Below, piece by piece: positions 1 to 64,000 of a DNA stretch of 64,000 nucleotides. Positions within the stretch are counted from its first letter, which is position 1. Each line of letters begins with the position of its first letter. The translations under genes were made by a program, and so were the position numbers. The notes beneath the pieces were generated by a model, which saw nothing but the letters and a program-made list of their open reading frames with translations, had not been told where the DNA came from and made no database searches. The DNA is from Onthophagus taurus (Eukaryota > Arthropoda > Insecta > Coleoptera > Scarabaeidae), in NCBI RefSeq assembly GCF_036711975.1, contig NC_091974.1, positions 62,001-126,000 of the forward strand, written 5' to 3'.

Positions 1-2169
1 TTCTTCTGAAGGATACCTACGTCGACGATATTTTGTCAGGTGCTGATAGTGTTTCTGAAGCCCAGAAAGTCATATCTCAATTACAAACGATTCTTATGGC
101 GGGCTGCTTTCATGCTCGGAAATGGATGTCGAACCATCCAGACGTTCTCGTACAGCTTTCCCCAAGCGATGTTTCTCATACCCTAACAGTAGATTTAAGA
201 GAGGATGATGCCCCAAGGGCTTTGGGATTGATCTGGAACAATGAAACTGATGAATTTTTGTTCGTGTTGAGTCAAGCGAGTGAAACTTTGAATAGACTTA
301 CCAAACGGTCGGTCCTTTCCTTCATCGCGCGTTTGTATGATCCCCTCGGTTTATAATCACCGCGAAGATCTTCATGCAAGAACTCTGGATCCTTGGTCTC
401 GATTGGGACGAGGAGTTCCCTTCTGATCTAACTAAAAATTGGATCTCCTTTTTAAAAGACTTTCACAATGTCCCTGCTATTCGCGTTCCGCGTTGGATTG
501 GTACTCGTAATAATACCAATTCCGTAGAGATCCACGGATTCGCTGATGCTTCAGTTCGTGCGTTCGGTGCGGTCGTTTACTTGCGTGTGGTTGATGATTC
601 GGATGTACGCGTTTCTCTGATTACTTCTAAATCAAAAGTGGCCCCATTAAAAAATGTGTCAATACCGCGGCTTGAGTTGTGCGCGGTGGTTGTTCTAGTG
701 CGTTTGGTTAAGCGCGTTTCGATCGCTCTCGAGCTCGGTGGCGCGCCGATCTATCTGTGGACGGATTCCACAGTCGCGCTCTCATGGATTTGCAGCCATC
801 CGAGCAAATGGAAGGATTTCGTCCGAAATCGAGTCGTCGAGATCCAGGACTTACCCGAGGCCCGCTGGTCTCACGTTTCAACCAAGGACAACCCCGCCGA
901 CTTGGTTTCCCGTGGAGTTCCTGCTTTACAACTTCAGGACAACTCCCTCTGGTGGCGCGGACCTTCTTGGCTCTCCCAATCGTCCACCTGCTGGCCTTCT
1001 CTACGACCTTCTTCTTCACCAGACGCTGATAATGAAAGACGTTCCAGAGTGACTGCTCATGTTGGTGCCGTTTCGAACTGGGGTTTGAAAACCAAATACT
1101 CATCTTTAATCAAATTATTACGAATAACTGCTTGGTGTTTTCGATTTGTTAATAAACTTAAAAGAGACTCTGTTTCAGGCTCGCTTTCTCCTGCTGAGAT
1201 TGATTTTGCTCTTTTGTTTTGGGTTCGCGAGGAACAGCGAATTCAATTTCAGCAGGAAATTCATGATCTTAAGGCCGGAAAACCGATATCCAAATCAAGC
1301 CCTTTATTTCGACTCACCCCGTTTATTGATGGTAATGACATCCTGAGAATTACTGGACGCCTCCGATTCGCTTCTCTTGATTGGGACGAGAAGCATCCGA
1401 TGATAATTCCAAAGACTTCTCATCTGACAACATTAATCATCGATTCACATCATCGGAGGACTTTTCATGGTGGTACTCAGCTCACTTTGTCATACATAAG
1501 GCGACGGTTTTGGATAGTTGGAGGACGGATTCCGGTACGATCATTCATCCAACGATGTATCGTTTGCGTGAGACTCCGAGCCGAGACCAGCCAACAATTG
1601 ATGGGACAGCTACCGCCCACACGCGTAATTCCATCGAGGCCGTTTTTGCATACAGGAGTCGACTATGCTGGTCCCTTTTTATTGACAACATTTCGCGGAC
1701 GAGGTTGTAAATCTTATAAGAGCTATTTAATACTGTTTGTTTGTTTAGCCACCTCGGCAATCCACTTGGAGGTTTCTACTGACTATTGGACCGCTGGATT
1801 CATGGCAGCCTATAAGCGTTTTACTGGACGCCGTGGATTGTGCCAGTGTTTATACAGCGATTGCGGAACCAACCTCGTCGGCGCGGATCGAGAATTGAGA
1901 TCGTTGTTCTCCGCGGCTTCCAAGGACTGGAAAGGGGTTGTCGACTTATTAAGCAATGATGGAACTGGGTGGAAATTCAACCCACCTGCAGCACCTCATT
2001 TTGGTGGAAAGTGGGAGGCTGGGGTCCGATCCGTGAAAAACCATCTTAGAAAAGTTGTCGGCTCCACTCTACTAACCTACGAAGAATTTACAACTGTTCT
2101 AATTGAGATTGAGGCTATTTTAAATTCGAGACCACTTTGTGCTGTTTCAGATGATCCGAGTAACTACGA
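1..2169 (+). pseudogene. BEL-1 pol, first part: reverse transcriptase C-end, RNase H, integrase
   Basis: The window opens just before the reverse transcriptase active site (TYVDDILSG). RNase H follows with the motifs FADASVRAFGA, LELCAV and TDSTVALSW, then NPADLVSRG. Next is the integrase with a zinc-binding HH-CC segment, the core aspartates in VDYAGPF and YSDCGTNLVGA, and the core glutamate in KWEAGVRS. The frame changes near 352-374, where BEL proteins normally continue from a DPLGLLSP-type motif into the RNase H linker; a small deletion there separates two ORFs (33-356 and 374-2251). The last codons of the second ORF are read from the BEL-2 LTR. The copy is dead on two counts: a frameshift and an insertion. 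Confidence 0.85.
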
Positions 2170-2482
2170 TGTAACGCGCAGTATAAGAAAAGAACTGGGT
2201 TTAATAAAACGGTGCTGGTTCAGAGATATAAACAATGAAATTAAAGCGTAAAAAAAATGTAGGAAAAGTAGAATAAATAAAAGAAGATGATTAAATTACG
2301 ATTCTTACGTTTAATTTTCACTGCACTAGAGTACTAATTTTAAACGACTTTTTCGATGCGCACAATACTGTCGTCGCGTTAAAAGGCGAGTGTGAGCGCA
2401 TGCTCTCGTGTTAAGATAACACAGCCCAGTTAAGCGCACGCACATGCGTGTAAATAATTCTGAGGGTGACGCGGCGCGAACA
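2170..2482 (-). repeat. BEL-2 3' LTR
   Basis: This direct repeat matches 8094-8405 base for base as far as I compared it. It lies immediately downstream (minus strand) of the purine-rich tract. It carries AATAAA-type A-rich sequence and a G/C-rich start (TGTTCGCGCCGCGTCACC). Confidence 0.9.
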
Positions 2483-2670
2483 TTCCACCCACCAACAAAA
2501 GGTGAAATAACCCTTTTTTACAATAATATTTATGAAATACGAATAGTTATTTGACGGTGTGAAAGTTAAAGTTTGAGTGAATAAGCATAACATACGGTGA
2601 GTAGACGAAAATAATTAATTAGTTTGACAAGTAAACAAAAAAAAAACATGTGACTAGATTCGGTTTTGTC

Positions 2671-5600
2671 TTAAATCGGTAAGGTACAAATCTTCGTGGT
2701 TGGACGAGTTAACCTCCCATTTTTGGTTTTAATGGTGATGACTCGGATAACACCATCAATTCCGGGATGAACCTCTTCAATTCTCCCTGTTTCCCATTGA
2801 AGTGGGGGTCGCTGTTCATTTCGAATGAGTACCAGATCACCAATAGACGGTGTTGGAGACGAAGCGTTCCATTTTCCTCTTTGTTGAAGTGAGTACAAAT
2901 ATTCAACGTGCCACCTTTTCCAAAAATCTTGTACCATCTTCTGTATCAGTTTCCAGCGATCCAAACGGTTGATCGGTACTTGAGTGACGTCAGGATCTAC
3001 AACAGAAGCATTAAGGGGTTCCAAACACAAGAAATGTGCTGGAGTTAGTGGTTGAAGATCATTGGGATCTTCAGTCATTGCGGAAAGCGGCCTCGAGTTC
3101 AATACAGCTTCGATTTGCGTCAGGATGGTATACACTTCCTCAAACGTTAGTTTTTGATCTCCAATAACTTTAATCAAATGGGATTTAACAGATCTTACTC
3201 CAGCCTCAGCCAACCCATTAAAATGGGGAGCCCCTGGAGGATGAAATTGCCATGTGAGTTCCAATTTTTGACCGAAAACCTCAGCCATCTCTTGTAATTT
3301 GTTGTAGGCGCCCACAAAATTAGTTCCCTGATTTGATAAGATTAACGTACATCGACCTCTTCTGGAGGTAAATCGTCGTAGAGCCGCTATAAATGCTTCA
3401 GTAGATAGATCTGAAACTAGTTCTAAATGTATCGCTTTGGTAGACGTACACACAAAGACACAAATATAGGATTTGACAAATCGCGCTCCTCTGGTGCGAC
3501 TAATGGTGGTATAAATCGGTCCAGCGAAATCGACAGCGACTCTGGAGAACGCCTTCACCTCGGTTACTCTAAATTGAGGCAAATCCGCCATCCTCGGAGC
3601 ATATGATCGGGGCTTGCATCGAAAACAACGGATACATCGTGATACGACCCGATGAATGACACTTCGAGAAGCGATGATCCAATATTGACGCATTACCAGA
3701 GCTTGTAGCGACCGTTGTCCCGGATGAAGGTATTTTTCATGTATATGTTCCACAATTAATTCACTAACACGACTATTTTTAGGTAGAAGTAACGGATGTT
3801 TGTGATCGAAGGGGATCATAGCAAATTTTATACGACCACCCACCCTAATCAAACCATCTCTATCAAGAAAAGGTGCTAACTTTCTAAATGATTTATCAGG
3901 GATCTTATTCTCGTTAATTGTAGTAAATAATTGTGAAAAATGTTGATGTTGGACATAACGGACAATCGAAGATAAAGATTGTTGGAGCTCAAACGGGGAT
4001 AATTTGATGGTAAAATAACGGTTTTGTTTGCGGCAGTGAACAATAAAACGTTGAATGTAGGCCATAATCCGTTGGATTTTTGAAAGTGAAGAGAATCTCA
4101 TGAGGAGAGTGTCTATAAAAGTAAGTTTTGTTTCAATGGTAGTAATTATATTTGATTTTTGTTCATTAATTACTTCTGTGCTTTCACAGGGAATAGATTT
4201 AATAGATGGCCAGTATTCCGGAGGATGACAGAGCCAGGAGGGGCCCCTCCACCATAGATCGTGAGCGATTAACTGATCTGGAAAAAGACCTCGAGAGCCA
4301 CAGTCTGCAGGATTATCGGAAGATGGTATGTATCTCCAATAATCTGAAGGTAAAATTTCTTGGATATATGAGACTCGATTGGCAACGAAAATTTTCCATC
4401 TAGTAGGCAATGAAGAAATCCACGCTAGGGTGACTTTGGAATCGGACCACGCGTAAATTACATCGAAAATGATTGTGGTTGATAACATGTCCTTAATAGT
4501 TTTAAGAAGATCAACGAGTAGAACAGCGCCACAAAGTTCGAGACGAGGAATAGATATTGTCTTAAGAGGTGCAACTCTAGATTTACCGCAAAGAAAAGAG
4601 GTATTAATAGATTGGTTATGACTTTCACAGCGTAAATACGCTACTGCACAATAACCTGATTGCGAGGCGTCACAAAAAAGATGAAGTTGAACGGATTTAG
4701 TGTCAGACGGAATCATCAATCGAGGTATTCTTAAATCAGAAATAAAAATAAGACCTTTCTTAAAGATTTCCCAATTTTTAGATATGTGACCAGGGGGACT
4801 TTCATCCCATTCAATTTTTAATTGCCACAATTGTTGGATAAATTGTTTAGCCTTTAAGGTGCACGGAGTCAAGAAGCCTAAGGGGTCGTAGACACGAGCG
4901 ATTTCCGAAAGTATGGAACGTTTTGTGGAAAGGGAATTGCGGGGACAATAGGAAAATTTAAAATCATCTGTTGTGGGATCCCATTGCAGACCCAAAACTT
5001 TAATGTAACTGATTTCATCGTAATCCATTGATATTGGACGCTGTAAATCTGTTTCAGATACTTCTTGTAAGACGTGAGTGCAATTACTCGCCCATTTTCT
5101 CAATTTAAATCCCCCTCTGTTCAATAGGTCAATCAATTCTCGCTGTAGCTCCAAAGTCTCTTGCACCGATTGAGCTCCTGTGACTATATCGTCAACGTAA
5201 ATGTTGTTTTTTAGAACGGTTGAAGCCCTCGGAAACTGATCACAATAGATGTTAGATAACTCGACTAGTGTTCGCAAGGCAAGAAAAGGTGCCGATGCCA
5301 CTCCATAGGTCACAGTATTTAAAATATATTCTTGAATAGGTTCAGTTGAAGAGAATCTCCATAAGATTCGCTGAAAGTTTCTGTCTTCAGGTGAAACAAG
5401 AATTTGTCGATACATTTGTTGGATATCGCAGACAAATGCATACTTAAAACATCGAAAACACGATAAAACCTTTATTATGTCTTGTTGCAACTTATGTCCC
5501 ACCAAAAGGGTGTCATTTAACGATGTACCATCAGATGTTGGTGCTGATGCGTCAAACACAACTCTAATTTTTGATGAAGGGTTTTCAGAACGAAGCACGC

Positions 5601-7014
5601 AGTGATGCGGAATGTAGTAGGTTCTATCAGAAGGAGGTTTGAAAGAGTTAGCAAGAGACATGTGGCCTGACTGAAGATAATCTTTCATAAAGTTGATATA
5701 ATCACTTCTTAACGACGGAGTTTTTAAGAGACGGTTTTCTAAAGACATAAAACGTTTCAACGCTGTCTGGTAGGAATTGCCCAGGACTGGATTTGGTTTC
5801 TTAAAAGGCAGAGAAACGATGAATCGACCTGTTGATGTTCGTTTATAATTATTTTTAAAATGATTTTCACATTTATCCTCTTCAGACGTTAATAGCGTTC
5901 TTTCAGGAATGGATTCCAGTTCCCAGAATCTTTGAATTGAGTTATCAAGCGAATAATCAGTAGTAGATAAACACGTTGACAGTGAGGTCGTGACTGAGAG
6001 CGAAGATCTCCCCATTAGAATCCAACCAAATACGGAATTAACTGCAATTGGATGGTTCGGTTCTCCACGAAGACGTCCTTCAGTGATAATTTGAGGAACT
6101 AGTTCTGCGCCCAGTAACAAATCCACCGAGTTGAGACTTGAATGGTGCTCTGGAGGGATGTTCAATTGTTGAAGATGAGGATAAAGCGGAACTAGGGACG
6201 CAATGGATGGTTGGTCAGAACAAATGCTGGGAGTGATAATAGCGTCAAAGTCAAAGGAAGGTTTCGATGACTGTATAGGTTGGATAGAGCAGGTAACAGA
6301 GCCTTTATTACAGATGGATGTCATTGCATTTAATCCCTGGATTTCTAGACAAGAAGTTTGCTTTCGTGGTAGTTGAAGTCGTTTTGATAGATTAGATGTT
6401 ATAAAATTGGACATACTGCCCGAGTCGATTAATGCTTTGACACGATGTAATTTTCCAAATCGATCCTGAATGTTTACAATAGCAATAGGTAGTAAGATGT
6501 TTGGATTACTTTCCTTCATTGTTGTCTGAATTGTATTATAAGATGTTCCGACATGAACACATGGAGAAGTTTGTGTCTTGAAGTGGAGTAATGTGTGGTG
6601 ATGTTGATTGCAGGTACGACATCTATGAGAAGACGAGCAATTATGAGTAGTGTGTCGTTGACTTAGACAATTTCGACAAAGATTATGATCTCTAGCGATG
6701 GATAACCGTTCTCCAGCTGATTTGGATGTAAAATTCGTACAACGGTAAATTGGATGGGCTTCATGACATAAGATACAGTTAGTAGTCGATGAATTCGAAT
6801 GATGTTCTTCAATCTTCATATTTACTGATTTAGCTCTGATGTTTGATTTTGATGAACTCAGAGATGTGCTGTCACTTGATGTCAATAATACCGATTCTAG
6901 GGCCTTTGCTCTTTTTTCTAAGAAATCCACAAGTTGCTTGTAAGTTGGAATGTCATATGCTGTATGTTCAGCTTCAAAAGTGGTTTTTGTAGGTGTGTTC
7001 AGTTTTTGAAGCAC
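2671..7014 (-). CDS. BEL-2 pol polyprotein (protease, RT, RNase H, integrase)
   Basis: 1447 codons, open throughout. In order: CCHC-type zinc knuckles (CILCHEAHPIYRC, CRNCLSQRHTTHNC) at about residues 80-145; an aspartic protease with ALIDSGS at about 195; RT with YVDDIVTG at about 630; RNase H with FCDASQSGY; an integrase zinc site (HIHEKYLHPG and CIRCFRC); the integrase core; and the BEL C-terminal domain. The integrase core has VAVDFAGPI and an intact glutamate (LAEAGVRS). The second catalytic Asp is Asn (LSNQGTNFVGA, where BEL-3 has FSDNGTNFVGA). Gag is in the next frame, separated by a one-base frameshift near 7050, so the ORF start at 7014 is not a natural start. Confidence 0.9.
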   Translation of the reverse strand: MLQKLNTPTKTTFEAEHTAYDIPTYKQLVDFLEKRAKALESVLLTSSDSTSLSSSKSNIRAKSVNMKIEEHHSNSSTTNCILCHEAHPIYRCTNFTSKSAGERLSIARDHNLCRNCLSQRHTTHNCSSSHRCRTCNQHHHTLLHFKTQTSPCVHVGTSYNTIQTTMKESNPNILLPIAIVNIQDRFGKLHRVKALIDSGSMSNFITSNLSKRLQLPRKQTSCLEIQGLNAMTSICNKGSVTCSIQPIQSSKPSFDFDAIITPSICSDQPSIASLVPLYPHLQQLNIPPEHHSSLNSVDLLLGAELVPQIITEGRLRGEPNHPIAVNSVFGWILMGRSSLSVTTSLSTCLSTTDYSLDNSIQRFWELESIPERTLLTSEEDKCENHFKNNYKRTSTGRFIVSLPFKKPNPVLGNSYQTALKRFMSLENRLLKTPSLRSDYINFMKDYLQSGHMSLANSFKPPSDRTYYIPHHCVLRSENPSSKIRVVFDASAPTSDGTSLNDTLLVGHKLQQDIIKVLSCFRCFKYAFVCDIQQMYRQILVSPEDRNFQRILWRFSSTEPIQEYILNTVTYGVASAPFLALRTLVELSNIYCDQFPRASTVLKNNIYVDDIVTGAQSVQETLELQRELIDLLNRGGFKLRKWASNCTHVLQEVSETDLQRPISMDYDEISYIKVLGLQWDPTTDDFKFSYCPRNSLSTKRSILSEIARVYDPLGFLTPCTLKAKQFIQQLWQLKIEWDESPPGHISKNWEIFKKGLIFISDLRIPRLMIPSDTKSVQLHLFCDASQSGYCAVAYLRCESHNQSINTSFLCGKSRVAPLKTISIPRLELCGAVLLVDLLKTIKDMLSTTIIFDVIYAWSDSKVTLAWISSLPTRWKIFVANRVSYIQEILPSDYWRYIPSSDNPADCGSRGLFPDQLIAHDLWWRGPSWLCHPPEYWPSIKSIPCESTEVINEQKSNIITTIETKLTFIDTLLMRFSSLSKIQRIMAYIQRFIVHCRKQNRYFTIKLSPFELQQSLSSIVRYVQHQHFSQLFTTINENKIPDKSFRKLAPFLDRDGLIRVGGRIKFAMIPFDHKHPLLLPKNSRVSELIVEHIHEKYLHPGQRSLQALVMRQYWIIASRSVIHRVVSRCIRCFRCKPRSYAPRMADLPQFRVTEVKAFSRVAVDFAGPIYTTISRTRGARFVKSYICVFVCTSTKAIHLELVSDLSTEAFIAALRRFTSRRGRCTLILSNQGTNFVGAYNKLQEMAEVFGQKLELTWQFHPPGAPHFNGLAEAGVRSVKSHLIKVIGDQKLTFEEVYTILTQIEAVLNSRPLSAMTEDPNDLQPLTPAHFLCLEPLNASVVDPDVTQVPINRLDRWKLIQKMVQDFWKRWHVEYLYSLQQRGKWNASSPTPSIGDLVLIRNEQRPPLQWETGRIEEVHPGIDGVIRVITIKTKNGRLTRPTTKICTLPI

Positions 7015-7748
7015 GATATTAAATAATAGAAAATCCCACTTATCAACAGGGAACCCAAATTACGAAAACCTTCAATATTTTCATGGAAGGTATCAATCAA
7101 AATTCGAAGACTTTTAGAGGAATCGTCTTTCAGGGGTTTTAAATGAACGATTTCGTTAAAGTATAACGTTGCCAAGTGACGTTTATTCTGGTAGCGGCCT
7201 TTTAACGTTTTATATGCTATTTCGTAATTGGCGTCTGTCACAGGAAAACCCTTTAACAGGTTAAACGCTTCGCCACTTAGGGACATGAGAAGGTACTGAT
7301 ATTTGGCAATTGAAGAAAGAGATTTGTTTTCGTGAACCATCGTTCGATAAAGATCGAAAAAGGTATGCCATTCTTTATGATTACCACTGAACGTAGGCAA
7401 TGCTAACTTATTTAATTTCAGAGCAGATATAGATGAGATTTCAGAGGATTCCGTTGAAGGTTGAGGGGACAGTTGATGGAATATCGCCCTTGTTGTGTAG
7501 TAAGCAGTATCAGCCTTTAGTCGTATGTCGTCATGAGCCTCAAAGTCCTGCTCTTCAATCAAACCAATAATTGTATTGTGAGTACTTTTGAACTCTTTGT
7601 AGATTTCCTCGGCATCTGGAGCTCGTTCAAGAAAAATTTGTTTTTGGATAGGGTCAGACGGGAGTGCTTGACCAAGGGCCATGGTCTCGTTTAAACGATT
7701 GTATAGACCGTTGCGACGTAGGGTAAGTTTAACAATCTTGTCTGTCAT
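6999..7748 (-). pseudogene. BEL-2 gag, frameshifted from pol
   Basis: The likely start is the Met of MTDKIVKLT at 7748, the second in-frame ATG. The protein has the BEL gag pattern: a helical N-terminus, then a stretch typical of the retrotransposon gag domain (LPTFSGNHKEWHTFFDLY, then YLLMSLSGEAFNLLKGF). The frame leaves the conserved sequence at a GGG run near 7050-7060 and stops at 6999. The following frame continues the homologous sequence directly into pol. One missing base explains this. In BEL elements gag and pol are usually one ORF, so I read it as a mutation and not as programmed frameshifting. Confidence 0.8.
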
Positions 7749-8070
7749 CACGGGAAAAATCAAATAAAATATCCAAAAGAATTATGGAGAAGAACGAAAT
7801 TAAAAAAAGAATTCTCAAAAAAAAGGTAAATGAAAATAATTTAAATAATCGAAGGGAAAAGAAATTAAATATTTAAATGGTAAGAATTGTCGAAAAATGC
7901 GGTGCTAAAAATAGCGTAATCCAGTTTTTGATTTTCCAGATGGCCAACAAAGAGACGTGACCCCGTGGATAAATGCAAAAAAACGCGGATTTAAGACGAA
8001 AATTAAATGAAAAATGCGAAAAAATGTAAAAATAACGAGAAATAAATCAAAATTAAACGAAAATTCCGGA

Positions 8071-8091
8071 AGAATCCGGCTCGAAGGACCA
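8071..8091 (-). other. BEL-2 primer-binding site
   Basis: The plus strand here reads like the 3' end of a tRNA, including the terminal CCA at 8089-8091 (CCGGCTCGAAGGACCA). On the element's strand it is therefore a tRNA-complementary primer site starting TGGTCCTTCGAGCCGG, just inside the 5' LTR. I have not assigned the tRNA. Confidence 0.75.
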
Positions 8092-8093
8092 AA

Positions 8094-8405
8094 TGAACGC
8101 GCAGTATAAGAAAAGAACTGGGTTTAATAAAACGGTGCTGGTTCAGAGATATAAACAATGAAATTAAAGCGTAAAAAAAATGTAGGAAAAGTAGAATAAA
8201 TAAAAGAAGATGATTAAATTACGATTCTTACGTTTAATTTTCACTGCACTAGAGTACTAATTTTAAACGACTTTTTCGATGCGCACAATACTGTCGTCGC
8301 GTTAAAAGGCGAGTGTGAGCGCATGCTCTCGTGTTAAGATAACACAGCCCAGTTAAGCGCACGCACATGCGTGTAAATAATTCTGAGGGTGACGCGGCGC
8401 GAACA
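8094..8405 (-). repeat. BEL-2 5' LTR
   Basis: Direct repeat of 2170-2482. It is followed on the minus strand by the primer-binding site and the gag leader (7764-8070), which is A/T-rich and non-coding. Confidence 0.9.
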
Positions 8406-8778
8406 AACACCATCCCATTTCTTAATCGGATCATCTGGTTCCGTAGTGCCTGAGCCGTCTCTTCTGGATGAAAAGGTATCCCGCCTCACTCGATATCAAC
8501 ATCTCCGACGTTTGGTTGAGGAATTCTGGAAGAGGTGGAAAGATTTCTATCTTCAATCTGTACAAAACTCAACTAAATGGTTCAAGGGGAAAAACTTACC
8601 GGCTATTGGGGATTTGGTACTAGTTAAGGACGAACGATTGCCCCCTTCGAAATGGCTTCTAGCAAGAATTACTGAGCTTCATCCTGGAAAGGATAGTTTG
8701 GTTCGCGTAGCTACCATAAAGACTTCAACTACCACTTTAGTTCGACCATTGGTGAAATTATGTTTACTTCCTTGTTAA
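8406..8778 (+). pseudogene. BEL-1 pol, last part: C-terminal domain
   Basis: This resumes exactly where the first part stops, with TPSHFLIGSS and then the W-rich segment (EEFWKRWKDFYL) and GDLVLVKDERLPPSKW. These are the end-of-pol domain common to BEL/Pao elements (called DUF5641 in Pfam, from memory). It ends at a natural stop. The first six codons of the ORF track back into the BEL-2 LTR and are not real. Confidence 0.85.
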
Positions 8779-9264
8779 AAAAAAATTTAAAAAAAAAAAA
8801 ATTAACAATTTCCTTGCATATTGTTAACGTAAAATTTTCTATTTTTAATGTGAATTCTATGAGTACTTACGTTCAAACTTTAATTTTCGTTCAACACATA
8901 TTACTAACCGATTCATTTCACTATGTACACTGTATTTGTTCCTTTTACTGGCAACTTTAGCATTCAAATACTTTACAATACAGTCACTTAATTTCATTGC
9001 GCATATCTTCGTTTCGCTGAATCATTCAGCTGATTTTTTCATTTAGGGGAATTCTGATCTACAACTCTGTATTCAACCCGCGTTTGGTACCCCTTCTAGA
9101 TTGAAGGTCGCGGCGCCGCGGTACAATAATGAAGCACTATGCCTTCTTCCGTTTTCCGTTGATTACAGAGTCCTGTTTCTAATGTGTAGTTACCTGTCAG
9201 TCCGCCCCGCGAACATTTTCTTTTGTTATTTTGCTGACTAGCTCGCTAGTCCAGCAAGGCGGGC
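8779..9264 (+). other. BEL-1 3' untranslated region, no gene seen
   Basis: Begins with a long A-run after the pol stop, is A/T-rich to about 9040, then has a G/C-rich stretch to 9264. No ORF with recognisable motifs on either strand. Confidence 0.5.
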
Positions 9265-9534
9265 TGTATGTTTAGAACTTTACGTTTATTTTTTTTTTAT
9301 ATATATTATTAGTTATTATTTTAATTACATTTCAACCTTTTTTTTTAATTTCTTTATTTCGTTGCCTTAACTCGCAACCCGCGTTGTACATAAATCTATT
9401 ATAATACCTTATTTGTTGTATATATTTCATGTTATTTGTTGTAAATATTCGAAATTCGACCATTTGTAAACCTGTTTGTACGGTATATATTCGATGTCCT
9501 GTTCTTAATAAATCTTCTTGTTGTCCAGTCTTCA
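9265..9534 (+). repeat. Candidate BEL-1 3' LTR
   Basis: A purine-rich tract (AGCAAGGCGGGC) is directly followed by TGTATGTTTAG. Near the other end are an AATAAA signal (about 9506) and a TTCA end at 9531-9534. The layout fits a BEL LTR, but no second copy is present to confirm it. Confidence 0.45.
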
Positions 9535-9708
9535 AGCGTTTTGGAAGTTAAAAACCCGTCCCGAATTTAAAGGTCAGTGAGATATAAAATTAATAAGAGA
9601 ACAATAACGAATAATTCGCAAGATTAATAAACAGTTATCAAGCCGAACGACAAACAAGGGCAACCGAGAAGGAATGTTTCTTATGTAACCACAGAGGTTA
9701 AATGTCTT

Positions 9709-12700
9709 ATGTGCGATGATGAACATCCATTGTTTAAATACAAGAAATTTTTGGATAAGAGGCCGGCTGAGAGACTTGAAAAGGTAAAAGAAATGCATCT
9801 TTGTATTAATTGTCTTAAAGGTGGACATTTTTCAAACAAATGTTATTCAAAACATTCCTGTTCAAAATGCGGGAAAAAACACAATACATTATTACATCCT
9901 TCTGAAGAATTAAACAAAAAGGCAAAAACAGTTACTTGTGCATCCAACAATAAATTCACGCAAGTGTTGTTGGCAACAGTATTGATTCATGTTGAAGACA
10001 TAGATGGTAGTTTACATAAGTGTAGAGCGTTACTAGACAGTGGTTCTCAGAGTAATTTTATAACGAAGAGCATGTGCGAAAGATTAAAATTGTCAAGGAC
10101 TGACATAAATTATTCCGTTGGTGGAGTAGGACAATCAATGTCTACAATCAAATTTAAGACTGATTTAATATATCGATCACGATTTAATGATTATACATCA
10201 AATATCAATTGCCTGATATTAGAAAACATAACAGATCCTTTGCCTTTGGTTTCATTCAGAAAGGATTTAATCAAGGTGCCAAAGAACATAGAAATGGCAA
10301 ATCCTTATTTTTATCAAAGAAATCAAATAGATATATTACTGGGAGCAGTTGAGTTCTGGAAAATATTATTATTAAAAAGACAAACCATAGATCATATGGT
10401 GTTACAAAGAACAAAATTGGGTTTTATTATAACAGGCGGATTAAATTTAAAAACAAATAATAGATTAATCAGTTGTACTTCTATTGATACACAATTGGAA
10501 AGATTTTGGGTGATGGAGGAGCAACTAGAAAGAGAAGACAACTTAAGCGGCGAAGACAAACGTTGTGAAGAGCTTTTTTCAAGAGATTGTAAGAGAAACG
10601 AGGATGGAAGATTTATTGTGTCTTTACCAAAGAGAGAAATAATTTCGCTAGGAAATTCAAAACAAGGAGCTGAACAAAGATTTTACAACATGGAAAATAA
10701 ATTAAATAAGAACGAAAACATGAAAAAACATTATACACAGTTCATGCAAGAATATGAGAATTTGAATCATATGACAGAAATAAACAAAGATGAGATGACT
10801 GATAATGGTTTCTATCTACCTCATCATCCAGTATTAAAACAAGACAGTATGACAACTAAATTAAGAGTTGTTTTCGATGGGTCTTTTAAGAGTAGTAATG
10901 GTTTATCTATAAATGATAACTTGTTAATGGGTCCAAATATACAGAATGAGTTACTTGACATTATTATACGTTTTAGAACCTATCCATATGTTTTAACTGC
11001 AGACATAGGTATGATGTATCGTCAAATATTAGTTCATAAAGAAGATACAAAATACCAAAAGATATGTTGGCGAGAAACGGAAACTGAACCATTGAAATAT
11101 TATGAACTTAATACTGTTACATATGGAACGACATGCGCTCCTTATTTAGCGTTAAGAACATTAAAACAACTAGCGCAAGACGATGGACATAAGTTTGCAA
11201 AGGCTAAATCTGTTCTATTAAATGACTTCTACATGGATGATTTGTTAACTGGAACTAATACTATACAGGAAGCTATAACATTGCAGCAGAACTTGAATGA
11301 CTTGCTTTCATCGGGAGGTTTTAAGTTACGGAAATGGCGTGCTAATCATTTAGATATATTGGCGCATCTGGAAAGGGAAACTATTAATGAAAAATTATTA
11401 GTTATAAAAGAAGAAGGTCCGATTAAAACATTGGGTTTATTGTGGAATTCTAAATCAGATAACATTACATATACCATCAAGGCAAATGTTTCAAAAAACA
11501 ACAAAATGACAAAGAGACATATTTTATCAAGAATTGCAACCATATACGATCCGTTGGGACTTCTGTCTCCAATAATTGTAAGAGCAAAAATATTCATGCA
11601 ACAATTATGGCAGTTAAACATTGATTGGGATACTAACATTTCAGAAGAACTTCAAGATACATGGACAAATTTTATAAATTCATTGTGCTACATTAATGAA
11701 TTGCATATACCCAGACATGTGAACCCTTCACAGAGTACGTTTGATATTTATGGGTTTTGTGACGCAAGTGAAAAGGCGTATGGCGCATGTTTATATACAG
11801 TGTCAAAAGATGATCAGGGTAACTACATTTCCAATTTGATTTGTGGAAAATCAAGAGTGGCACCGATAAAGGTAATTTCACTGCCAAGGTTGGAACTTTG
11901 TGGAGCAGTTATTCTGTCTAGATTGACTGATAGAATACATAAGGCACTAAATTACAGAATTAAGAACGTATACTTGTTCACTGATTCAACTATAGTTCTC
12001 GCATGGTTACAATTACCTTCTAATACATTGCAAACTTTTGTTGGAAATAGAGTTTCAGAAATACAGACATTAACTTCCAATTACATTTGGCAACATGTTG
12101 AAGGATTTGATAATCCAGCTGATGTTGTATCGCGTGGAATTATTGCAGAAGAATTACTAAATCATGATTTGTGGTGGTTTGGTCCAAAATGGATACGAAC
12201 TGGACATTGGCCTAAACAAGCAGAAGAATATGAAACAACAGAAGAACATAAAGTACGAAAAGTAGTACTTCCCGTACTTCAAACGTTGTCTATATTAACG
12301 AGATATTCAAGATTTGATAAATTAAAAAGGGTCATAGGTTATTGTCTTAGATGGAAAAATCAGTTGAGTGAAAGAATAAGTGGAGATTTAACAGTTGCTG
12401 AACTAAAGGAAGCAGAATTAACAATATTTAAAATGATACATCAATCAAGTTTCGTGCAAGATTTAAATGATCTAAAGAAAAAAGGATTTGTTAAGAAAAA
12501 CAGTCGATTGAAGAAATTAAATCCTTTCCTGGATGAAAAAGGTTTGATTAGAGTGGGTGGGAGATTGTGTAATGCGCTTATTGAGATGGAACACAAACAT
12601 CCTTATCTTCTTCCTAATGGTCATTATATTACACATTTGATTATGAGAGAAACACATGAAAAACTTTTACATTGTGGTACTGAACAACTAATATTTACTG

Positions 12701-13776
12701 TGAGAATGCAATATTGGCCTATCTCAGCTAGAAAGGAGGCAAAAAGGGTTGTCAAAAAATGTTTAATTTGTTTTAAATTTAAACCAAAACAAGCTGAACA
12801 CCTTATGGGTAATTTACCTATCGATCGATTATTAGCCTCAGAGAGACCATTTACTATCACTGGCATGGACTATGCAGGACCAATACAAGTCCGAGAATGC
12901 AAACGTCGAAGAGGTAAAATTATTAGTAACAAGGCATATATCGCGTTATTTGTATGTTTGTCAACCAAGGCCATACATTTAGAATTGGTTCCTGATCTAA
13001 CAACAGAGGAATTTTTGACAGCATTACGTAGATTTATCGCACAACGAGGTTTATGCACAAAAATATTTTCTGATAACGGCACTAATTTTGTCGGTGCAAG
13101 GAATCACCTTGCAGAGGTTTACGAATTTCTTCGAGTGAATGAGTGTGATATCCATAACTTTTTAGCAAAACAAAAAATAACTTGGAGTTTCATTCCACCG
13201 AGAGCACCACATTTGGGGGGTCTTTGGGAGGCGTCAATAAAATCAATGAAACGACATTTTTTAAAAATCACAAAAGATATTCCTTTAACCTATAATGAAT
13301 GTTACACATTGTTATGCGAAATTGAGGCTATCTTGAATTCTCGACCATTATATCCTCTATCCAATGATCCAAACGACTTGAATCCTTTAACTCCTTCACA
13401 TTTCCTAATTGGATCAAGTTTATTCGACCCACCATCACCTAGTTACCTAAATACCCCAACCAACCGTTTATCTCGCTTGGAGCATATTCAACAGCTAAAG
13501 CAACATTTCTGGCAACGATGGAAGCGTGAATATCTTCATCACCTACAGGAAAGAAGTAAATGGCAGCAACCTACTGATAATCTTCGACCTGGAGAGCTGG
13601 TTCTACTCGCAGAGGATAACACACCTCCCTTTCTTTGGATAACTGGACGTATCATCCAAGTACATCCGGGTAACGATGGCATCGTGCGTGTAGTGACGGT
13701 GAAGTGTAATAAGGGCATTTTTAAAAGACCAGTGGAAAAGGTGTGCTTATTGCCAGTTCAAAATGACACAAACTAA
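9709..13776 (+). CDS. BEL-3 gag C-end plus complete pol polyprotein
   Basis: 1355 codons without a break. It opens in the zinc-knuckle part of gag (CDDEHPLFKYKKF, then CINCLKGGHFSNKC and CSKCGKKHNTLLH at about residues 35-65). Protease follows with ALLDSGSQSNF at about 108, RT with FYMDDLLTGTN at about 507, RNase H with GFCDASEKAYGA at about 682, an integrase zinc site, and the integrase core with TGMDYAGPI, FSDNGTNFVGA and LWEASIKS. All three catalytic acids are present. It ends with the BEL C-terminal domain (TPSHFLIGSS). The frame is open upstream only to a TAA near 9630, so gag is truncated. The coding sequence is much more A/T-rich than BEL-1. Confidence 0.9.
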   Translation: MCDDEHPLFKYKKFLDKRPAERLEKVKEMHLCINCLKGGHFSNKCYSKHSCSKCGKKHNTLLHPSEELNKKAKTVTCASNNKFTQVLLATVLIHVEDIDGSLHKCRALLDSGSQSNFITKSMCERLKLSRTDINYSVGGVGQSMSTIKFKTDLIYRSRFNDYTSNINCLILENITDPLPLVSFRKDLIKVPKNIEMANPYFYQRNQIDILLGAVEFWKILLLKRQTIDHMVLQRTKLGFIITGGLNLKTNNRLISCTSIDTQLERFWVMEEQLEREDNLSGEDKRCEELFSRDCKRNEDGRFIVSLPKREIISLGNSKQGAEQRFYNMENKLNKNENMKKHYTQFMQEYENLNHMTEINKDEMTDNGFYLPHHPVLKQDSMTTKLRVVFDGSFKSSNGLSINDNLLMGPNIQNELLDIIIRFRTYPYVLTADIGMMYRQILVHKEDTKYQKICWRETETEPLKYYELNTVTYGTTCAPYLALRTLKQLAQDDGHKFAKAKSVLLNDFYMDDLLTGTNTIQEAITLQQNLNDLLSSGGFKLRKWRANHLDILAHLERETINEKLLVIKEEGPIKTLGLLWNSKSDNITYTIKANVSKNNKMTKRHILSRIATIYDPLGLLSPIIVRAKIFMQQLWQLNIDWDTNISEELQDTWTNFINSLCYINELHIPRHVNPSQSTFDIYGFCDASEKAYGACLYTVSKDDQGNYISNLICGKSRVAPIKVISLPRLELCGAVILSRLTDRIHKALNYRIKNVYLFTDSTIVLAWLQLPSNTLQTFVGNRVSEIQTLTSNYIWQHVEGFDNPADVVSRGIIAEELLNHDLWWFGPKWIRTGHWPKQAEEYETTEEHKVRKVVLPVLQTLSILTRYSRFDKLKRVIGYCLRWKNQLSERISGDLTVAELKEAELTIFKMIHQSSFVQDLNDLKKKGFVKKNSRLKKLNPFLDEKGLIRVGGRLCNALIEMEHKHPYLLPNGHYITHLIMRETHEKLLHCGTEQLIFTVRMQYWPISARKEAKRVVKKCLICFKFKPKQAEHLMGNLPIDRLLASERPFTITGMDYAGPIQVRECKRRRGKIISNKAYIALFVCLSTKAIHLELVPDLTTEEFLTALRRFIAQRGLCTKIFSDNGTNFVGARNHLAEVYEFLRVNECDIHNFLAKQKITWSFIPPRAPHLGGLWEASIKSMKRHFLKITKDIPLTYNECYTLLCEIEAILNSRPLYPLSNDPNDLNPLTPSHFLIGSSLFDPPSPSYLNTPTNRLSRLEHIQQLKQHFWQRWKREYLHHLQERSKWQQPTDNLRPGELVLLAEDNTPPFLWITGRIIQVHPGNDGIVRVVTVKCNKGIFKRPVEKVCLLPVQNDTN

Positions 13777-13822
13777 ACTTTAAACGACTTTAAATTAAAA
13801 CTAGGTTTTAAGGTGGCCGGAA

Positions 13823-13941
13823 TGTTATAGAAATCTACAGTTTTGTTTAGGGTTCTACCTTGCCTACACGTAAAAAACCTAATAAGAAGAGGTTAGAACC
13901 GTTAGATTAAAAAAGTGTAAGAATCATGTCGTTGTTGTACG
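13823..13941 (+). repeat. BEL-3 3' LTR, left portion
   Basis: Starts TGTTATAG after the purine-rich tract and is cut by the Polinton. No matching 5' copy is in the window, so the assignment rests on position only. Confidence 0.45.
13936..13941. repeat. Target-site duplication of outer Polinton, left copy
   Basis: TGTACG directly before the element end AGTAGATAA. The same six bases follow the other end at 49003-49008. Six-base duplications are the rule for Polintons. Confidence 0.95.
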
Positions 13942-14000
13942 AGTAGATAATAAATGCCGGTTCTGGAGCGGAAGTCAATCCCCATCCCCCTAATCCCCCA

Positions 14001-14068
14001 TGACGTCACTTCCGGTGTCATCCCACTTCCGGTATCTTGTCACTTCCGGTATCTTGTCACATCCGGTG
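14001..14068. promoter_or_regulatory. ETS/CRE-type site cluster in left repeat
   Basis: CACTTCCGGT occurs at 14007-14016, 14024-14033 and 14041-14050, with a one-base variant near 14059. The first overlaps a perfect TGACGTCA at 14001-14008. ACCGGAAGTG is a consensus ETS-family site and TGACGTCA the consensus CREB/ATF site; the ETS-CRE composite is known from animal promoters. The right repeat has the mirror arrangement. Function is inferred from the motifs. Confidence 0.45.
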
Positions 14069-14089
14069 TCATCTTCAACCCCATATGTT

Positions 14090-14450
14090 AGTGCCCTTTT
14101 GGCCCTTCAACCCCCATCCCCCTTCAACCCCATGTGAGTGCCCTAATGGACCCTTCAACCCCATGTGAGTGCCCTAATGGACCCTTCAACCCCATGTTAG
14201 TGCCCTATTGGCCCTTCAACCCCCATCCCTCCTTCAACCCCATGTTAGTGCCCTATTGGCTCCCTTCAACCCCTTCAACCCCATGTTAGTGCCCTATTGG
14301 TCCCCTTCAACCCCATCACCCCCTATTAGTGCCCTATTGGTCCCCTTCAACCCCATCACCCCCTTCAACCCCATGCTAGCGCCCTAATGGCTTCCTACTA
14401 CCCCGCTTCAACCCCAAGCCTCCCCCTACGATAGGGGATAACGCTCTAGC
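14090..14450. repeat. Minisatellite in left Polinton repeat
   Basis: Irregular tandem copies of a unit around CTTCAACCCCATGTTAGTG followed by CCCTATTGG, with unit lengths varying between roughly 28 and 45 bp. The right repeat holds the inverted counterpart at about 48540-48890. Confidence 0.8.
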
Positions 14451-14483
14451 GCCCTAACGGTCGGATAAATTTTTTTTTTTTTT

Positions 14484-14553
14484 GCCAACGCTCAGGATCG
14501 AACCCGGGCTGTCTGGTTGAGAGTCGGGCGTCTTGCCCGCTAGGCTACCGAAG
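14484..14553 (-). ncRNA. tRNA-like segment with Pol III A and B boxes
   Basis: On the minus strand TAGCCTAGCGGG (14536-14547) fits the tRNA A box exactly and GGGTTCGATCC (14495-14505) fits the B box, with tRNA-like spacing. The acceptor and T stems do not pair well, and an A-run, not a T-run, follows. It is therefore tRNA-derived (SINE-head-like) and not a working tRNA. The right repeat has a copy with one clear base difference. Confidence 0.55.
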
Positions 14554-14993
14554 AAAATGAGTTAAGAGTGTTTAAATAACGTTCAAGTAGAGATGACGAC
14601 GGCGCTCATACGTTTATCAGCGGAAGCTAATCCCCCGCGGAGCGATGACGACAACGACGACGATGACGTCGACGATCGTATGCTTATCAGCGGAAGTTAA
14701 TCCCCCGCGGAGCGATGACTGAATTGAAATAATACTCACCTTAAAATAGGTTATTTATTATTATTATTGATTGATTGATTGACTGATTGATGGTAGGAGG
14801 AGGAGGAGGAGGAGGAAGAGAAAATCACAAAAAATTAAAGTTAATACATATATTAAAAATTTAAATTTAAACATGCCCAAAATGATAAACATATGCAGAC
14901 AGCGCTTGTGATAACATCGATCAAAGTGCAGAGAATTTCGGCGACAACAGATAGTAAACTATTTAAACATTTACCCATTGTGTAGCAGTTTAA

Positions 14994-15074
14994 TTACAAA
15001 AGTTTAAATTTCAATCGTTCGGTAGCAGGTGTATATCCTTCATAGATTAATCCAAGCCTAATCGAATCGAGTTG
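14994..15074 (-). pseudogene. C-terminal end of small Polinton gene A, cut off by the nested element
   Basis: On the minus strand the frame of the gene at 30595-30837 continues across the duplicated GAGTTG for 26 codons and reaches a stop at 14994-14996. It includes LGLIYEGYTP, which aligns with MSLVYLGK in the neighbouring paralogue at 31181-31660. This shows the gene was whole before the nested element inserted. Its product would have been about 105 residues; function unknown. Confidence 0.75.
15069..15074. repeat. Target-site duplication of nested element, left copy
   Basis: GAGTTG directly before the element end AGTAGTATAGC. The second copy is at 30595-30600. Confidence 0.95.
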
Positions 15075-16850
15075 AGTAGTATAGCTATGGGCGTTCTGGA
15101 CCAAAATCCCATAAGATTTAACATTGGGGTCGAAAAGTACTTTTTATCCCCACCACTACGTCCTTTCGAGGGTGTAGCCACGCCCACATTTTAAATTCAA
15201 CCAATCAGAGCGCAGCATTCTCCAAGAACCCTCTTTTTGGCGGGAAATTTGAATGAGGATCGACAGGCCTTATGATGATGACGTCATCATCGAGGCCGGA
15301 CACAAAGCGTTTGGTTTGGCTTACCGGCTGAGTGCTATGGTGCGGGGTGCGGGCGGGCAGGGCAGGGTGGTTCAATCAGAGCATAGCATTCTCCGAGAAC
15401 CCTCTTTTAGGCTGGGGATTGAATGAGGCTACCGCCTTATCACGATGACGCCATCGTCGATATATCAAGGCCTTGACACATCCGGACACGAAGCGTTTGG
15501 CTTGGAGGTTATAAAATGGTAAATATCTCGTTAACGATGCTTCAAATCGAAAAATAAACCAAAAAATTCCCCCCTACAACTGCCTGTCGCCTATAACAAA
15601 TACGAACAATATGGCACGGGTGAAAACTGCCAAAAGGGCCTTATTTAGTTATCGAGCTGATGACGTCATGCCGCCGGATCGTGTGGAGCTTGGTGGTGGT
15701 GACGTCATCTAGACAACCAGTTAGGTGCGGCATTTGGGCGTGGGCCGGTAGGGGGGGCAGGGTGCGAAGTGAGGGGTGTTGGAACTTCATCGAGACCTTG
15801 ATACATCCGGACACAAAGCGTTTGGTTTGGCTTACCGGCTGAGTGCTATGATGCGGGGTGCGGGCGGGCAGGGCAGGGTGGTTCAATCAGAGCATAGCAT
15901 TCTCCGAGAACCCTCTTTTAGGCTGGGGATTGAATGAGGCTACCGCCTATCACGATGACGTCATCGTCGATATATTAAGGCCTTGACACATCCGGACACG
16001 AAGCGTTTGGCTTGGAGGTTATAAAATGGTAAATATCTCGTTAACGATGCTTCAAATCGAAAAATAAACCAAAAAATTCCCCCCTACAACCCCCAATCGC
16101 CTATAACAAGCACGAACAATATGGCACGGGTAAAAACTGCCAAAACGGCCTTATTTAGTTATCGAGCTGATGACGTCATTCCACCGGACATGTGAACACA
16201 AAGCGTTTGGCTTGAAGGTTATAAAATGGTAAATATCTCGTTAACGATACTTCAAATCGAAAAATAAACCAAAAAATTCCCCCCCTACAACCGCCCGTCG
16301 CCTATAACAAGCACGAACAATATCGCACGGGTGAAAACTGCCAAAAGGGCCTTGGTTAAAACCCCTGTTCAACCGATCGGTTCAACCCCTGTCCCTCCCT
16401 ACAACCTCCTGCCGACTATAATAAGCGTGAACAACATTGCACGGGTGAAAACTGGTAAAAGGACCTTATTTAGTTATCGAGCTGATGATGTCATGCCGCC
16501 GGATCGTGTGCAGCTTGGTGGTGGTGACGTCATCTAGACAACCAGTTAGGTGAAGGATGTGTGCCAGTAGGGGGCAGTGGGTGAGGTGCGGAGTGAGGGG
16601 TGTTGGAACTTCATAAAAAAACCTTGATACATCCGGCCACAAAGGCGTTTGGCTTGGAATTATGCAGGGGTTCGAGCATGCGGGGAGTGAAGTGTTGGAA
16701 CTTAAGAGGGTATAGAGGTGGTGGTAACCTTTATCGCAGACATGTTTATATTTACTTAATAAAAAATAAAGCAACGCTACGGTTGCTGCTAAAAAAAAAC
16801 ATCACGGCAGCAGCTGTCAGTCGGGAGAGATAAGGATTAAAATAAAAAAT
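15075..16850 (+). repeat. Nested element, unit 1 left repeat block
   Basis: Built from shuffled modules that recur within the block: GGTTATAAAATGGTAAATATC with the following 60 bases (15508, 16019 and 16217), CGCCTATAACAA, GCACGGGTGAAAACTGCC, and TTATTTAGTTATCGAGCTGATGA. Perfect TGACGTCA occurs at least six times (15279, 15661, 15700, 15956, 16171 and 16525). The outer 280 bp is the terminal inverted repeat proper. Short ORFs in the block are chance readings of these modules. Confidence 0.8.
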
Positions 16851-17203
16851 TATAGAAGATTAGAGATTATTTATTTATTTAAAAAACCATAAATTATATA
16901 AATTTAATAAGATACATTTATTATTATTATTACATTCTTCATAGATGAAGTCGGTTTCGTTAACACACAATAAGTGTTCATTACTTTACGTGTTGGATCA
17001 TAACATTCATTCTCCACTTTTACCCAGAAATGCATTATGGGTATGTGTAGGTCCTTATGTTTCATAAAACCAAACAACATTTCCGGCTAATACCCTAATT
17101 TACATTAAAGATGCTTGTAGGCAGGCTCCAAAAAAATGTTGTCTTATCAATTCTTGGGGTATTATATTGTTTAATAATGACAGTTTAATTCGATCCGCAC
17201 CTG
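16851..17203. other. 3' flank of nested PolB copy 1
   Basis: A/T-rich sequence between the repeat block and the PolB stop. It matches the flank of copy 2 (24121-24506), except that it lacks about 19 bases present there near 24388. No further gene seen. Confidence 0.6.
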
Positions 17204-20200
17204 TTAACAGCATGATAAGATGCGCCAATGTCCCCAGGGTAAAGTATCAACTGTCCCCGGAATAATATATCTTTTATCGTCGTGAGAACTAAGTGCAGTT
17301 TTGGTTTGCGTAATTGTTGATACTTGGTGGTTTCGCGATTGAAACAATTTTTGGGTGACGAGCATTTCTTTGTCCTCTCGCAAACATACTAAGTAATCAT
17401 CGAAACTGATTACGTTTTTAACAATAGACGTTTTTATGCCTTTAGCTTTTTTAACTCTATCTTCCCCCTCCACTCGGCATGCATACATCTTCGATCTCAA
17501 CCCCACAAATTCAGTCATTACCTTACCGGCGTTTTCATCTTTCATCATACCGAGAACTTTTTTATTTACACGAGGAATATTGTATATATTATTTTCAGGA
17601 TAATCACTCGTGTCGAAATATTTCGAAGCATCGCGTCGAATCACTTCATTTAAATCCGGGCATTCGACTTCGTATATAAGGGAATCAGTATCGGTGTAAC
17701 AGACTCTGGCCTTGTCCCCAAATCGTCTCCTCATATACGAATAATGAAAATCATATATTTTTAATTTCGATATATCTAAAATACACATACCAACGTAGAT
17801 GGGTTTATTAAAATAAATTTCCATTTTATTGAGTTCTATAGCAACTAAATTTTCATCGAAGATAATTGAGGATTTGAAATTTGGTTTCGCGATCAACGCC
17901 TCAGCGCCGTAACGACCACCCCATTTTGTCACAAGCTTCACAATGGAATGTTTTCGAATATTTTCCATCGTCTTGCCAAATACGGCGTTGTTCATTAATT
18001 TGAATAAATTTTTCTCGAAGTCGTTAATCGCCTCGGTTCTAAATTTAGTGTTTAAATCAATATATGATTTCAACCAAGCCGACTGTTTAAATTCCAAAAC
18101 ACGATGAATTTTTGTTAAAATTAAACCATTTTCAATCGCTTGTTGTAAATTACGATAATGCAACACATATCGCTCTTTATTATATAAAGTGCCCATTAAT
18201 TTGGTTTGTTTTGAATTTGGTGGTGCACGATGTTCTGGGCAAAATGGAAGGTCACAATGTGAATCATGAATGGATTCAGGGTACTCGAGATCAACTTCTA
18301 AAATGTAACCTTCAGGGTTATCCTCAGGTACAGTGAAGTTGATGTTGTTTCCCTCAACCCACTTAAATCCGCCATAGGGTAGGTACTGAGACATTGCCCG
18401 TCCATATTGATTATTGATATCATCATAAATTATAAATTTTGATGGCTCATCTGATTTATAATTAGGTAGATATTTATTATTAGCCGAGGCGTAACGTTTC
18501 GAACACTGGCTTAGACCTCCTCGTATACCTCGCTCTATAAACATTGCCATATCAATATCCGTTAATAGCTCAAGTTTTACCCTCGTATACTTCAGCATGC
18601 AGTCCCATGTATACCCGGGCAATGTTCAGGCAGCTAGCCCGAAATTGCTCGAATACGTCTGCTAATAACAAAATATCTGTTTTCAAATATAACTCACTGT
18701 AATTTCCTAAATTTTGACAGCCAAAAGCGTTCCACACTTCATTAGCATGCGTATAATCAGTATCTGCAATGTGACTGTCGGTCATAGAGTTATAAAATTT
18801 AGATTCATCCGGTAATGCAGTTTCATTTAATTTTGTAAAAGAGTCCATGTAATCATAAGGAAACACTCCTTTACGCGTTAATAAATTGAATTTAGATTCA
18901 TCTAAATTGGGAAATTGTGTTTTTAAATTTGGAAAGGAATCTATATAACTTGCTAATTTATCTAAACTCGATGCCATGAACCGAAATGAATCAATAAACC
19001 GGAATTTAATTAAATTTTGGTCTATATTTTTAGTAAAAGAAATATATCGCTCCTTATTTATAGGTAGCAAATCGATGCGTCCTTCGAAATCTTTTGCTAA
19101 ATTCTTTATAATAAAGTGACTATCGTACCCACTTAAATTATGAAAGACTACTGGAATCACGTGACTATCCTGATAGTTAATGTTGCAATCCTCATGCGCA
19201 GCTCCTCGATATTTACCAGTAAGGTGACAATGGTCTCGAACTCTGACGTCACCTACGTCAAAGCGGTTTTCGCATATATGACAGCATGATAATGAGCGAA
19301 ACTCCAGTTGTTGCGGTTCGGTAAGGGGTTCCATGGGTAAGGGACATAGGAATATAGTTTCCACATCTTCCGCTAGCTGCTTCATTTCGGTCGCAAACCA
19401 CTGCTGACAGTTCTCACCGGCATATGATTTGTAAAAGCTCAGGGACTCGTCATATGAGCATTTTACGTAATAACCAATACTATATGGCTTATGTTGTGTA
19501 TCAGTCTTTGTTGTTGGTATCAGAAGACATTCTAGATCCGCATACACCACAAATGGAACCGGTTCTTTATTTTGAAAATTCTTGAAATATACCGTTTCAC
19601 CTTCCTTCGGCATACGGATGCGGCATTCATTCATTTTAGCACAATCCTCCACGTGTTTTTCTAGACCGGTGGAAGTGTAAAAATAGTGAAGGCAACGTTC
19701 ACAGAAATATTTTTTCGTATGATGTATCGATAATTGAGATGACACTAGTCGGGATAAATCTTTTATCCAAACGTAGTGAAATCTCGGCTTGAATTCACCA
19801 TCATCATCCCCATCTTCTTCTTCTACATACTTATCTTGGATGAGTAGCAGGTTAACGTGTCTGCCTCTCCTCTCCTTAGCTAGATAGGAAGGAACTACAT
19901 TATACCGCCCCTTCTTTAGTGATTCGAGAATGTACACGTTGACCGACACATCGTTTTGTTGTTCAAACCGAGGGATTTGTTTCATGACCATCGGCATTGC
20001 TATGTTCTTCATATTTAAAACTTCTGAGTAATGTGGATACATGTAAGTTCGGTCGGTGTGATGATTGGCTGGATAAAGCGCTGAAGTCACTGCCCACGCA
20101 AAACATGCTTCATCATCGTTCTTTACATTTACACAAGCATGTTTCAACCTAAGGGCCCTAGGTAATTCAATGTATGACGACCCAAGTTGTGGGGTATATT

Positions 20201-20882
20201 TATTAATGTTCATCTGTAGGTTTACGATCGCATTTAAAGCCCATCCACTATCTTTTTCTTGAAATTCTTCAAGGTCTTTTAGAACGGGGTCTTGAATGTT
20301 GCTCTTAAACCACTGTTCTAAATCGGTGTTGTTATAAATTGCGACATTTCTAGTATTTATATATTTAAATTCAAATACTTCCTTTCCCATTTTCTTAGTT
20401 ACGAATTCACCACAAAACACAGCGTTAACTTTCAATGTTGATTTTTTCACATCATTAGTCATTCTCCTTATTATCATTTTTTTAGCGTCTTCCATAAATT
20501 GTCGAGGGTCCTTGTGGGTCAGGTTAATGATGATCCCCGTTCTCATTCTGTTGGAGAACGCCGTCTGAAGGTCTTGCCATTTTACCCGCAAGCTTCTAAA
20601 GTTCTCGCGAGTCGGGTGAGTTGGTTTGTACCCGGTCCCAGATACGTACCGGAGCGATTTTAGCATGCTTCGGAATCCATGCATGTGACCAGCACAAGTG
20701 GTTATGTGGTGCTTTTCACCACTTGTGTTGGCTACCTTTAGCGCAGCGTTCATCACCTTAATATTACGATTACAGTCCTTTATTGCGGGCTCTATATCTT
20801 CCCCATCAGCAGTTACAACTCTATGACGCATTTCCTCAACTAGTCTTGAAAAAGACAGGGTTTTGACTGATGTTGAAGCCAT
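17204..20882 (-). pseudogene. Nested PolB copy 1: protein-primed family B DNA polymerase, one frameshift
   Basis: Two overlapping minus-strand ORFs (18570-20882 and 17204-18622) form one polymerase of about 1220 residues starting MASTSVKTLSF. Motifs in order: a CFAWAVTSALYP domain; zinc pair CERCLHYFYTSTGLEKHVEDC; exonuclease I FVVYADLECLL; an endonuclease VII-like zinc motif (CHICENRF, RDHCHLTGKYRG); exonuclease II HNLSGYDSHFIIK; exonuclease III YLKTDILLLADV; polymerase motif A as YDDINNQYGRAM; B as KLMNNAVFGKTMEN; and C as CYTDTDSLIYE. Compared with copy 2 it lacks about 32 bases near 18625, which shifts the frame. Unlike the outer Polinton PolB it has no N-terminal C2H2 fingers. Confidence 0.9.
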
Positions 20883-21960
20883 GCTAGAACAGCGAAAATT
20901 GCGGTTATAACTTCTCGCATGAGATGCAGGATATTAATAAGTTTTTGTCTAATATCAAAGCCTTATATACACATTTTAATTAAAGAAACAAGTTTTGATA
21001 ATTATTATAATTGGGAAATAACTTTTGATAATCATTAAATCGAAAATAAATTATCTGTTAAGGGGAAGCTAATTATAATATAGAAACTCTACGTGTGGAC
21101 ATGAGTTAATACGCCGGTGACCTTGATAAACATATAGGATTGTTTAAAAATAATTGCAAGTGTCATCACAATTTTTAAAGTTATTTTTAAATTTATATAT
21201 GCAACATACACATTATACTTGCACGTTTTATGATAATATTACGCAACATTACGTAATCATCAGCTTCAACACCATATTCATTCGGACAATTACGAAAATG
21301 ACTACGCTTATATCAGGGGAGCGACTTCATATCAAAGGATAGCTAAGGTAAACACTTAAATGATATGAAGATGATGTGAATGTTAAATATTAATTTACGC
21401 TTTAGCAGAAAATCCTATTTTTATATGTATGTATACATATAACCAAAGCCCGGACAGTTTAGGAAAGTGATCCTAAAACGCCTCCCACTCCAGTCTCAAT
21501 ATTCAATGAATTAAATCGAAGCGTACGCTTATCAAGGTATACGTTTAGTGTGGAGAGGGCGCACGTTTCCTAAACTGTCCGGGCTCTGCAATAACAATCT
21601 AGCACGTGACCTTGAGATAACTAACGTGATAATCGAAGAATTCCCACACTTACATGATATTAAATCCGCAAGCGACGGAAGTTGATGTTCAACTGACCGA
21701 TTTATAAATTGCTAGGTAAATTTGATAGGTAGCTGCGGCCCCCCCCCTCTACTTCCTTAATAAATTATTATTTAATTTCCTCTCACGTCAACCCGTTCAT
21801 CAACGATTCCCATCATTGTTCCAAAAAAACATAATTATTTATTAATTTTAAAAAATCTTTTATACTTGCACGTTTTATGTTTTCTGGATTATCTTAATAA
21901 ACTTTAACAATTTTACTTATAATATTACGCAACATTACGTAATCATCAGCTTCAACACCA
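20883..21960. other. 5' flank of nested PolB copy 1, with hairpin
   Basis: A/T-rich non-coding sequence. It contains a direct repeat of about 45 bases (AATATTACGCAACATTACGT with the following CATCAGCTTCAACACC, near 21235 and again near 21920) and the inverted repeat listed separately. The same layout is found upstream of copy 2 (28221-29300). Confidence 0.7.
21447..21585. repeat. Large hairpin, 20-bp perfect arms (unit 1)
   Basis: AGCCCGGACAGTTTAGGAAA (21447-21466) is the exact reverse complement of 21566-21585. The 99-bp interior also pairs in part. Unit 2 has the same structure at 28782-28918 with 19-bp arms. It could be a small inverted-repeat insertion or a functional structure of the unit. 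Confidence 0.8.
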
Positions 21961-22793
21961 TAGACAACCGGTTAGGTGCGGGGTTCGGTGCGCGGGCTGT
22001 AGATCATGATCTATCCAGGCTAGGTCTTAGGGGGGGACAGGGGTTGAACCGGTATTCAACCGGTTGAACAGGGGTTGAACCAACGCCCTTTTGGCAGTTT
22101 TCACCCGTGCCATATTGTTCGTGCTTGTTATAGGCGATTGGAGGTTGTAGGGGGGAATTTTTTGGTTTATTTTTCGATTTGAAGCATCGTTAACGAGATA
22201 TTTACCATTTTATAACCTCCAAGCCAAACGCTTCGTGTCCGGATGTGTCAAGGCCTCGATATATCGACGATGACGTCATCGTGATAAGGCGGTAGCCTCA
22301 TTCAATCCCCAGCCTAAAAGAGGGTTCTCGGAGAATGCTATGCTCCGATTGAACCACCCTGCCCTGCCCGCCTGCACCCCGCACCATAACACTCAGCCGG
22401 TAAGCCAAACCAAACGCTTTGTGTCCGGATGTATCAAGGTCTCGATGAAGTTCCAACATCCCTCACTTCGCACCCTGCCCCCCCTACCGGCCCACGCCCA
22501 AATGCCGCACCTAACTGGTTGTCTAGATGACGTCACCACTACCAAGCTCCACACGATCCGGCGGCATGACGTCATCAGCTCGATAACTAAATAAGGCCCT
22601 TTTGGCAGTTTTCACCCGTGCCATATTGTTCGTATTTGTTATAGGCGACAGGGTGTTGTAGGGGGGAATTTTTTGGTTTATTTTTCGATTTGAAGCATCG
22701 TTAACGAGATATTTACCATTTTATAACCTCCAAGCCAAACGCTTCGTGTCCGGATGTGTCAAGGCCTTGATATATCGACGATGACGTCATCGT
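21961..22793 (-). repeat. Nested element, unit 1 right repeat block (truncated)
   Basis: Same modules as the left block in inverted order. It stops after GATGACGTCATCGT at 22793, where a complete right end would continue inwards and outwards to AGTAGTATAGC. The missing outer segment and the direct fusion to unit 2 mark a recombination junction. Confidence 0.75.
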
Positions 22794-24120
22794 GTAGTAT
22801 AGCTATGGGCGTTCTGGACCAAAATCCCATAAGATTTAACATTGGGGTCGAAAAGTACTTTTTATCCCCACCACTACCTCCTTTCGAGGGTGTGGCCACG
22901 CTCACATTTTAAATTCAACCAATCAGAGCGCAGCATTCTCCAAGAACCCTCTTTTTGGCAGGAAATTTGAATGAGGATCGACGGGCCTTATGATGATGAC
23001 GTCATCATCGAGGCCGGACACAAAGCGTTTGGTTTGGCTTACCGGCTGAGTGCTATGGTGCGGGGTGCGGGCGGGCAGGACGGGGTGGCTCAATCACAGC
23101 ATAGCATTCTCCGAGAACCCACTTTTAGGCTGGGGATTGAATGAGGTTACCGCCTTATCACGATGACGTCATCGTCGATATATCGAGGCCTTGACACATC
23201 CGGACACGAAGCGTTTGGCTTGGAGGTTACAAAATGGTAAATATCTCGTTAACGATGCTTCAAATCGAAAAATAAACCGAAAAATTCCCCCCTACAACCC
23301 ACGTCGCCTATAACAAGCACGAACAACATGGCACGGGTGAAAACAGCCAAAAGGGCCTTATTTAGTTATCGAGCTGATGACGTCATTCCACCGGACATGT
23401 GAACACAAAGCGTTTGGCTTGGAGGTTATAAAATGGTAAATATCTCGTTAACGATGCTTCAAATCGAAAAATAAACCCAAAAATTCCCCCCTACAACCCC
23501 ATGTCGCCTATAACAAGCACGAACAATATGGCACGGGTGAAAACTGCCAAAGGGCCTTGGTTCAACCCCTGTTCAACCGGTTGAATACCGGTTCAACCGG
23601 TTGAATACCGGTTCAACCGGTTGAATACCGGTTCAACCGGTTGAATACCGGTTCAACCGGTTGAATACCGGTTCAACCCCTGTCCCTCCCTACAACCTCC
23701 TGCCGACTATAATAAGCGTGAACAACATTGCACGGGTGAAAACTGGTAAAAGGACCTTATTTAGTTATCGAGCTGATGATGTCATGCCCCCGGATCGTGT
23801 GCAGCTTGGTGGTGGTGACGTCATCTAGACAACCAGTTAGGTGCAGGATTCGGGCGTGTGCCAGTAGGGGGCAGGGTGCGGAGTGAGGGGTGTTGGAACT
23901 TCATCGAAACCTTGATACATCCGGACACAAAAGGGTTTGGCTTGGAATTCTGCCGGGGTTCGAGCATGCGGGAAGTGAAGTGTTGAGACTTAAGAGGGTA
24001 TAGAGGTGGTGGTAACCTTTATCGCAGACATGTTTATATTTACTTAATAAAAAATAAAGCAACGCTACGGTTGCTGCTAAAAAAAACATCACGGCAGCAG
24101 CTGTCAGTCGGGAGAGAAGG
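22794..24120 (+). repeat. Nested element, unit 2 left repeat block
   Basis: Starts GTAGTATAGCTATGGGCG, the terminal sequence minus its first A, followed by the same modules as unit 1's left block. It includes a 20-bp tandem array at 23581-23680 that unit 1's left block lacks. Confidence 0.8.
23581..23680. repeat. 20-bp tandem array, five copies
   Basis: Five exact copies of TTGAATACCGGTTCAACCGG. Related, less regular copies occur in the right blocks at about 22040-22080 and 29690-29835. The unit is largely self-complementary (CCGGTTGAA/TTCAACCGG). Confidence 0.9.
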
Positions 24121-24506
24121 ATTAAAATAAAAAAAATTATAGAAGATTAGAGATTATTTATTTATTTAAAAAACCATAAATTATATAAATTTAATAAGAT
24201 ACATTTATTATTATTATTACATTCTTCATAGATAAGTCGGTTTCGTTAACACACAATAAGTGTTCATTACTTTACGTGTTGGATCATATCATTCTTTCTC
24301 CACTTTTACCCAGAAATGGATTATGGGTATGTGTACGTCCTTATGTTTCATATAACCAAACAACATTTCCGGCTAATACCCTAATTTGCTTGCTTCATCA
24401 CAAAACATTAAAGATGCTGGTAGGCAGGCTCCAAAAAAATGTTGTCTTATCAATTCTTGGGAAATTATATTGTTTAATAATGAGAGTTTAATTCGATCCG
24501 CACCTG
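24121..24506. other. 3' flank of nested PolB copy 2
   Basis: A/T-rich counterpart of 16851-17203. No gene seen. Confidence 0.6.
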
Positions 24507-27500
24507 TTAACAGCATGATGAGATACGCCAATGACCCCAGGGTAAAGTATCAACTGTCCCCGGAATAATATATCTTTTATCGTCGTGAGAATTAAGTGCA
24601 GTTTTGGTTTGCGTAATTGTTGATACTTGGTGGTTTCGCGATTGAAACAATTTTTGGGTGACGAGCATTTCTTTGTCCTCTCGCAAACATACTAAGTAAT
24701 CATCGAAACTGATTACGTTTTTAACAATAGACGTTTTTATGCCTTTAGCTTTTTTAACTTTATCTCCCCCCTCCAATCGACATGCATACATCTTCGATCT
24801 CAACCCCACAAATTCAATCATTACCTTACCGGCGTTTTCATCTTTCATCATACCGAGAACTTTTTTATTTACACGAGGAATGTTGTATATATTATTTTCA
24901 GGATAATCACTCGTGTCGAAATATTTCGAAGCATTGCCTCGAATCACTTCATATAAATCCGGGCATTCGACTTCGTATATAAGGGAATCTGTATCGGTGT
25001 AACAGACTCTGGCCTTGTCCCCAAATCGTCTCCTCATATACGAATAATGAAAATCATATATTTTTAATTTCGATATATCTAAAATACACATACCAACGTA
25101 GATGGGTTTATTAAAATAAATTTCCATTTTATTGAGCTCTATAGCAACTAAATTTTTATCGAAGATAATTGAAGATTTGAAATTATGTTTCGCGATCAAC
25201 GCCTCAGCGCTGCGCCGTAACGACCACCCCATTTTGTCACAAGCTTCACAATGGAATGTTTTCGAATATTTTCCATCGTCTTGCCAAATACGGCGTTGTT
25301 CATTAATTTGAATAAATTTTTCTCGAAATCGTTAATCGCCGCGGTTCTAAATTTAGTGTTTAAATCAATATATGGTTTCAACCAAGCCGACTGTTTAAAT
25401 TCCAAAACACGATGAATTTTTGTTAAAATTAAACCATTTTCAATCGCTTGTTGTAAATTACGATAATGCAACACATATCGCTCTTTATTATATAAAGTGC
25501 CCATTAATTTGGTTTGTTTTGAATTTGGTGGTGCACGATGTTCTGGGCAAAATGGAAGGTCACAATGTGAATCATGAATGGATTCAGGGTACTCGAGATC
25601 AACTTCTAAAATGTAACCTTCAGGGTTATCCTCAGGTACATTGAAGTTGATGTTGTTTCCCTCAACCCACTTAAATCCGCCATAGGGTAGGTACTGAGAC
25701 ATTGCCCATCCATGTTGATTGTTGATATCATCATAAATTATAAATTTTGATGGCTCATCTGATTTATAGTTAGGTAGATATTTATTATTAGCCGAGGCGT
25801 AACGTTTCGAGCACTGGCTTAGACCTCCTCGTATACCTCGCTCTATAAACATTGCCATATCAATATCCGTTAATAGCTCAAGTTTTACCCTCGTATACTT
25901 CAGCATGCAGTCCCATGTATACCCGGGCAATGTATAGTAATGAGCCGGGTCTAAGCTATACGAATTCAGGCAGCTAGCCCGAAATTGCTCGAATACGTCT
26001 GCTAATAACAAAATATCTGTTTTCAAATATAACTCACTGTAATTTCCTAAATTTTGACAGCCAAAAGCGTTCCACACTTCATTAGCATGCGTATTATCAG
26101 TATCTGCAATGTGACTGTCGGTCATAGAGTTATAAAATTTAGATTCATCCAGTAATGCAGTTTCATTTAATTTTGTAAAAGAGTCCAAGTAATCATAAGG
26201 AAACACTCCTTTACGCGTTAATAAATTGAATTTAGATTCATCTAAATTTGGAAATTGTGTTTTTAAATTTGGAAAGGAATCTATATAACTTGCTAATTTA
26301 TCTAAACTCGATGCTATGAACCGAAATGAATCAATAAACCGGAATTTAATTAAATTTTGGTCTATATTTTTAGTAAAAGAAATATATCGCTCCTTATTTA
26401 TAGGTAGCAAATCGATGCGTCCTTCGAAATCTTTTGCTAAATTCTTTATAATAAAGTGACTATCGTACCCACTTAAATTATGAAAGACTACTGGAATCAC
26501 GTGACTATCCTGATAGTTAATGTTGCAATCCTCATGCGCAGCTCCTCGATATTTACCAGTAAGGTGACAATGGTCTCGAACTCTAACATCACCCACGTCA
26601 AAGCGGTTTTCGCATATATGACAGCATGATAATGAGCGAAACTCTAGTTCTTGCGCTTCGGTAAGAGGTTCCATGGGTAAGGGACATAGGAATTTAGTTT
26701 CCACATTCCGCTAGCTGCTTCATTTCGGTCGCAAACCACTGCTGACAGTTCTCACCGGCATATGATTTGTAAAAGCTCAGGGACTCGTCATATGAGCATT
26801 TTACGTAATAACCAATACTATATGGCTTATGTTGTGTATCAGTCTTTGTTGTTGGTATCAGAAGACATTCTAGATCCGCATACACCACAAATGGAACCGG
26901 TTCTTTATTTTGAAAATTCTTGAAATATACCGTTTCATCTTCCTTCGGCATACGGATGCGGCATTCATTCATTTTAGCACAACCCTCCACGTGTTTTTCT
27001 AGACCGGTGGAAGTGTAAAAATAGTGAAGGCAACGTTCACAGAAATATTTTTTCGTATGATGTATCGATAATTGAGATGACACTAGTCGGGATAAATCTT
27101 TTATCCAAACGTAGTGAAATCTCGGCTTGAATTCACCATCATCATCCCCATCTTCTTCTTCTACATACTTATCTTGGATGAGTAGCAGGTTAACGTGTCT
27201 GCCTCTCCTCTCCTTAGCTAGATAGGAAGGAACTACATTATACCGCCCCTTCTTCAGTGATTCGAGAATATACACGTTGACCGACACATCGTTTTGTTGT
27301 TCAAACCGAGGGATTTGTTTCATGACCATCGGCATTGCTATGTTCTTCATATTTAATACTTCTGAGTAATGTGGATACATGTAAGTTCGGTCGGTGTGAT
27401 GATTGGCTGGATAAAGCGCTGAAGTCACTGCCCACGCAAAACATGCTTCATCATCCTTCTTTACATTTACACAAGCATGTTTCAACCTAAGGGCCCTAGG

Positions 27501-28220
27501 TAATTCAATGTATGACTACCCAAGTTGTGGGGTATATTTATTAATGTTCATCTGTAGGTTTACGATCGCATTTAAAGCCCATCCACTATCTTTTTCTTGA
27601 AATTTTTCAAGGTCTTTTAGAACGGGGTCTTGAATGTTGCTCTTAAACCATTCTTCTAAATCGGTGTTGTTATAAATTGGGGTATTTTCGGTATTTGTAT
27701 ATTTAAATTTAAATACTTCTTGCCCCGTTTTCTTAGTTACGAATTCACCACAAAACACAGCGTTAACTTTCAATGTTGATTTTTTCACATCATTAGTCAT
27801 TCTCCTTATTATCATTTTTTTAGCATCTTCCATAAATTGTCGAGGGTCCTTGTGTGTCAGGTTAATGATGATCCCCGTTCTCATTCTGTTGGAGAACGCC
27901 GTCTGAAGGTCCTGCCATTTTACCCGCAAGCTTCTAAAGTTCTCGTGAGTCGGGTGAGTTGGTTTGTACCCGGCCCCAGTTACGTACCGAAGCGATTTTA
28001 GCATGCTTCGGAATCCATGCATGTGACCAGCACAAGTGGTTATGTGGTGCTTCTCACCACTTGTGGTGGCTACCTTTAGAGCAGCGTTCATCGCCTTAAT
28101 ATTACGATTACAGTCCTTTATTGCGGGCTCTATATCTTCCCCATCAGCAGTTACAACTCTGTGACGCATTTCCTCAACTAGACTTGAAAAAGACAGGGTT
28201 TTGACTGATGTTGAAGCCAT
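24507..28220 (-). pseudogene. Nested PolB copy 2: one stop and two frameshifts
   Basis: Colinear with copy 1 and nearly identical, but broken differently. A TCG-to-TAG change ends the first ORF at 27516 (NKYTPQLG then stop). Two bases are missing near 26705, shifting frame between the ORFs 26694-27485 and 25196-26704. A 5-base insertion near 25205 shifts the frame again (last ORF 24507-25232). It retains the segment deleted in copy 1. Motif A reads YDDINNQHGWAM, motif C CYTDTDSLIYE. The lesions differ from copy 1, so each copy decayed independently after duplication. Confidence 0.9.
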
Positions 28221-29299
28221 TCTAGAACAGCGAAAATTGCAGTTATAACTTCTCGCATGAGATGCAGGATATTAATAAGTTTTTGTCTAATATCAAAGCC
28301 TTATATACACATTCTAATTAAAGAAACAAGTTTTGATAATTATTATAATTGGGAAATAACTTTTGATAATCATTAAATCGAAAATAAATTATCTGTTAAG
28401 GGGAAGCTAATTATAATATAGAAACTCTACGTGTGGACATGAGTTAATACGCCGGTGACCTTGATAAACATATAGGATTGTTTAAAAATAATTGCAAGTG
28501 TCCTCACAATTTTTAAAGTTATTTTTAAATTTATACATGCAACATACACATTATACTTGCACGTTTTATGATAATATTACGCAACATTACGTAATCATCA
28601 GCTTCAACACCATATTCATTCGGGCAATTACGAAAATGACTACACTTATATCAGGGGAGGGACTTCATATCAAAGGATAGCTAAGGTAAACACTTAAATA
28701 ATGATGATATGAAGATGATGTGAATGTTAAATATTAATTTACGCTTTAGCAGAAAATCCTATTTTTATATGTATGTAAACTGCCCGGACAGTTTAGGAAA
28801 GTGATCCTAAAACGCCTCCCACTCCAGTCTCAATATTCAATGAATTAAATCGAAGCGTACGCTTATCAAGGTATACGTTTAGTGTGGAAGGGGCGCACGT
28901 TTCCTAAACTGTCCGGGCTCTGCAATAACAATCTAGCGCGTGACCTTGAGATAACAAACGTGATAATCGAAGAATTCCCACACTTACGTACATGATATTA
29001 AATCCGTAAACGACGGAAGTTGATGTTCAACTGATCGATTTATAAATTGCTAGGTAAATTTGATAGGTAGCCGCGGCCCCCCTCTACTTCCTTAATAAAT
29101 TATTATTTAATTTCCTCTCACGTCAACCCATTCATCAACGATTCCCATCATTGTTCCAAAAAACAGAATTATTTATTAATTTTAAAGAATCTTTTATACT
29201 TGCACGTTTTATGTTTTCTGGATTATCTTAATTAATAAATTTTAACAATTTTACTTATAATATTACGCAACATTACGTAATCATCAGCTTCAACACCAT
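28221..29299. other. 5' flank of nested PolB copy 2
   Basis: Counterpart of 20883-21960, including the hairpin and the repeated AATATTACGCAACATTACGT block (near 28576 and 29260). No gene seen. Confidence 0.65.
28782..28918. repeat. Large hairpin, 19-bp perfect arms (unit 2)
   Basis: GCCCGGACAGTTTAGGAAA at 28782-28800 is the exact reverse complement of 28900-28918. Same structure as in unit 1. Confidence 0.8.
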
Positions 29300-30594
29300 A
29301 GACAACCGGTTAGGTGCGGGGTTCGGGGCGTGGGCAGCTAGGAGGCAGGGTGTGGAACTTCATCGAGACCTCGATACATTCGGATACATTATAAAATGGT
29401 AAATATCTTCCATTTAAAGAATTCCAAACCAAACGCTTTTGTGTCCGGATGTATCAAGGTTTCGATGAAGTTCCAACACCCCTCACTCCGCACCCTGCCC
29501 CCTACTGGCTCACGCCCGAATCCTGCACCTAACTGATTGTCTAGATGACGTCACCACCACCAAGTTGCACACGATCCGGGGGCATGACATCATCATCTCG
29601 ATAACTAAATAAGGTCCTTTTACCAGTTTTCACCCGTGCAATGTTGTTCACGCTTATTATAGTCGGCAGGAGGTTGTAGGGAGGGACAGGAGTTGAACCG
29701 GTATTCAACCGGTTGAACAGGGGTTGAACCGGTATTCAACCGGTTGAACAGAGGTTGAACCGGTCGGTTGAACAGGGGTTGAACCGGTCGGTTGAACAGG
29801 GTTGAACCGGTCGGTTGAACAGGGGTTGAACCAAGGCCCTTTTGGCAGTTTTCACCCGTGCCATATTGTTCGTGCTTGTTATAGGCGACAGGGGGTTGTA
29901 GGGGGGAATTTTTGGGTTTATTTTTCGATTTGAAGCATCGTTAACGAGATATTTACCATTTTATAACCTCCAAGCCAAACGCTTTGTGTTCACATGTCCG
30001 GTGGAATGACGTCATCAGCTCGATAACTAAATAAGGCCGTTTTGGCAGTTTTCACCAGTGCCATGTTGTTCGTGCTTGTTATAGGCGACAGGGGGTTGTA
30101 GGGGGGAATTTTTCGGTTTATACCAGAAACCAGAGATATTTACCATTTTATAACCTCCAAGCCAAACGGTTCGTGTCCGGATGTGTCAAGGCCTCGATAT
30201 ATCGACGATGACGTCATCGTGATAAGGCGGTAACCTCATTCAATCCCCAGCCTAAAAGAGGGTTTTCGGAGAATGCTATGCTGTGATTGAGCCACCCCGC
30301 CCTGCCCGCCCGCACCCCGCACCCCGCACCATAGCACTCAACCGGTAAGCCAAACCAAACGCTTTGTGTCTGGCCTCGATGATGACGTCATCATCATAAG
30401 GCCCGTCGATCCTCATTCAAATTTCCCGCCAAAAAGAGGGTTCTTGGAGAATGCTGCGCTCTGATTGGTTGAATTTAAAATGTGGGTGTGGCCACACTCT
30501 CGAAAGGAGGTAGTGGTGGGGATAAAAAGTACTTTTCGACCCCAATGTTAAATCTTATGGGATTTTGGTCCAGAACGCCCATAGCTATACTACT
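29300..30594 (-). repeat. Nested element, unit 2 right repeat block and terminal inverted repeat
   Basis: Inverted modules of the left blocks, with tandem copies of GGTTGAACAGGGGTTGAACC type at 29690-29835. The last 280 bp mirror 15075-15350 closely and end GCTATACTACT. Confidence 0.85.
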
Positions 30595-30837
30595 GAGTTG
30601 CTCTTGTCCGTGGATGATATCTTTCCAAATGTTCTCAGCGTAAAGGGGTGGTATATATACCCTAACGTGCTCCAATTCTGCCAGAAGGTCTTGATACGAT
30701 TCCGGATCTTGCGTGAAACGTATCACCCGATACACCCTATTCTTCTCTAACGACGAAATGGGAACTTTAGGTTTGTTCGCGTTTATACCTAAGGCATTTA
30801 AACCTTGTATCGCAACAATCAAATCGCGTTGGGACAT
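30595..30837 (-). pseudogene. N-terminal part of small Polinton gene A, interrupted by the nested element
   Basis: Starts MSQRDLIVAIQ at 30837 and reads 79 codons of genuine sequence before entering the nested element. The ORF then runs 40 codons into foreign sequence. The true C-terminus lies at 14994-15074. The core pattern (an LEKNRVYRV strand, AELEHVRVYIPPLYAE) matches the paralogue at 31181-31660 (VELEDGFAVYLPLRIAE). A TATA-like TTTATATTT lies about 30 bp upstream. Function unknown. Confidence 0.75.
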
Positions 30838-30973
30838 ATCGTAACGCTAAACGTCGACTGAAATATAAAACGGTGGCGATATATAATATATATTTGGGAG
30901 GAGAGAAAAATTACATAAGCGCCATCTATATTACAATAGGTCGCACATAAATTTCAGATAACGCTCAATGAGA

Positions 30974-31160
30974 GACGGCGTCAACGATCGTATGCTTATC
31001 AGCGGAAGTTAATCCCCCGCGGAGCGATGACTTAAAATATATTCTTTATTAGTATTATTGATTGATTGATTGATTGACTGATTGATGGTAGGAGGAGGAG
31101 GAAGAGAAAATCACAAAAAATTAAAGTTAGTACATATATTAAAAATTTAAATTTCAATTA
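30974..31160 (+). repeat. Internal partial copy of the left Polinton repeat
   Basis: Matches the inner part of the left terminal repeat (about 14670-14870) in the same orientation: CGATCGTATGCTTATCAGCG, CCCCCGCGGAGCGATGACT, the TTGA microsatellite, the AGG tract and CACAAAAAATTAAAGTTA. It lacks about 25 bases and has fewer repeat units. It lies directly beside gene B, as the true repeat lies beside gene A. Confidence 0.85.
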
Positions 31161-31180
31161 AACATAATTAACGGATAAGA

Positions 31181-31660
31181 TTAGTCTGTACCGTTCACGA
31201 CATCGGTCGCTAAATTGTAATAGAAACCGTCTTGGTTACGTTCGCGAAGAGGGGCCGGTGCTGCCCCATGATATCGTCTGCTGACGGGTGTGGACACTTC
31301 CGGAACAGTATGGGCCACCACCAAATTTTCAGCGACGTCCGCTACCGGAGAAGGAATCGTATAAATTTTCTGATCGAATCGGATTAAATTCGCAGGATTC
31401 TGTTTCCCAAAATCCCTCTTTCCGAGATATACTAAAGACATCCTATCGAGGGACCGTAACTCTTCATCAGTTATAACTTCTGCAATTCTCAACGGTAAAT
31501 ATACCGCAAAACCATCTTCCAACTCAACAATAACGGAGGGCCATTTGTTCGATGCGATTCTTTTAGCTCTCACAATCGGGTAAGGATGATCGATTTGTAG
31601 CGAAGAAAGCGAACGTTTCAATGGGAAAACGTATGAACCCAAAAGATTTAGACGAGACAT
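31181..31660 (-). CDS. Small Polinton gene B, paralogue of gene A
   Basis: 159 codons starting MSRLNLLGSYVFP. The middle holds VIVELEDGFAVYLPLRIAEVI, cut here into VELEDGFAVYLP and RIAEVITDEEL, the same strand and helix pattern as gene A. A longer C-terminal tail (APAPLRERNQDGFYYN) is specific to this copy. I recognise it as a type of small ORF common in insect Polintons but cannot name a function. Both paralogues sit at the inner edge of a terminal-repeat segment and read toward it. Confidence 0.7.
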   Translation of the reverse strand: MSRLNLLGSYVFPLKRSLSSLQIDHPYPIVRAKRIASNKWPSVIVELEDGFAVYLPLRIAEVITDEELRSLDRMSLVYLGKRDFGKQNPANLIRFDQKIYTIPSPVADVAENLVVAHTVPEVSTPVSRRYHGAAPAPLRERNQDGFYYNLATDVVNGTD

Positions 31661-32058
31661 CTTATCAGTATGAACGGCTACCTCGGACTACATTGAAATT
31701 ACGGTAGGGGTAGTAATTACCCTAAGTCAAAAAGATGCGCGCGCATCAGTGAATCCACCAATTAGAAAATCTAAAAACCGCAAAATACCCTTGAAGTAAG
31801 GGAGTAGCTCCCTCATTATTGCATCATCCCTATCGCTGTCGTAAATCAAATTAGATTGATGTAAATTAAAAAGATTTAATTTAAAATAAATAAAATAATT
31901 TAACGAAATTATCACCAGAATAAAAATCTCGCAACCGTTAAATGGGGTTAATGCGGTTAGATAAAGATTACGAATTCTCGACTTTTCGCTTAAATACAAT
32001 AATTTTAAATTAAGGAGTTTAGTATCATTTAACTTGTTTTACGTTAACATATACTACA
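31661..32058. promoter_or_regulatory. Divergent intergenic region with 14-bp palindrome
   Basis: Separates gene B (minus) from the spliced gene (plus). It contains the perfect palindrome GATGCGCGCGCATC at 31734-31747, about 75 bp upstream of gene B. The rest is A/T-rich. A 90-codon minus-strand ORF here has no motif and is not supported. Confidence 0.35.
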
Positions 32059-32798
32059 ATGGCTTTGATCAACGCACCTTCGCTGAAAGATTTGGCTCAA
32101 GCGAAAATCAATGTAAACATATCGAATCGTCTACATATACTATCACTCAAAGAATACTTGCCGTGGAAAGTAGTGTTAGACTTATGGAACACGTGGTTCC
32201 AGGATAATTGGTTCGAGCTTGGAACGCATAAAACATGTTCCGATGATGTGGACGTGAGGTGCATTACAATGGAGGTGTTTAATTATAAACTGAATCATAA
32301 GTTACAATGCGCCATCTTTAGAAATGTTGAAATTTTCAGGTAAATTAGAAATTAAAATATAGTCTTTAAAGATAATAATAGAGATGTTAATAATAATACT
32401 TTAGTGATGAAATTTTCAATCAAATAAATGGGGATGGAGTAGTATACAAGAGCATATCATACGATCACACTAAACACGGACCTGTTTGCGGCTATTGTTG
32501 GGATATGTTCGATATGGAGCTTAATTTTGGTGGTTTACGAAATAAAGAAGGATTTCAACTCAAACCACAAAACAGCAGAATTCGGGGGTTTCAAATTGTA
32601 AATAAAAGTGAATCCATTCTTGGGGGGTTTCAAATTATAAATAAGAGTGAATTCATTGAGCTAGTGGAAAGCGAGAAAATGTGGTGCGCGTTCTGCTTGA
32701 AGCGCCCAAATTTTGAAGTAAGTTTAAGAGTAGGAGTTTCCGAAGTTGTATACCAATTTTTAATGGTAGAAGTAGCTCGTTATAAGCTTGTAAGTTAA
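32059..32798 (+). CDS. Two-exon zinc-motif gene with a 65-bp intron
   Basis: Exon 1 (32059-32339) starts MALINAPSLKDL. It ends at CAG|GTAAAT, a good donor; reading on would give a stop two codons later. The acceptor TTTAG at 32400-32404 opens exon 2 (32405-32798). The split codon becomes AGT and the frame stays open to a stop, giving 224 residues. Exon 2 carries two CxxC pairs, VCGYCWDMF and WCAFCLKRPNF, about 60 residues apart, consistent with a metal site. Between them a segment is duplicated (GFQIVNKSES and GFQIINKSEF). The N-terminus (SLKDLAQAKI then LSLKEYLPW) has a SOCS/F-box-like hydrophobic spacing, which is a weak hint only. It reads opposite to its neighbours. Confidence 0.6.
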
Positions 32799-33056
32799 AT
32801 ATAAAAGATAAGTTAGTTTATTATAATTTACGTATAATATTTTTAAATAAATTTTTTTTGTAATATAAGCAATTGTTTGATATTTTTAAATATAATTTCA
32901 AATTAAATTTAAAGTTTTAAATAATGTAGGTATATTATTTTTAAAATAAGCTTGTAAGTTAAATATAAAAGATAAGTTAGTTTATTATAATTTACGTATA
33001 ATATTTTTAAATAAATTTTTTTTTGTAATATAAGCAATTGTTTGATATTTTTAAAT
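32783..33056. repeat. Direct repeat of about 108 bp
   Basis: AAGCTTGTAAGTTAAATATA and the following A/T-rich bases at 32783-32890 recur almost unchanged at about 32948-33056. The first copy overlaps the last codons and stop of the spliced gene, so its 3' end was duplicated downstream. Confidence 0.8.
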
Positions 33057-33781
33057 AATCCAAACGCATTGAGGAATTAATATTAAATAACTCTTTAAAG
33101 ATATATGTATGGGGGATGGAAATTTGATAAAGAAAACAAATTAAATTCAGGTCGAGGCATTTTAATCTAAATAAATTAAAAAATAAAAGTTAATATAAAT
33201 ATAATAACAATTTAAAATGAATAAACTCACTTTCTAATTTATATAAAATGGAGACATAAGCCCCCATATCCCGGTAAAATAATCCTGGTCCGAGGGGCGT
33301 ATAACCCCTCGGACACTTGTATCGAGGTAGGAGCCTCGACAAGAAAATTGATAACGGCACCCTCTAAATTTAAAGATATAAATTAAAATAATGAAATTAA
33401 ACTCCGAAGGGAGACTTACTTTTAAATGGGGAGGCAGAAGCCTCCCGCTATATCCTCGATAATTAGTTTAACTGAAAAAATATGAATTTTAAACTCAAAA
33501 CTTAAACTTTAACAATTTAGAGCTCACCTCTTCGATTATACATTGTAAATCAAAATGCGGTAAAACGGTATTGCATAAGACTTTATACCCTTTACAGAGT
33601 ATACCCTTATCAAGTGTGTGGTGTCCTAAGGAAACGACTTGGGCGCAACGTTCTTATGCTGCAAACCCTTATCAAATGTGGTTTCTTAAGGAAAAAGAAA
33701 CTCGAGTAAAATTCCATAAAATAGACGTTTAAAAAATTAAATTTTATTTAAAAAAATAATTCACATCGATATAAAAAATTT
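33057..33781. other. Non-coding stretch with clustered perfect hairpins
   Basis: No credible ORF. Three short perfect hairpins lie within 160 bp: GTCCGAGGGG/CCCCTCGGAC (33288-33297 with 33305-33314), CTTG..TCGAGG/CCTCGACAAG (33316-33343) and GGGAGGC/GCCTCCC (33429-33435 with 33440-33446). Further right an imperfect direct repeat (ACCCTTATCAAGTGTG near 33601 and ACCCTTATCAAATGTG near 33667, each followed by TAAGGAAA) lies about 100 bp from the integrase stop. This could be a structured RNA or a 3' processing region. Confidence 0.45.
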
Positions 33782-34720
33782 TTACGATATATCTTTATTT
33801 GATATCCAAGAATTATGGGATGAATCGAATCCTAACCATTTTACGTACAACTTATCCTTCTTCCTCTTCAACACCTTTTCAACGAGGTAAACGTTAGGTT
33901 GAGCGGTCCTTTGAAGTTCGAATTTGTAAAAAGCGCCTTTAATCGGATGGCCACGCACATCCTCCAATAAATATGAAATTGGATTTGTGATATTCACTTT
34001 AACGATTTTAAACAATTCGGCGGTCCAGTTGGGCAGATATCCTTTATCAAACACATGTTTATATTTACTGATACGAACAGCGTCTCCAACTCTAAACTTT
34101 CCTCTGCCGGCAATTTTAATATGATTGTACACTGTATCGAGAAGTTTATTCTCTACCGATTTCGAATTTATTTCAGACGGTTTCATTTTCGTAGTCGAAT
34201 GTTTCGTACTGTTATATCGAGATGTTATATCCTCCAATAGGTGCGCCCATTTATGATTTCCATATAGACTGAAGAACTTGTAGATTCTTTGTTTAACGGT
34301 TCGAATTACACGTTCAGCCATCGACGTTTTCATAACGCTATACGATGAAAAATGATTAATTTTAAAATCCGACATCAACCATTTAAATTGACTGTTGTAG
34401 AACTCTTTGCCCTGATCGGTTTGTAGATTTCGAGGCGCGCGACCGTCGTCTGTGAGAATTGAGCGTAGCGCTGCGGTGACGTCCGTAGAATTTTTACTTT
34501 TTAACGGACGCGTCCAAAGAAACTTGGAGAAACAGTCTATAACCACTAATATATATTTATATCCGGAATTCAATCTGGCAAACTCAATCATTTCAATTAG
34601 ATCCGCCTGCCATAGATCATCGATCCCCTTCAGGATGGTTCTTCGTCTAGCGAAAATACGTCTAGCGGGGCGATGGAGCTCCTCCACAATGACACGTTTC
34701 GCATCTGACACTTTCTCCAT
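33782..34720 (-). CDS. Polinton integrase, retroviral DDE type with chromodomain
   Basis: 312 codons starting MEKVSDAKRV. It inserts the element and makes the 6-bp staggered cut. Catalytic core: first Asp in WQADLIEM (about residue 39), second in LQTDQGKEFYN (about 100), Glu in TSMAERVIRTVK (about 135). An SH3-like segment follows (GKFRVGDAVRISK). A C-terminal chromodomain (VYLVEKVLKRKKDKLYVKWL, then HNSWI, from about residue 278) is typical of Polinton and chromovirus integrases and may direct insertion to chromatin. The frame is intact. It is the likely source of activity for elements that lack an integrase, such as the nested one. Confidence 0.92.
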   Translation of the reverse strand: MEKVSDAKRVIVEELHRPARRIFARRRTILKGIDDLWQADLIEMIEFARLNSGYKYILVVIDCFSKFLWTRPLKSKNSTDVTAALRSILTDDGRAPRNLQTDQGKEFYNSQFKWLMSDFKINHFSSYSVMKTSMAERVIRTVKQRIYKFFSLYGNHKWAHLLEDITSRYNSTKHSTTKMKPSEINSKSVENKLLDTVYNHIKIAGRGKFRVGDAVRISKYKHVFDKGYLPNWTAELFKIVKVNITNPISYLLEDVRGHPIKGAFYKFELQRTAQPNVYLVEKVLKRKKDKLYVKWLGFDSSHNSWISNKDIS

Positions 34721-34731
34721 TGTGACAATTA

Positions 34732-35764
34732 AGGTTTGAGACCAACCTTTTTCTCTAATATATCAAGTCGGGAAAATATAGCGGAATCCATGAGGTCAAC
34801 TCGCGACTTTTGCGCACCGATCGACTGTCGTATATTCGATATGAGCGTATCAATCACCGATAGACGATTTCTAATGCGATTTAGATTCAAAGGTATATCG
34901 GTGTTTACCGTTTTCATTAGCGATGCGATCTGTCCGATCTGTCCCCCAACTTTGTTAATCGATCGGAAAGTTGAGTTAAATCACCAGAGACGTCCGAGTA
35001 ATTTCGATTAATAACATCTGTGAACTTTGCCGCCGTATCAGTTAATTCGTTGGAAATTTCGGTAATTTTCACATCGCCAACATCAATTTTAGCATGCAGA
35101 TTTTTAATATCGGATACCCAGTGCGATTTTAAATTTAAAATCTGATCCTCGATCGCTTCGATTGAAGGCTTTAAATTTTCGGAAACTTGCAGATCGATAT
35201 ATTTCTTGCTGGCATCAAATTCATCACGTAGGGTTTGAATCTCCGGCGTAACTTGTTGGGATTTAATTCGCAAATCTTGAACACCCGATTTTAAATTTAA
35301 AATCTGATCTTCGATCGCTTCGATTGAAGGCTTTAAATTTCCAGAAACTTGAAGATCAATATATTTCTTGCTGGCATCAATTTCATCACGTAGGGTTTCA
35401 ATCACCGACGTAACTTGTCTGGATTTATCTCGCAAATCCTCAACCTCCGATTTTAAAGAATAATGAAGATTCCTATTGGCTCGCATTGTCCTACTTATTG
35501 AATCGAACACACGTTTATACTCCGTATCGTCTTAAACATCTCATCTACATATGCTTTTATAACGCAATCGTTTTCTAACGATGGACTTTGTACATTACTA
35601 AGTTTACGTCCCTGCATATCATAATCCCCAGATGAGGTTAACGGTAATCCAACCCCCCGCTGAGACGTTCCGGCTTCATCAATTATTCTACCCCATGAAG
35701 ATGCGTGCAACGTACGTCCGAATTTATCGATACTGATAATACCACCAACACCGCCTCCAAACAT
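34732..35764 (-). pseudogene. Fibre-like coiled-coil protein, two frameshifts
   Basis: Three minus-strand ORFs (35495-35764, 34917-35510, 34729-34917) are continuous pieces of one gene of about 340 residues. The N-terminus is Gly-rich (MFGGGVGGIISIDKFG). Then comes GDYDMQGRKLSNVQSPS and AYVDEMF, close to the motif of phage tail fibres that reads NxxxKxxxNVxxPxxxxDAVxxxYVD. The body is heptad-patterned coiled coil with a 54-residue internal repeat (SKKYIDLQVSENLKPSIEAI). Shifts lie near 35500 and at a GGGGG run near 34955. The middle ORF has no ATG of its own. A virion fibre or spike role is inferred from architecture and from its position beside the ATPase and capsid genes. Confidence 0.6.
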
Positions 35765-35776
35765 GTCCGTAGTAAT

Positions 35777-36760
35777 TTATTTGATAACGTTGATTTCTTT
35801 AAGCTCCTCCACAATATACGCAATCTCGTTTCTATGCGAATTGTTTCCGGCCGCATACGATGCATGCAACAATCGCAATCGATCTACCAATTCGTTAACA
35901 TCATCCCAGTATTTATACTGAATCCGAGTGGAATTAACCTCTAGACCCGATCCTGCAGCTGTTTCACCCGCGCTGCTAAATAGCGGTTTAATTATTTTAA
36001 TATATTTTTCAGAACGATTACTCGCTATGGGACCGGTATAGTTCTGTTTATGAGCTCCCGTATACGTTAGAATCTCTTTATACTTGCGAAGATCCTCTTC
36101 CGTAAAATTTTTAGGTGTTTTCAATTGTATGAGCTCGTATAAACCTGAGCTGGTTGCAATATTTAATTTACCACCGTCTAGTGATATGTGAGCGTCGGTA
36201 AATTCAACAGGTTTTGAACCAATCTTCCATCCATCTGTTTTAGAATCATACCTTATACCCATTCTGAGATCAATTGAATCCCGTTTGCCGTACATATAAT
36301 ATAAATTTCTAATTCCGACGGGTAGCCTTCCAATAGGTATACGCTCTAATTTTGCATCGGGTTTCGTCAACGTTGACGTTGAAGGGGATTTTGATACATC
36401 AGCCCCCAAATTTTCAATCATTTGCGAACCCTTGGGAATTACGGTCGGACTTTTAACCTCAAATTTATCAACATCTTCATCACTAAACTTTATCTCTTTA
36501 ATTTCGCCCTTAACTGTTTTCTGTTGAGTCTTTCGATGCAATTTTATCGGTACCTTTACGTCATCCAATTTTTTTGATATATCCTTCAAAGTATCGCTTA
36601 ACGGTCGGTGGAGTTTAGCTATAAGCGCGTCATCGCGTTCCTGGCCTAGTCTAATCGCCAGGCGTTTACGCTTTATCGCATTCGTGATGTTTACTATAGC
36701 TCTATCACGTTCGGCGTTTGACCGCTTGCCTACTTTATTTTGTTTACTACTATAAGTGGC
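35777..36760 (-). CDS. Conserved Polinton protein with C-terminal DUF8207-like domain
   Basis: 327 codons from the ATG of MATYSSKQNK; the ORF is open 11 codons further but without an ATG. The N-terminal half is basic and helical, then linker. The C-terminal half has IGRLPVGIRNLYYMYG, YKEILTYTGAHKQNY, and ends YKYWDDVNELVDRLRLLHAS, AGNNSHRNEIAYIVEELKE. That ending is a recurrent domain of insect transposon proteins which I recall as DUF8207. It ends only 12 bp before the fibre gene's start, which suggests a shared transcript. Role unknown; a structural or assembly role is possible from the context. Confidence 0.7.
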   Translation of the reverse strand, partial: ATYSSKQNKVGKRSNAERDRAIVNITNAIKRKRLAIRLGQERDDALIAKLHRPLSDTLKDISKKLDDVKVPIKLHRKTQQKTVKGEIKEIKFSDEDVDKFEVKSPTVIPKGSQMIENLGADVSKSPSTSTLTKPDAKLERIPIGRLPVGIRNLYYMYGKRDSIDLRMGIRYDSKTDGWKIGSKPVEFTDAHISLDGGKLNIATSSGLYELIQLKTPKNFTEEDLRKYKEILTYTGAHKQNYTGPIASNRSEKYIKIIKPLFSSAGETAAGSGLEVNSTRIQYKYWDDVNELVDRLRLLHASYAAGNNSHRNEIAYIVEELKEINVIK

Positions 36761-36824
36761 CATCGATGATAATGGTGATGATGATGACCTCACACAAACG
36801 CATGTAAAATAGCAATGCGTCTTT

Positions 36825-37565
36825 TCAATCTGGGTAGATGTATTTATCCATGCCTATACGATATCTACCATCCTTAATTTCAAAGTCTTTCATTATAATT
36901 AATGGGTTATATTTACCGTCGTTCCAACAGCGTCTACACATCTCTTTAAATTCTTCAAACCTCATATCGGTATTTACATGTTCGTCGTATACATGTTTCA
37001 AATTCACCTCATCCTGCTTGAAAAGCACTAACACGTTAGCGTTATCCCGAATTAGATGTTTAGGTATACGCGTATAGGTCTGTGTAAGGTAGAAAGAGTC
37101 TACGTTTCTATGTCTACCCATAGAAAAATACGCTCGAATTTTATCCTGCTTATCGCACGCCACATCATCGAATATAAAAATTGAATTCTCCTTAGCTTCA
37201 TTCGGATCCACTACGGCGTCATTATCGCTGAATCGATAGAATCCAATTTCCGGAAGTCGATTCAAAACTAAACTTAAAAGTTCATATTTCGGTTGCCCCA
37301 GTGACTTTGAGTAAATGTAGATATTTTCGAATGTCAGACCATTTTCATCAAATATTAGATTCAAAATTAAATTTGTCTTCCCACAGCCAGAAGGTCCGCA
37401 GACAATTGCGCGTAAACTGTTGGGTATTAAATCGCTATGTCTACGCTTCGTCTCCGTTGCTGATACCAGTCGATCGAGATCAGTCAATGGCATAGTTAGA
37501 GAAGGGTGTTTCACTACACGCATGTTGTCAAAAATTGACTGAGACTCTAACGTACCTGCACGCAT
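36825..37565 (-). CDS. Genome-packaging ATPase, FtsK/HerA (A32-like) family
   Basis: 246 codons. Walker A is CGPSGCGKTN (about residue 52) and Walker B is SIFIFDDVAC (about 125). A conserved glutamine/arginine region follows (YLTQTYTRIPKHLIRDNANVL). This family pumps DNA into preformed capsids in viruses with double jelly-roll capsids and is a core Polinton gene. The start at 37565 lies in the TATA-like sequence shared with the rightward genes; the second Met (MRVVKHPSL, 37523) is an alternative start. Intact. Confidence 0.92.
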   Translation of the reverse strand: MRAGTLESQSIFDNMRVVKHPSLTMPLTDLDRLVSATETKRRHSDLIPNSLRAIVCGPSGCGKTNLILNLIFDENGLTFENIYIYSKSLGQPKYELLSLVLNRLPEIGFYRFSDNDAVVDPNEAKENSIFIFDDVACDKQDKIRAYFSMGRHRNVDSFYLTQTYTRIPKHLIRDNANVLVLFKQDEVNLKHVYDEHVNTDMRFEEFKEMCRRCWNDGKYNPLIIMKDFEIKDGRYRIGMDKYIYPD

Positions 37566-37613
37566 ATATAAAGGTCCCGGTTATGTTTGAAATCGCATCA
37601 CTTGAGAGTAATG
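37560..37613 (+). promoter_or_regulatory. TATA box between the two gene arms
   Basis: TATATAAA at 37565-37572 lies about 40 bp upstream of the ATG at 37611. An initiator-like ATCACTT is near 37596. This supports 37611 over the ORF's upstream ATG at 37587 as the start of the rightward gene. The ATPase gene starts within the same 10 bp on the other strand, so the promoters of the two arms overlap or abut. Confidence 0.55.
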
Positions 37614-38492
37614 CTCGCTCAAGGTAACACATCAACAGTAGCTTCAATTCGAGGTGGAGGAATTTTAAATTCAATTATCAACAAACTCCCCGTAGAGTTA
37701 CACATTCCCGGATATCAATTTTGCGGGCCCGGAACAAAGTTGGATAAACGCTTGGCACGAGGTGAAAAAGGCATAAATCCGCTAGATCGCGCCTGTAGAG
37801 AACACGATATAGCCTATAGGGATAATAAAACATTAGATCAACGTCACGAGGCCGATAGGCGTTTAGAGGATACCGCTTGGGACAGGGTGAATGCGAAAGA
37901 CTCATCACTTGGTGAAAAGACTGCGGCGTGGTTAGTTACAAACGCTATGAAAGCGAAACGTAAATTAGGCATGGGGCATAAGCGTAAAGGTGGTGGTGGT
38001 AAAAGCCGGCGAAAACGTCGAGGTGGATCATTGAAGTCGAAAAGTGGTGGTAAACAGGTGACCTTTCAAAAGGGGATAGTTAAGCGTATAGCAAATGATT
38101 TACCGAAAAACACCGATAGTTTACGAGAAGCGGCGCGATTGGCGTTGAAAGGTGCTCGCGTAGCCGTAAAGTCTGTAGGCGGAAAGCGAAAAGTTAAAAT
38201 TCCACGAACAATCCCAATTCCAGTTAAACGAGGAGGAATATTACCACTTTTACCTGCGATATTCGCCGGACTGTCAGCTCTCAGCGCACTATCCGGAGGC
38301 GCGGCCGGAGTCTATAGAGCAGTAAAGAAAACTCAAGAGGCGAAGGATAAAATGAAAGAAGCTGAGCGGCACAATAAAGCAATGGAGGACATTGCGATCG
38401 GAAAGACGGGGAGTGGTATTTACATTAAAAGGTATAAAAAGGGATTGGGTATATATTTAACGAAGAAGAAGAAGACTCAAAAAAACTTTTAA
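37611..38492 (+). CDS. PLA2-domain virion protein fused to a membrane-active/core-like C-terminus
   Basis: 293 codons starting MLAQGNTSTV. The N-terminal third has the parvovirus-VP1-type phospholipase A2 signature: a calcium loop in YQFCGPGTKLDKR and a catalytic His-Asp pair in DRACREHDIAY. In parvoviruses this domain opens endosomal membranes. A long Lys/Arg/Gly-rich linker follows (KRKGGGGKSRRKRRGG), then a hydrophobic GGILPLLPAIFAGLSALSAL segment with an amphipathic helix, and a Gly-Ile-Tyr-rich basic tail. The C-terminal part resembles adenovirus pVI/pX-type minor proteins. The combination is known from virus-like Polintons (adintoviruses). Intact. Confidence 0.85.
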   Translation: MLAQGNTSTVASIRGGGILNSIINKLPVELHIPGYQFCGPGTKLDKRLARGEKGINPLDRACREHDIAYRDNKTLDQRHEADRRLEDTAWDRVNAKDSSLGEKTAAWLVTNAMKAKRKLGMGHKRKGGGGKSRRKRRGGSLKSKSGGKQVTFQKGIVKRIANDLPKNTDSLREAARLALKGARVAVKSVGGKRKVKIPRTIPIPVKRGGILPLLPAIFAGLSALSALSGGAAGVYRAVKKTQEAKDKMKEAERHNKAMEDIAIGKTGSGIYIKRYKKGLGIYLTKKKKTQKNF

Positions 38493-38795
38493 GGCTGCTA
38501 CCCAAGAGACCTCTAACCAACTTTGATATACTACGTTACGCTAAATCTCTAAATATCCCAAAATTCATTACAAAGCGGAGATGGAACTCATTGGGTAGTC
38601 TATAGAAAATCCGGTAATAGAGTGTTCTATTTTGATAGTTATGGGGATCTCAAACCCCCCAAAGAACTTTTAAAGTACTTTAAAGACACTCAAATTATAT
38701 ACAACCACGATAATTATCAAAAGGACAATCAGTACAATTGCGGGCATTTATGTATAAAATTCCTACTTCAAACAGGAAACGGGTCATATGTATAA
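38480..38795 (+). pseudogene. Adenovirus-type cysteine protease, internally deleted and frameshifted
   Basis: The N-terminal family motif (PLTNFDILRYAKSLNIPKF) is in one frame up to about 38568. The rest is in another frame from about 38573: SGDGTHWVVYRKSG with the catalytic His, VFYFDSYGD with the acidic residue, and YNCGHLCIKFLL with the catalytic Cys. The roughly 20-residue segment normally between them is missing, so the gene has an out-of-frame deletion. Adenain-type proteases mature the capsid proteins, so this copy could not complete virion maturation alone. It begins within the last codons of the PLA2 gene and ends 2 bp before the next start. Confidence 0.85.
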
Positions 38796-38797
38796 CG

Positions 38798-39577
38798 ATG
38801 TCGCAGACGTTCACACTGGTTGGTACGAAGAGCGAAATTTCTGAGGAATACTTTCCACCTATACAATTGGATTCCAACTTTAACTATTCATTGGGACTGA
38901 TTGGTCTGTACACATATAACAGCATACCCAACATTGAAGAGGGAGTTAACGATAAATTCCACTTTACAATAGTAAATCCCATCAATAAACAGCAGCAGCA
39001 ACAGCAGGGGCCTAAGAATACTTCAAAAGAGGTAATCGGAATTCCTACGGGCGTATACGAAATTTCAGATATTGAAAAATATTTGCAAAAGGAGATTCTA
39101 CGGTTGGTCGGATTGGATAAGATAGATAGACCTGAGGCCCTATTGTCCCTCAAGGCTAATAACAATACGTTACAGTGCGAGATTAGCAGCAACTACTTGG
39201 AGATTGATTTCACAGAATCCGATTCGATTGCTTCGATTTTAGGATTCTCCCAACGTACACTGAAACCCGAACAATTACACAGATCCGATCTCCCTGTAAA
39301 TATAATACGCGTGACGTCCGTTCGCGTGGAGTGTAATATAATTTCTGGATCATATTACAACAATAAGCAGTCACATACGCTATTCGAATTTGCACCGGCG
39401 GTAGATCCTGGCTTCAGTATAAATATAGAGCCTAGGAACCCAATATATTTCGCAGTCGACACCGATCGACCGATAACGAACATTACCCTTAGACTCCTGG
39501 ATCAGCGCGGTAGATTGGTAAACTTTCGAGGAGAAGAAATCGTAATTAGGTTAGAGCTGAAACGTGTTGCATTATAA
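38798..39577 (+). CDS. Minor capsid (penton-like) protein
   Basis: 259 codons from the ATG of MSQTFTLVGTKSEIS. The ORF extends upstream in frame, but that part overlaps the protease. The protein has the single jelly-roll penton pattern of Polintons: FPPIQLDSNFNYSLGLIGL near the start, then IGIPTGVYEISDIEKYLQ, then a strand-rich C-terminus (NITLRLLDQRGRLVNFRGEE). It is expected to occupy the vertices of the capsid. The stop overlaps the next start as TAATG. Confidence 0.8.
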   Translation: MSQTFTLVGTKSEISEEYFPPIQLDSNFNYSLGLIGLYTYNSIPNIEEGVNDKFHFTIVNPINKQQQQQQGPKNTSKEVIGIPTGVYEISDIEKYLQKEILRLVGLDKIDRPEALLSLKANNNTLQCEISSNYLEIDFTESDSIASILGFSQRTLKPEQLHRSDLPVNIIRVTSVRVECNIISGSYYNNKQSHTLFEFAPAVDPGFSINIEPRNPIYFAVDTDRPITNITLRLLDQRGRLVNFRGEEIVIRLELKRVAL

Positions 39578-39786
39578 TGGGATTTATGTTTGAAACGCCT
39601 GGTGGTGGTGGTGGAACCTATCGCCCACCACCATCACAGCCTACCTTGAAAAAGGGTAAAGGGTATAAATGTAAACGTAAGAGAACGTCTAGATCAGTCT
39701 GCAGAAAGACTTCGTTGCGACCTGACAACGTTCGTTTCCTTCAAGATTTGGGGTACCATGTCAACAAAAAAATTAAACATTTATAG
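39577..39786 (+). CDS. Small basic Gly/Pro-rich protein (core or cement type)
   Basis: 69 codons: MGFMFETPGGGGG, PPPSQPTLKKGKG, then KCKRKRTSRSVCRK and a short helical end. Its start overlaps the minor capsid stop by one base and its last 29 bases overlap the major capsid start. A conserved position between the two capsid genes and strong positive charge suggest a DNA-condensing or capsid-associated role, by analogy with small adenovirus core proteins. Confidence 0.6.
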   Translation: MGFMFETPGGGGGTYRPPPSQPTLKKGKGYKCKRKRTSRSVCRKTSLRPDNVRFLQDLGYHVNKKIKHL

Positions 39787-40984
39787 AGATCCTATCGTGG
39801 ATAATTCCATCGCTAGGGAAGAGGTGCACAGTTACCATCCTTCAACAAATTCGTTTCAAAACAACGATGTGTTCACCATTGAACTGAACCAAGAAGATGT
39901 TTTATTTTCCTTTTTCGAGAGTTATATACGAATTGAGGGTAACTATGTTAAAAAATTGACGGATCCTGCAGATAGCGTAAGTTTAACGCACAATTTGCCG
40001 GCATTTCTATTTGAGTACATCGCATTCGAACATAATGGCGTTGAAATAGAACGTGTTCGTGAACCAGGGCTCACATCGCTAATTAGAACCCTTCTACACC
40101 ATAACGATGTGGAATGTAAATCATTGGAAATTGCCGGGTTAAAATGGCCTCCTGAAGGAGCCTTACCCACGGTGGACAGCGCAAACGATAACTTTGTATT
40201 TCAAATCCCACTTGTGCACATTTTTGGATTATTTAGAGACTACAATCAGGTTATGAGAGGTCGTTTCAAGTTTAGGTTTGTCAGAAGCCGCACAGATTCA
40301 AACTGTTTTAAATCTATATCGACTAAAGCCGACCCCAGCACTGCAGAGTTTACCATAAAGACAGTGTCATTACTGGCGAAGCATGTTTATCCCAGTCCAT
40401 CGATAAAGATTAAACTTTTGGATGGGCTAAATAAAAATTCGAATATAGCTGTACCTTTTCGTAAATGGACGTTTTATGAATTGTCATCTATGAGACGGGG
40501 GAATAAAGAGATTTGGCCTGTTACATCAACTACTAACAGGGGTAGACCGCAATATGTCATAGTGGCATTCCAAACCAATCGAAAGGATCAGCCGAAATCT
40601 GATTGTACGCTGTTTGACCACTTGAACATTATAGATCTTAAAGTCTATTTAAATTCATATTCCTACCCATTCGAGTCTATGAATTTGGATTTTACGAAGG
40701 AAAACTACGTTGAACTATATAAAATGTATACGGAATTTCAATCATACATTTGGGAATCTAACCGAAAACAACCGATAATGGATTTCAATAGTTTCAAGAA
40801 AAGACCTCTATTCGTAATTGATACCACAAAGAATAATGATGAGGAGGCAGCGCCATCTGCATCATGTGAAGTGCGGCTTGAAATTCACAGTGATAAAGAT
40901 TTTCCCGCCAACACGAAGGCATACTGTATCCTAATACAGGAATCTATGTATACCTATAAGCCGCTGAGTGGGGAGGTCCGTTAA
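39758..40984 (+). CDS. Major capsid protein, double jelly-roll type
   Basis: 408 codons starting MSTKKLNIYRDPIVDNS. The predicted strands are evenly spread. Recognisable Polinton capsid segments are VFTIELNQEDVLFSFFESYI near the N-terminus, AFLFEYIAFEHNGVEIER, FVFQIPLVHIFGLFRDY, and near the C-terminus VRLEIHSDKDFPANTKAYC followed by YTYKPLSGEV. It would form the hexamers of an icosahedral shell. The assignment rests on these segments and on the flanking minor capsid and protease genes, not on a structural comparison. Intact. Confidence 0.8.
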   Translation: MSTKKLNIYRDPIVDNSIAREEVHSYHPSTNSFQNNDVFTIELNQEDVLFSFFESYIRIEGNYVKKLTDPADSVSLTHNLPAFLFEYIAFEHNGVEIERVREPGLTSLIRTLLHHNDVECKSLEIAGLKWPPEGALPTVDSANDNFVFQIPLVHIFGLFRDYNQVMRGRFKFRFVRSRTDSNCFKSISTKADPSTAEFTIKTVSLLAKHVYPSPSIKIKLLDGLNKNSNIAVPFRKWTFYELSSMRRGNKEIWPVTSTTNRGRPQYVIVAFQTNRKDQPKSDCTLFDHLNIIDLKVYLNSYSYPFESMNLDFTKENYVELYKMYTEFQSYIWESNRKQPIMDFNSFKKRPLFVIDTTKNNDEEAAPSASCEVRLEIHSDKDFPANTKAYCILIQESMYTYKPLSGEVR

Positions 40985-41021
40985 ATTGAGTCAATTTCGA
41001 TTGCGCATCATAGTCAGAGTT

Positions 41022-41546
41022 ATGGAGTTGCGTAGAGCAGTAGTTGATATTCAGGGGTTCTATATAGACTCTGAATTCATAGTTAAAGAATTCACACTTC
41101 TCGACCTTATCACCGACTATGCCGTACATCTCCACTTCAAGGCTGACAGACCCTTTCGATGCTTATCGGTTCAAGATCAACGATCCGCCAAGTATTTAGA
41201 GCGAAATCACCATAAACTATCGTATATTGGAGGATGGATGGATCTGTCGATGGGGTTAAATTAACTGGATGATATACTGTCGTTCTATGATGAGGTGTAT
41301 GTGAAGGGTAGCCAGAAGAGGGAGTTTTTGGAAAGCAGACCCTATTATCGGTTCCGATGTCATCGGAATTTGACGGTCAGGGATATTGCCTCGGAGTTTT
41401 CTGAGAAGGCGGTTGAAGAAGATACTAAATTGACGGCGACTTCCAATCCATGCTGGTTCCACAACGATGCTCCCGCAGTTTGCTCGCAAAATAACGCCAT
41501 AATTTTAAAGAATTTTTTATGTAATTTGCATAGACGTGTTATATAA
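41022..41546 (+). pseudogene. Conserved mobile-element ORF (VDIQGF family), one internal stop
   Basis: Starts MELRRAVVDIQGFYID at 41022. A TAA at 41262-41264 interrupts the frame, but the same frame resumes at once (LDDILSFYDEVYVKGSQKRE) and stays open to 41546, about 174 residues in all. The V-D-I-Q-G-F start, the FIVKEFT strand, VYVKGSQKREFL and a late Cys/His group (CWFHNDAPAVC) are typical of a family found in many insect mobile elements; an RNase H-like nuclease fold is possible but unproven. A recent nonsense mutation is the simplest reading. Confidence 0.6.
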
Positions 41547-41647
41547 GAAGTTGTTAAATTTTTTTTTAATACATATATTAACTTTTATTTATTGTATTTA
41601 TTTTTGAATCCTTCATGCATTCAGTGTCTGACCTCCATCACGCAAAC

Positions 41648-43060
41648 ATGTACATTGCGAGAGTTATTTTAGTATATACGCTCTGGGCGCTTCCAATACG
41701 AATTTTAATGGAAGATTTGATGTACGATAGGGATATGGAAATCTATAAATATCTCAAAGCATTTGGATATTTAAATGGGAGTGTGAGCGGTTTACATCAT
41801 CATCATCAGATGGGATATACAACAACAACAAAAATGACGGAAGGGTTACGTAAATTGCAGGAATATTTTCACCTGCCAGTATCGGGTGAAGTTGATTTTA
41901 AAACTTTGGATTTGATTGGTAAACCAAGATGTGGGAATAAAGACTTGGAAGACATATCAGTAGACGCTAAACGTACGATACATCGAAAGTGGGGGACCCC
42001 AATAGTTAAATGCGCCATCTATAATAAATATCCAGATGGCTTTCCCAATATCGTTGAAAGGGCATTTGCGGTTTGGGCTAAGCATATAGATTTAAAGTTT
42101 CAGAGCTCGTTTACCGACGTCAACATTCTAATCGGGTTTAAAGGTTACAACCATACGTGCATAAGGAACGTTGGATCAATGTGTGGTAGTACATTCAAAA
42201 ATGGAATTTTAGCTCACGCATACTATCCTTATATTAATGGACGTAATGTTGAAATCCACATAAATTCAGATTTAGAGTTTGATTTATCCAACTCTACAGT
42301 AGATGGGAAATATAACCTATTTTTGGTAATGGTGCATGAAATTGGGCATTCCTTAGGTTTAATGCATCGAGTTGAACTCGATTCCATCATGCATCCCAAC
42401 TATGGTAACATGAGAATTGAGGATTTCAAGTTGAATAGCAGAGATATTGTGGCAATTCAAGCTATATATGGTAGACCCAAATTGTATACATCATCGACTG
42501 TTTCAAGTTACGTTACATCATCATATAGGACCACGACGAGTCGGTCTACGACAAATCCTGCCGTTCAACCCTCACCCTTTAGAGACGTTTGTGATGTGGA
42601 TTCAAAGTTTTCCGGTTTTTTGATTCACTATCAAACCATGTACGTGTTTTACAAACAATGGGTTTGGTTAATAGATTTAAAGTCTAAACGACCTAAACAA
42701 CCCAATCCTATAGACATAAATGATTGGCTGCCGACTTTGAGGAATGTTTTTCGTACTGTAGACTATAGTTATAAAGTGTCTATCTCGCCTAGAGGTGACC
42801 TTATACTTATAATGGAAAATGCAATATACAGAATTGATTTTAAGAGTATGAATGTGCGGTCTGTGTGGCCGTTCACTTCGACCGAGTTAGGGTTTAATAA
42901 TTTTACTCGAGTTAACGGGATAGTTACAAGCAATTACGGTTTACCTTACATATTTTTCGATGATATGTACGCAATTCAAGTGGATTTTAATTACTTTAGA
43001 AAGGAGAGAGTTATAGTTTCGATTGGTGAACTTTTTCCGGGAATCCCAACTTCTTTATAA
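41648..43060 (+). CDS. Matrix metalloproteinase carried by the Polinton
   Basis: 470 codons from the second Met (MYIARVILVYTLWALPIRIL, a good signal peptide); the ORF opens 11 codons earlier. Order: signal peptide; propeptide with a peptidoglycan-binding-like helix region (LRKLQEYFHLPVSGEVD); cysteine switch PRCGNKD at 93-99; catalytic domain with LAHAYYP, the zinc site HEIGHSLGLMH at 230-240 and Met-turn SIMHP at 246-250; a Ser/Thr-rich hinge; and a degenerate hemopexin-like domain (MYVFYKQWVWLIDL). All residues for a latent, self-activated zinc protease are present. Such enzymes cut extracellular matrix; some insect baculoviruses encode one. It lies between capsid and replication genes, inside intact element ends, so it is cargo. 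Intact. Confidence 0.9.
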   Translation: MYIARVILVYTLWALPIRILMEDLMYDRDMEIYKYLKAFGYLNGSVSGLHHHHQMGYTTTTKMTEGLRKLQEYFHLPVSGEVDFKTLDLIGKPRCGNKDLEDISVDAKRTIHRKWGTPIVKCAIYNKYPDGFPNIVERAFAVWAKHIDLKFQSSFTDVNILIGFKGYNHTCIRNVGSMCGSTFKNGILAHAYYPYINGRNVEIHINSDLEFDLSNSTVDGKYNLFLVMVHEIGHSLGLMHRVELDSIMHPNYGNMRIEDFKLNSRDIVAIQAIYGRPKLYTSSTVSSYVTSSYRTTTSRSTTNPAVQPSPFRDVCDVDSKFSGFLIHYQTMYVFYKQWVWLIDLKSKRPKQPNPIDINDWLPTLRNVFRTVDYSYKVSISPRGDLILIMENAIYRIDFKSMNVRSVWPFTSTELGFNNFTRVNGIVTSNYGLPYIFFDDMYAIQVDFNYFRKERVIVSIGELFPGIPTSL

Positions 43061-43225
43061 GATAACTTGCCCCTATATATCAATTTTAGATCAATTGAAA
43101 TCTCTCCTCTCAACAATCATTTCAACCAATCTCTCAATTCCCATAAATTATTGAGATGATGGGGGGAGGGGGTAATTAATTATATTCACCCGTTGCGTGC
43201 ATTTAAATTCAGTTCTCCATTGGAA
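43061..43225. other. Intergenic gap after the metalloproteinase gene
   Basis: Holds CT-rich sequence (43095-43140) and a G-run (GGGGGGAGGGGG near 43160). It has no ORF with an ATG. Confidence 0.4.
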
Positions 43226-43921
43226 ATGGATATCGAGGGAGGAGTGAGCGACGTCTGTGAAGAGATGGGCTTGGATTATTGGAATTCAATCGGCGCGCAG
43301 TGGAAACGGTATCGTGAATTGATAAAAAAGGAGACTAAATTTATCGGGGAAACGCAATTTTCAACCGAATCTTTCAGCATTAAAGTTGGAATTAGCGTCG
43401 CTAGAGGGGGTACAACCTGTGTAAAGTTCGTAGTTAGAACATGCAAAGGTTTGGAATCCCAGTCGCATCAAATTACGTTTTTACGTCAAGATTGGGAACA
43501 CCTAATATCTACCCTTAAACTGATACGTTTCAATGTAGAAGTTTCCTCGCAGACGCTACCATTAGCCGAAGGTAACCTAAAGGTCGAATTTGACGATGAT
43601 GATGATTACCTGTATCTAACGTATGTGATTGAGGATTCCGAAAGTGGTGTATTCATACCGATTTTACTTCATTCAACGGATATCGATAAGATTTTCGCAA
43701 TGGAGAAGCTAATTACCTATAAAATGAACCTTTTGGATAGCCTAAATTTTATGGAATACATTAAATCTCTACAGCTTGTTGACGACGACGACGACGACGA
43801 CGATGATATGTATAACACGACGTCCATTGAAGAATTCTGTTTAAATAATTTATCGGAAATTAATTTTTATGTGATGGAATACTTGGAAATAATAAACTCC
43901 ACTACAACAGTTTCTATTTGA
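43226..43921 (+). CDS. Acidic-tailed, PC4-like putative ssDNA-binding protein
   Basis: 231 codons from the ATG of MDIEGGVSDVCEEMG; the ORF opens 11 codons earlier without an ATG. Residues about 45-100 (KFVVRTCKGLESQSHQITFL then DWEHLISTLKLI) have the strand-strand-helix pattern of the PC4 transcription coactivator domain, which binds single-stranded DNA. Two acidic runs follow (EFDDDDDYLYL, and nine Asp near residue 200). Acidic tails are common in ssDNA-binding proteins of replication systems, and the next gene is the polymerase. The role is inferred; the fold match is by eye and weak. Confidence 0.5.
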   Translation: MDIEGGVSDVCEEMGLDYWNSIGAQWKRYRELIKKETKFIGETQFSTESFSIKVGISVARGGTTCVKFVVRTCKGLESQSHQITFLRQDWEHLISTLKLIRFNVEVSSQTLPLAEGNLKVEFDDDDDYLYLTYVIEDSESGVFIPILLHSTDIDKIFAMEKLITYKMNLLDSLNFMEYIKSLQLVDDDDDDDDDMYNTTSIEEFCLNNLSEINFYVMEYLEIINSTTTVSI

Positions 43922-43973
43922 TCACGTGATCACCTCGTAATATTGTCCGCCGCGCCTATCGGATCACGTGATC
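43920..43973. promoter_or_regulatory. Twin palindromic E-boxes upstream of PolB
   Basis: GATCACGTGATC occurs at 43920-43931 and 43962-43973, within an 18-bp direct repeat ATCACGTGATCACCTCGT. The 42-bp spacing is close to four helical turns. CACGTG is the core for bHLH factors. It lies 107-160 bp before the PolB start. Confidence 0.45.
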
Positions 43974-44080
43974 ACCTCGTGATAGTGTCGACCGACCTTC
44001 ATAACTCTAATCACACACCTAGCTGCTTATCAGTTCAGCGTTAGCGGCCGTCGCGTACATTTATTCAATTTCGTAATAAA

Positions 44081-47000
44081 ATGTTTCTTTGCAAAGTGTG
44101 TAACGGTGCGTTTACCTTAAAACACAATCTTACCCGACATATACGTTTGAAACACGGTGATGTGCGGGAATCGAACTTTAAATGCAGTATCTGCGAAAAA
44201 GTTTATTCAAGATCTGACAAATTGAAACACCATCAAAGAAGCGTACATGAACTAGATGTTCCACGTTATGTTGCGCCGCAGCCGCCGCCGCCGCCACCAC
44301 TACCACCATCTTTACAAAGTACATCGGTCGGTCCGGTTGAACAGACTTCACTGCGTCATCCGCCTAAACAACAACCCTCCAACCCTTCATCAAGTACCTC
44401 CAACTTATGTCCAATTTGCGGTGTTGACTTTATATCTACCACTCACCTACGGACTCATCTAAGATTGGAACATGCGACCCCGGTCGAAGGTGAAGATAAC
44501 GTCGATAGATTGGAATCATGTTTTAAAGGCAGAGTTTGCACCTATAGAGTCGCAGACGTGTTGGTCGATGATGATATATCATCGTTCCTAACAAGATCAG
44601 AAGGAGCTGTTAAACGAATGATTGAGGTTAGTTTAGATCGCTGTGGTCCCTCTATAAAGGTTCAGATTGAGTTTTTTGCGAATTATGTTAAAGCCGCGTA
44701 TGATGAAAATGGGGATGAAGACGTATTAATGTCCGAGAAAAATTTTAATTGTACATTTCAAGTTGTTTCGGTGGGTACGGATTTGCATGAGGTGTATGTT
44801 GGGATGTGTAGGGAAATTTTAGCTCAAAGCGAAGAATTTCAAGAACGCGACTCTGGGTGGGCCTTCTTCTCCGTATCTCACCTCCTGCTTAATATTAATA
44901 AATTTGAACCTATACCCGGAGCATTGTATATACGTTTACCACAGGTAATTGCTGAAAAACATGCGTGCGTAAATATTAAAAACTATACGGACGATGCTTG
45001 TTTAGCGTGGTGTTTGACGGCGGCTCTTCATCCTGCAAATCATAGTCACGATCGAACTACAAGCTACCCTCATTATAGTCAAGTACTTAATTTGCACGGG
45101 ATTACATTTCCCATTACTTTAAAAGATATAATTAATGTAGAAAAATTAAATAATTTACGTATTAATGTTTACGAATTGATAAGTAGTAGTAGTGGTAAAT
45201 ACACGGTGGAAGGGCCAATTTATTTTACCAAACAAAGACGCGATATTCATATAAATTTGCTTTATCTATACGAAAACGGGAAGGGACATTTCGTTTTAAT
45301 TAAAAATCTTTCAAGACTAATATCGAGTCAAGTCACGCGCCGCGAACATTCTATACACCTTTGTGATGGATGTTTAACGCGGTTTTCATCCGCAGACAAG
45401 TTACTCACTCATCAGACTTATGATTGTAATCATGTGATGACCGTTTTACCTACAACCGATTTAAAATCTAAACCAAACTTTTTCGGTTTAAAAACTCCGC
45501 AAAATATTTTAGAATTTAACAATTATAAATTCACTCAGATGGCGCCATTTGTCATCTACGCTGACTTTGAATCGCTTTTAAAACCGATCGATTATTGTAA
45601 GCAGAGTAGCGCTAAATCTTTTACGGAAAAAATTGAGGAACATCAACCTTACAGTTTTGCTTATTACATTGTTTCCAATATTGGTAGCAGTTTAAATAGA
45701 TTTGAAACGTATACGGGGCCGGATGCGCCTAAAATTTTTATCTCTAAATTAATTGATGATGTTAAATTACTTTACAGCAAATACTTTAAAACTATAAAAC
45801 CAATGATACCTTTAACGGCCGATGAGCAACGGCATTTCGATTCGGCCGAAAATTGTATTATTTGTCAAAATCCTTTTACTTCAAACCAGGTTAAGGTTCG
45901 TGATCATTGTCATATTAGCGGCAAATACCGAGGTCCCACCCATTCAAATTGTAATCTAAATTTCAAACTTCAAAATTTTATTCCGATATTTTTTCATAAC
46001 TTTAGTGGGTATGATTGTCATTTATTTATTAAAGAAATGGCCGAAGCAGACAAAGATGGACTTGATGTGTTACCTAATAATAAAGAGAGATACATTAGTT
46101 TTAGTAAAAGAGTGTTGGTTGATAAGGTAATTAGTGAAGACAAATCTGTTGAAAATGTTTTCTTTAAATTAAGATTTGTTGATTCATTTCGGTTCATGGC
46201 ATCTTCATTAGATTCTTTAGCAGGTAACCTTAATGAGTTTGATTTTATTCACGTGCGTAAATTTTACCCACACAATGATTATTTTAAATTGTTGACCAAA
46301 AAGGGAATCTTTCCCTACGCCTTTATGTCATCATTTGATAGGCTTAATGCCACATCCTTACCCCCTAAAGAGGCATTTTTTAATAATTTAAATTTAGAGG
46401 GAATATCTGATGAGCAATATACCCATCAAACTGTTTGGAAGAAATTTAATTGTCATACTTTTAAGGATTATTCCGATTTATACTTAAAGACCGATGTTCT
46501 TCTATTAGCTGATGTATTTGAGAAATTTAGACGAGTATGTTTCAAAACGTACGTTTTAGATCCCGCGCATTATTATACGGCACCGGGGTTATCTTGGGAT
46601 GCTATGCTAAAATTTACGAAAATTAAATTGGAATTGTTGACGGATATTGATCAAGTTCATTTCGTTAAAAAAGGTATCCGTGGGGGCATTTCACAATGCT
46701 CTCTACGTCATGCTAAAGCAAACAATAAATATATGGAAAATTATGATGCTAATTCACCTTCAAAATTTTTAATGTATTGGGACGCTAATAATTTGTATGG
46801 GTGGGCAATGTCTCAATTTATCCCCGTTTCCGACTTTAAATGGTTGACTGAAAACGAAATTCAAAATTTAGATTTTAATAATACAGCCGATGATTACGAT
46901 TTCGGATATATTTTAGATGTGGATATTGCGTATCCCGAACACTTGCACAACCTGCATAATGATCTACCTTTCTTAGCCGAAAATTTAATCCCCCCTAACT

Positions 47001-48049
47001 GTAAATGTGAGAGCGATAAACGATTAATTCCAAATTTATTTGATAAGACAAATTATGTAATTCATTACAGAAATTTAAAACAAGCCGTTGCACACGGATT
47101 AATTATAAGTAAAGTAAATAGAGTTTTATCGTTTAAACAATCCCCTTGGTTAAAGTCATATATCGATAAAAATACAGAGTTACGCCAATCGGCTAAAAAT
47201 GATTTTGAAAAGGATTTTTTTAAATTAATGAACAACGCCGTTTTCGGTAAAACCATGGAAAATGTTGATAAGCGAGTCGACGTCCGCTTAGTAACCAGTT
47301 GGGACGATATCAGGTTTGACAAAACCGCAGGTAGACCTAGACTTGGAGCTCGGAGTTTAATCGCTAAATTAAATTTTAAAAGTGTTAAAGTATTCACAGA
47401 AACGTTTTCGGCAATTCAAATGGAGCGTCTTCATATCGTTTACGATAAACCTCTATACGTTGGTTTTACAGTTTTAGAACTCTCAAAATTATTAATGTAC
47501 GATTTTTATTATGATTTTTTAAAACCTAAATACGGCGAGGACGTTCAGTTGTGTTACATGGATACCGACAGTTTCACCGTACTAATTAAGTCTGACGATG
47601 TGTATAACGATGTTAAATTAAATTTAGATAAATTTGATACATCTAACTACAGTCCCGATAATCGGTTTGACATCCCCTTGCAAAATAAAGCGGTTTTAGG
47701 TAAGATGAAGGATGAAAATTGCGGAAACGTAATGGTCGAATTTATTGGCTTAAGATCGAAGGTGTACGCAAATCGGGTTGCTGATGGGCGGGTTACTAAA
47801 AAATCTAAAGGTATTAGGAAAGCTGTGGTTAAACAAAAGCTTTCATTTCAAAATTATTTCGACTGTTTACATTCAAATTCCATCGTGTCTAGAAAACAGT
47901 TATTATTTAGAAGTTTTAACCACACGGTTTTTACCGTTTTACAAAACAAATTGGCCCTTTCCCCACATAATTCAAAGCGATGTATCGATGCCGATGGTAT
48001 TAAAACATTGGCTTGGGGTCATTTTACAACTATTTCGAATAACGTTTAA
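44081..48049 (+). CDS. Protein-primed family B DNA polymerase with N-terminal C2H2 fingers (Polinton PolB)
   Basis: 1322 codons, intact. Three C2H2 fingers (residues 1-55 and about 110-130) with a proline-rich spacer; a CLAWCLTAALHP domain with a later conserved His region, possibly a papain-like fold; a fourth finger (CDGCLTRFSSADKLLTH); exonuclease I FVIYADFESLL (about 490); an endonuclease VII-like zinc motif (CIICQNPF, RDHCHISGKYRG, about 590-625); exonuclease II HNFSGYDCHLF; exonuclease III YLKTDVLLLADV; polymerase A YWDANNLYGWAM (about 898); B KLMNNAVFGKTMEN (about 1048); C CYMDTDSF (about 1158). It copies the linear element from a terminal protein. It points outward toward the right terminal repeat. 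Confidence 0.95.
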   Translation: MFLCKVCNGAFTLKHNLTRHIRLKHGDVRESNFKCSICEKVYSRSDKLKHHQRSVHELDVPRYVAPQPPPPPPLPPSLQSTSVGPVEQTSLRHPPKQQPSNPSSSTSNLCPICGVDFISTTHLRTHLRLEHATPVEGEDNVDRLESCFKGRVCTYRVADVLVDDDISSFLTRSEGAVKRMIEVSLDRCGPSIKVQIEFFANYVKAAYDENGDEDVLMSEKNFNCTFQVVSVGTDLHEVYVGMCREILAQSEEFQERDSGWAFFSVSHLLLNINKFEPIPGALYIRLPQVIAEKHACVNIKNYTDDACLAWCLTAALHPANHSHDRTTSYPHYSQVLNLHGITFPITLKDIINVEKLNNLRINVYELISSSSGKYTVEGPIYFTKQRRDIHINLLYLYENGKGHFVLIKNLSRLISSQVTRREHSIHLCDGCLTRFSSADKLLTHQTYDCNHVMTVLPTTDLKSKPNFFGLKTPQNILEFNNYKFTQMAPFVIYADFESLLKPIDYCKQSSAKSFTEKIEEHQPYSFAYYIVSNIGSSLNRFETYTGPDAPKIFISKLIDDVKLLYSKYFKTIKPMIPLTADEQRHFDSAENCIICQNPFTSNQVKVRDHCHISGKYRGPTHSNCNLNFKLQNFIPIFFHNFSGYDCHLFIKEMAEADKDGLDVLPNNKERYISFSKRVLVDKVISEDKSVENVFFKLRFVDSFRFMASSLDSLAGNLNEFDFIHVRKFYPHNDYFKLLTKKGIFPYAFMSSFDRLNATSLPPKEAFFNNLNLEGISDEQYTHQTVWKKFNCHTFKDYSDLYLKTDVLLLADVFEKFRRVCFKTYVLDPAHYYTAPGLSWDAMLKFTKIKLELLTDIDQVHFVKKGIRGGISQCSLRHAKANNKYMENYDANSPSKFLMYWDANNLYGWAMSQFIPVSDFKWLTENEIQNLDFNNTADDYDFGYILDVDIAYPEHLHNLHNDLPFLAENLIPPNCKCESDKRLIPNLFDKTNYVIHYRNLKQAVAHGLIISKVNRVLSFKQSPWLKSYIDKNTELRQSAKNDFEKDFFKLMNNAVFGKTMENVDKRVDVRLVTSWDDIRFDKTAGRPRLGARSLIAKLNFKSVKVFTETFSAIQMERLHIVYDKPLYVGFTVLELSKLLMYDFYYDFLKPKYGEDVQLCYMDTDSFTVLIKSDDVYNDVKLNLDKFDTSNYSPDNRFDIPLQNKAVLGKMKDENCGNVMVEFIGLRSKVYANRVADGRVTKKSKGIRKAVVKQKLSFQNYFDCLHSNSIVSRKQLLFRSFNHTVFTVLQNKLALSPHNSKRCIDADGIKTLAWGHFTTISNNV

Positions 48050-48430
48050 ATATATTTAAGTAGGTTAAGTAGAAAATAGTATCATTTTATTCGAGTATGT
48101 TTAATTTAAATTTAAATTTTTAATATATGTATTAATATATGTATATGTATTAACTTTAATTTTTTGTGATTTTCTCTTCCTCCTCCTCCTACCATCAATC
48201 AGTCAATCAATCAATCAATAATAATAATAAATAACCTATTTTAAGGTGAGTATTATTTCAATTCAGTCATCGCTCCGCGGGGGATTAACTTCCGCTGATA
48301 AGCATACGATCGTCGACGTCATCGTCGTCGTTGTCGTCATCGCTCCGCGGGGGATTAGCTTCCGCTGATAAACGTATGAGCGCCGTCGTCATCTCTACTT
48401 GAACGTTATTTAAACACTCTTAACTCATTT

Positions 48431-48502
48431 CCTTCGGTAGCCTAGCGGGCAAGACGCCCGACTCTCAAGCAGACAGCCCGGGTTCGATCCTGAGCGTTGG
48501 CA
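48431..48502 (+). ncRNA. tRNA-like segment with Pol III A and B boxes, right repeat
   Basis: A box TAGCCTAGCGGG at 48438-48449 and B box GGGTTCGATCC at 48480-48490, followed by an A-run. Mirror copy of 14484-14553; both boxes are identical between copies. Confidence 0.55.
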
Positions 48503-48539
48503 AAAAAAAAAAAAATTTATCCGACCGTTAGGGCGCTAG

Positions 48540-48890
48540 AGCGTTATCCCCTATCGTAGGGGGAGGCTTGGGGTTGAAGCGGGGTAGTAGGAAGCCATTA
48601 GGGCGCTAGCATGGGGTTGAAGGGGGTGATGGGGTTGAAGGGGACCAATAGGGCACTAATAGGGGGTGATGGGGTTGAAGGGGACCAATAGGGCACTAAC
48701 ATGGGGTTGAAGGGAGCCAATAGGGCACTAACATGGGGTTGAAGGGGGGATGGGGGTTGAAGGGGGGATGGGGGTTGAAGGGCCAATAGGGCACTAACAT
48801 GGGGTTGAAGGGTCCATTAGGGCACTCACATGGGGTTGAAGGGGGATGGGGGTTGAAGGGCCAAAAGGGCACTAACATGGGGTTGAAGAT
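48540..48890. repeat. Minisatellite in right Polinton repeat
   Basis: Tandem GGGTTGAAGG..CCAATAGGGCACTAACATG-type units, inverted relative to the left repeat. ORFs rich in Pro/Phe/Asn here are read from the repeat and are not genes. Confidence 0.8.
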
Positions 48891-48893
48891 GAC

Positions 48894-48943
48894 ACCGGAA
48901 GTGACAAGATACCGGAAGTGGGATGACACCGGAAGTGACGTCA
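48894..48943. promoter_or_regulatory. ETS/CRE-type site cluster in right repeat
   Basis: ACCGGAAGTG at 48894-48903, 48911-48920 and 48928-48937. The last overlaps TGACGTCA at 48936-48943, giving the composite ACCGGAAGTGACGTCA about 60 bp from the element end. Confidence 0.45.
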
Positions 48944-49002
48944 TGGGGGATTAGGGGGATGGGGATTGACTTCCGCTCCAGAACCGGCATTTATTATCTA
49001 CT

Positions 49003-49008
49003 TGTACG
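49003..49008. repeat. Target-site duplication of outer Polinton, right copy
   Basis: TGTACG directly after the end CTACT, identical to 13936-13941. Confidence 0.95.
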
Positions 49009-49032
49009 GTTTCGTAATAAAGGTGTTAAATA

Positions 49033-49543
49033 TTAATAGTTGAATTCTTGAAAAAACCAGTAAATCATTTTAACAAACAATATCGGTTTACTGATTTTCT
49101 GTGAATCGGCACATTGTTCAACTTTAGGATCGGGTCTCTTTTTATTTAAGCTACCTTTCATTATTGAGAAAGTTGTTTTTTCCTTCGATATTTCTAATTT
49201 ATTCAGCTGACACCATGTGCCGACCACTCTCAGGGCATCTTCAGCTTTCCGTTCAATTTCTGTCCTGCTATTTCCGCCGATGAGCATTAAAATGTCATCG
49301 GCATACACTGTTGTCGATGTCACTTCTGGCGTCACGTCTAGGATTCTCAAAAGATCCTCCACCATTATTTCCCAGCACATCGGTCCGCACACCGACCCTT
49401 GTGGGCATCCTTTTGTGAGTTTTTTGTGATTTTTGTTTGTTCTCCGACTTGCAACGTTGCGTACCTATCCTGACAATAGCTCCTGAAGATCTTGTACAAT
49501 TGCTGAGGGCAATAGTGAAAGTGGTCATTTTTTTTTCTTTCAT
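49033..49543 (-). pseudogene. Fragment of R1-like non-LTR reverse transcriptase
   Basis: The minus strand carries GPMCWEIMVEDLLRIL, VYADDILMLIGGNSR and WCQLNKLEISKEKT, the palm of an R1-clade RT around the YADD active site. The part upstream of about 49400 (SYCQDRYATLQV, continuing QKDAHKGR-type sequence) lies in a different frame. The fragment resembles the longer RT at 50479-52465 but is distinct, so it is a separate degraded copy. Confidence 0.75.
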
Positions 49544-50478
49544 TTACTCTATTACTTTCAGTCTAGTGTCTATACAAAAAATAAACTAGACCATACTTTT
49601 AGAAATTTTAACCACTTTACATTTACTTTAAACAAAAATGAAATTTTTACAATTCTAATTCTAATTAACAAAAATAAAATTTAAAATTTCAAAGTTAACA
49701 GAATGAGTTTCTATTTGATTCTTAACAACATGCAACTGATTTGTTCCTCTTCTGTGTTACATTTTGATGATTCTAGACAAAGAATTCATTTCATGTTAGT
49801 ACTTCATGCACCTATTTCTAAACTACCTAATATAATATCTACTTTCTACTGTTTCCTTTTAATTGCAACCAGTATCATGCACTAAAACCTAATAAAATTT
49901 CCCAAACAGAACAAAAACATTATTAAAAGAAATATAATAAAAGGAAAAGAAATAAAATAAAATAAAATAAAAATAAAAATAAAATGAATTGGTTGAAATT
50001 GAATTTAAATAACATGCAATCTAGACAGTAAGCGTAAGATCTGTAATTAGTGGGATGTCAATTTGTTATTTGTTTTCATGCGATCAGGATTGTGATTTTA
50101 CTTGTGCTTAGCCGTGTCCAGGATTTTTATTTCTACCTGAGGTAGTTACCTGGACTTCGTTGCCCATGTCCCTGCCCCGTGGAGGCGCACTGACTATCTA
50201 GCAAGTTGTTAAAATATTTTTGCGTTTTCCCATGTTTCTTGAAGCAATTTCCTAGTCTACTAACTAAAAACTAAAACTAACATTACTCTAATCTACCCAA
50301 CACCATCTACTACTACATTAACTACTCTACCCTATAACTAAAACTAAAACTAAAGCTTTACGCTTTGTCAAATCCGGGTTGAAGTCTTCCTTTTGGTTTG
50401 CTGCTCGTGTCGGTTCATCAGTATCTAATACTGGTATCCAGACACGAGTAGACATGGATGTGACCAGGTGTTATGGTC
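49544..50478. other. Non-coding, A/T-rich; includes the R1-like 3' tail
   Basis: Contains an AAAAT-type simple repeat at about 49950-49985. The segment 50010-50478 is probably the 3' untranslated region of the R1-like element that follows. No gene seen. Confidence 0.5.
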
Positions 50479-52887
50479 TCATTGTTTTTTGTGGTTCTTC
50501 TCAACCGCTATTGCAATATTATTTAAATGTTTTCTTAAGGTGTCGTCCTTTAGTACGGTTATGATATCGCAGTTCCGTATGGCCTCTCTGTCAGCTTCGA
50601 CGTCCAGCACTAGTTTGCAGTCGTAAAACATATGATCGGGTGTTCCCACAATTCCACATTCACATTTGTTGGTATTTGTGATGTTACACTCATGCAGATA
50701 CGATGGATAAGGGCCGTGACCTGTTATGAATTGAATCAATCTTTTGTTTAAGTCCAAATTCATTTCCAATCTTTGTGTTACATTTGGAAACAAGTTGTAA
50801 GTTCTTCTTCCCGTCGTTGAATTTAGCCATCGTATCTGCCACATGTCCATTATTACGTTGTTTATGTCCCTTTTGCTTTGTACCTGTTTACCGAGTATGT
50901 TAGTTACTTTTTCGGTTTCTCCTTTCTTGTACCAGTAGTACGCTGCCATCTTTTGTACTTCCAGGTCCATTGGTACATTTCCAGTAGCAACTGTTAGAGC
51001 ATTCGTCGATGTTGTTCTGTAAGCTCCTGTTAGTCTTAATAGGACGCTTCTTTGTGCTCTATTTATTCGTTCTCTTTGTTTTATTTGCTTTGTTTTTTCA
51101 GCCCAGGTACTAGCTGCATTCGTTATTATTCCGGTCATCACTGATTTCATGTATAATTGAATCATGTGTAGTGGAATTTTGTACTGTCTAGTAGCAAGTC
51201 TTGCTATCTTGTGCATGGCCGCTGTCGCTTTTTCACAGGTCTTGTTGATATGTTCTGTAAAGACCAGACGTTCACCAATGTGCACGCCCAGATACTTGAT
51301 TGTTTTTTGTCTTTTTATAGATCTATTGTCTAGTTTTATAAGTGGGTCTCTCTTCATTGTTCCCTTCATCAAGGCGTAGGATGTCTTGTTGCCGGACATT
51401 GTTAATTTATTTTCCTTGCACCACCTGGACACTCTCTCAAGCACGGTGTTTGATTTTGCTTCCAGATCTCTTCTGTTGTCGCCTTCAACTATGATTATAA
51501 CGTCATCAGCGTATGCAAACGTAGCATTTGCATTCGCTTCCGTGTCCAGGCAGTATAGTAAGTCTTCTACTTGTATATCCCAGAACGTTGGACCGCAAAC
51601 CGATCCCTGGGGACAGCCTTTTGTTAGTCGTTTTGTGACTCTCAGATGTTTTCCGCAATTCAGAAAGGCATACCTGTCTTGGCAATAACTTCTGATTACC
51701 TTATACAAGTAGTTTGGACAGTCAATGGCTTTTAATCTATTAAACAATGCCGGCCACCATAAGTTGTCAAATGCACCTGATATGTCTATTAGCAATGTGA
51801 TTACATATTTTGACGAAATGCTTTTTATCCTTTCTGTCACTGCGTTTACCGCGTCTTCGGTCGATCTTCCTTTTCTGTATGCGAACTGGTTCGGATGTAT
51901 CAAGTTTATACCTTCTCTGTGTAACTGTAATCTGGACACTAGTATCTTTTCGAGAATTTTACCTAGTATATTTAAAAGACATATCGGTCTATACGATTTT
52001 GCCGCTGTTATAGGTTTGCCTTCACCTTTGTGTAAGATTGTTACTGACGCTTGTTTGTAAATCTTTGGAAACCTTCCTTGCTTAAGACAGGAATTATAAA
52101 GAAATGTTAGAATCGGTGCTAGTTTGTATTTCAGAGCTTTTATTACTTCACCTGGTATGTTGTCGGGTCCTGGTGCTTTGTTGTTCTTAAGCGTATGCAT
52201 GAAATAGAGTGTTTCTTCAATCGTTACTGGTTGCAACTCCTTCCCGGATGGACACCTCTCTACCAGCTGCTCTCTCAGCTGCTTCTGACTGGGTGTTTCG
52301 TTCTGATCATCATCATCGGGCAGGAGTGTTTCCAATAGCGTTGTCGCTGTATCATGCCATCCATTTGTGAAGGACCCGTCTTCTCTTTGTAAAGAAGAGA
52401 ATAAAATAGGTGCCCTCATCTTGTTTGTTACTATTTTGTAAGGAACCCCCCAGGGGTCCAAAGCTAGATATTCTTCAACAAACTGTGAAAGTGGAAGTGC
52501 AACATTGTCATTAGGGGGAATATAGATACAACAAATATTTAGTTTATCATTATCATTAAGCGATCCACAATACAAAGTTACGCCAACAGCTTCCACGCCC
52601 GCAAACCAATCCGAACGTTCAACACTACGGATAGATGTATCAACACCTACAAGAACACCTCCGCCACGGGGCATATCGACTTGATTAGTACTCACTCGAT
52701 CACGCCTATAAATAACATACGAATCGGGAAGTACCTCAGCAGAAAAAATTCCTGGATGAAGCCACGTTTCCGTCAAACAAATTACGCTAGCGTCTATATT
52801 CAGCGTATTATTATAGATTGTTGTTAATTTTGTACGGAGTCCACGAACGTTTTGATAATAAAACGATAGCTCGGGCATTGCTAACAA
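50479..52887 (-). pseudogene. Chimeric non-LTR ORF: CR1/jockey-type endonuclease N-part joined to R1-like RT
   Basis: 802 codons open. Residues 1-140 are the start of an apurinic-type endonuclease (SFYYQNVRGLRTK, VICLTETWLHPG, NICCIYIPPND) that breaks off before its catalytic His. From ALDPWGVPYKIVTNK (near 52465) it is R1-clade: APGPDNIPGEVI, SYRPICLLNILGK, LIDISGAFDNLWW, GCPQGSVCGPTFW and FAYADDVIIIVEG. A C-terminal Cys motif follows (CNITNTNKCECGIVGTPDHMF). The two parts come from different clades and happen to be in frame. It cannot encode a working endonuclease. The join is either a template switch or an insertion of a 5'-truncated R1 element. Confidence 0.7.
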
Positions 52888-52929
52888 GAAAATCTACGCT
52901 TTAAATACTTACTACCGCCATAGAAAAAA

Positions 52930-53887
52930 TTACATACGCGATAAATCGCTAGCAGCCTTTATGTGAATCGCCTCGATTTTGCGAACGAAAATCTTACAGT
53001 CCCTGGTCCACACAAATCGGTACCCCTTCTCCCTTGCAGTCGTCCTAGTCCGACCAAAGAGCGCCTTATTTGATGGAGTCAGGTGGTCATTCACGAAGCA
53101 GCGGTCACCCACGCAATCGATTTTAAATCCCGGAGGAGCACCGGCAGGCGCAGACTTCTTCTTCTGGGTTGCCGCAGCCAGGAAAGAGTCTCGTTTCATA
53201 CGACTGCAAAACCGCACAACAATCGCCTTGGGAGCTTTATTCTGCCTGTCGAAATGCGGTACACGATGGACAGCGTCGATATCCGACGAAGAAATTTGAG
53301 CCCCCATATGCGTGGCAATATTATCCAAAACCGCCAGAAGATTCTCGTTGTCTCGTTGGAATACTCCCTGAATCTCAACATTGCTCCCACGGGAGTACTC
53401 TTCGACCTCATCCAGACATGAGGACAAATCCGCAACCTGTTCACGCAAACTTTTCCATAGTTTCCATTTTGCACCGAAAAGATGCGATAGCTTTTTCAAA
53501 GTCGGAAATACGACCACTACAAAAATTGACAGAATTCAATAAGTCGTCGTACTTTGTTCTTATTTCCGTGCGCATTTCTTTTATCATATCGTACACAGAC
53601 TCCAACGTAATTGCAGCAGTAGTAGTAGCCCGTGGCAACGGCGGGGTTGGAGCGATTGATCTGCGACGTTCTTGGTCACGCTACGGTGAACGGGAGGGTA
53701 GACACTTCCATGAGGCGCCCGGGACGGAGAGTAACGCCGAAGACGCCTTGTCCAGTTCCGCGCACTTGGAGTGAAACCAAGCGGCGCACGCCTCGCAATG
53801 AACAGTTGAGGCGGCTTTCCTCCCCGCCACTTGATGGCACGCACCACAATGCGATAGCATTTCGGCGACCGGTTTTTCTTCGCCCAA
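52930..53887 (-). pseudogene. ORF1 of the CR1/jockey-type element: PHD finger, coiled coil, nucleic-acid-binding domain
   Basis: Three minus-strand pieces in order: 53681-53887 with a PHD finger (CGACHQVAGRK, VHCEACAAWFHSKC, SWKC); 53441-53638 coiled coil (VYDMIKEMRTEIRTKYDDLL); and 52930-53517 with more coiled coil and an L1-ORF1-like RRM/C-terminal domain (VEEYSRGSNVEIQGV, DAVHRVPHF, AIVVRFCSRMKRDSFLAA, LTPSNKALFGRTRTTAREKG). Frames change near 53640 and 53480. ORF1 proteins of this kind coat the element RNA. It lies 42 bp upstream of the endonuclease start, as ORF1 and ORF2 of one element. Confidence 0.7.
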
Positions 53888-54373
53888 CAGGAAAAATTAC
53901 CCAAAATAGAAAGCGATTTTATTAGAAGTAATATTGTTATTAATATTAATTTCACCAAAACGAATACGAATCAAACTGCACACAACAGGATTCACTAGTG
54001 ACCCGAAACATACGAAAAAATCGCGACCGTAACCCGTGGAAAACACCGAGACACACGGAGCCATAAAACTCGTCCGTATCGAGACACAATTCAATTCATT
54101 CTTGGATATTATACCAATAATGATCTTCAATAATGAATAGTAAAGTTATGAAATCAATTTCTATAAACCTTATCGCTTTTGACTCAATAAACCAAAAATA
54201 AAATACAAATAATAATAACCTGAAAGAAAATAAAATTAGTACACAATAAATTATCATCAGCTGATGTAAATATAATTGTGGTGCGACGTCCTTTCCTGGT
54301 TCGGTCTTAGGAAAGGGGTCTTGGTGCCTCTTTTTTTATGTTCGGGATGTTATCGGTCTCGGGCGCCACCTTA
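53888..54373. other. Element junction region; possible primer-binding site near 54360
   Basis: A/T-rich to about 54270, then sequence ending CGGTCTCGGGCGCCACCTTA. On the minus strand this reads TGGCGCCCGAGACCG, which looks like a retroviral-type primer-binding site just inside an LTR ending at 54374. No ORF supported. Confidence 0.4.
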
Positions 54374-54557
54374 TGTTTAGAGAGTTAAGGAACTCTTTCG
54401 CCTCCAAGTAGCTTTTGGGGGTTACAGTCGGAGATTCAGGGTGTTTGAGAGAGTTTTATAATTGGTGAATGTCTGGCCTAGTGCAATCTTGTGGGACTCG
54501 TACTTCGGATGTAATTGATATGATTATTCATAAGGGAATAATTGGTCTGGATGAAGT

Positions 54558-54980
54558 GCTACGGAAAACTCGCGATAGCACCAGGTCGGGAAGATGTTGC
54601 GGAAAACTCGCAGCAACACCAGGTCGGGGAAAGTATTGCGGAAAACTCGCAGCAATACTAGGTCGGGAGAGTGTTGCGGAAAACTCGCAGCAACACCAGG
54701 TCGGGGAAAGTGTTGCGGAAAACTCGCAGCAACACCAGGTCGGGGAAAGTATTGCGGAAAACTCGCAGCAATACCAGGTCGGGAGAGTGTTGCGGAAAAC
54801 TCGCAGCAACACCAGGTCGGGGAAAGTATTGCGGAAAACTCGCAGCAATACCAGGTCGGGAGAGTGTTGCGGAAAACTCGCAGCAACACCAGGTCGGGGA
54901 AAAGTATTGCGGAAAACTCGCAGCAATACCAGGTCGGGAGAGTGTTGCGGAAAACTCGCAGCAACACCCGATCGGGAGAT
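54558..54980. repeat. Minisatellite, 11 units of 38-39 bp
   Basis: Unit TTGCGGAAAACTCGCAGCAA followed by (C/T)ACCAGGTCGGG with either GAAAGTA or AGAGTG. The last unit begins near 54943. Long ORFs in all frames (for example CCEFSA or GKLAAT repeats) are read through the array and are not genes. Confidence 0.95.
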
Positions 54981-55104
54981 TGGATAAAAATTTATTTCGC
55001 AAAATAAAATCAAAGTCCTACAATTGCACCACCAAAAACAAACTTACGATGAAACTCGGTTATTTCCAAAACTCGGAGATTTTTCGGTGAAGTCTGGCGA
55101 ACTT

Positions 55105-55235
55105 CTTGAAGACGGTTGATGACGGTTGATGACGGCTGAAGACTCTTGAAGAATGTCGAAGACTAATCCAGAACGGTCGAAGACTGATCAAGACAGTTGA
55201 AGACTGATTTAGACAGTTGAAGACTGATTTAAAAT
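55105..55235. repeat. Degenerate short tandem repeat around GAAGACTGA
   Basis: Units of about 10 and 21 bp such as GATGACGGTT and AGACAGTTGAAGACTGATTT, just downstream (minus strand) of the TATA box at 55251. Confidence 0.7.
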
Positions 55236-55968
55236 GAAATTTTGACCGGCTATTTATACTTGTTCGGGGTGAAAACTGGATTTTTCCGAGTGGGGGGTCG
55301 TATTAAAACAAGTTATCAAAACTAAATTATAATGTGGGGGGCTAATTAATGACAATAGCAAAATTTTAACGGCGCTATCGGATGCGGGGTACAAAATTAA
55401 CTAAATCCCTTTTTTGAGCGGATTAAATTGATTAAGGAATAGCGGAGTAATTAACAATTAATTAAAAATAATTATCGGAAAAATTTATAACATAATTCAA
55501 AAGATACCCTTATTTATGTGGAAAATTACAAAAATATAATTATCAAAATCGGTTAGCGTTTACGGCACTTACATACATAAACATTTTCCCGACCGCGTGT
55601 TTCACGTTAACTTCGATTAATTAGTATTAATTAACGCGCACTTCAACACAAAGTAGCTTCAGCGGTTGGGCGGTGTCCGGGGCAATCCTATACGGGTAGT
55701 ATTTTCCATGGATGACCATCAGGAATGAAGTAAATTAATTAATTAAGATGCGGGATGATTTTGGTTAATAATCATGTTAATCATAATCGGATTGTCTTTA
55801 GAATCATTCAACGGTTATTTCATGATACTAGTAATTGTTTGAAATCGGTTTGATTGTTCTACGATTTCTAATTCCGCATCATAAAAAATAGTCGCTGTAC
55901 GGTAGCTGAACGGTAGCTCGCTGGCTGCTGAAACTCACTCGGGACGGTCGGCCTTGTTTATAGTAACA

Positions 55969-56723
55969 CACTGATTACTGATACTTCTTCGTATTTTACT
56001 TCGTTGCGGTGTTATTTAATTATTTTAAATAATAATTTTCAGAAACCATGTGCTTTCGGTAATTACGTCGTTCGTCGATTTCCACTAATTGCTTTTGTTT
56101 ATTTGAAACTCGGTCAGGAAACGTTTTTGGAAAAAGGTTTAACGGTTTTAAATGAATTAACATGAAAATTTGAAGTTTAATTAAGGAAATTAAGGAATTA
56201 AGGAAAATGCGAATAAAGTTGCATAAGTGGGTGGTGATAGGGTATCAATTTTGGATTTTTCTAAATCGGGCGGAAACTGTAGGAGGTTGGGGTAATGTGG
56301 GAAGTATATTCGGATGTTATAAATTTTTCGGGAAAAAAAAAAAATGTAACTTCGTTACAGTGGGACACCCAAAATAAGTGTCAAAAAAAAATAAATGAGC
56401 CCGTAACGTCCAAGCGATAAGTTTGATAAAGAAATAAACTCTTGCTTATAGTTACTAATCCTGAATAGCGTTAAGACGCGTCCGACGTCCAATAAGGTTA
56501 CATTTGGTTATGTTTTACTTGCGTAGACCCTCTGCGCAGCTTCCTATCTCTCTCTCTTTCTTCGGAAGGAACCGGACGTAGAAAATGGAAATTAAGATAG
56601 CTGCTCTCAGGAAATGTAAATCACGAGGTCGAAACCTCCACGAAGACGATGGTTGGTTGACGCAAGATTGGATTCGATGCTTTACGACGGAAAACCTCTT
56701 GCTCGAAGATATATAAATATATA
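55969..56723. other. Non-coding, no gene seen
   Basis: A/T-rich. A TA-CAGTGGGACACCC sequence at about 56356 looks like the end of another Tc1-like element, but no partner end was found. Confidence 0.4.
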
Positions 56724-58250
56724 CAGTGCACGTCATATGTAACCCCCCCTGTCTAACTTGAAAACGGTTGGAGATATCGGCATGAGCCGGAACACGTCAA
56801 TTTTTATTTTTTGCTAACCCAAATAGCATAAAAAGTTGTTTATCAGTTTTAGTTTTTCCGGAAAATGGGTCAACTTTGTTTTTTTAAATGAAACGCCCTA
56901 CATATTATAACATTTTCTGATAGAGTTAGAAAATAGGAATACAATGATACCTCACAATCAAATATTGGTTAATTAGTTTTGATGATATTAATTAATAAAA
57001 ATTCGGGAAAATCGCGGCGCGCGCAACTTTAGAGGTGGAGCGTACCTTTAGATTTCTCGCAGGACAGTCGATCAGGTAAATAACGAGTGGTATGGATATC
57101 GGTACGCGTTTATGGGACGGGTAATTTCTTTTTCAGAAAATATGGTTGACATTTTTTGACAGAATCTAAATTAAAGTACCTAGTATTGTACCATCTGTTC
57201 ATATAATATATAAAAACTAGTGTTATAAAAATAATCCAAAATAAACCATATTCTAAATTCTTTGTGGACCCTTCCTTTTTGTTTAATTATGTAATGAACA
57301 CAGACTTTTTATATTCCGGAAATTTCAAAGGGCACAGACAAAGTAAAATTTTTGTATACAGCCGCGTTGAAATAATTTTGTTCCTTTCTATCTTCTACTT
57401 TCATCAAAGCAAGACCGAGAAATTCTTAAGATGATAAGAAGGTACTTACAACAAAGAACAGAGGCAATTATGATATTCGCCCAAAGTGACAGAAACCTAC
57501 ACGAAGCAGTGAGATTGTTTAATGAACGATTTTCTGAATATCCCATTACCCGAAAATATTTGCGAGAACTTGTGAACAAGTTTTTAGAAACCGGAAGTGT
57601 AGAAGACCGCAAGAAGAGTGGACGCTGCTCTATTTCTGAAGAGGCACAAATTCAAATTCTTTCAGAAGTCATTGAAACTCCAATGGTATCGACGACTCTT
57701 GTAGCATCAACGTGTTATGTAAGCCCATCCACAGTACAGAGATAAAAAAACCTAAAAGATAAAAAATCTAAAAAAAAAAAACCATCCATATAAGATTCAA
57801 CTGGTCCATCAACTCACGGAAGATGACCCTGACAGAAGAATGGAGTTTTGTGAACAAATGACAAATATAATCGAGCAAAACCAAAGATATTTGCAACATA
57901 TCTGTTTTAGTGATGAATGCACTTTTTTTTGGACGGCAAATTACATCGTCAAAACGTGCGATATTGGAGTGACGTAAACCCACATCAGTACCCTGAGACG
58001 AATACCCAATATCCCCAAAAAATAAACGGTTGGGCTGGTATATTAGGGAACCACATCGTGGGACCTGTTTTTCAGTGAAAACCTGACAGGGACATCGTAT
58101 TTACGGTTACTAGAAAATGAAATAATTTCACGTATGACAAGAATTACAGAAGAAAATCCAGGAGAATTTCAAATGAATGTTATCTTACAGCAGGATGGTG
58201 CGCCACCACATTATGCGGCTATGGTAAGAACATACCTAAATACCACCGTT
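56724..58250 (+). mobile_element. Tc1-like DNA transposon, 3' part lost to a Gypsy fragment
   Basis: Begins CAGTGCACGTCATATGTAAC after a TA dinucleotide, as Tc1-type ends do. A 700-bp leader is followed by a broken transposase gene. The sequence changes to Gypsy near 58250. No right end was found. Confidence 0.65.
57431..58240 (+). pseudogene. Tc1-like transposase, degraded
   Basis: The N-terminal ORF (57431-57745) has the paired helix-turn-helix: QQRTEAIMIFAQSDRNLHEA, RKYLRELVNKFLETGSVEDR, RKKSGRCSISEEAQIQI. Stops and shifts follow at about 57743-58080. The catalytic region reappears at 58134 with ILQQDGAPPHYAAMVRTYLN, containing the second DDE aspartate. The final glutamate region is absent because the Gypsy fragment starts there. 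Confidence 0.75.
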
Positions 58251-58257
58251 AATGGAC

Positions 58258-58933
58258 GGTGGAAACCGGCCAATCCCAGAAACTGTCTGACTTCTCGGAC
58301 TGATATGGGTCGTTGGAAATTCTTCACGGCATCTATTTTCGTGTTTGCTGGTTTTACTCCAGCTGCGTTGATTTCGAATCCTAAGTACTCCACTGATTCC
58401 ATTAAAAACTGGCATTTTCTTAAGTTAAGGGTTAGACCTTTTTCTCGCAGTACGCATAACACTTTCTTCAGCTTGCTTAATCCTTCTTCTACGGTTTTGC
58501 TTGGGATCATAATATGATCCATGTACACGGCGACCACATCGGTTCCAATTCTTTTAGCGATCATACCCATAAGTCTGGTGAATACACTAGGTGCGTTGAC
58601 AAGACCAAATGGCATACGCTTGAACTCGTACTGTCCTTCGGTAGTCACAAATGCTGTGTAACGTATGCTCTCTGGGGTGATGGGAACCTGGTAATATCCA
58701 CTGGATAAGTCTAATGTCGTAAAATACTTATTTCCGGATAATTTGTCTAACTGTTCGTCAATACTCGCGACCGGCGTATATTCCTCTTGGGTGACTGAAT
58801 TTAACTTGCGGTAATCTATGCACATTCGTTTGCCACCTGTTTTTTTGCTCACCAAAATCACCGGACTCGCGTATTTAGAATTTGATTCCCGAACTATTCC
58901 CGCGCGTAGTAAGTCATCTACGGTTTTCTTCAC
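58258..58933 (-). pseudogene. Gypsy reverse transcriptase fragment with altered active site
   Basis: KKTVDDLLRAGIVRESNSKY, GKRMCIDYRKLN, FTTLDLSSGYYQVPI, MPFGLVNAPSVF, then VYMDHIMIPSKT and VREVRQFLGLAGFH. The catalytic YMDD is YMDH, so the enzyme is dead. The ORF's last residues are read from the Tc1-like sequence. Confidence 0.85.
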
Positions 58934-58942
58934 TATCTCACG

Positions 58943-59604
58943 TTAGTGGCCAACATTTCCCTTCTCCAAATCAATTTTCACATATTTATGATATTCGTCC
59001 TTCAGTGGCTGTAAAACACCAATTTTGTTTACATTTTGAGAGATTGCGTGATCTCCTTTTGTTCTATTCGATGGACAATTCTTAGCTATATGTCCTGTAC
59101 GTTCACAGGTGAAACATCTTGGTCTACGTAGTGGTTTAGGACAATTTTTAGAAATATGGCCAATTTCCTGACAATCTAACATTTATCGGCCGTACGATCT
59201 TTCGGAATCGCTGATGTTTCATCAGATCTTATATTCGTGGTAACTGGATGTACAGTTTTGCTAGATAAATAGCGCGTCGTGCTCTCATATCTTTTAATTC
59301 GCCTCAATCCTGTAGATTTTCCTGGGTTAAACTCTGGCAAAACACGTTGTGACGCATCATAACACTGCGCGTTGTTCAAATTCAAACTGTTGGTCAACCG
59401 CTCTCTCTCTAAAAGTTCTCTTTCGCGACGTAGTAGCTCCCTCTCTTGCTCTAGTAGTCGTCTTTCCCATGCTAAATAGCTTCTATCCGGTCCCGTTGCG
59501 TCTAAAACTTCAAAATGTGTCGAAGAAGTACCTGGTAATTCTTCACCGTCGTTCATTTTTTTGTTTTGCTTCGTTCCGTCTATCGAACTTTGTTTACCAG
59601 TCAT
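58943..59604 (-). pseudogene. Gypsy gag with two zinc knuckles
   Basis: Two overlapping ORFs. 59176-59604 holds a charged helical segment (LEQERELLRRERELLERERL). 58943-59182 holds the nucleocapsid knuckles CQEIGHISKNCPKPL and CFTCERTGHIAKNCPS. The gag core normally found between them is missing, so there is a large internal deletion. Protease is also not seen before RT. Confidence 0.7.
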
Positions 59605-59640
59605 CTCCTATATACGTTCTCGATTTTTCGCGCGTCAAAC

Positions 59641-60059
59641 TGTCGCCGCCGCTCGACCTTGTCTGTTCACCGGTTAATCGTTTATTCCGCACTAACTTGA
59701 GCTATCGCACCGCTGCACTGTTACGTTTTTAAGATATAAAAGTCATTCACGTTTAATTTGAAACATTTAATCAACTGTCAATAATACTGTTAAATACAAA
59801 ACGGTAAAAACATCGTTGCGTCGCGTGGCACGACTTAACACGTCTATCTTTACAACCCAACTGCTCAAGTTGCCCCGGTCGGTTCGACTTATTGGAGTAA
59901 TATATGTAGATGGCGCTGGATGTCGAAACCGCTAACATATAATAAAAATCAGTAAAAATGCATCGAATCTTACGTCAAACCAACCATAGATGGTGTTAAA
60001 TTATGAAAACAATGAAATTACGAAAATGAAAATAAAAAAAGGTACACATTGTCTTAAGC
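59641..60059. other. Possible Gypsy leader and LTR remnant, no gene
   Basis: Includes a TGTTAGCGG/...TAACA-like pair on the minus strand (59937 to about 59725) that could be a 5' LTR. No coding sequence supported. Confidence 0.3.
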
Positions 60060-60087
60060 ACAACTGGCCGTATTTCCCACAGTTTCT

Positions 60088-60657
60088 TTACATATTCGGG
60101 ATGCACTCCGTCATTGCCCAGAGACTTCCCGGAATGGACCTCGCGAACTCGCGGCCCATCAACTCCTCCACCGTTCCCCATTTTACCCTTTTAACGTCCG
60201 AACATGTTTCTTCGGCCACCCTCCAGTCGACTACCGGTGCGGTAGTCCCGATTACCGTAACGTCGATGCTGGACTCTCCGTTGCTGATTGAGAACATCGA
60301 CGGTTGGCCAGGTTCATTCGCCAGGTGAAGATTACTCCCAAGCAAGGACTCCTGCAGCTCTTCGCCCTTGTCGTCGAGTACTCTATCATGCCAGAGCGGC
60401 GACCGCGCGTTGGCGTCCATAGTGACCACCACCGCTCCGTTCCCGAATTCGCGATCGAGGTTCTCCAGCGTACCGATGTAGCCGTCAAGTCTGTCGCTGT
60501 ATTGACAGTACATGGACGTAAAAATTAACCGAGCGCGCCCGAACTCACACACCACCGTAACCACGTTAGGGCTTCCGTGCAGGCCTAGAAAGGTCACCAC
60601 AAACGCCTCGTTCAAAATCACGATGGCCGCGCCGGAAGTATCACCCGCACTCCTCAC
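60088..60657 (-). pseudogene. R1-like ORF2: endonuclease domain
   Basis: VVVTMDANARSPLWHDRVLD, GSNLHLANEPGQPSMFS and SSIDVTVIGT are the C-terminal catalytic blocks of an R1-clade apurinic-type endonuclease, with the Asp-Asn and Ser-Asp residues present. The N-terminal block is degraded (frame changes right of 60657). The tail passes into the linker to RT and is cut. Confidence 0.8.
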
Positions 60658-60805
60658 GACTCTACCTACTTTTCACAAGGAAACCTCTACATCGCGCGAG
60701 AATTAGGGTTCCTGTAACAACAAAATTTCCACCCCCTTCTCGGCCGCGCACTGTATTACCTCCCCCATCACTGCTTTGGATCGTTGGCAGTTCAATTGCA
60801 TACAC

Positions 60806-61890
60806 CTAACAGTGAACGTACTGTGTTTTCTCTCGCCTTAGCTGAATTTGTCGCTCGAATTCAGGGCACCTGCTTGACGTCGTGGGGTGGTCGCTCGGCT
60901 TTCCTCGTCCCGAGCACACTTTATATCGCGTACGGCGATCTCTACCGGGACAATCGCAGTGCCTACAGGTCACCTCCCCGGAGCACACGCGCGCGATGTG
61001 GTCGAACTCCAAGCACTTAAAGCAACACGTAATAGGCACATAGTCGACTACTCTGCACACCCGACGGTTGATGTACATTCGCTGTAGGTTGATCATTCCC
61101 GCCACACGATCGGTGACACCTCCAGAACAGCAGCACTGGTGCCGGTGCCCTCCTACGGCATCATCGTCTTCGGTTTCTCGACCCCGAAACCGAGCTCCCC
61201 TATTTTCGCACATGTTATGATCTTACTCACCTCAGCCTTGTTCGCCGCCTAAAACAATATCCCGGTGTTCCTGGTTGTCCTCATCGCCTTCACATTGATG
61301 CTTTTCAGCTCATTCCTCCGGACCTTCGAAATCTGCTCCTCCATAACGACGCTACTGGCGATCTTGGAGCCCTCCACCGGTTTAATGAGAATCTTCGTAT
61401 CTTTTTCAGGTTCCGACGAAAGGACGAAAGGCCACACCCCGGACGAAGAAGAACCCCTCGCAGGACCCCTGGCAGCAACCACGGCGTAGGACACCGCAGG
61501 ACCAGTCGACCCCGTTGCACCGGACCCCCCAGGTAAGTTTTTTAGTAATTTTAAATACTTATTCTCTTCTTTTAATTTGATGTTCTCGACAATAAATTCG
61601 CGCAGGGAATCCTCCATAACATTCCATCGCTGGAGAATCACCGCAGTGGCCTCTTTGCTTACTTTAGCGGACGGCAGCAGAAGGTATTGCTGCAAGGCAT
61701 TCCTCTCTCGCTTGACAACCTCTGTTTTTTCATAACCATCATCACCCTTGGCCCCTGGTGACGACCGCAGGCCTCCCGCAAATATATAGGCCGATCTTGT
61801 GCTGCGACCTTTTTTCGAGGACTCTCTGTCGCTGTCTCCTTCGCTGTCCGGGTCTCTCTGCCTCTTTCTGTACTCATCACCAGTAAGCAT
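60806..61890 (-). pseudogene. R1-like ORF1 (gag-like), frameshifted
   Basis: 61249-61890 is the N-terminal part: an acidic/basic start (RKRQRDPDSEGDSDRESSKK), a coiled coil (LREFIVENIKLKEENKYLKL) and a helical end. 60806-61213 holds the C-terminal CCHC knuckles (CCFKCLEFDHIARVC, CRHCDCPG region). The two ORFs are separated by a stop and a shift at 61214-61248. Confidence 0.7.
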
Positions 61891-62000
61891 TGACTCTCCC
61901 CCTCAGATGGTAGTATGGATTCTGTATCCAGAACCCAGTTAACAACGTCACCTCCCTTCCTACTCATAGCCCCGACACCAGCCCTTCTTAGGGCTGAGAG

Positions 62001-63052
62001 AAACAACTATTCCGCAAACCGAACTTATGCACAAAAACCGGCACAGTAGCTTTTGCGCGAAGCCCGCACGTCAAAACGAACCCGAGCCCTTATCCAGGCT
62101 ACCACTGGCCCTTATCAGGGCCACCCGAAATAACCCGTGCCAGAACGCCCGACGCCAGACGAACCCAGCCGAACTTACGCGGAGTCCGTACGACCGCCCG
62201 TTCGGCAGATATCGCGCGAAAACTCTCACTTCCGGTTCGAGCGGAAGCACGCCACCGGGCCTAAAAACCTCAGCGGCGCGCCCCGAACACGCTGGAGTTA
62301 ACCGCAGAATCCGCACCAACTCCGTTCCCGAGTTACGCGAACTCACACCTACTTCCAATCGGAACTTCTCCTGCTCCAATCGGCCACTCCGTTCCCGAGA
62401 TAGCGTCTACTTCCGGTCAGACCGGAAGTGCACCCGACCCAAAATATTCCCTTCCCGAAGTTGGGGTGGTCATCAACCACCCTCAGAATCGCCCTCCGGG
62501 CCTCCGTTTGGGAGATACGGCCGTTTTTACACTGCGCAACCCAGTATAATAGTTTTGCTAATGCTCACCCGGTATAGTGTTTTCATCTGACAACCAGGAA
62601 ATTTCCAAGAAGTCCTTTTATCTTCTTTTCCCTGTCTAACACTGATCTTTTTCGTCGCACGCTGACTCAACGACAGCGAACGGCTCTCGTCCATACGTAT
62701 ACCAAACACAAAACTTAATCACTAAAAACTTAATAACTAATAAATTAAGCGTCCAAAATTCGCGAAACTAACACTAAATTACACGTCAAACGTTGCACTA
62801 CACAGGTCAACCGCAAACAGATCGCTAACGATCAATTTATCGCCTTCATTCAATTTTTCGTAGAGCGCACGCAAAATACGTGTGCTCCGTATGAATAACT
62901 GAAGAAGACTATGAGGACTAACAGCAAGCTTGACCCGTGGCAAGTCCCAAGTTACAGTTCGTAGAGCGTTTCTACCAAGCCTTACAAAAGATAAGGCTGC
63001 CTCTGCTGAAAGATAATATAATACTTCCTTAGACAGATGGCAGCCCTTAACC
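62001..63052. other. G/C-rich 5' leader and unassigned sequence
   Basis: 62001-62500 is G/C-rich with CTTCCGGTCAGACCGGAAG (palindromic ETS-type sites near 62413) and other CTTCCGG copies, likely the promoter and leader of the R1-like element. 62501-63052 has no supported gene; ORFs there lack motifs. Confidence 0.4.
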
Positions 63053-64000
63053 CTATCCCACCAGTTCATACACTTTTTGTGAGTCCGTTACACAATCCAG
63101 AATTGGTGAGTAGTCTACCATTTCATTCCAAAGATTGGCATTTTTACTATTTCTCTCACCCATCAGAATTCCTGCTGCTCGCAGTCGAATCATGGTCACC
63201 AATGCCACCTCTTGGATGAACAAATGAAGTGGCGTTAGGTTCAGCATGTTTTCCATGGCTGCAGTGTTGGTAGTCCGTAGCGCACCTGTAACATACAAAC
63301 ACGCAAGTCTCTGTACTTTATTAAGTGCAGCAGTGGATGTAGACTGTAGGGTCTTTGACCACCATACTACTGCACCATATGTAAGCATAGGTCGGATTAC
63401 AGCCGTTTAAATCCAGAGGGCAATATTGGGTGACAAACACCATGTCTTACCTATAGCCCTCCGGCATTGACCGAATGCAACGTACGCTTTTTTTTCTCTA
63501 TTATCTAGGTGGGCTCTCCATGTCATTTTATTGTCAAGTGTGATGCCCAGATATTTAACTTCTTTAGACAGTACCAATGGACTATTAGCAAGGGATGGCA
63601 TTTTGGACTTGCCAACCTTCCTAATCCGTGTGAAGAGAATCAACTCTGTCTTCTCAGGATTCACAGAGAGTCTTTGTTCGTCACACCAAGTCTCTATCAA
63701 TTTGAGAGCACTTGCATCCTATCAAACAGCACGTTTATATACTTGCCTTTGACGAGAATGGTTAAATCATCTGCGTAACCAACTGTGTTAAAGTTGGCTT
63801 CAGCAAGGCGGTTCAGGAGGCTATCCAGAGTGAGATTCCACAAAAGTGGGAATAGTATACCTCCTTGTGGATAGCCTCGAGTAACTCCTCCTTGAAGACT
63901 GGCATCACCAGCCCTAAGCTTAACTATCCTATGTTTAAGAGTGTTCTCCATCCAACCATAAAGAGTCGGTGGAACATTATGCTCTAACAAGGCATCGTTA
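63053..64000 (-). pseudogene. Non-LTR retrotransposon RT fragment (jockey superfamily), runs off the window
   Basis: Read from the window end leftwards: GVTRGYPQGGILFPLLWN and VGYADDLTILVKG (RT palm with YADD), then ETWCDEQRLSVNPEKTELIL and LSKEVKYLGITLDNKMTWRA, then MLTYGAVVWWSKTLQS and LACLYVTGALRTTNTAAME (thumb). Frame changes near 63700 and 63395 split it into three ORFs. It is a different clade from the R1-like copies. The rest lies beyond base 64000. Confidence 0.8.

Follow-up and report, generated by a model that had tools for sequence, protein, structure and literature searches.

A matrix metalloproteinase (MMP) gene holds a fixed place between the capsid genes and PolB in four sublineages of Polintons in the beetle Onthophagus taurus, and the copy contained in the 64,000-nucleotide stretch of contig NC_091974.1 analysed here (hereafter, the window) is a recent, truncated member of this family. 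As an old gene kept by selection, the MMP probably serves the element as a working component and may help it to spread through tissue.

The window MMP and its element

The MMP of the window is encoded by an open frame in which the start given by the initial annotation (41648) is codon 12 (Table 1). Pfam assigned the product to Peptidase_M10 (E = 3e-28) with a PG_binding_1 prodomain (E = 2.7e-5), and its best PDB sequence match was proMMP-3 (E = 5.7e-23). The N-terminus is hydrophobic as judged by eye, and a Ser/Thr-rich linker joins the catalytic domain to a partial C-terminal domain. Cysteine switch, zinc site and Met-turn, by which the gene had initially been recognised as encoding a zinc protease, could all be located, and its position between the capsid block and the PolB frame had been given correctly. 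The initial annotation erred in calling the gene intact and complete: aligned with two sister copies (L009, 556 aa; L002, 552 aa), the window MMP lacks ~0.12 kb near its 3′ end and its frame therefore ends at 481 aa. This deletion costs the last ~75 residues, including the second of two conserved cysteines of the C-terminal domain, and the domains upstream of it remain open.

Table 1 Features of the window in and around the MMP-bearing element
Feature	Position	Strand	Basis or remark
Left target-site duplication TGTACG	13936..13941	.	perfect, 6 bp
Left terminal inverted repeat, begins AGTAGATAAT	13942..14852	+	93.75% over 912 columns versus right repeat
rve integrase, chromo-like end	33782..34720	-	Pfam rve E 6.1e-13; chromo under Pfam cut-off
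A32-like packaging ATPase	36825..37565	-	Pfam Pox_A32 E 7.2e-7
Parvovirus-type phospholipase A2 domain protein	37611..38492	+	Pfam Phospholip_A2_4 E 1.5e-12 (frame scanned from 37587)
Probable penton/minor capsid protein	38750..39577	+	place in gene order; without Pfam match
Double jelly-roll major capsid protein (MCP)	39758..40984	+	Pfam DJR-like_dom E 2.8e-61
80-aa ORF upstream of MMP, no family assigned	41022..41264	+	gene order
Matrix metalloproteinase	41615..43060	+	481 aa; 3′ end truncated relative to sister copies
Cysteine switch PRCGNKD	41924..41944	+	residues 104-110
H180-to-C190 loop, family mark	42152..42184	+	alignment versus other MMPs
Zinc site HEIGHSLGLMH	42335..42367	+	residues 241-251; HExxHxxGxxH pattern present
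Met-turn IMHP	42386..42397	+	residue 258
Hemopexin-like C-terminal domain, remaining part	42581..43057	+	sister-copy comparison
ORF between MMP and PolB, no family assigned	43226..43921	+	also in other loci
Protein-primed PolB	44081..48049	+	motifs (presumed) and place
Right terminal inverted repeat, begins AGTAGATAAT	48142..49002	-	same terminus found again in genome
Right target-site duplication TGTACG	49003..49008	.	perfect, 6 bp

The Polinton hallmarks rve integrase, A32-like ATPase and double jelly-roll capsid protein are all present by Pfam, and no match to an adenovirus-type maturation protease was obtained with Pfam among the scanned ORFs of the window. We take the long frame downstream of the MMP to be PolB on account of the motifs NLYG and YMDTDS; Pfam, PHROG and PDB scans of this frame gave no polymerase match. 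It also carries C2H2 zinc fingers at its N-terminus and an endonuclease VII-like stretch. The region of the 80-aa ORF (41022-41520) contains an in-frame stop in the window, and the frame continues in the loci L014 and L019. The ORF between MMP and PolB recurs in nine other fetched loci (groups A, B and C, and L028) as well as in both fetched loci that are devoid of an MMP.

The element had been described as bounded by one set of terminal repeats with a perfect target duplication. Both are present, but the 35 kb that they enclose also hold a second, diverged Polinton-like block (15075-30594, i.e. ~15.1-30.6 kb). This block contains stretches of PolB (17213-20570 and 24528-27665, minus) with 36-50% likeness to the main PolB, and these lie in direct repeats of 5.7 kb (16378-21997 and 23669-29335; 96%) that have inverted arms. 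The segments 30957-31198 and 48064-48341 were rejected as element ends: they show no target duplication, and the real ends lie at 13942 and 49002. Three more pairs of ends were examined around MMP matches on contig C11. One delimits an element (10814268-10836306) with the perfect duplication ATCAAC, whose MMP copy has a stop; the second (L097 and L098, element 4421131-4443106) shows, by eye, the perfect duplication TTTAGT; for the third (L099 and L100), no target duplication was found. By eye, the MMP-bearing TTTAGT element seems to be inserted in an ORF35777-like gene of another Polinton. Adjoining the element of the window, a reverse-transcriptase-like ORF (50479-52887, minus; 802 aa, by eye) is probably that of a LINE, and direct repeats lie at 54.5-55.0 kb of the window.

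The MMP has a fixed place in four Polinton sublineages

Searching the O. taurus genome with the window MMP returned 96 matches at ~61 places, as counted from 87 of the 96 rows minus five host rows; the nine omitted rows, all short and on C10, fall at places counted already. At 34 of the 61 places, the match covers the full length and has no in-frame stop. In eight cases among these it is split into two pieces, comprising five single open frames of 568-572 aa, one copy in one frame with a gap of ~33 residues (C11:11155139) and two that look frame-broken (C1:22315191 and C8:19107755). The long copies form groups A, B, C and E: group A is 92-100% identical to the window MMP, and identities by tblastn are 43% for B, 45-46% for C and 38-39% for E. 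At the seven other places of group A (12 rows, five places having been fetched twice), six MMPs measure 549-556 residues and one 518, and those of groups B, C and E attain 542-559 residues. The cysteine switch, PRC[GQ], occurs at 18 of 19 places (23 of 24 rows, again with five places fetched twice), the one without it being L021.

To link the MMP to Polinton genes, we relied on a genome search with the ATPase and on 20 loci of our own choosing. Of 325 ATPase candidates, 150 were scored, and the linkage count uses the 101 highest-scoring of these 150, the bottom 49 being set aside. On the other strand and no more than 12 kb away, an MMP accompanies 16 of 18 ATPase copies at ≥93% identity and 16 of 42 at 75-84%, as compared to none of the 40 copies at 50-55% and not the single one at 65%; the spacing is mostly 3.1-4.4 kb. 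Both ≥93% copies without a counted partner (C11:4552940 and C11:4472522) have an MMP ~2.5 kb off on the same strand, in a rearranged setting, and for C11:4869414, which is among the 16 counted, the MMP is no more than a short, 49% identical piece at a distance of 8.6 kb. The 325 first-look ATPase candidates, 150 of them scored, make the burden of Polintons in O. taurus very heavy, with several diverged families.

The 20 loci, each fetched as 10 kb, comprised 18 picked for an MMP match and two picked for an ATPase without MMP. In all 18 MMP-chosen loci the 80-aa ORF precedes the MMP, with a long MMP match in 17 and one of only 90 codons in L028, and PolB follows downstream of the MMP within the fetched stretch in 16, L009 and L013 being rearranged or cut. 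In the MMP-less loci (L026 and L027), no PolB was found in the fetched 10 kb either. Six of the seven group E loci (L019, L020, L021, L022, L024 and L025) are without the ATPase-to-capsid block between integrase and 80-aa ORF; these near-identical loci have an integrase piece with stops and have kept their MMP and PolB matches. The seventh, L023, retains the capsid block. A search for the same gene in related Polintons, proposed in the initial annotation, thus found it in the same place in each of the four sublineages, and the reading of the window as an animal-type, intronless MMP in a capsid-coding Polinton is supported by many copies beyond the window's own.

At least eight O. taurus proteins annotated as MMPs in public databases belong to the Polinton MMP family. 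In an 'MMP-16-like' model from O. taurus (P0008), the 80-aa ORF of the Polinton (54% over 70 residues) is joined to the catalytic part of the MMP; here, element genes are annotated as those of the host.

Origin of the family, its altered loop and selection

A tree of the catalytic part (51 rows, built without baculovirus sequences) united five O. taurus Polinton rows, 12 named leaf-beetle proteins and 12 unnamed proteins in one clade (support 100/99). None of the five O. taurus host MMPs belongs to this clade, and host gene C5 is placed within the adjacent MMP2 branch; of the phylogeny against insect and baculovirus enzymes that had been proposed at the outset, the tree covers the insect side. 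The stem of the Polinton family is long (0.7 changes per column), and its union with the arthropod MMP2-type branch is supported at only 89/84. A recent origin from an MMP of O. taurus itself was rejected when grouping with the host genes C5, C6 or C2 was forced (AU test, p = 0.0009, 0.0031 and 0.0037, respectively), as was a grouping of the Polinton MMPs with all five host MMPs (p = 3e-45).

The arthropod MMP2-type host genes, i.e. the nearest branch outside the family, resemble the Polinton MMPs in catalytic fold and differ from them in the structural zinc/calcium loop, which in MMPs normally reads H-x-D. The Polinton family departs from this pattern, its Asp being replaced in all 29 family rows by a Cys that follows the His at a distance of 8-11 residues (the His itself is kept in 28 of 29), whereas in the other rows an Asp follows the His after 1-2 residues in 21 of 22, the remaining row being gapped. 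In a 23-row alignment of the family, H173, C183, H194 and H208 are invariant, which suggests, by analogy with MMP structures, that the loop Cys may stand in for the Asp as a metal ligand. The leaf-beetle MMPs (Diabrotica, Diorhabda, Callosobruchus and Phaedon) share the clade, the loop Cys and a similar C-terminal tail, but their identity to the group A protein of O. taurus is 24-28% in the rows of the family alignment. Their clusters at 90% identity hold up to 20 member sequences each, a size, possibly including isoforms, that fits a multi-copy element gene.

Selection on the MMP was gauged across copies, a check also named in the initial annotation. Nei-Gojobori dN/dS was 0.349 in group A (28 pairs), 0.185 in group E (21 pairs) and 0.22-0.32 between groups, the last being rough at a mean dS of 1.1-2.1; the single pair of group C gave 1.62 on 14 changes, and the group B pair shows zero changes. 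Pooled pairs share branches and hence are not independent, and we also counted nonsynonymous (N) and synonymous (S) events without a tree. This yielded 17 N and 20 S in group E (ratio 0.226, p = 1e-5), 16 N and 19 S in the E copies without capsid genes (0.224, p = 1.5e-5), and 23 N and 12 S in group A (0.517, p = 0.052); with one MMP copy per group, the ratio was 0.514, uncorrected for saturation. Among other genes of the element, ratios in group A were 0.076 for the MCP (2 N, 7 S), 0.321 for the penton (p = 0.02) and 0.654 for the ATPase (p = 0.44); PolB in group E gave 0.429 (52 N, 31 S), and the 80-aa ORF 0.136 in A (p = 0.02) and 0.452 in E (p = 0.23). Going by these codon changes, purifying selection on the MMP is clear in group E and between groups, i.e. 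over the long term, but constraint in the window's young group A is weak and not significant.

Possible roles and parallels in other elements

We lean, somewhat beyond even chances, towards a Polinton lineage with a fixed and selected MMP that goes back to an old MMP2-like capture and whose secreted enzyme opens the matrix for particles or infected cells. An arthropod MMP2-like gene would have been captured long ago as intronless DNA; upon expression of the element, the MMP would be secreted as a proenzyme, be activated through loss of its prodomain and cleave extracellular matrix or basement membrane, and particles or infected cells could then cross between tissues, a role that has been suggested for the MMPs of granuloviruses. 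Of this scenario, the data show the domain make-up, the conservation and the link to capsid genes. Tissue breach would be the likeliest role of the enzyme. The capsid-less E copies with an MMP do not fit a simple virion role, unless they persist as satellites of complete elements or arose too recently for decay to set in. Only tentatively would we go further and regard the MMP as a gene for infection, used to breach the basement membrane by a beetle Polinton virus that is still infectious or was so until recently, with the loop-Cys lineage having travelled with Polintons between dung and leaf beetles and capsid-less satellites keeping the gene.

MMPs are known from several insect DNA viruses. 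One account (PMC4192325) states that all betabaculoviruses sequenced by 2014 have an MMP and that the granulovirus enzyme is thought to aid virus spread. The granulovirus MMP shares the fold of the Polinton MMP and is carried by a lineage of insect DNA viruses; the Polinton gene differs in being integrated many times in a beetle genome and in its changed loop, the two having been compared by fold. HzNV-2, a large moth nudivirus and as such unlike a beetle Polinton, encodes the MMP Hz2V068, which is described as having a signal peptide, a catalytic domain and hemopexin repeats, with an aphid MMP as best match and a proposed role in tissue remodelling (PMC3280521). The Polinton MMP shares the catalytic domain and has, as putative counterparts of the rest, a hydrophobic N-terminus and a hemopexin-like end.

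It seems rather unlikely that the MMP, as a stable Polinton gene, is aimed at host immunity or cell adhesion (haemocytes, melanisation, peptide cleavage) and not at tissue barriers. A virus expressing the MMP of XecnGV is reported to cause a distinct larval melanisation pattern (PMC4192325), and the C-terminal domain, which is more conserved than the catalytic domain in six of six O. taurus group pairs (54-70% versus 45-53%), may mean one fixed partner; the domain set, however, is that of matrix-cutting MMPs.

Slightly less probable again is a passenger gene, captured once and functionless for the element or selfish in the manner of the wosp proteases. Nematode Mavericks are described as carrying wosp proteases and krma kinases as cargo (PMC10680173) and as having moved between species (PMC10680173, PMC12941216), and the toxin-antidote element msft-1 as derived from a Maverick-associated protease family (PMC12941216). 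Those elements likewise captured protease genes, albeit in a different host phylum and with wosp likened to the MMP by description only. A passenger would also agree with the 26 of 42 ATPase copies in the 75-84% band that are without a nearby MMP match and with the weak constraint in group A, but not with the purifying selection seen over the long term or with the constant position of the gene in all four sublineages. Nematodes already provide examples of Mavericks with protease cargo. The fixation of an MMP in a lineage of Polintons that encode capsids appears new, as it did not show in the listed titles and abstract starts of open-access papers on Polinton/Maverick and metalloproteinase or on wider subjects.

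Transfer of the MMP from or to a baculovirus, nudivirus, ascovirus or entomopoxvirus is improbable. The best viral fold matches were indeed the MMPs of HzNV-2 (E = 7.1e-28), granulovirus and ascovirus, but agreement in fold is no proof of descent, the MMP-named viral rows are 16-28% identical in sequence, and none of these four kinds of virus was among the results of three protein searches or of IMG/VR scans, all limited in reach. The IMG/VR scans gave no match with the window MMP alone or with the MCP, and 49 loci (E = 1e-20 to 1e-4) with the MMP family alignment. When the genes of the window were compared with all 49 by tblastn, no gene other than the MMP gave a match at E = 1e-2; the one locus read in detail (L041) looks like a tailed-phage contig. 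Finally, the near-neutral retrocopy of the beetle's own MMP, inserted once in one Polinton, that the initial annotation had raised as its possible refutation could be read from an intronless gene beside host MMPs that mostly match exon by exon, yet is itself refuted by the ~61 places, the conserved synteny, the 38-46% identity between sublineages and the AU tests against single host genes (p = 0.0009-0.004) and all five (p = 3e-45).

The MMP bears on the question of whether animal Polintons are transposons or viruses able to leave the cell: a conserved gene with a product expected to act extracellularly points to a phase of these elements outside the cell. It also places Polintons alongside the large DNA viruses of insects that bear the same tool; on the tentative reading of an infectious Polinton virus given above, Polintons would be the sixth group of insect DNA viruses with an MMP, after nudi-, granulo-, asco-, irido- and entomopoxviruses.
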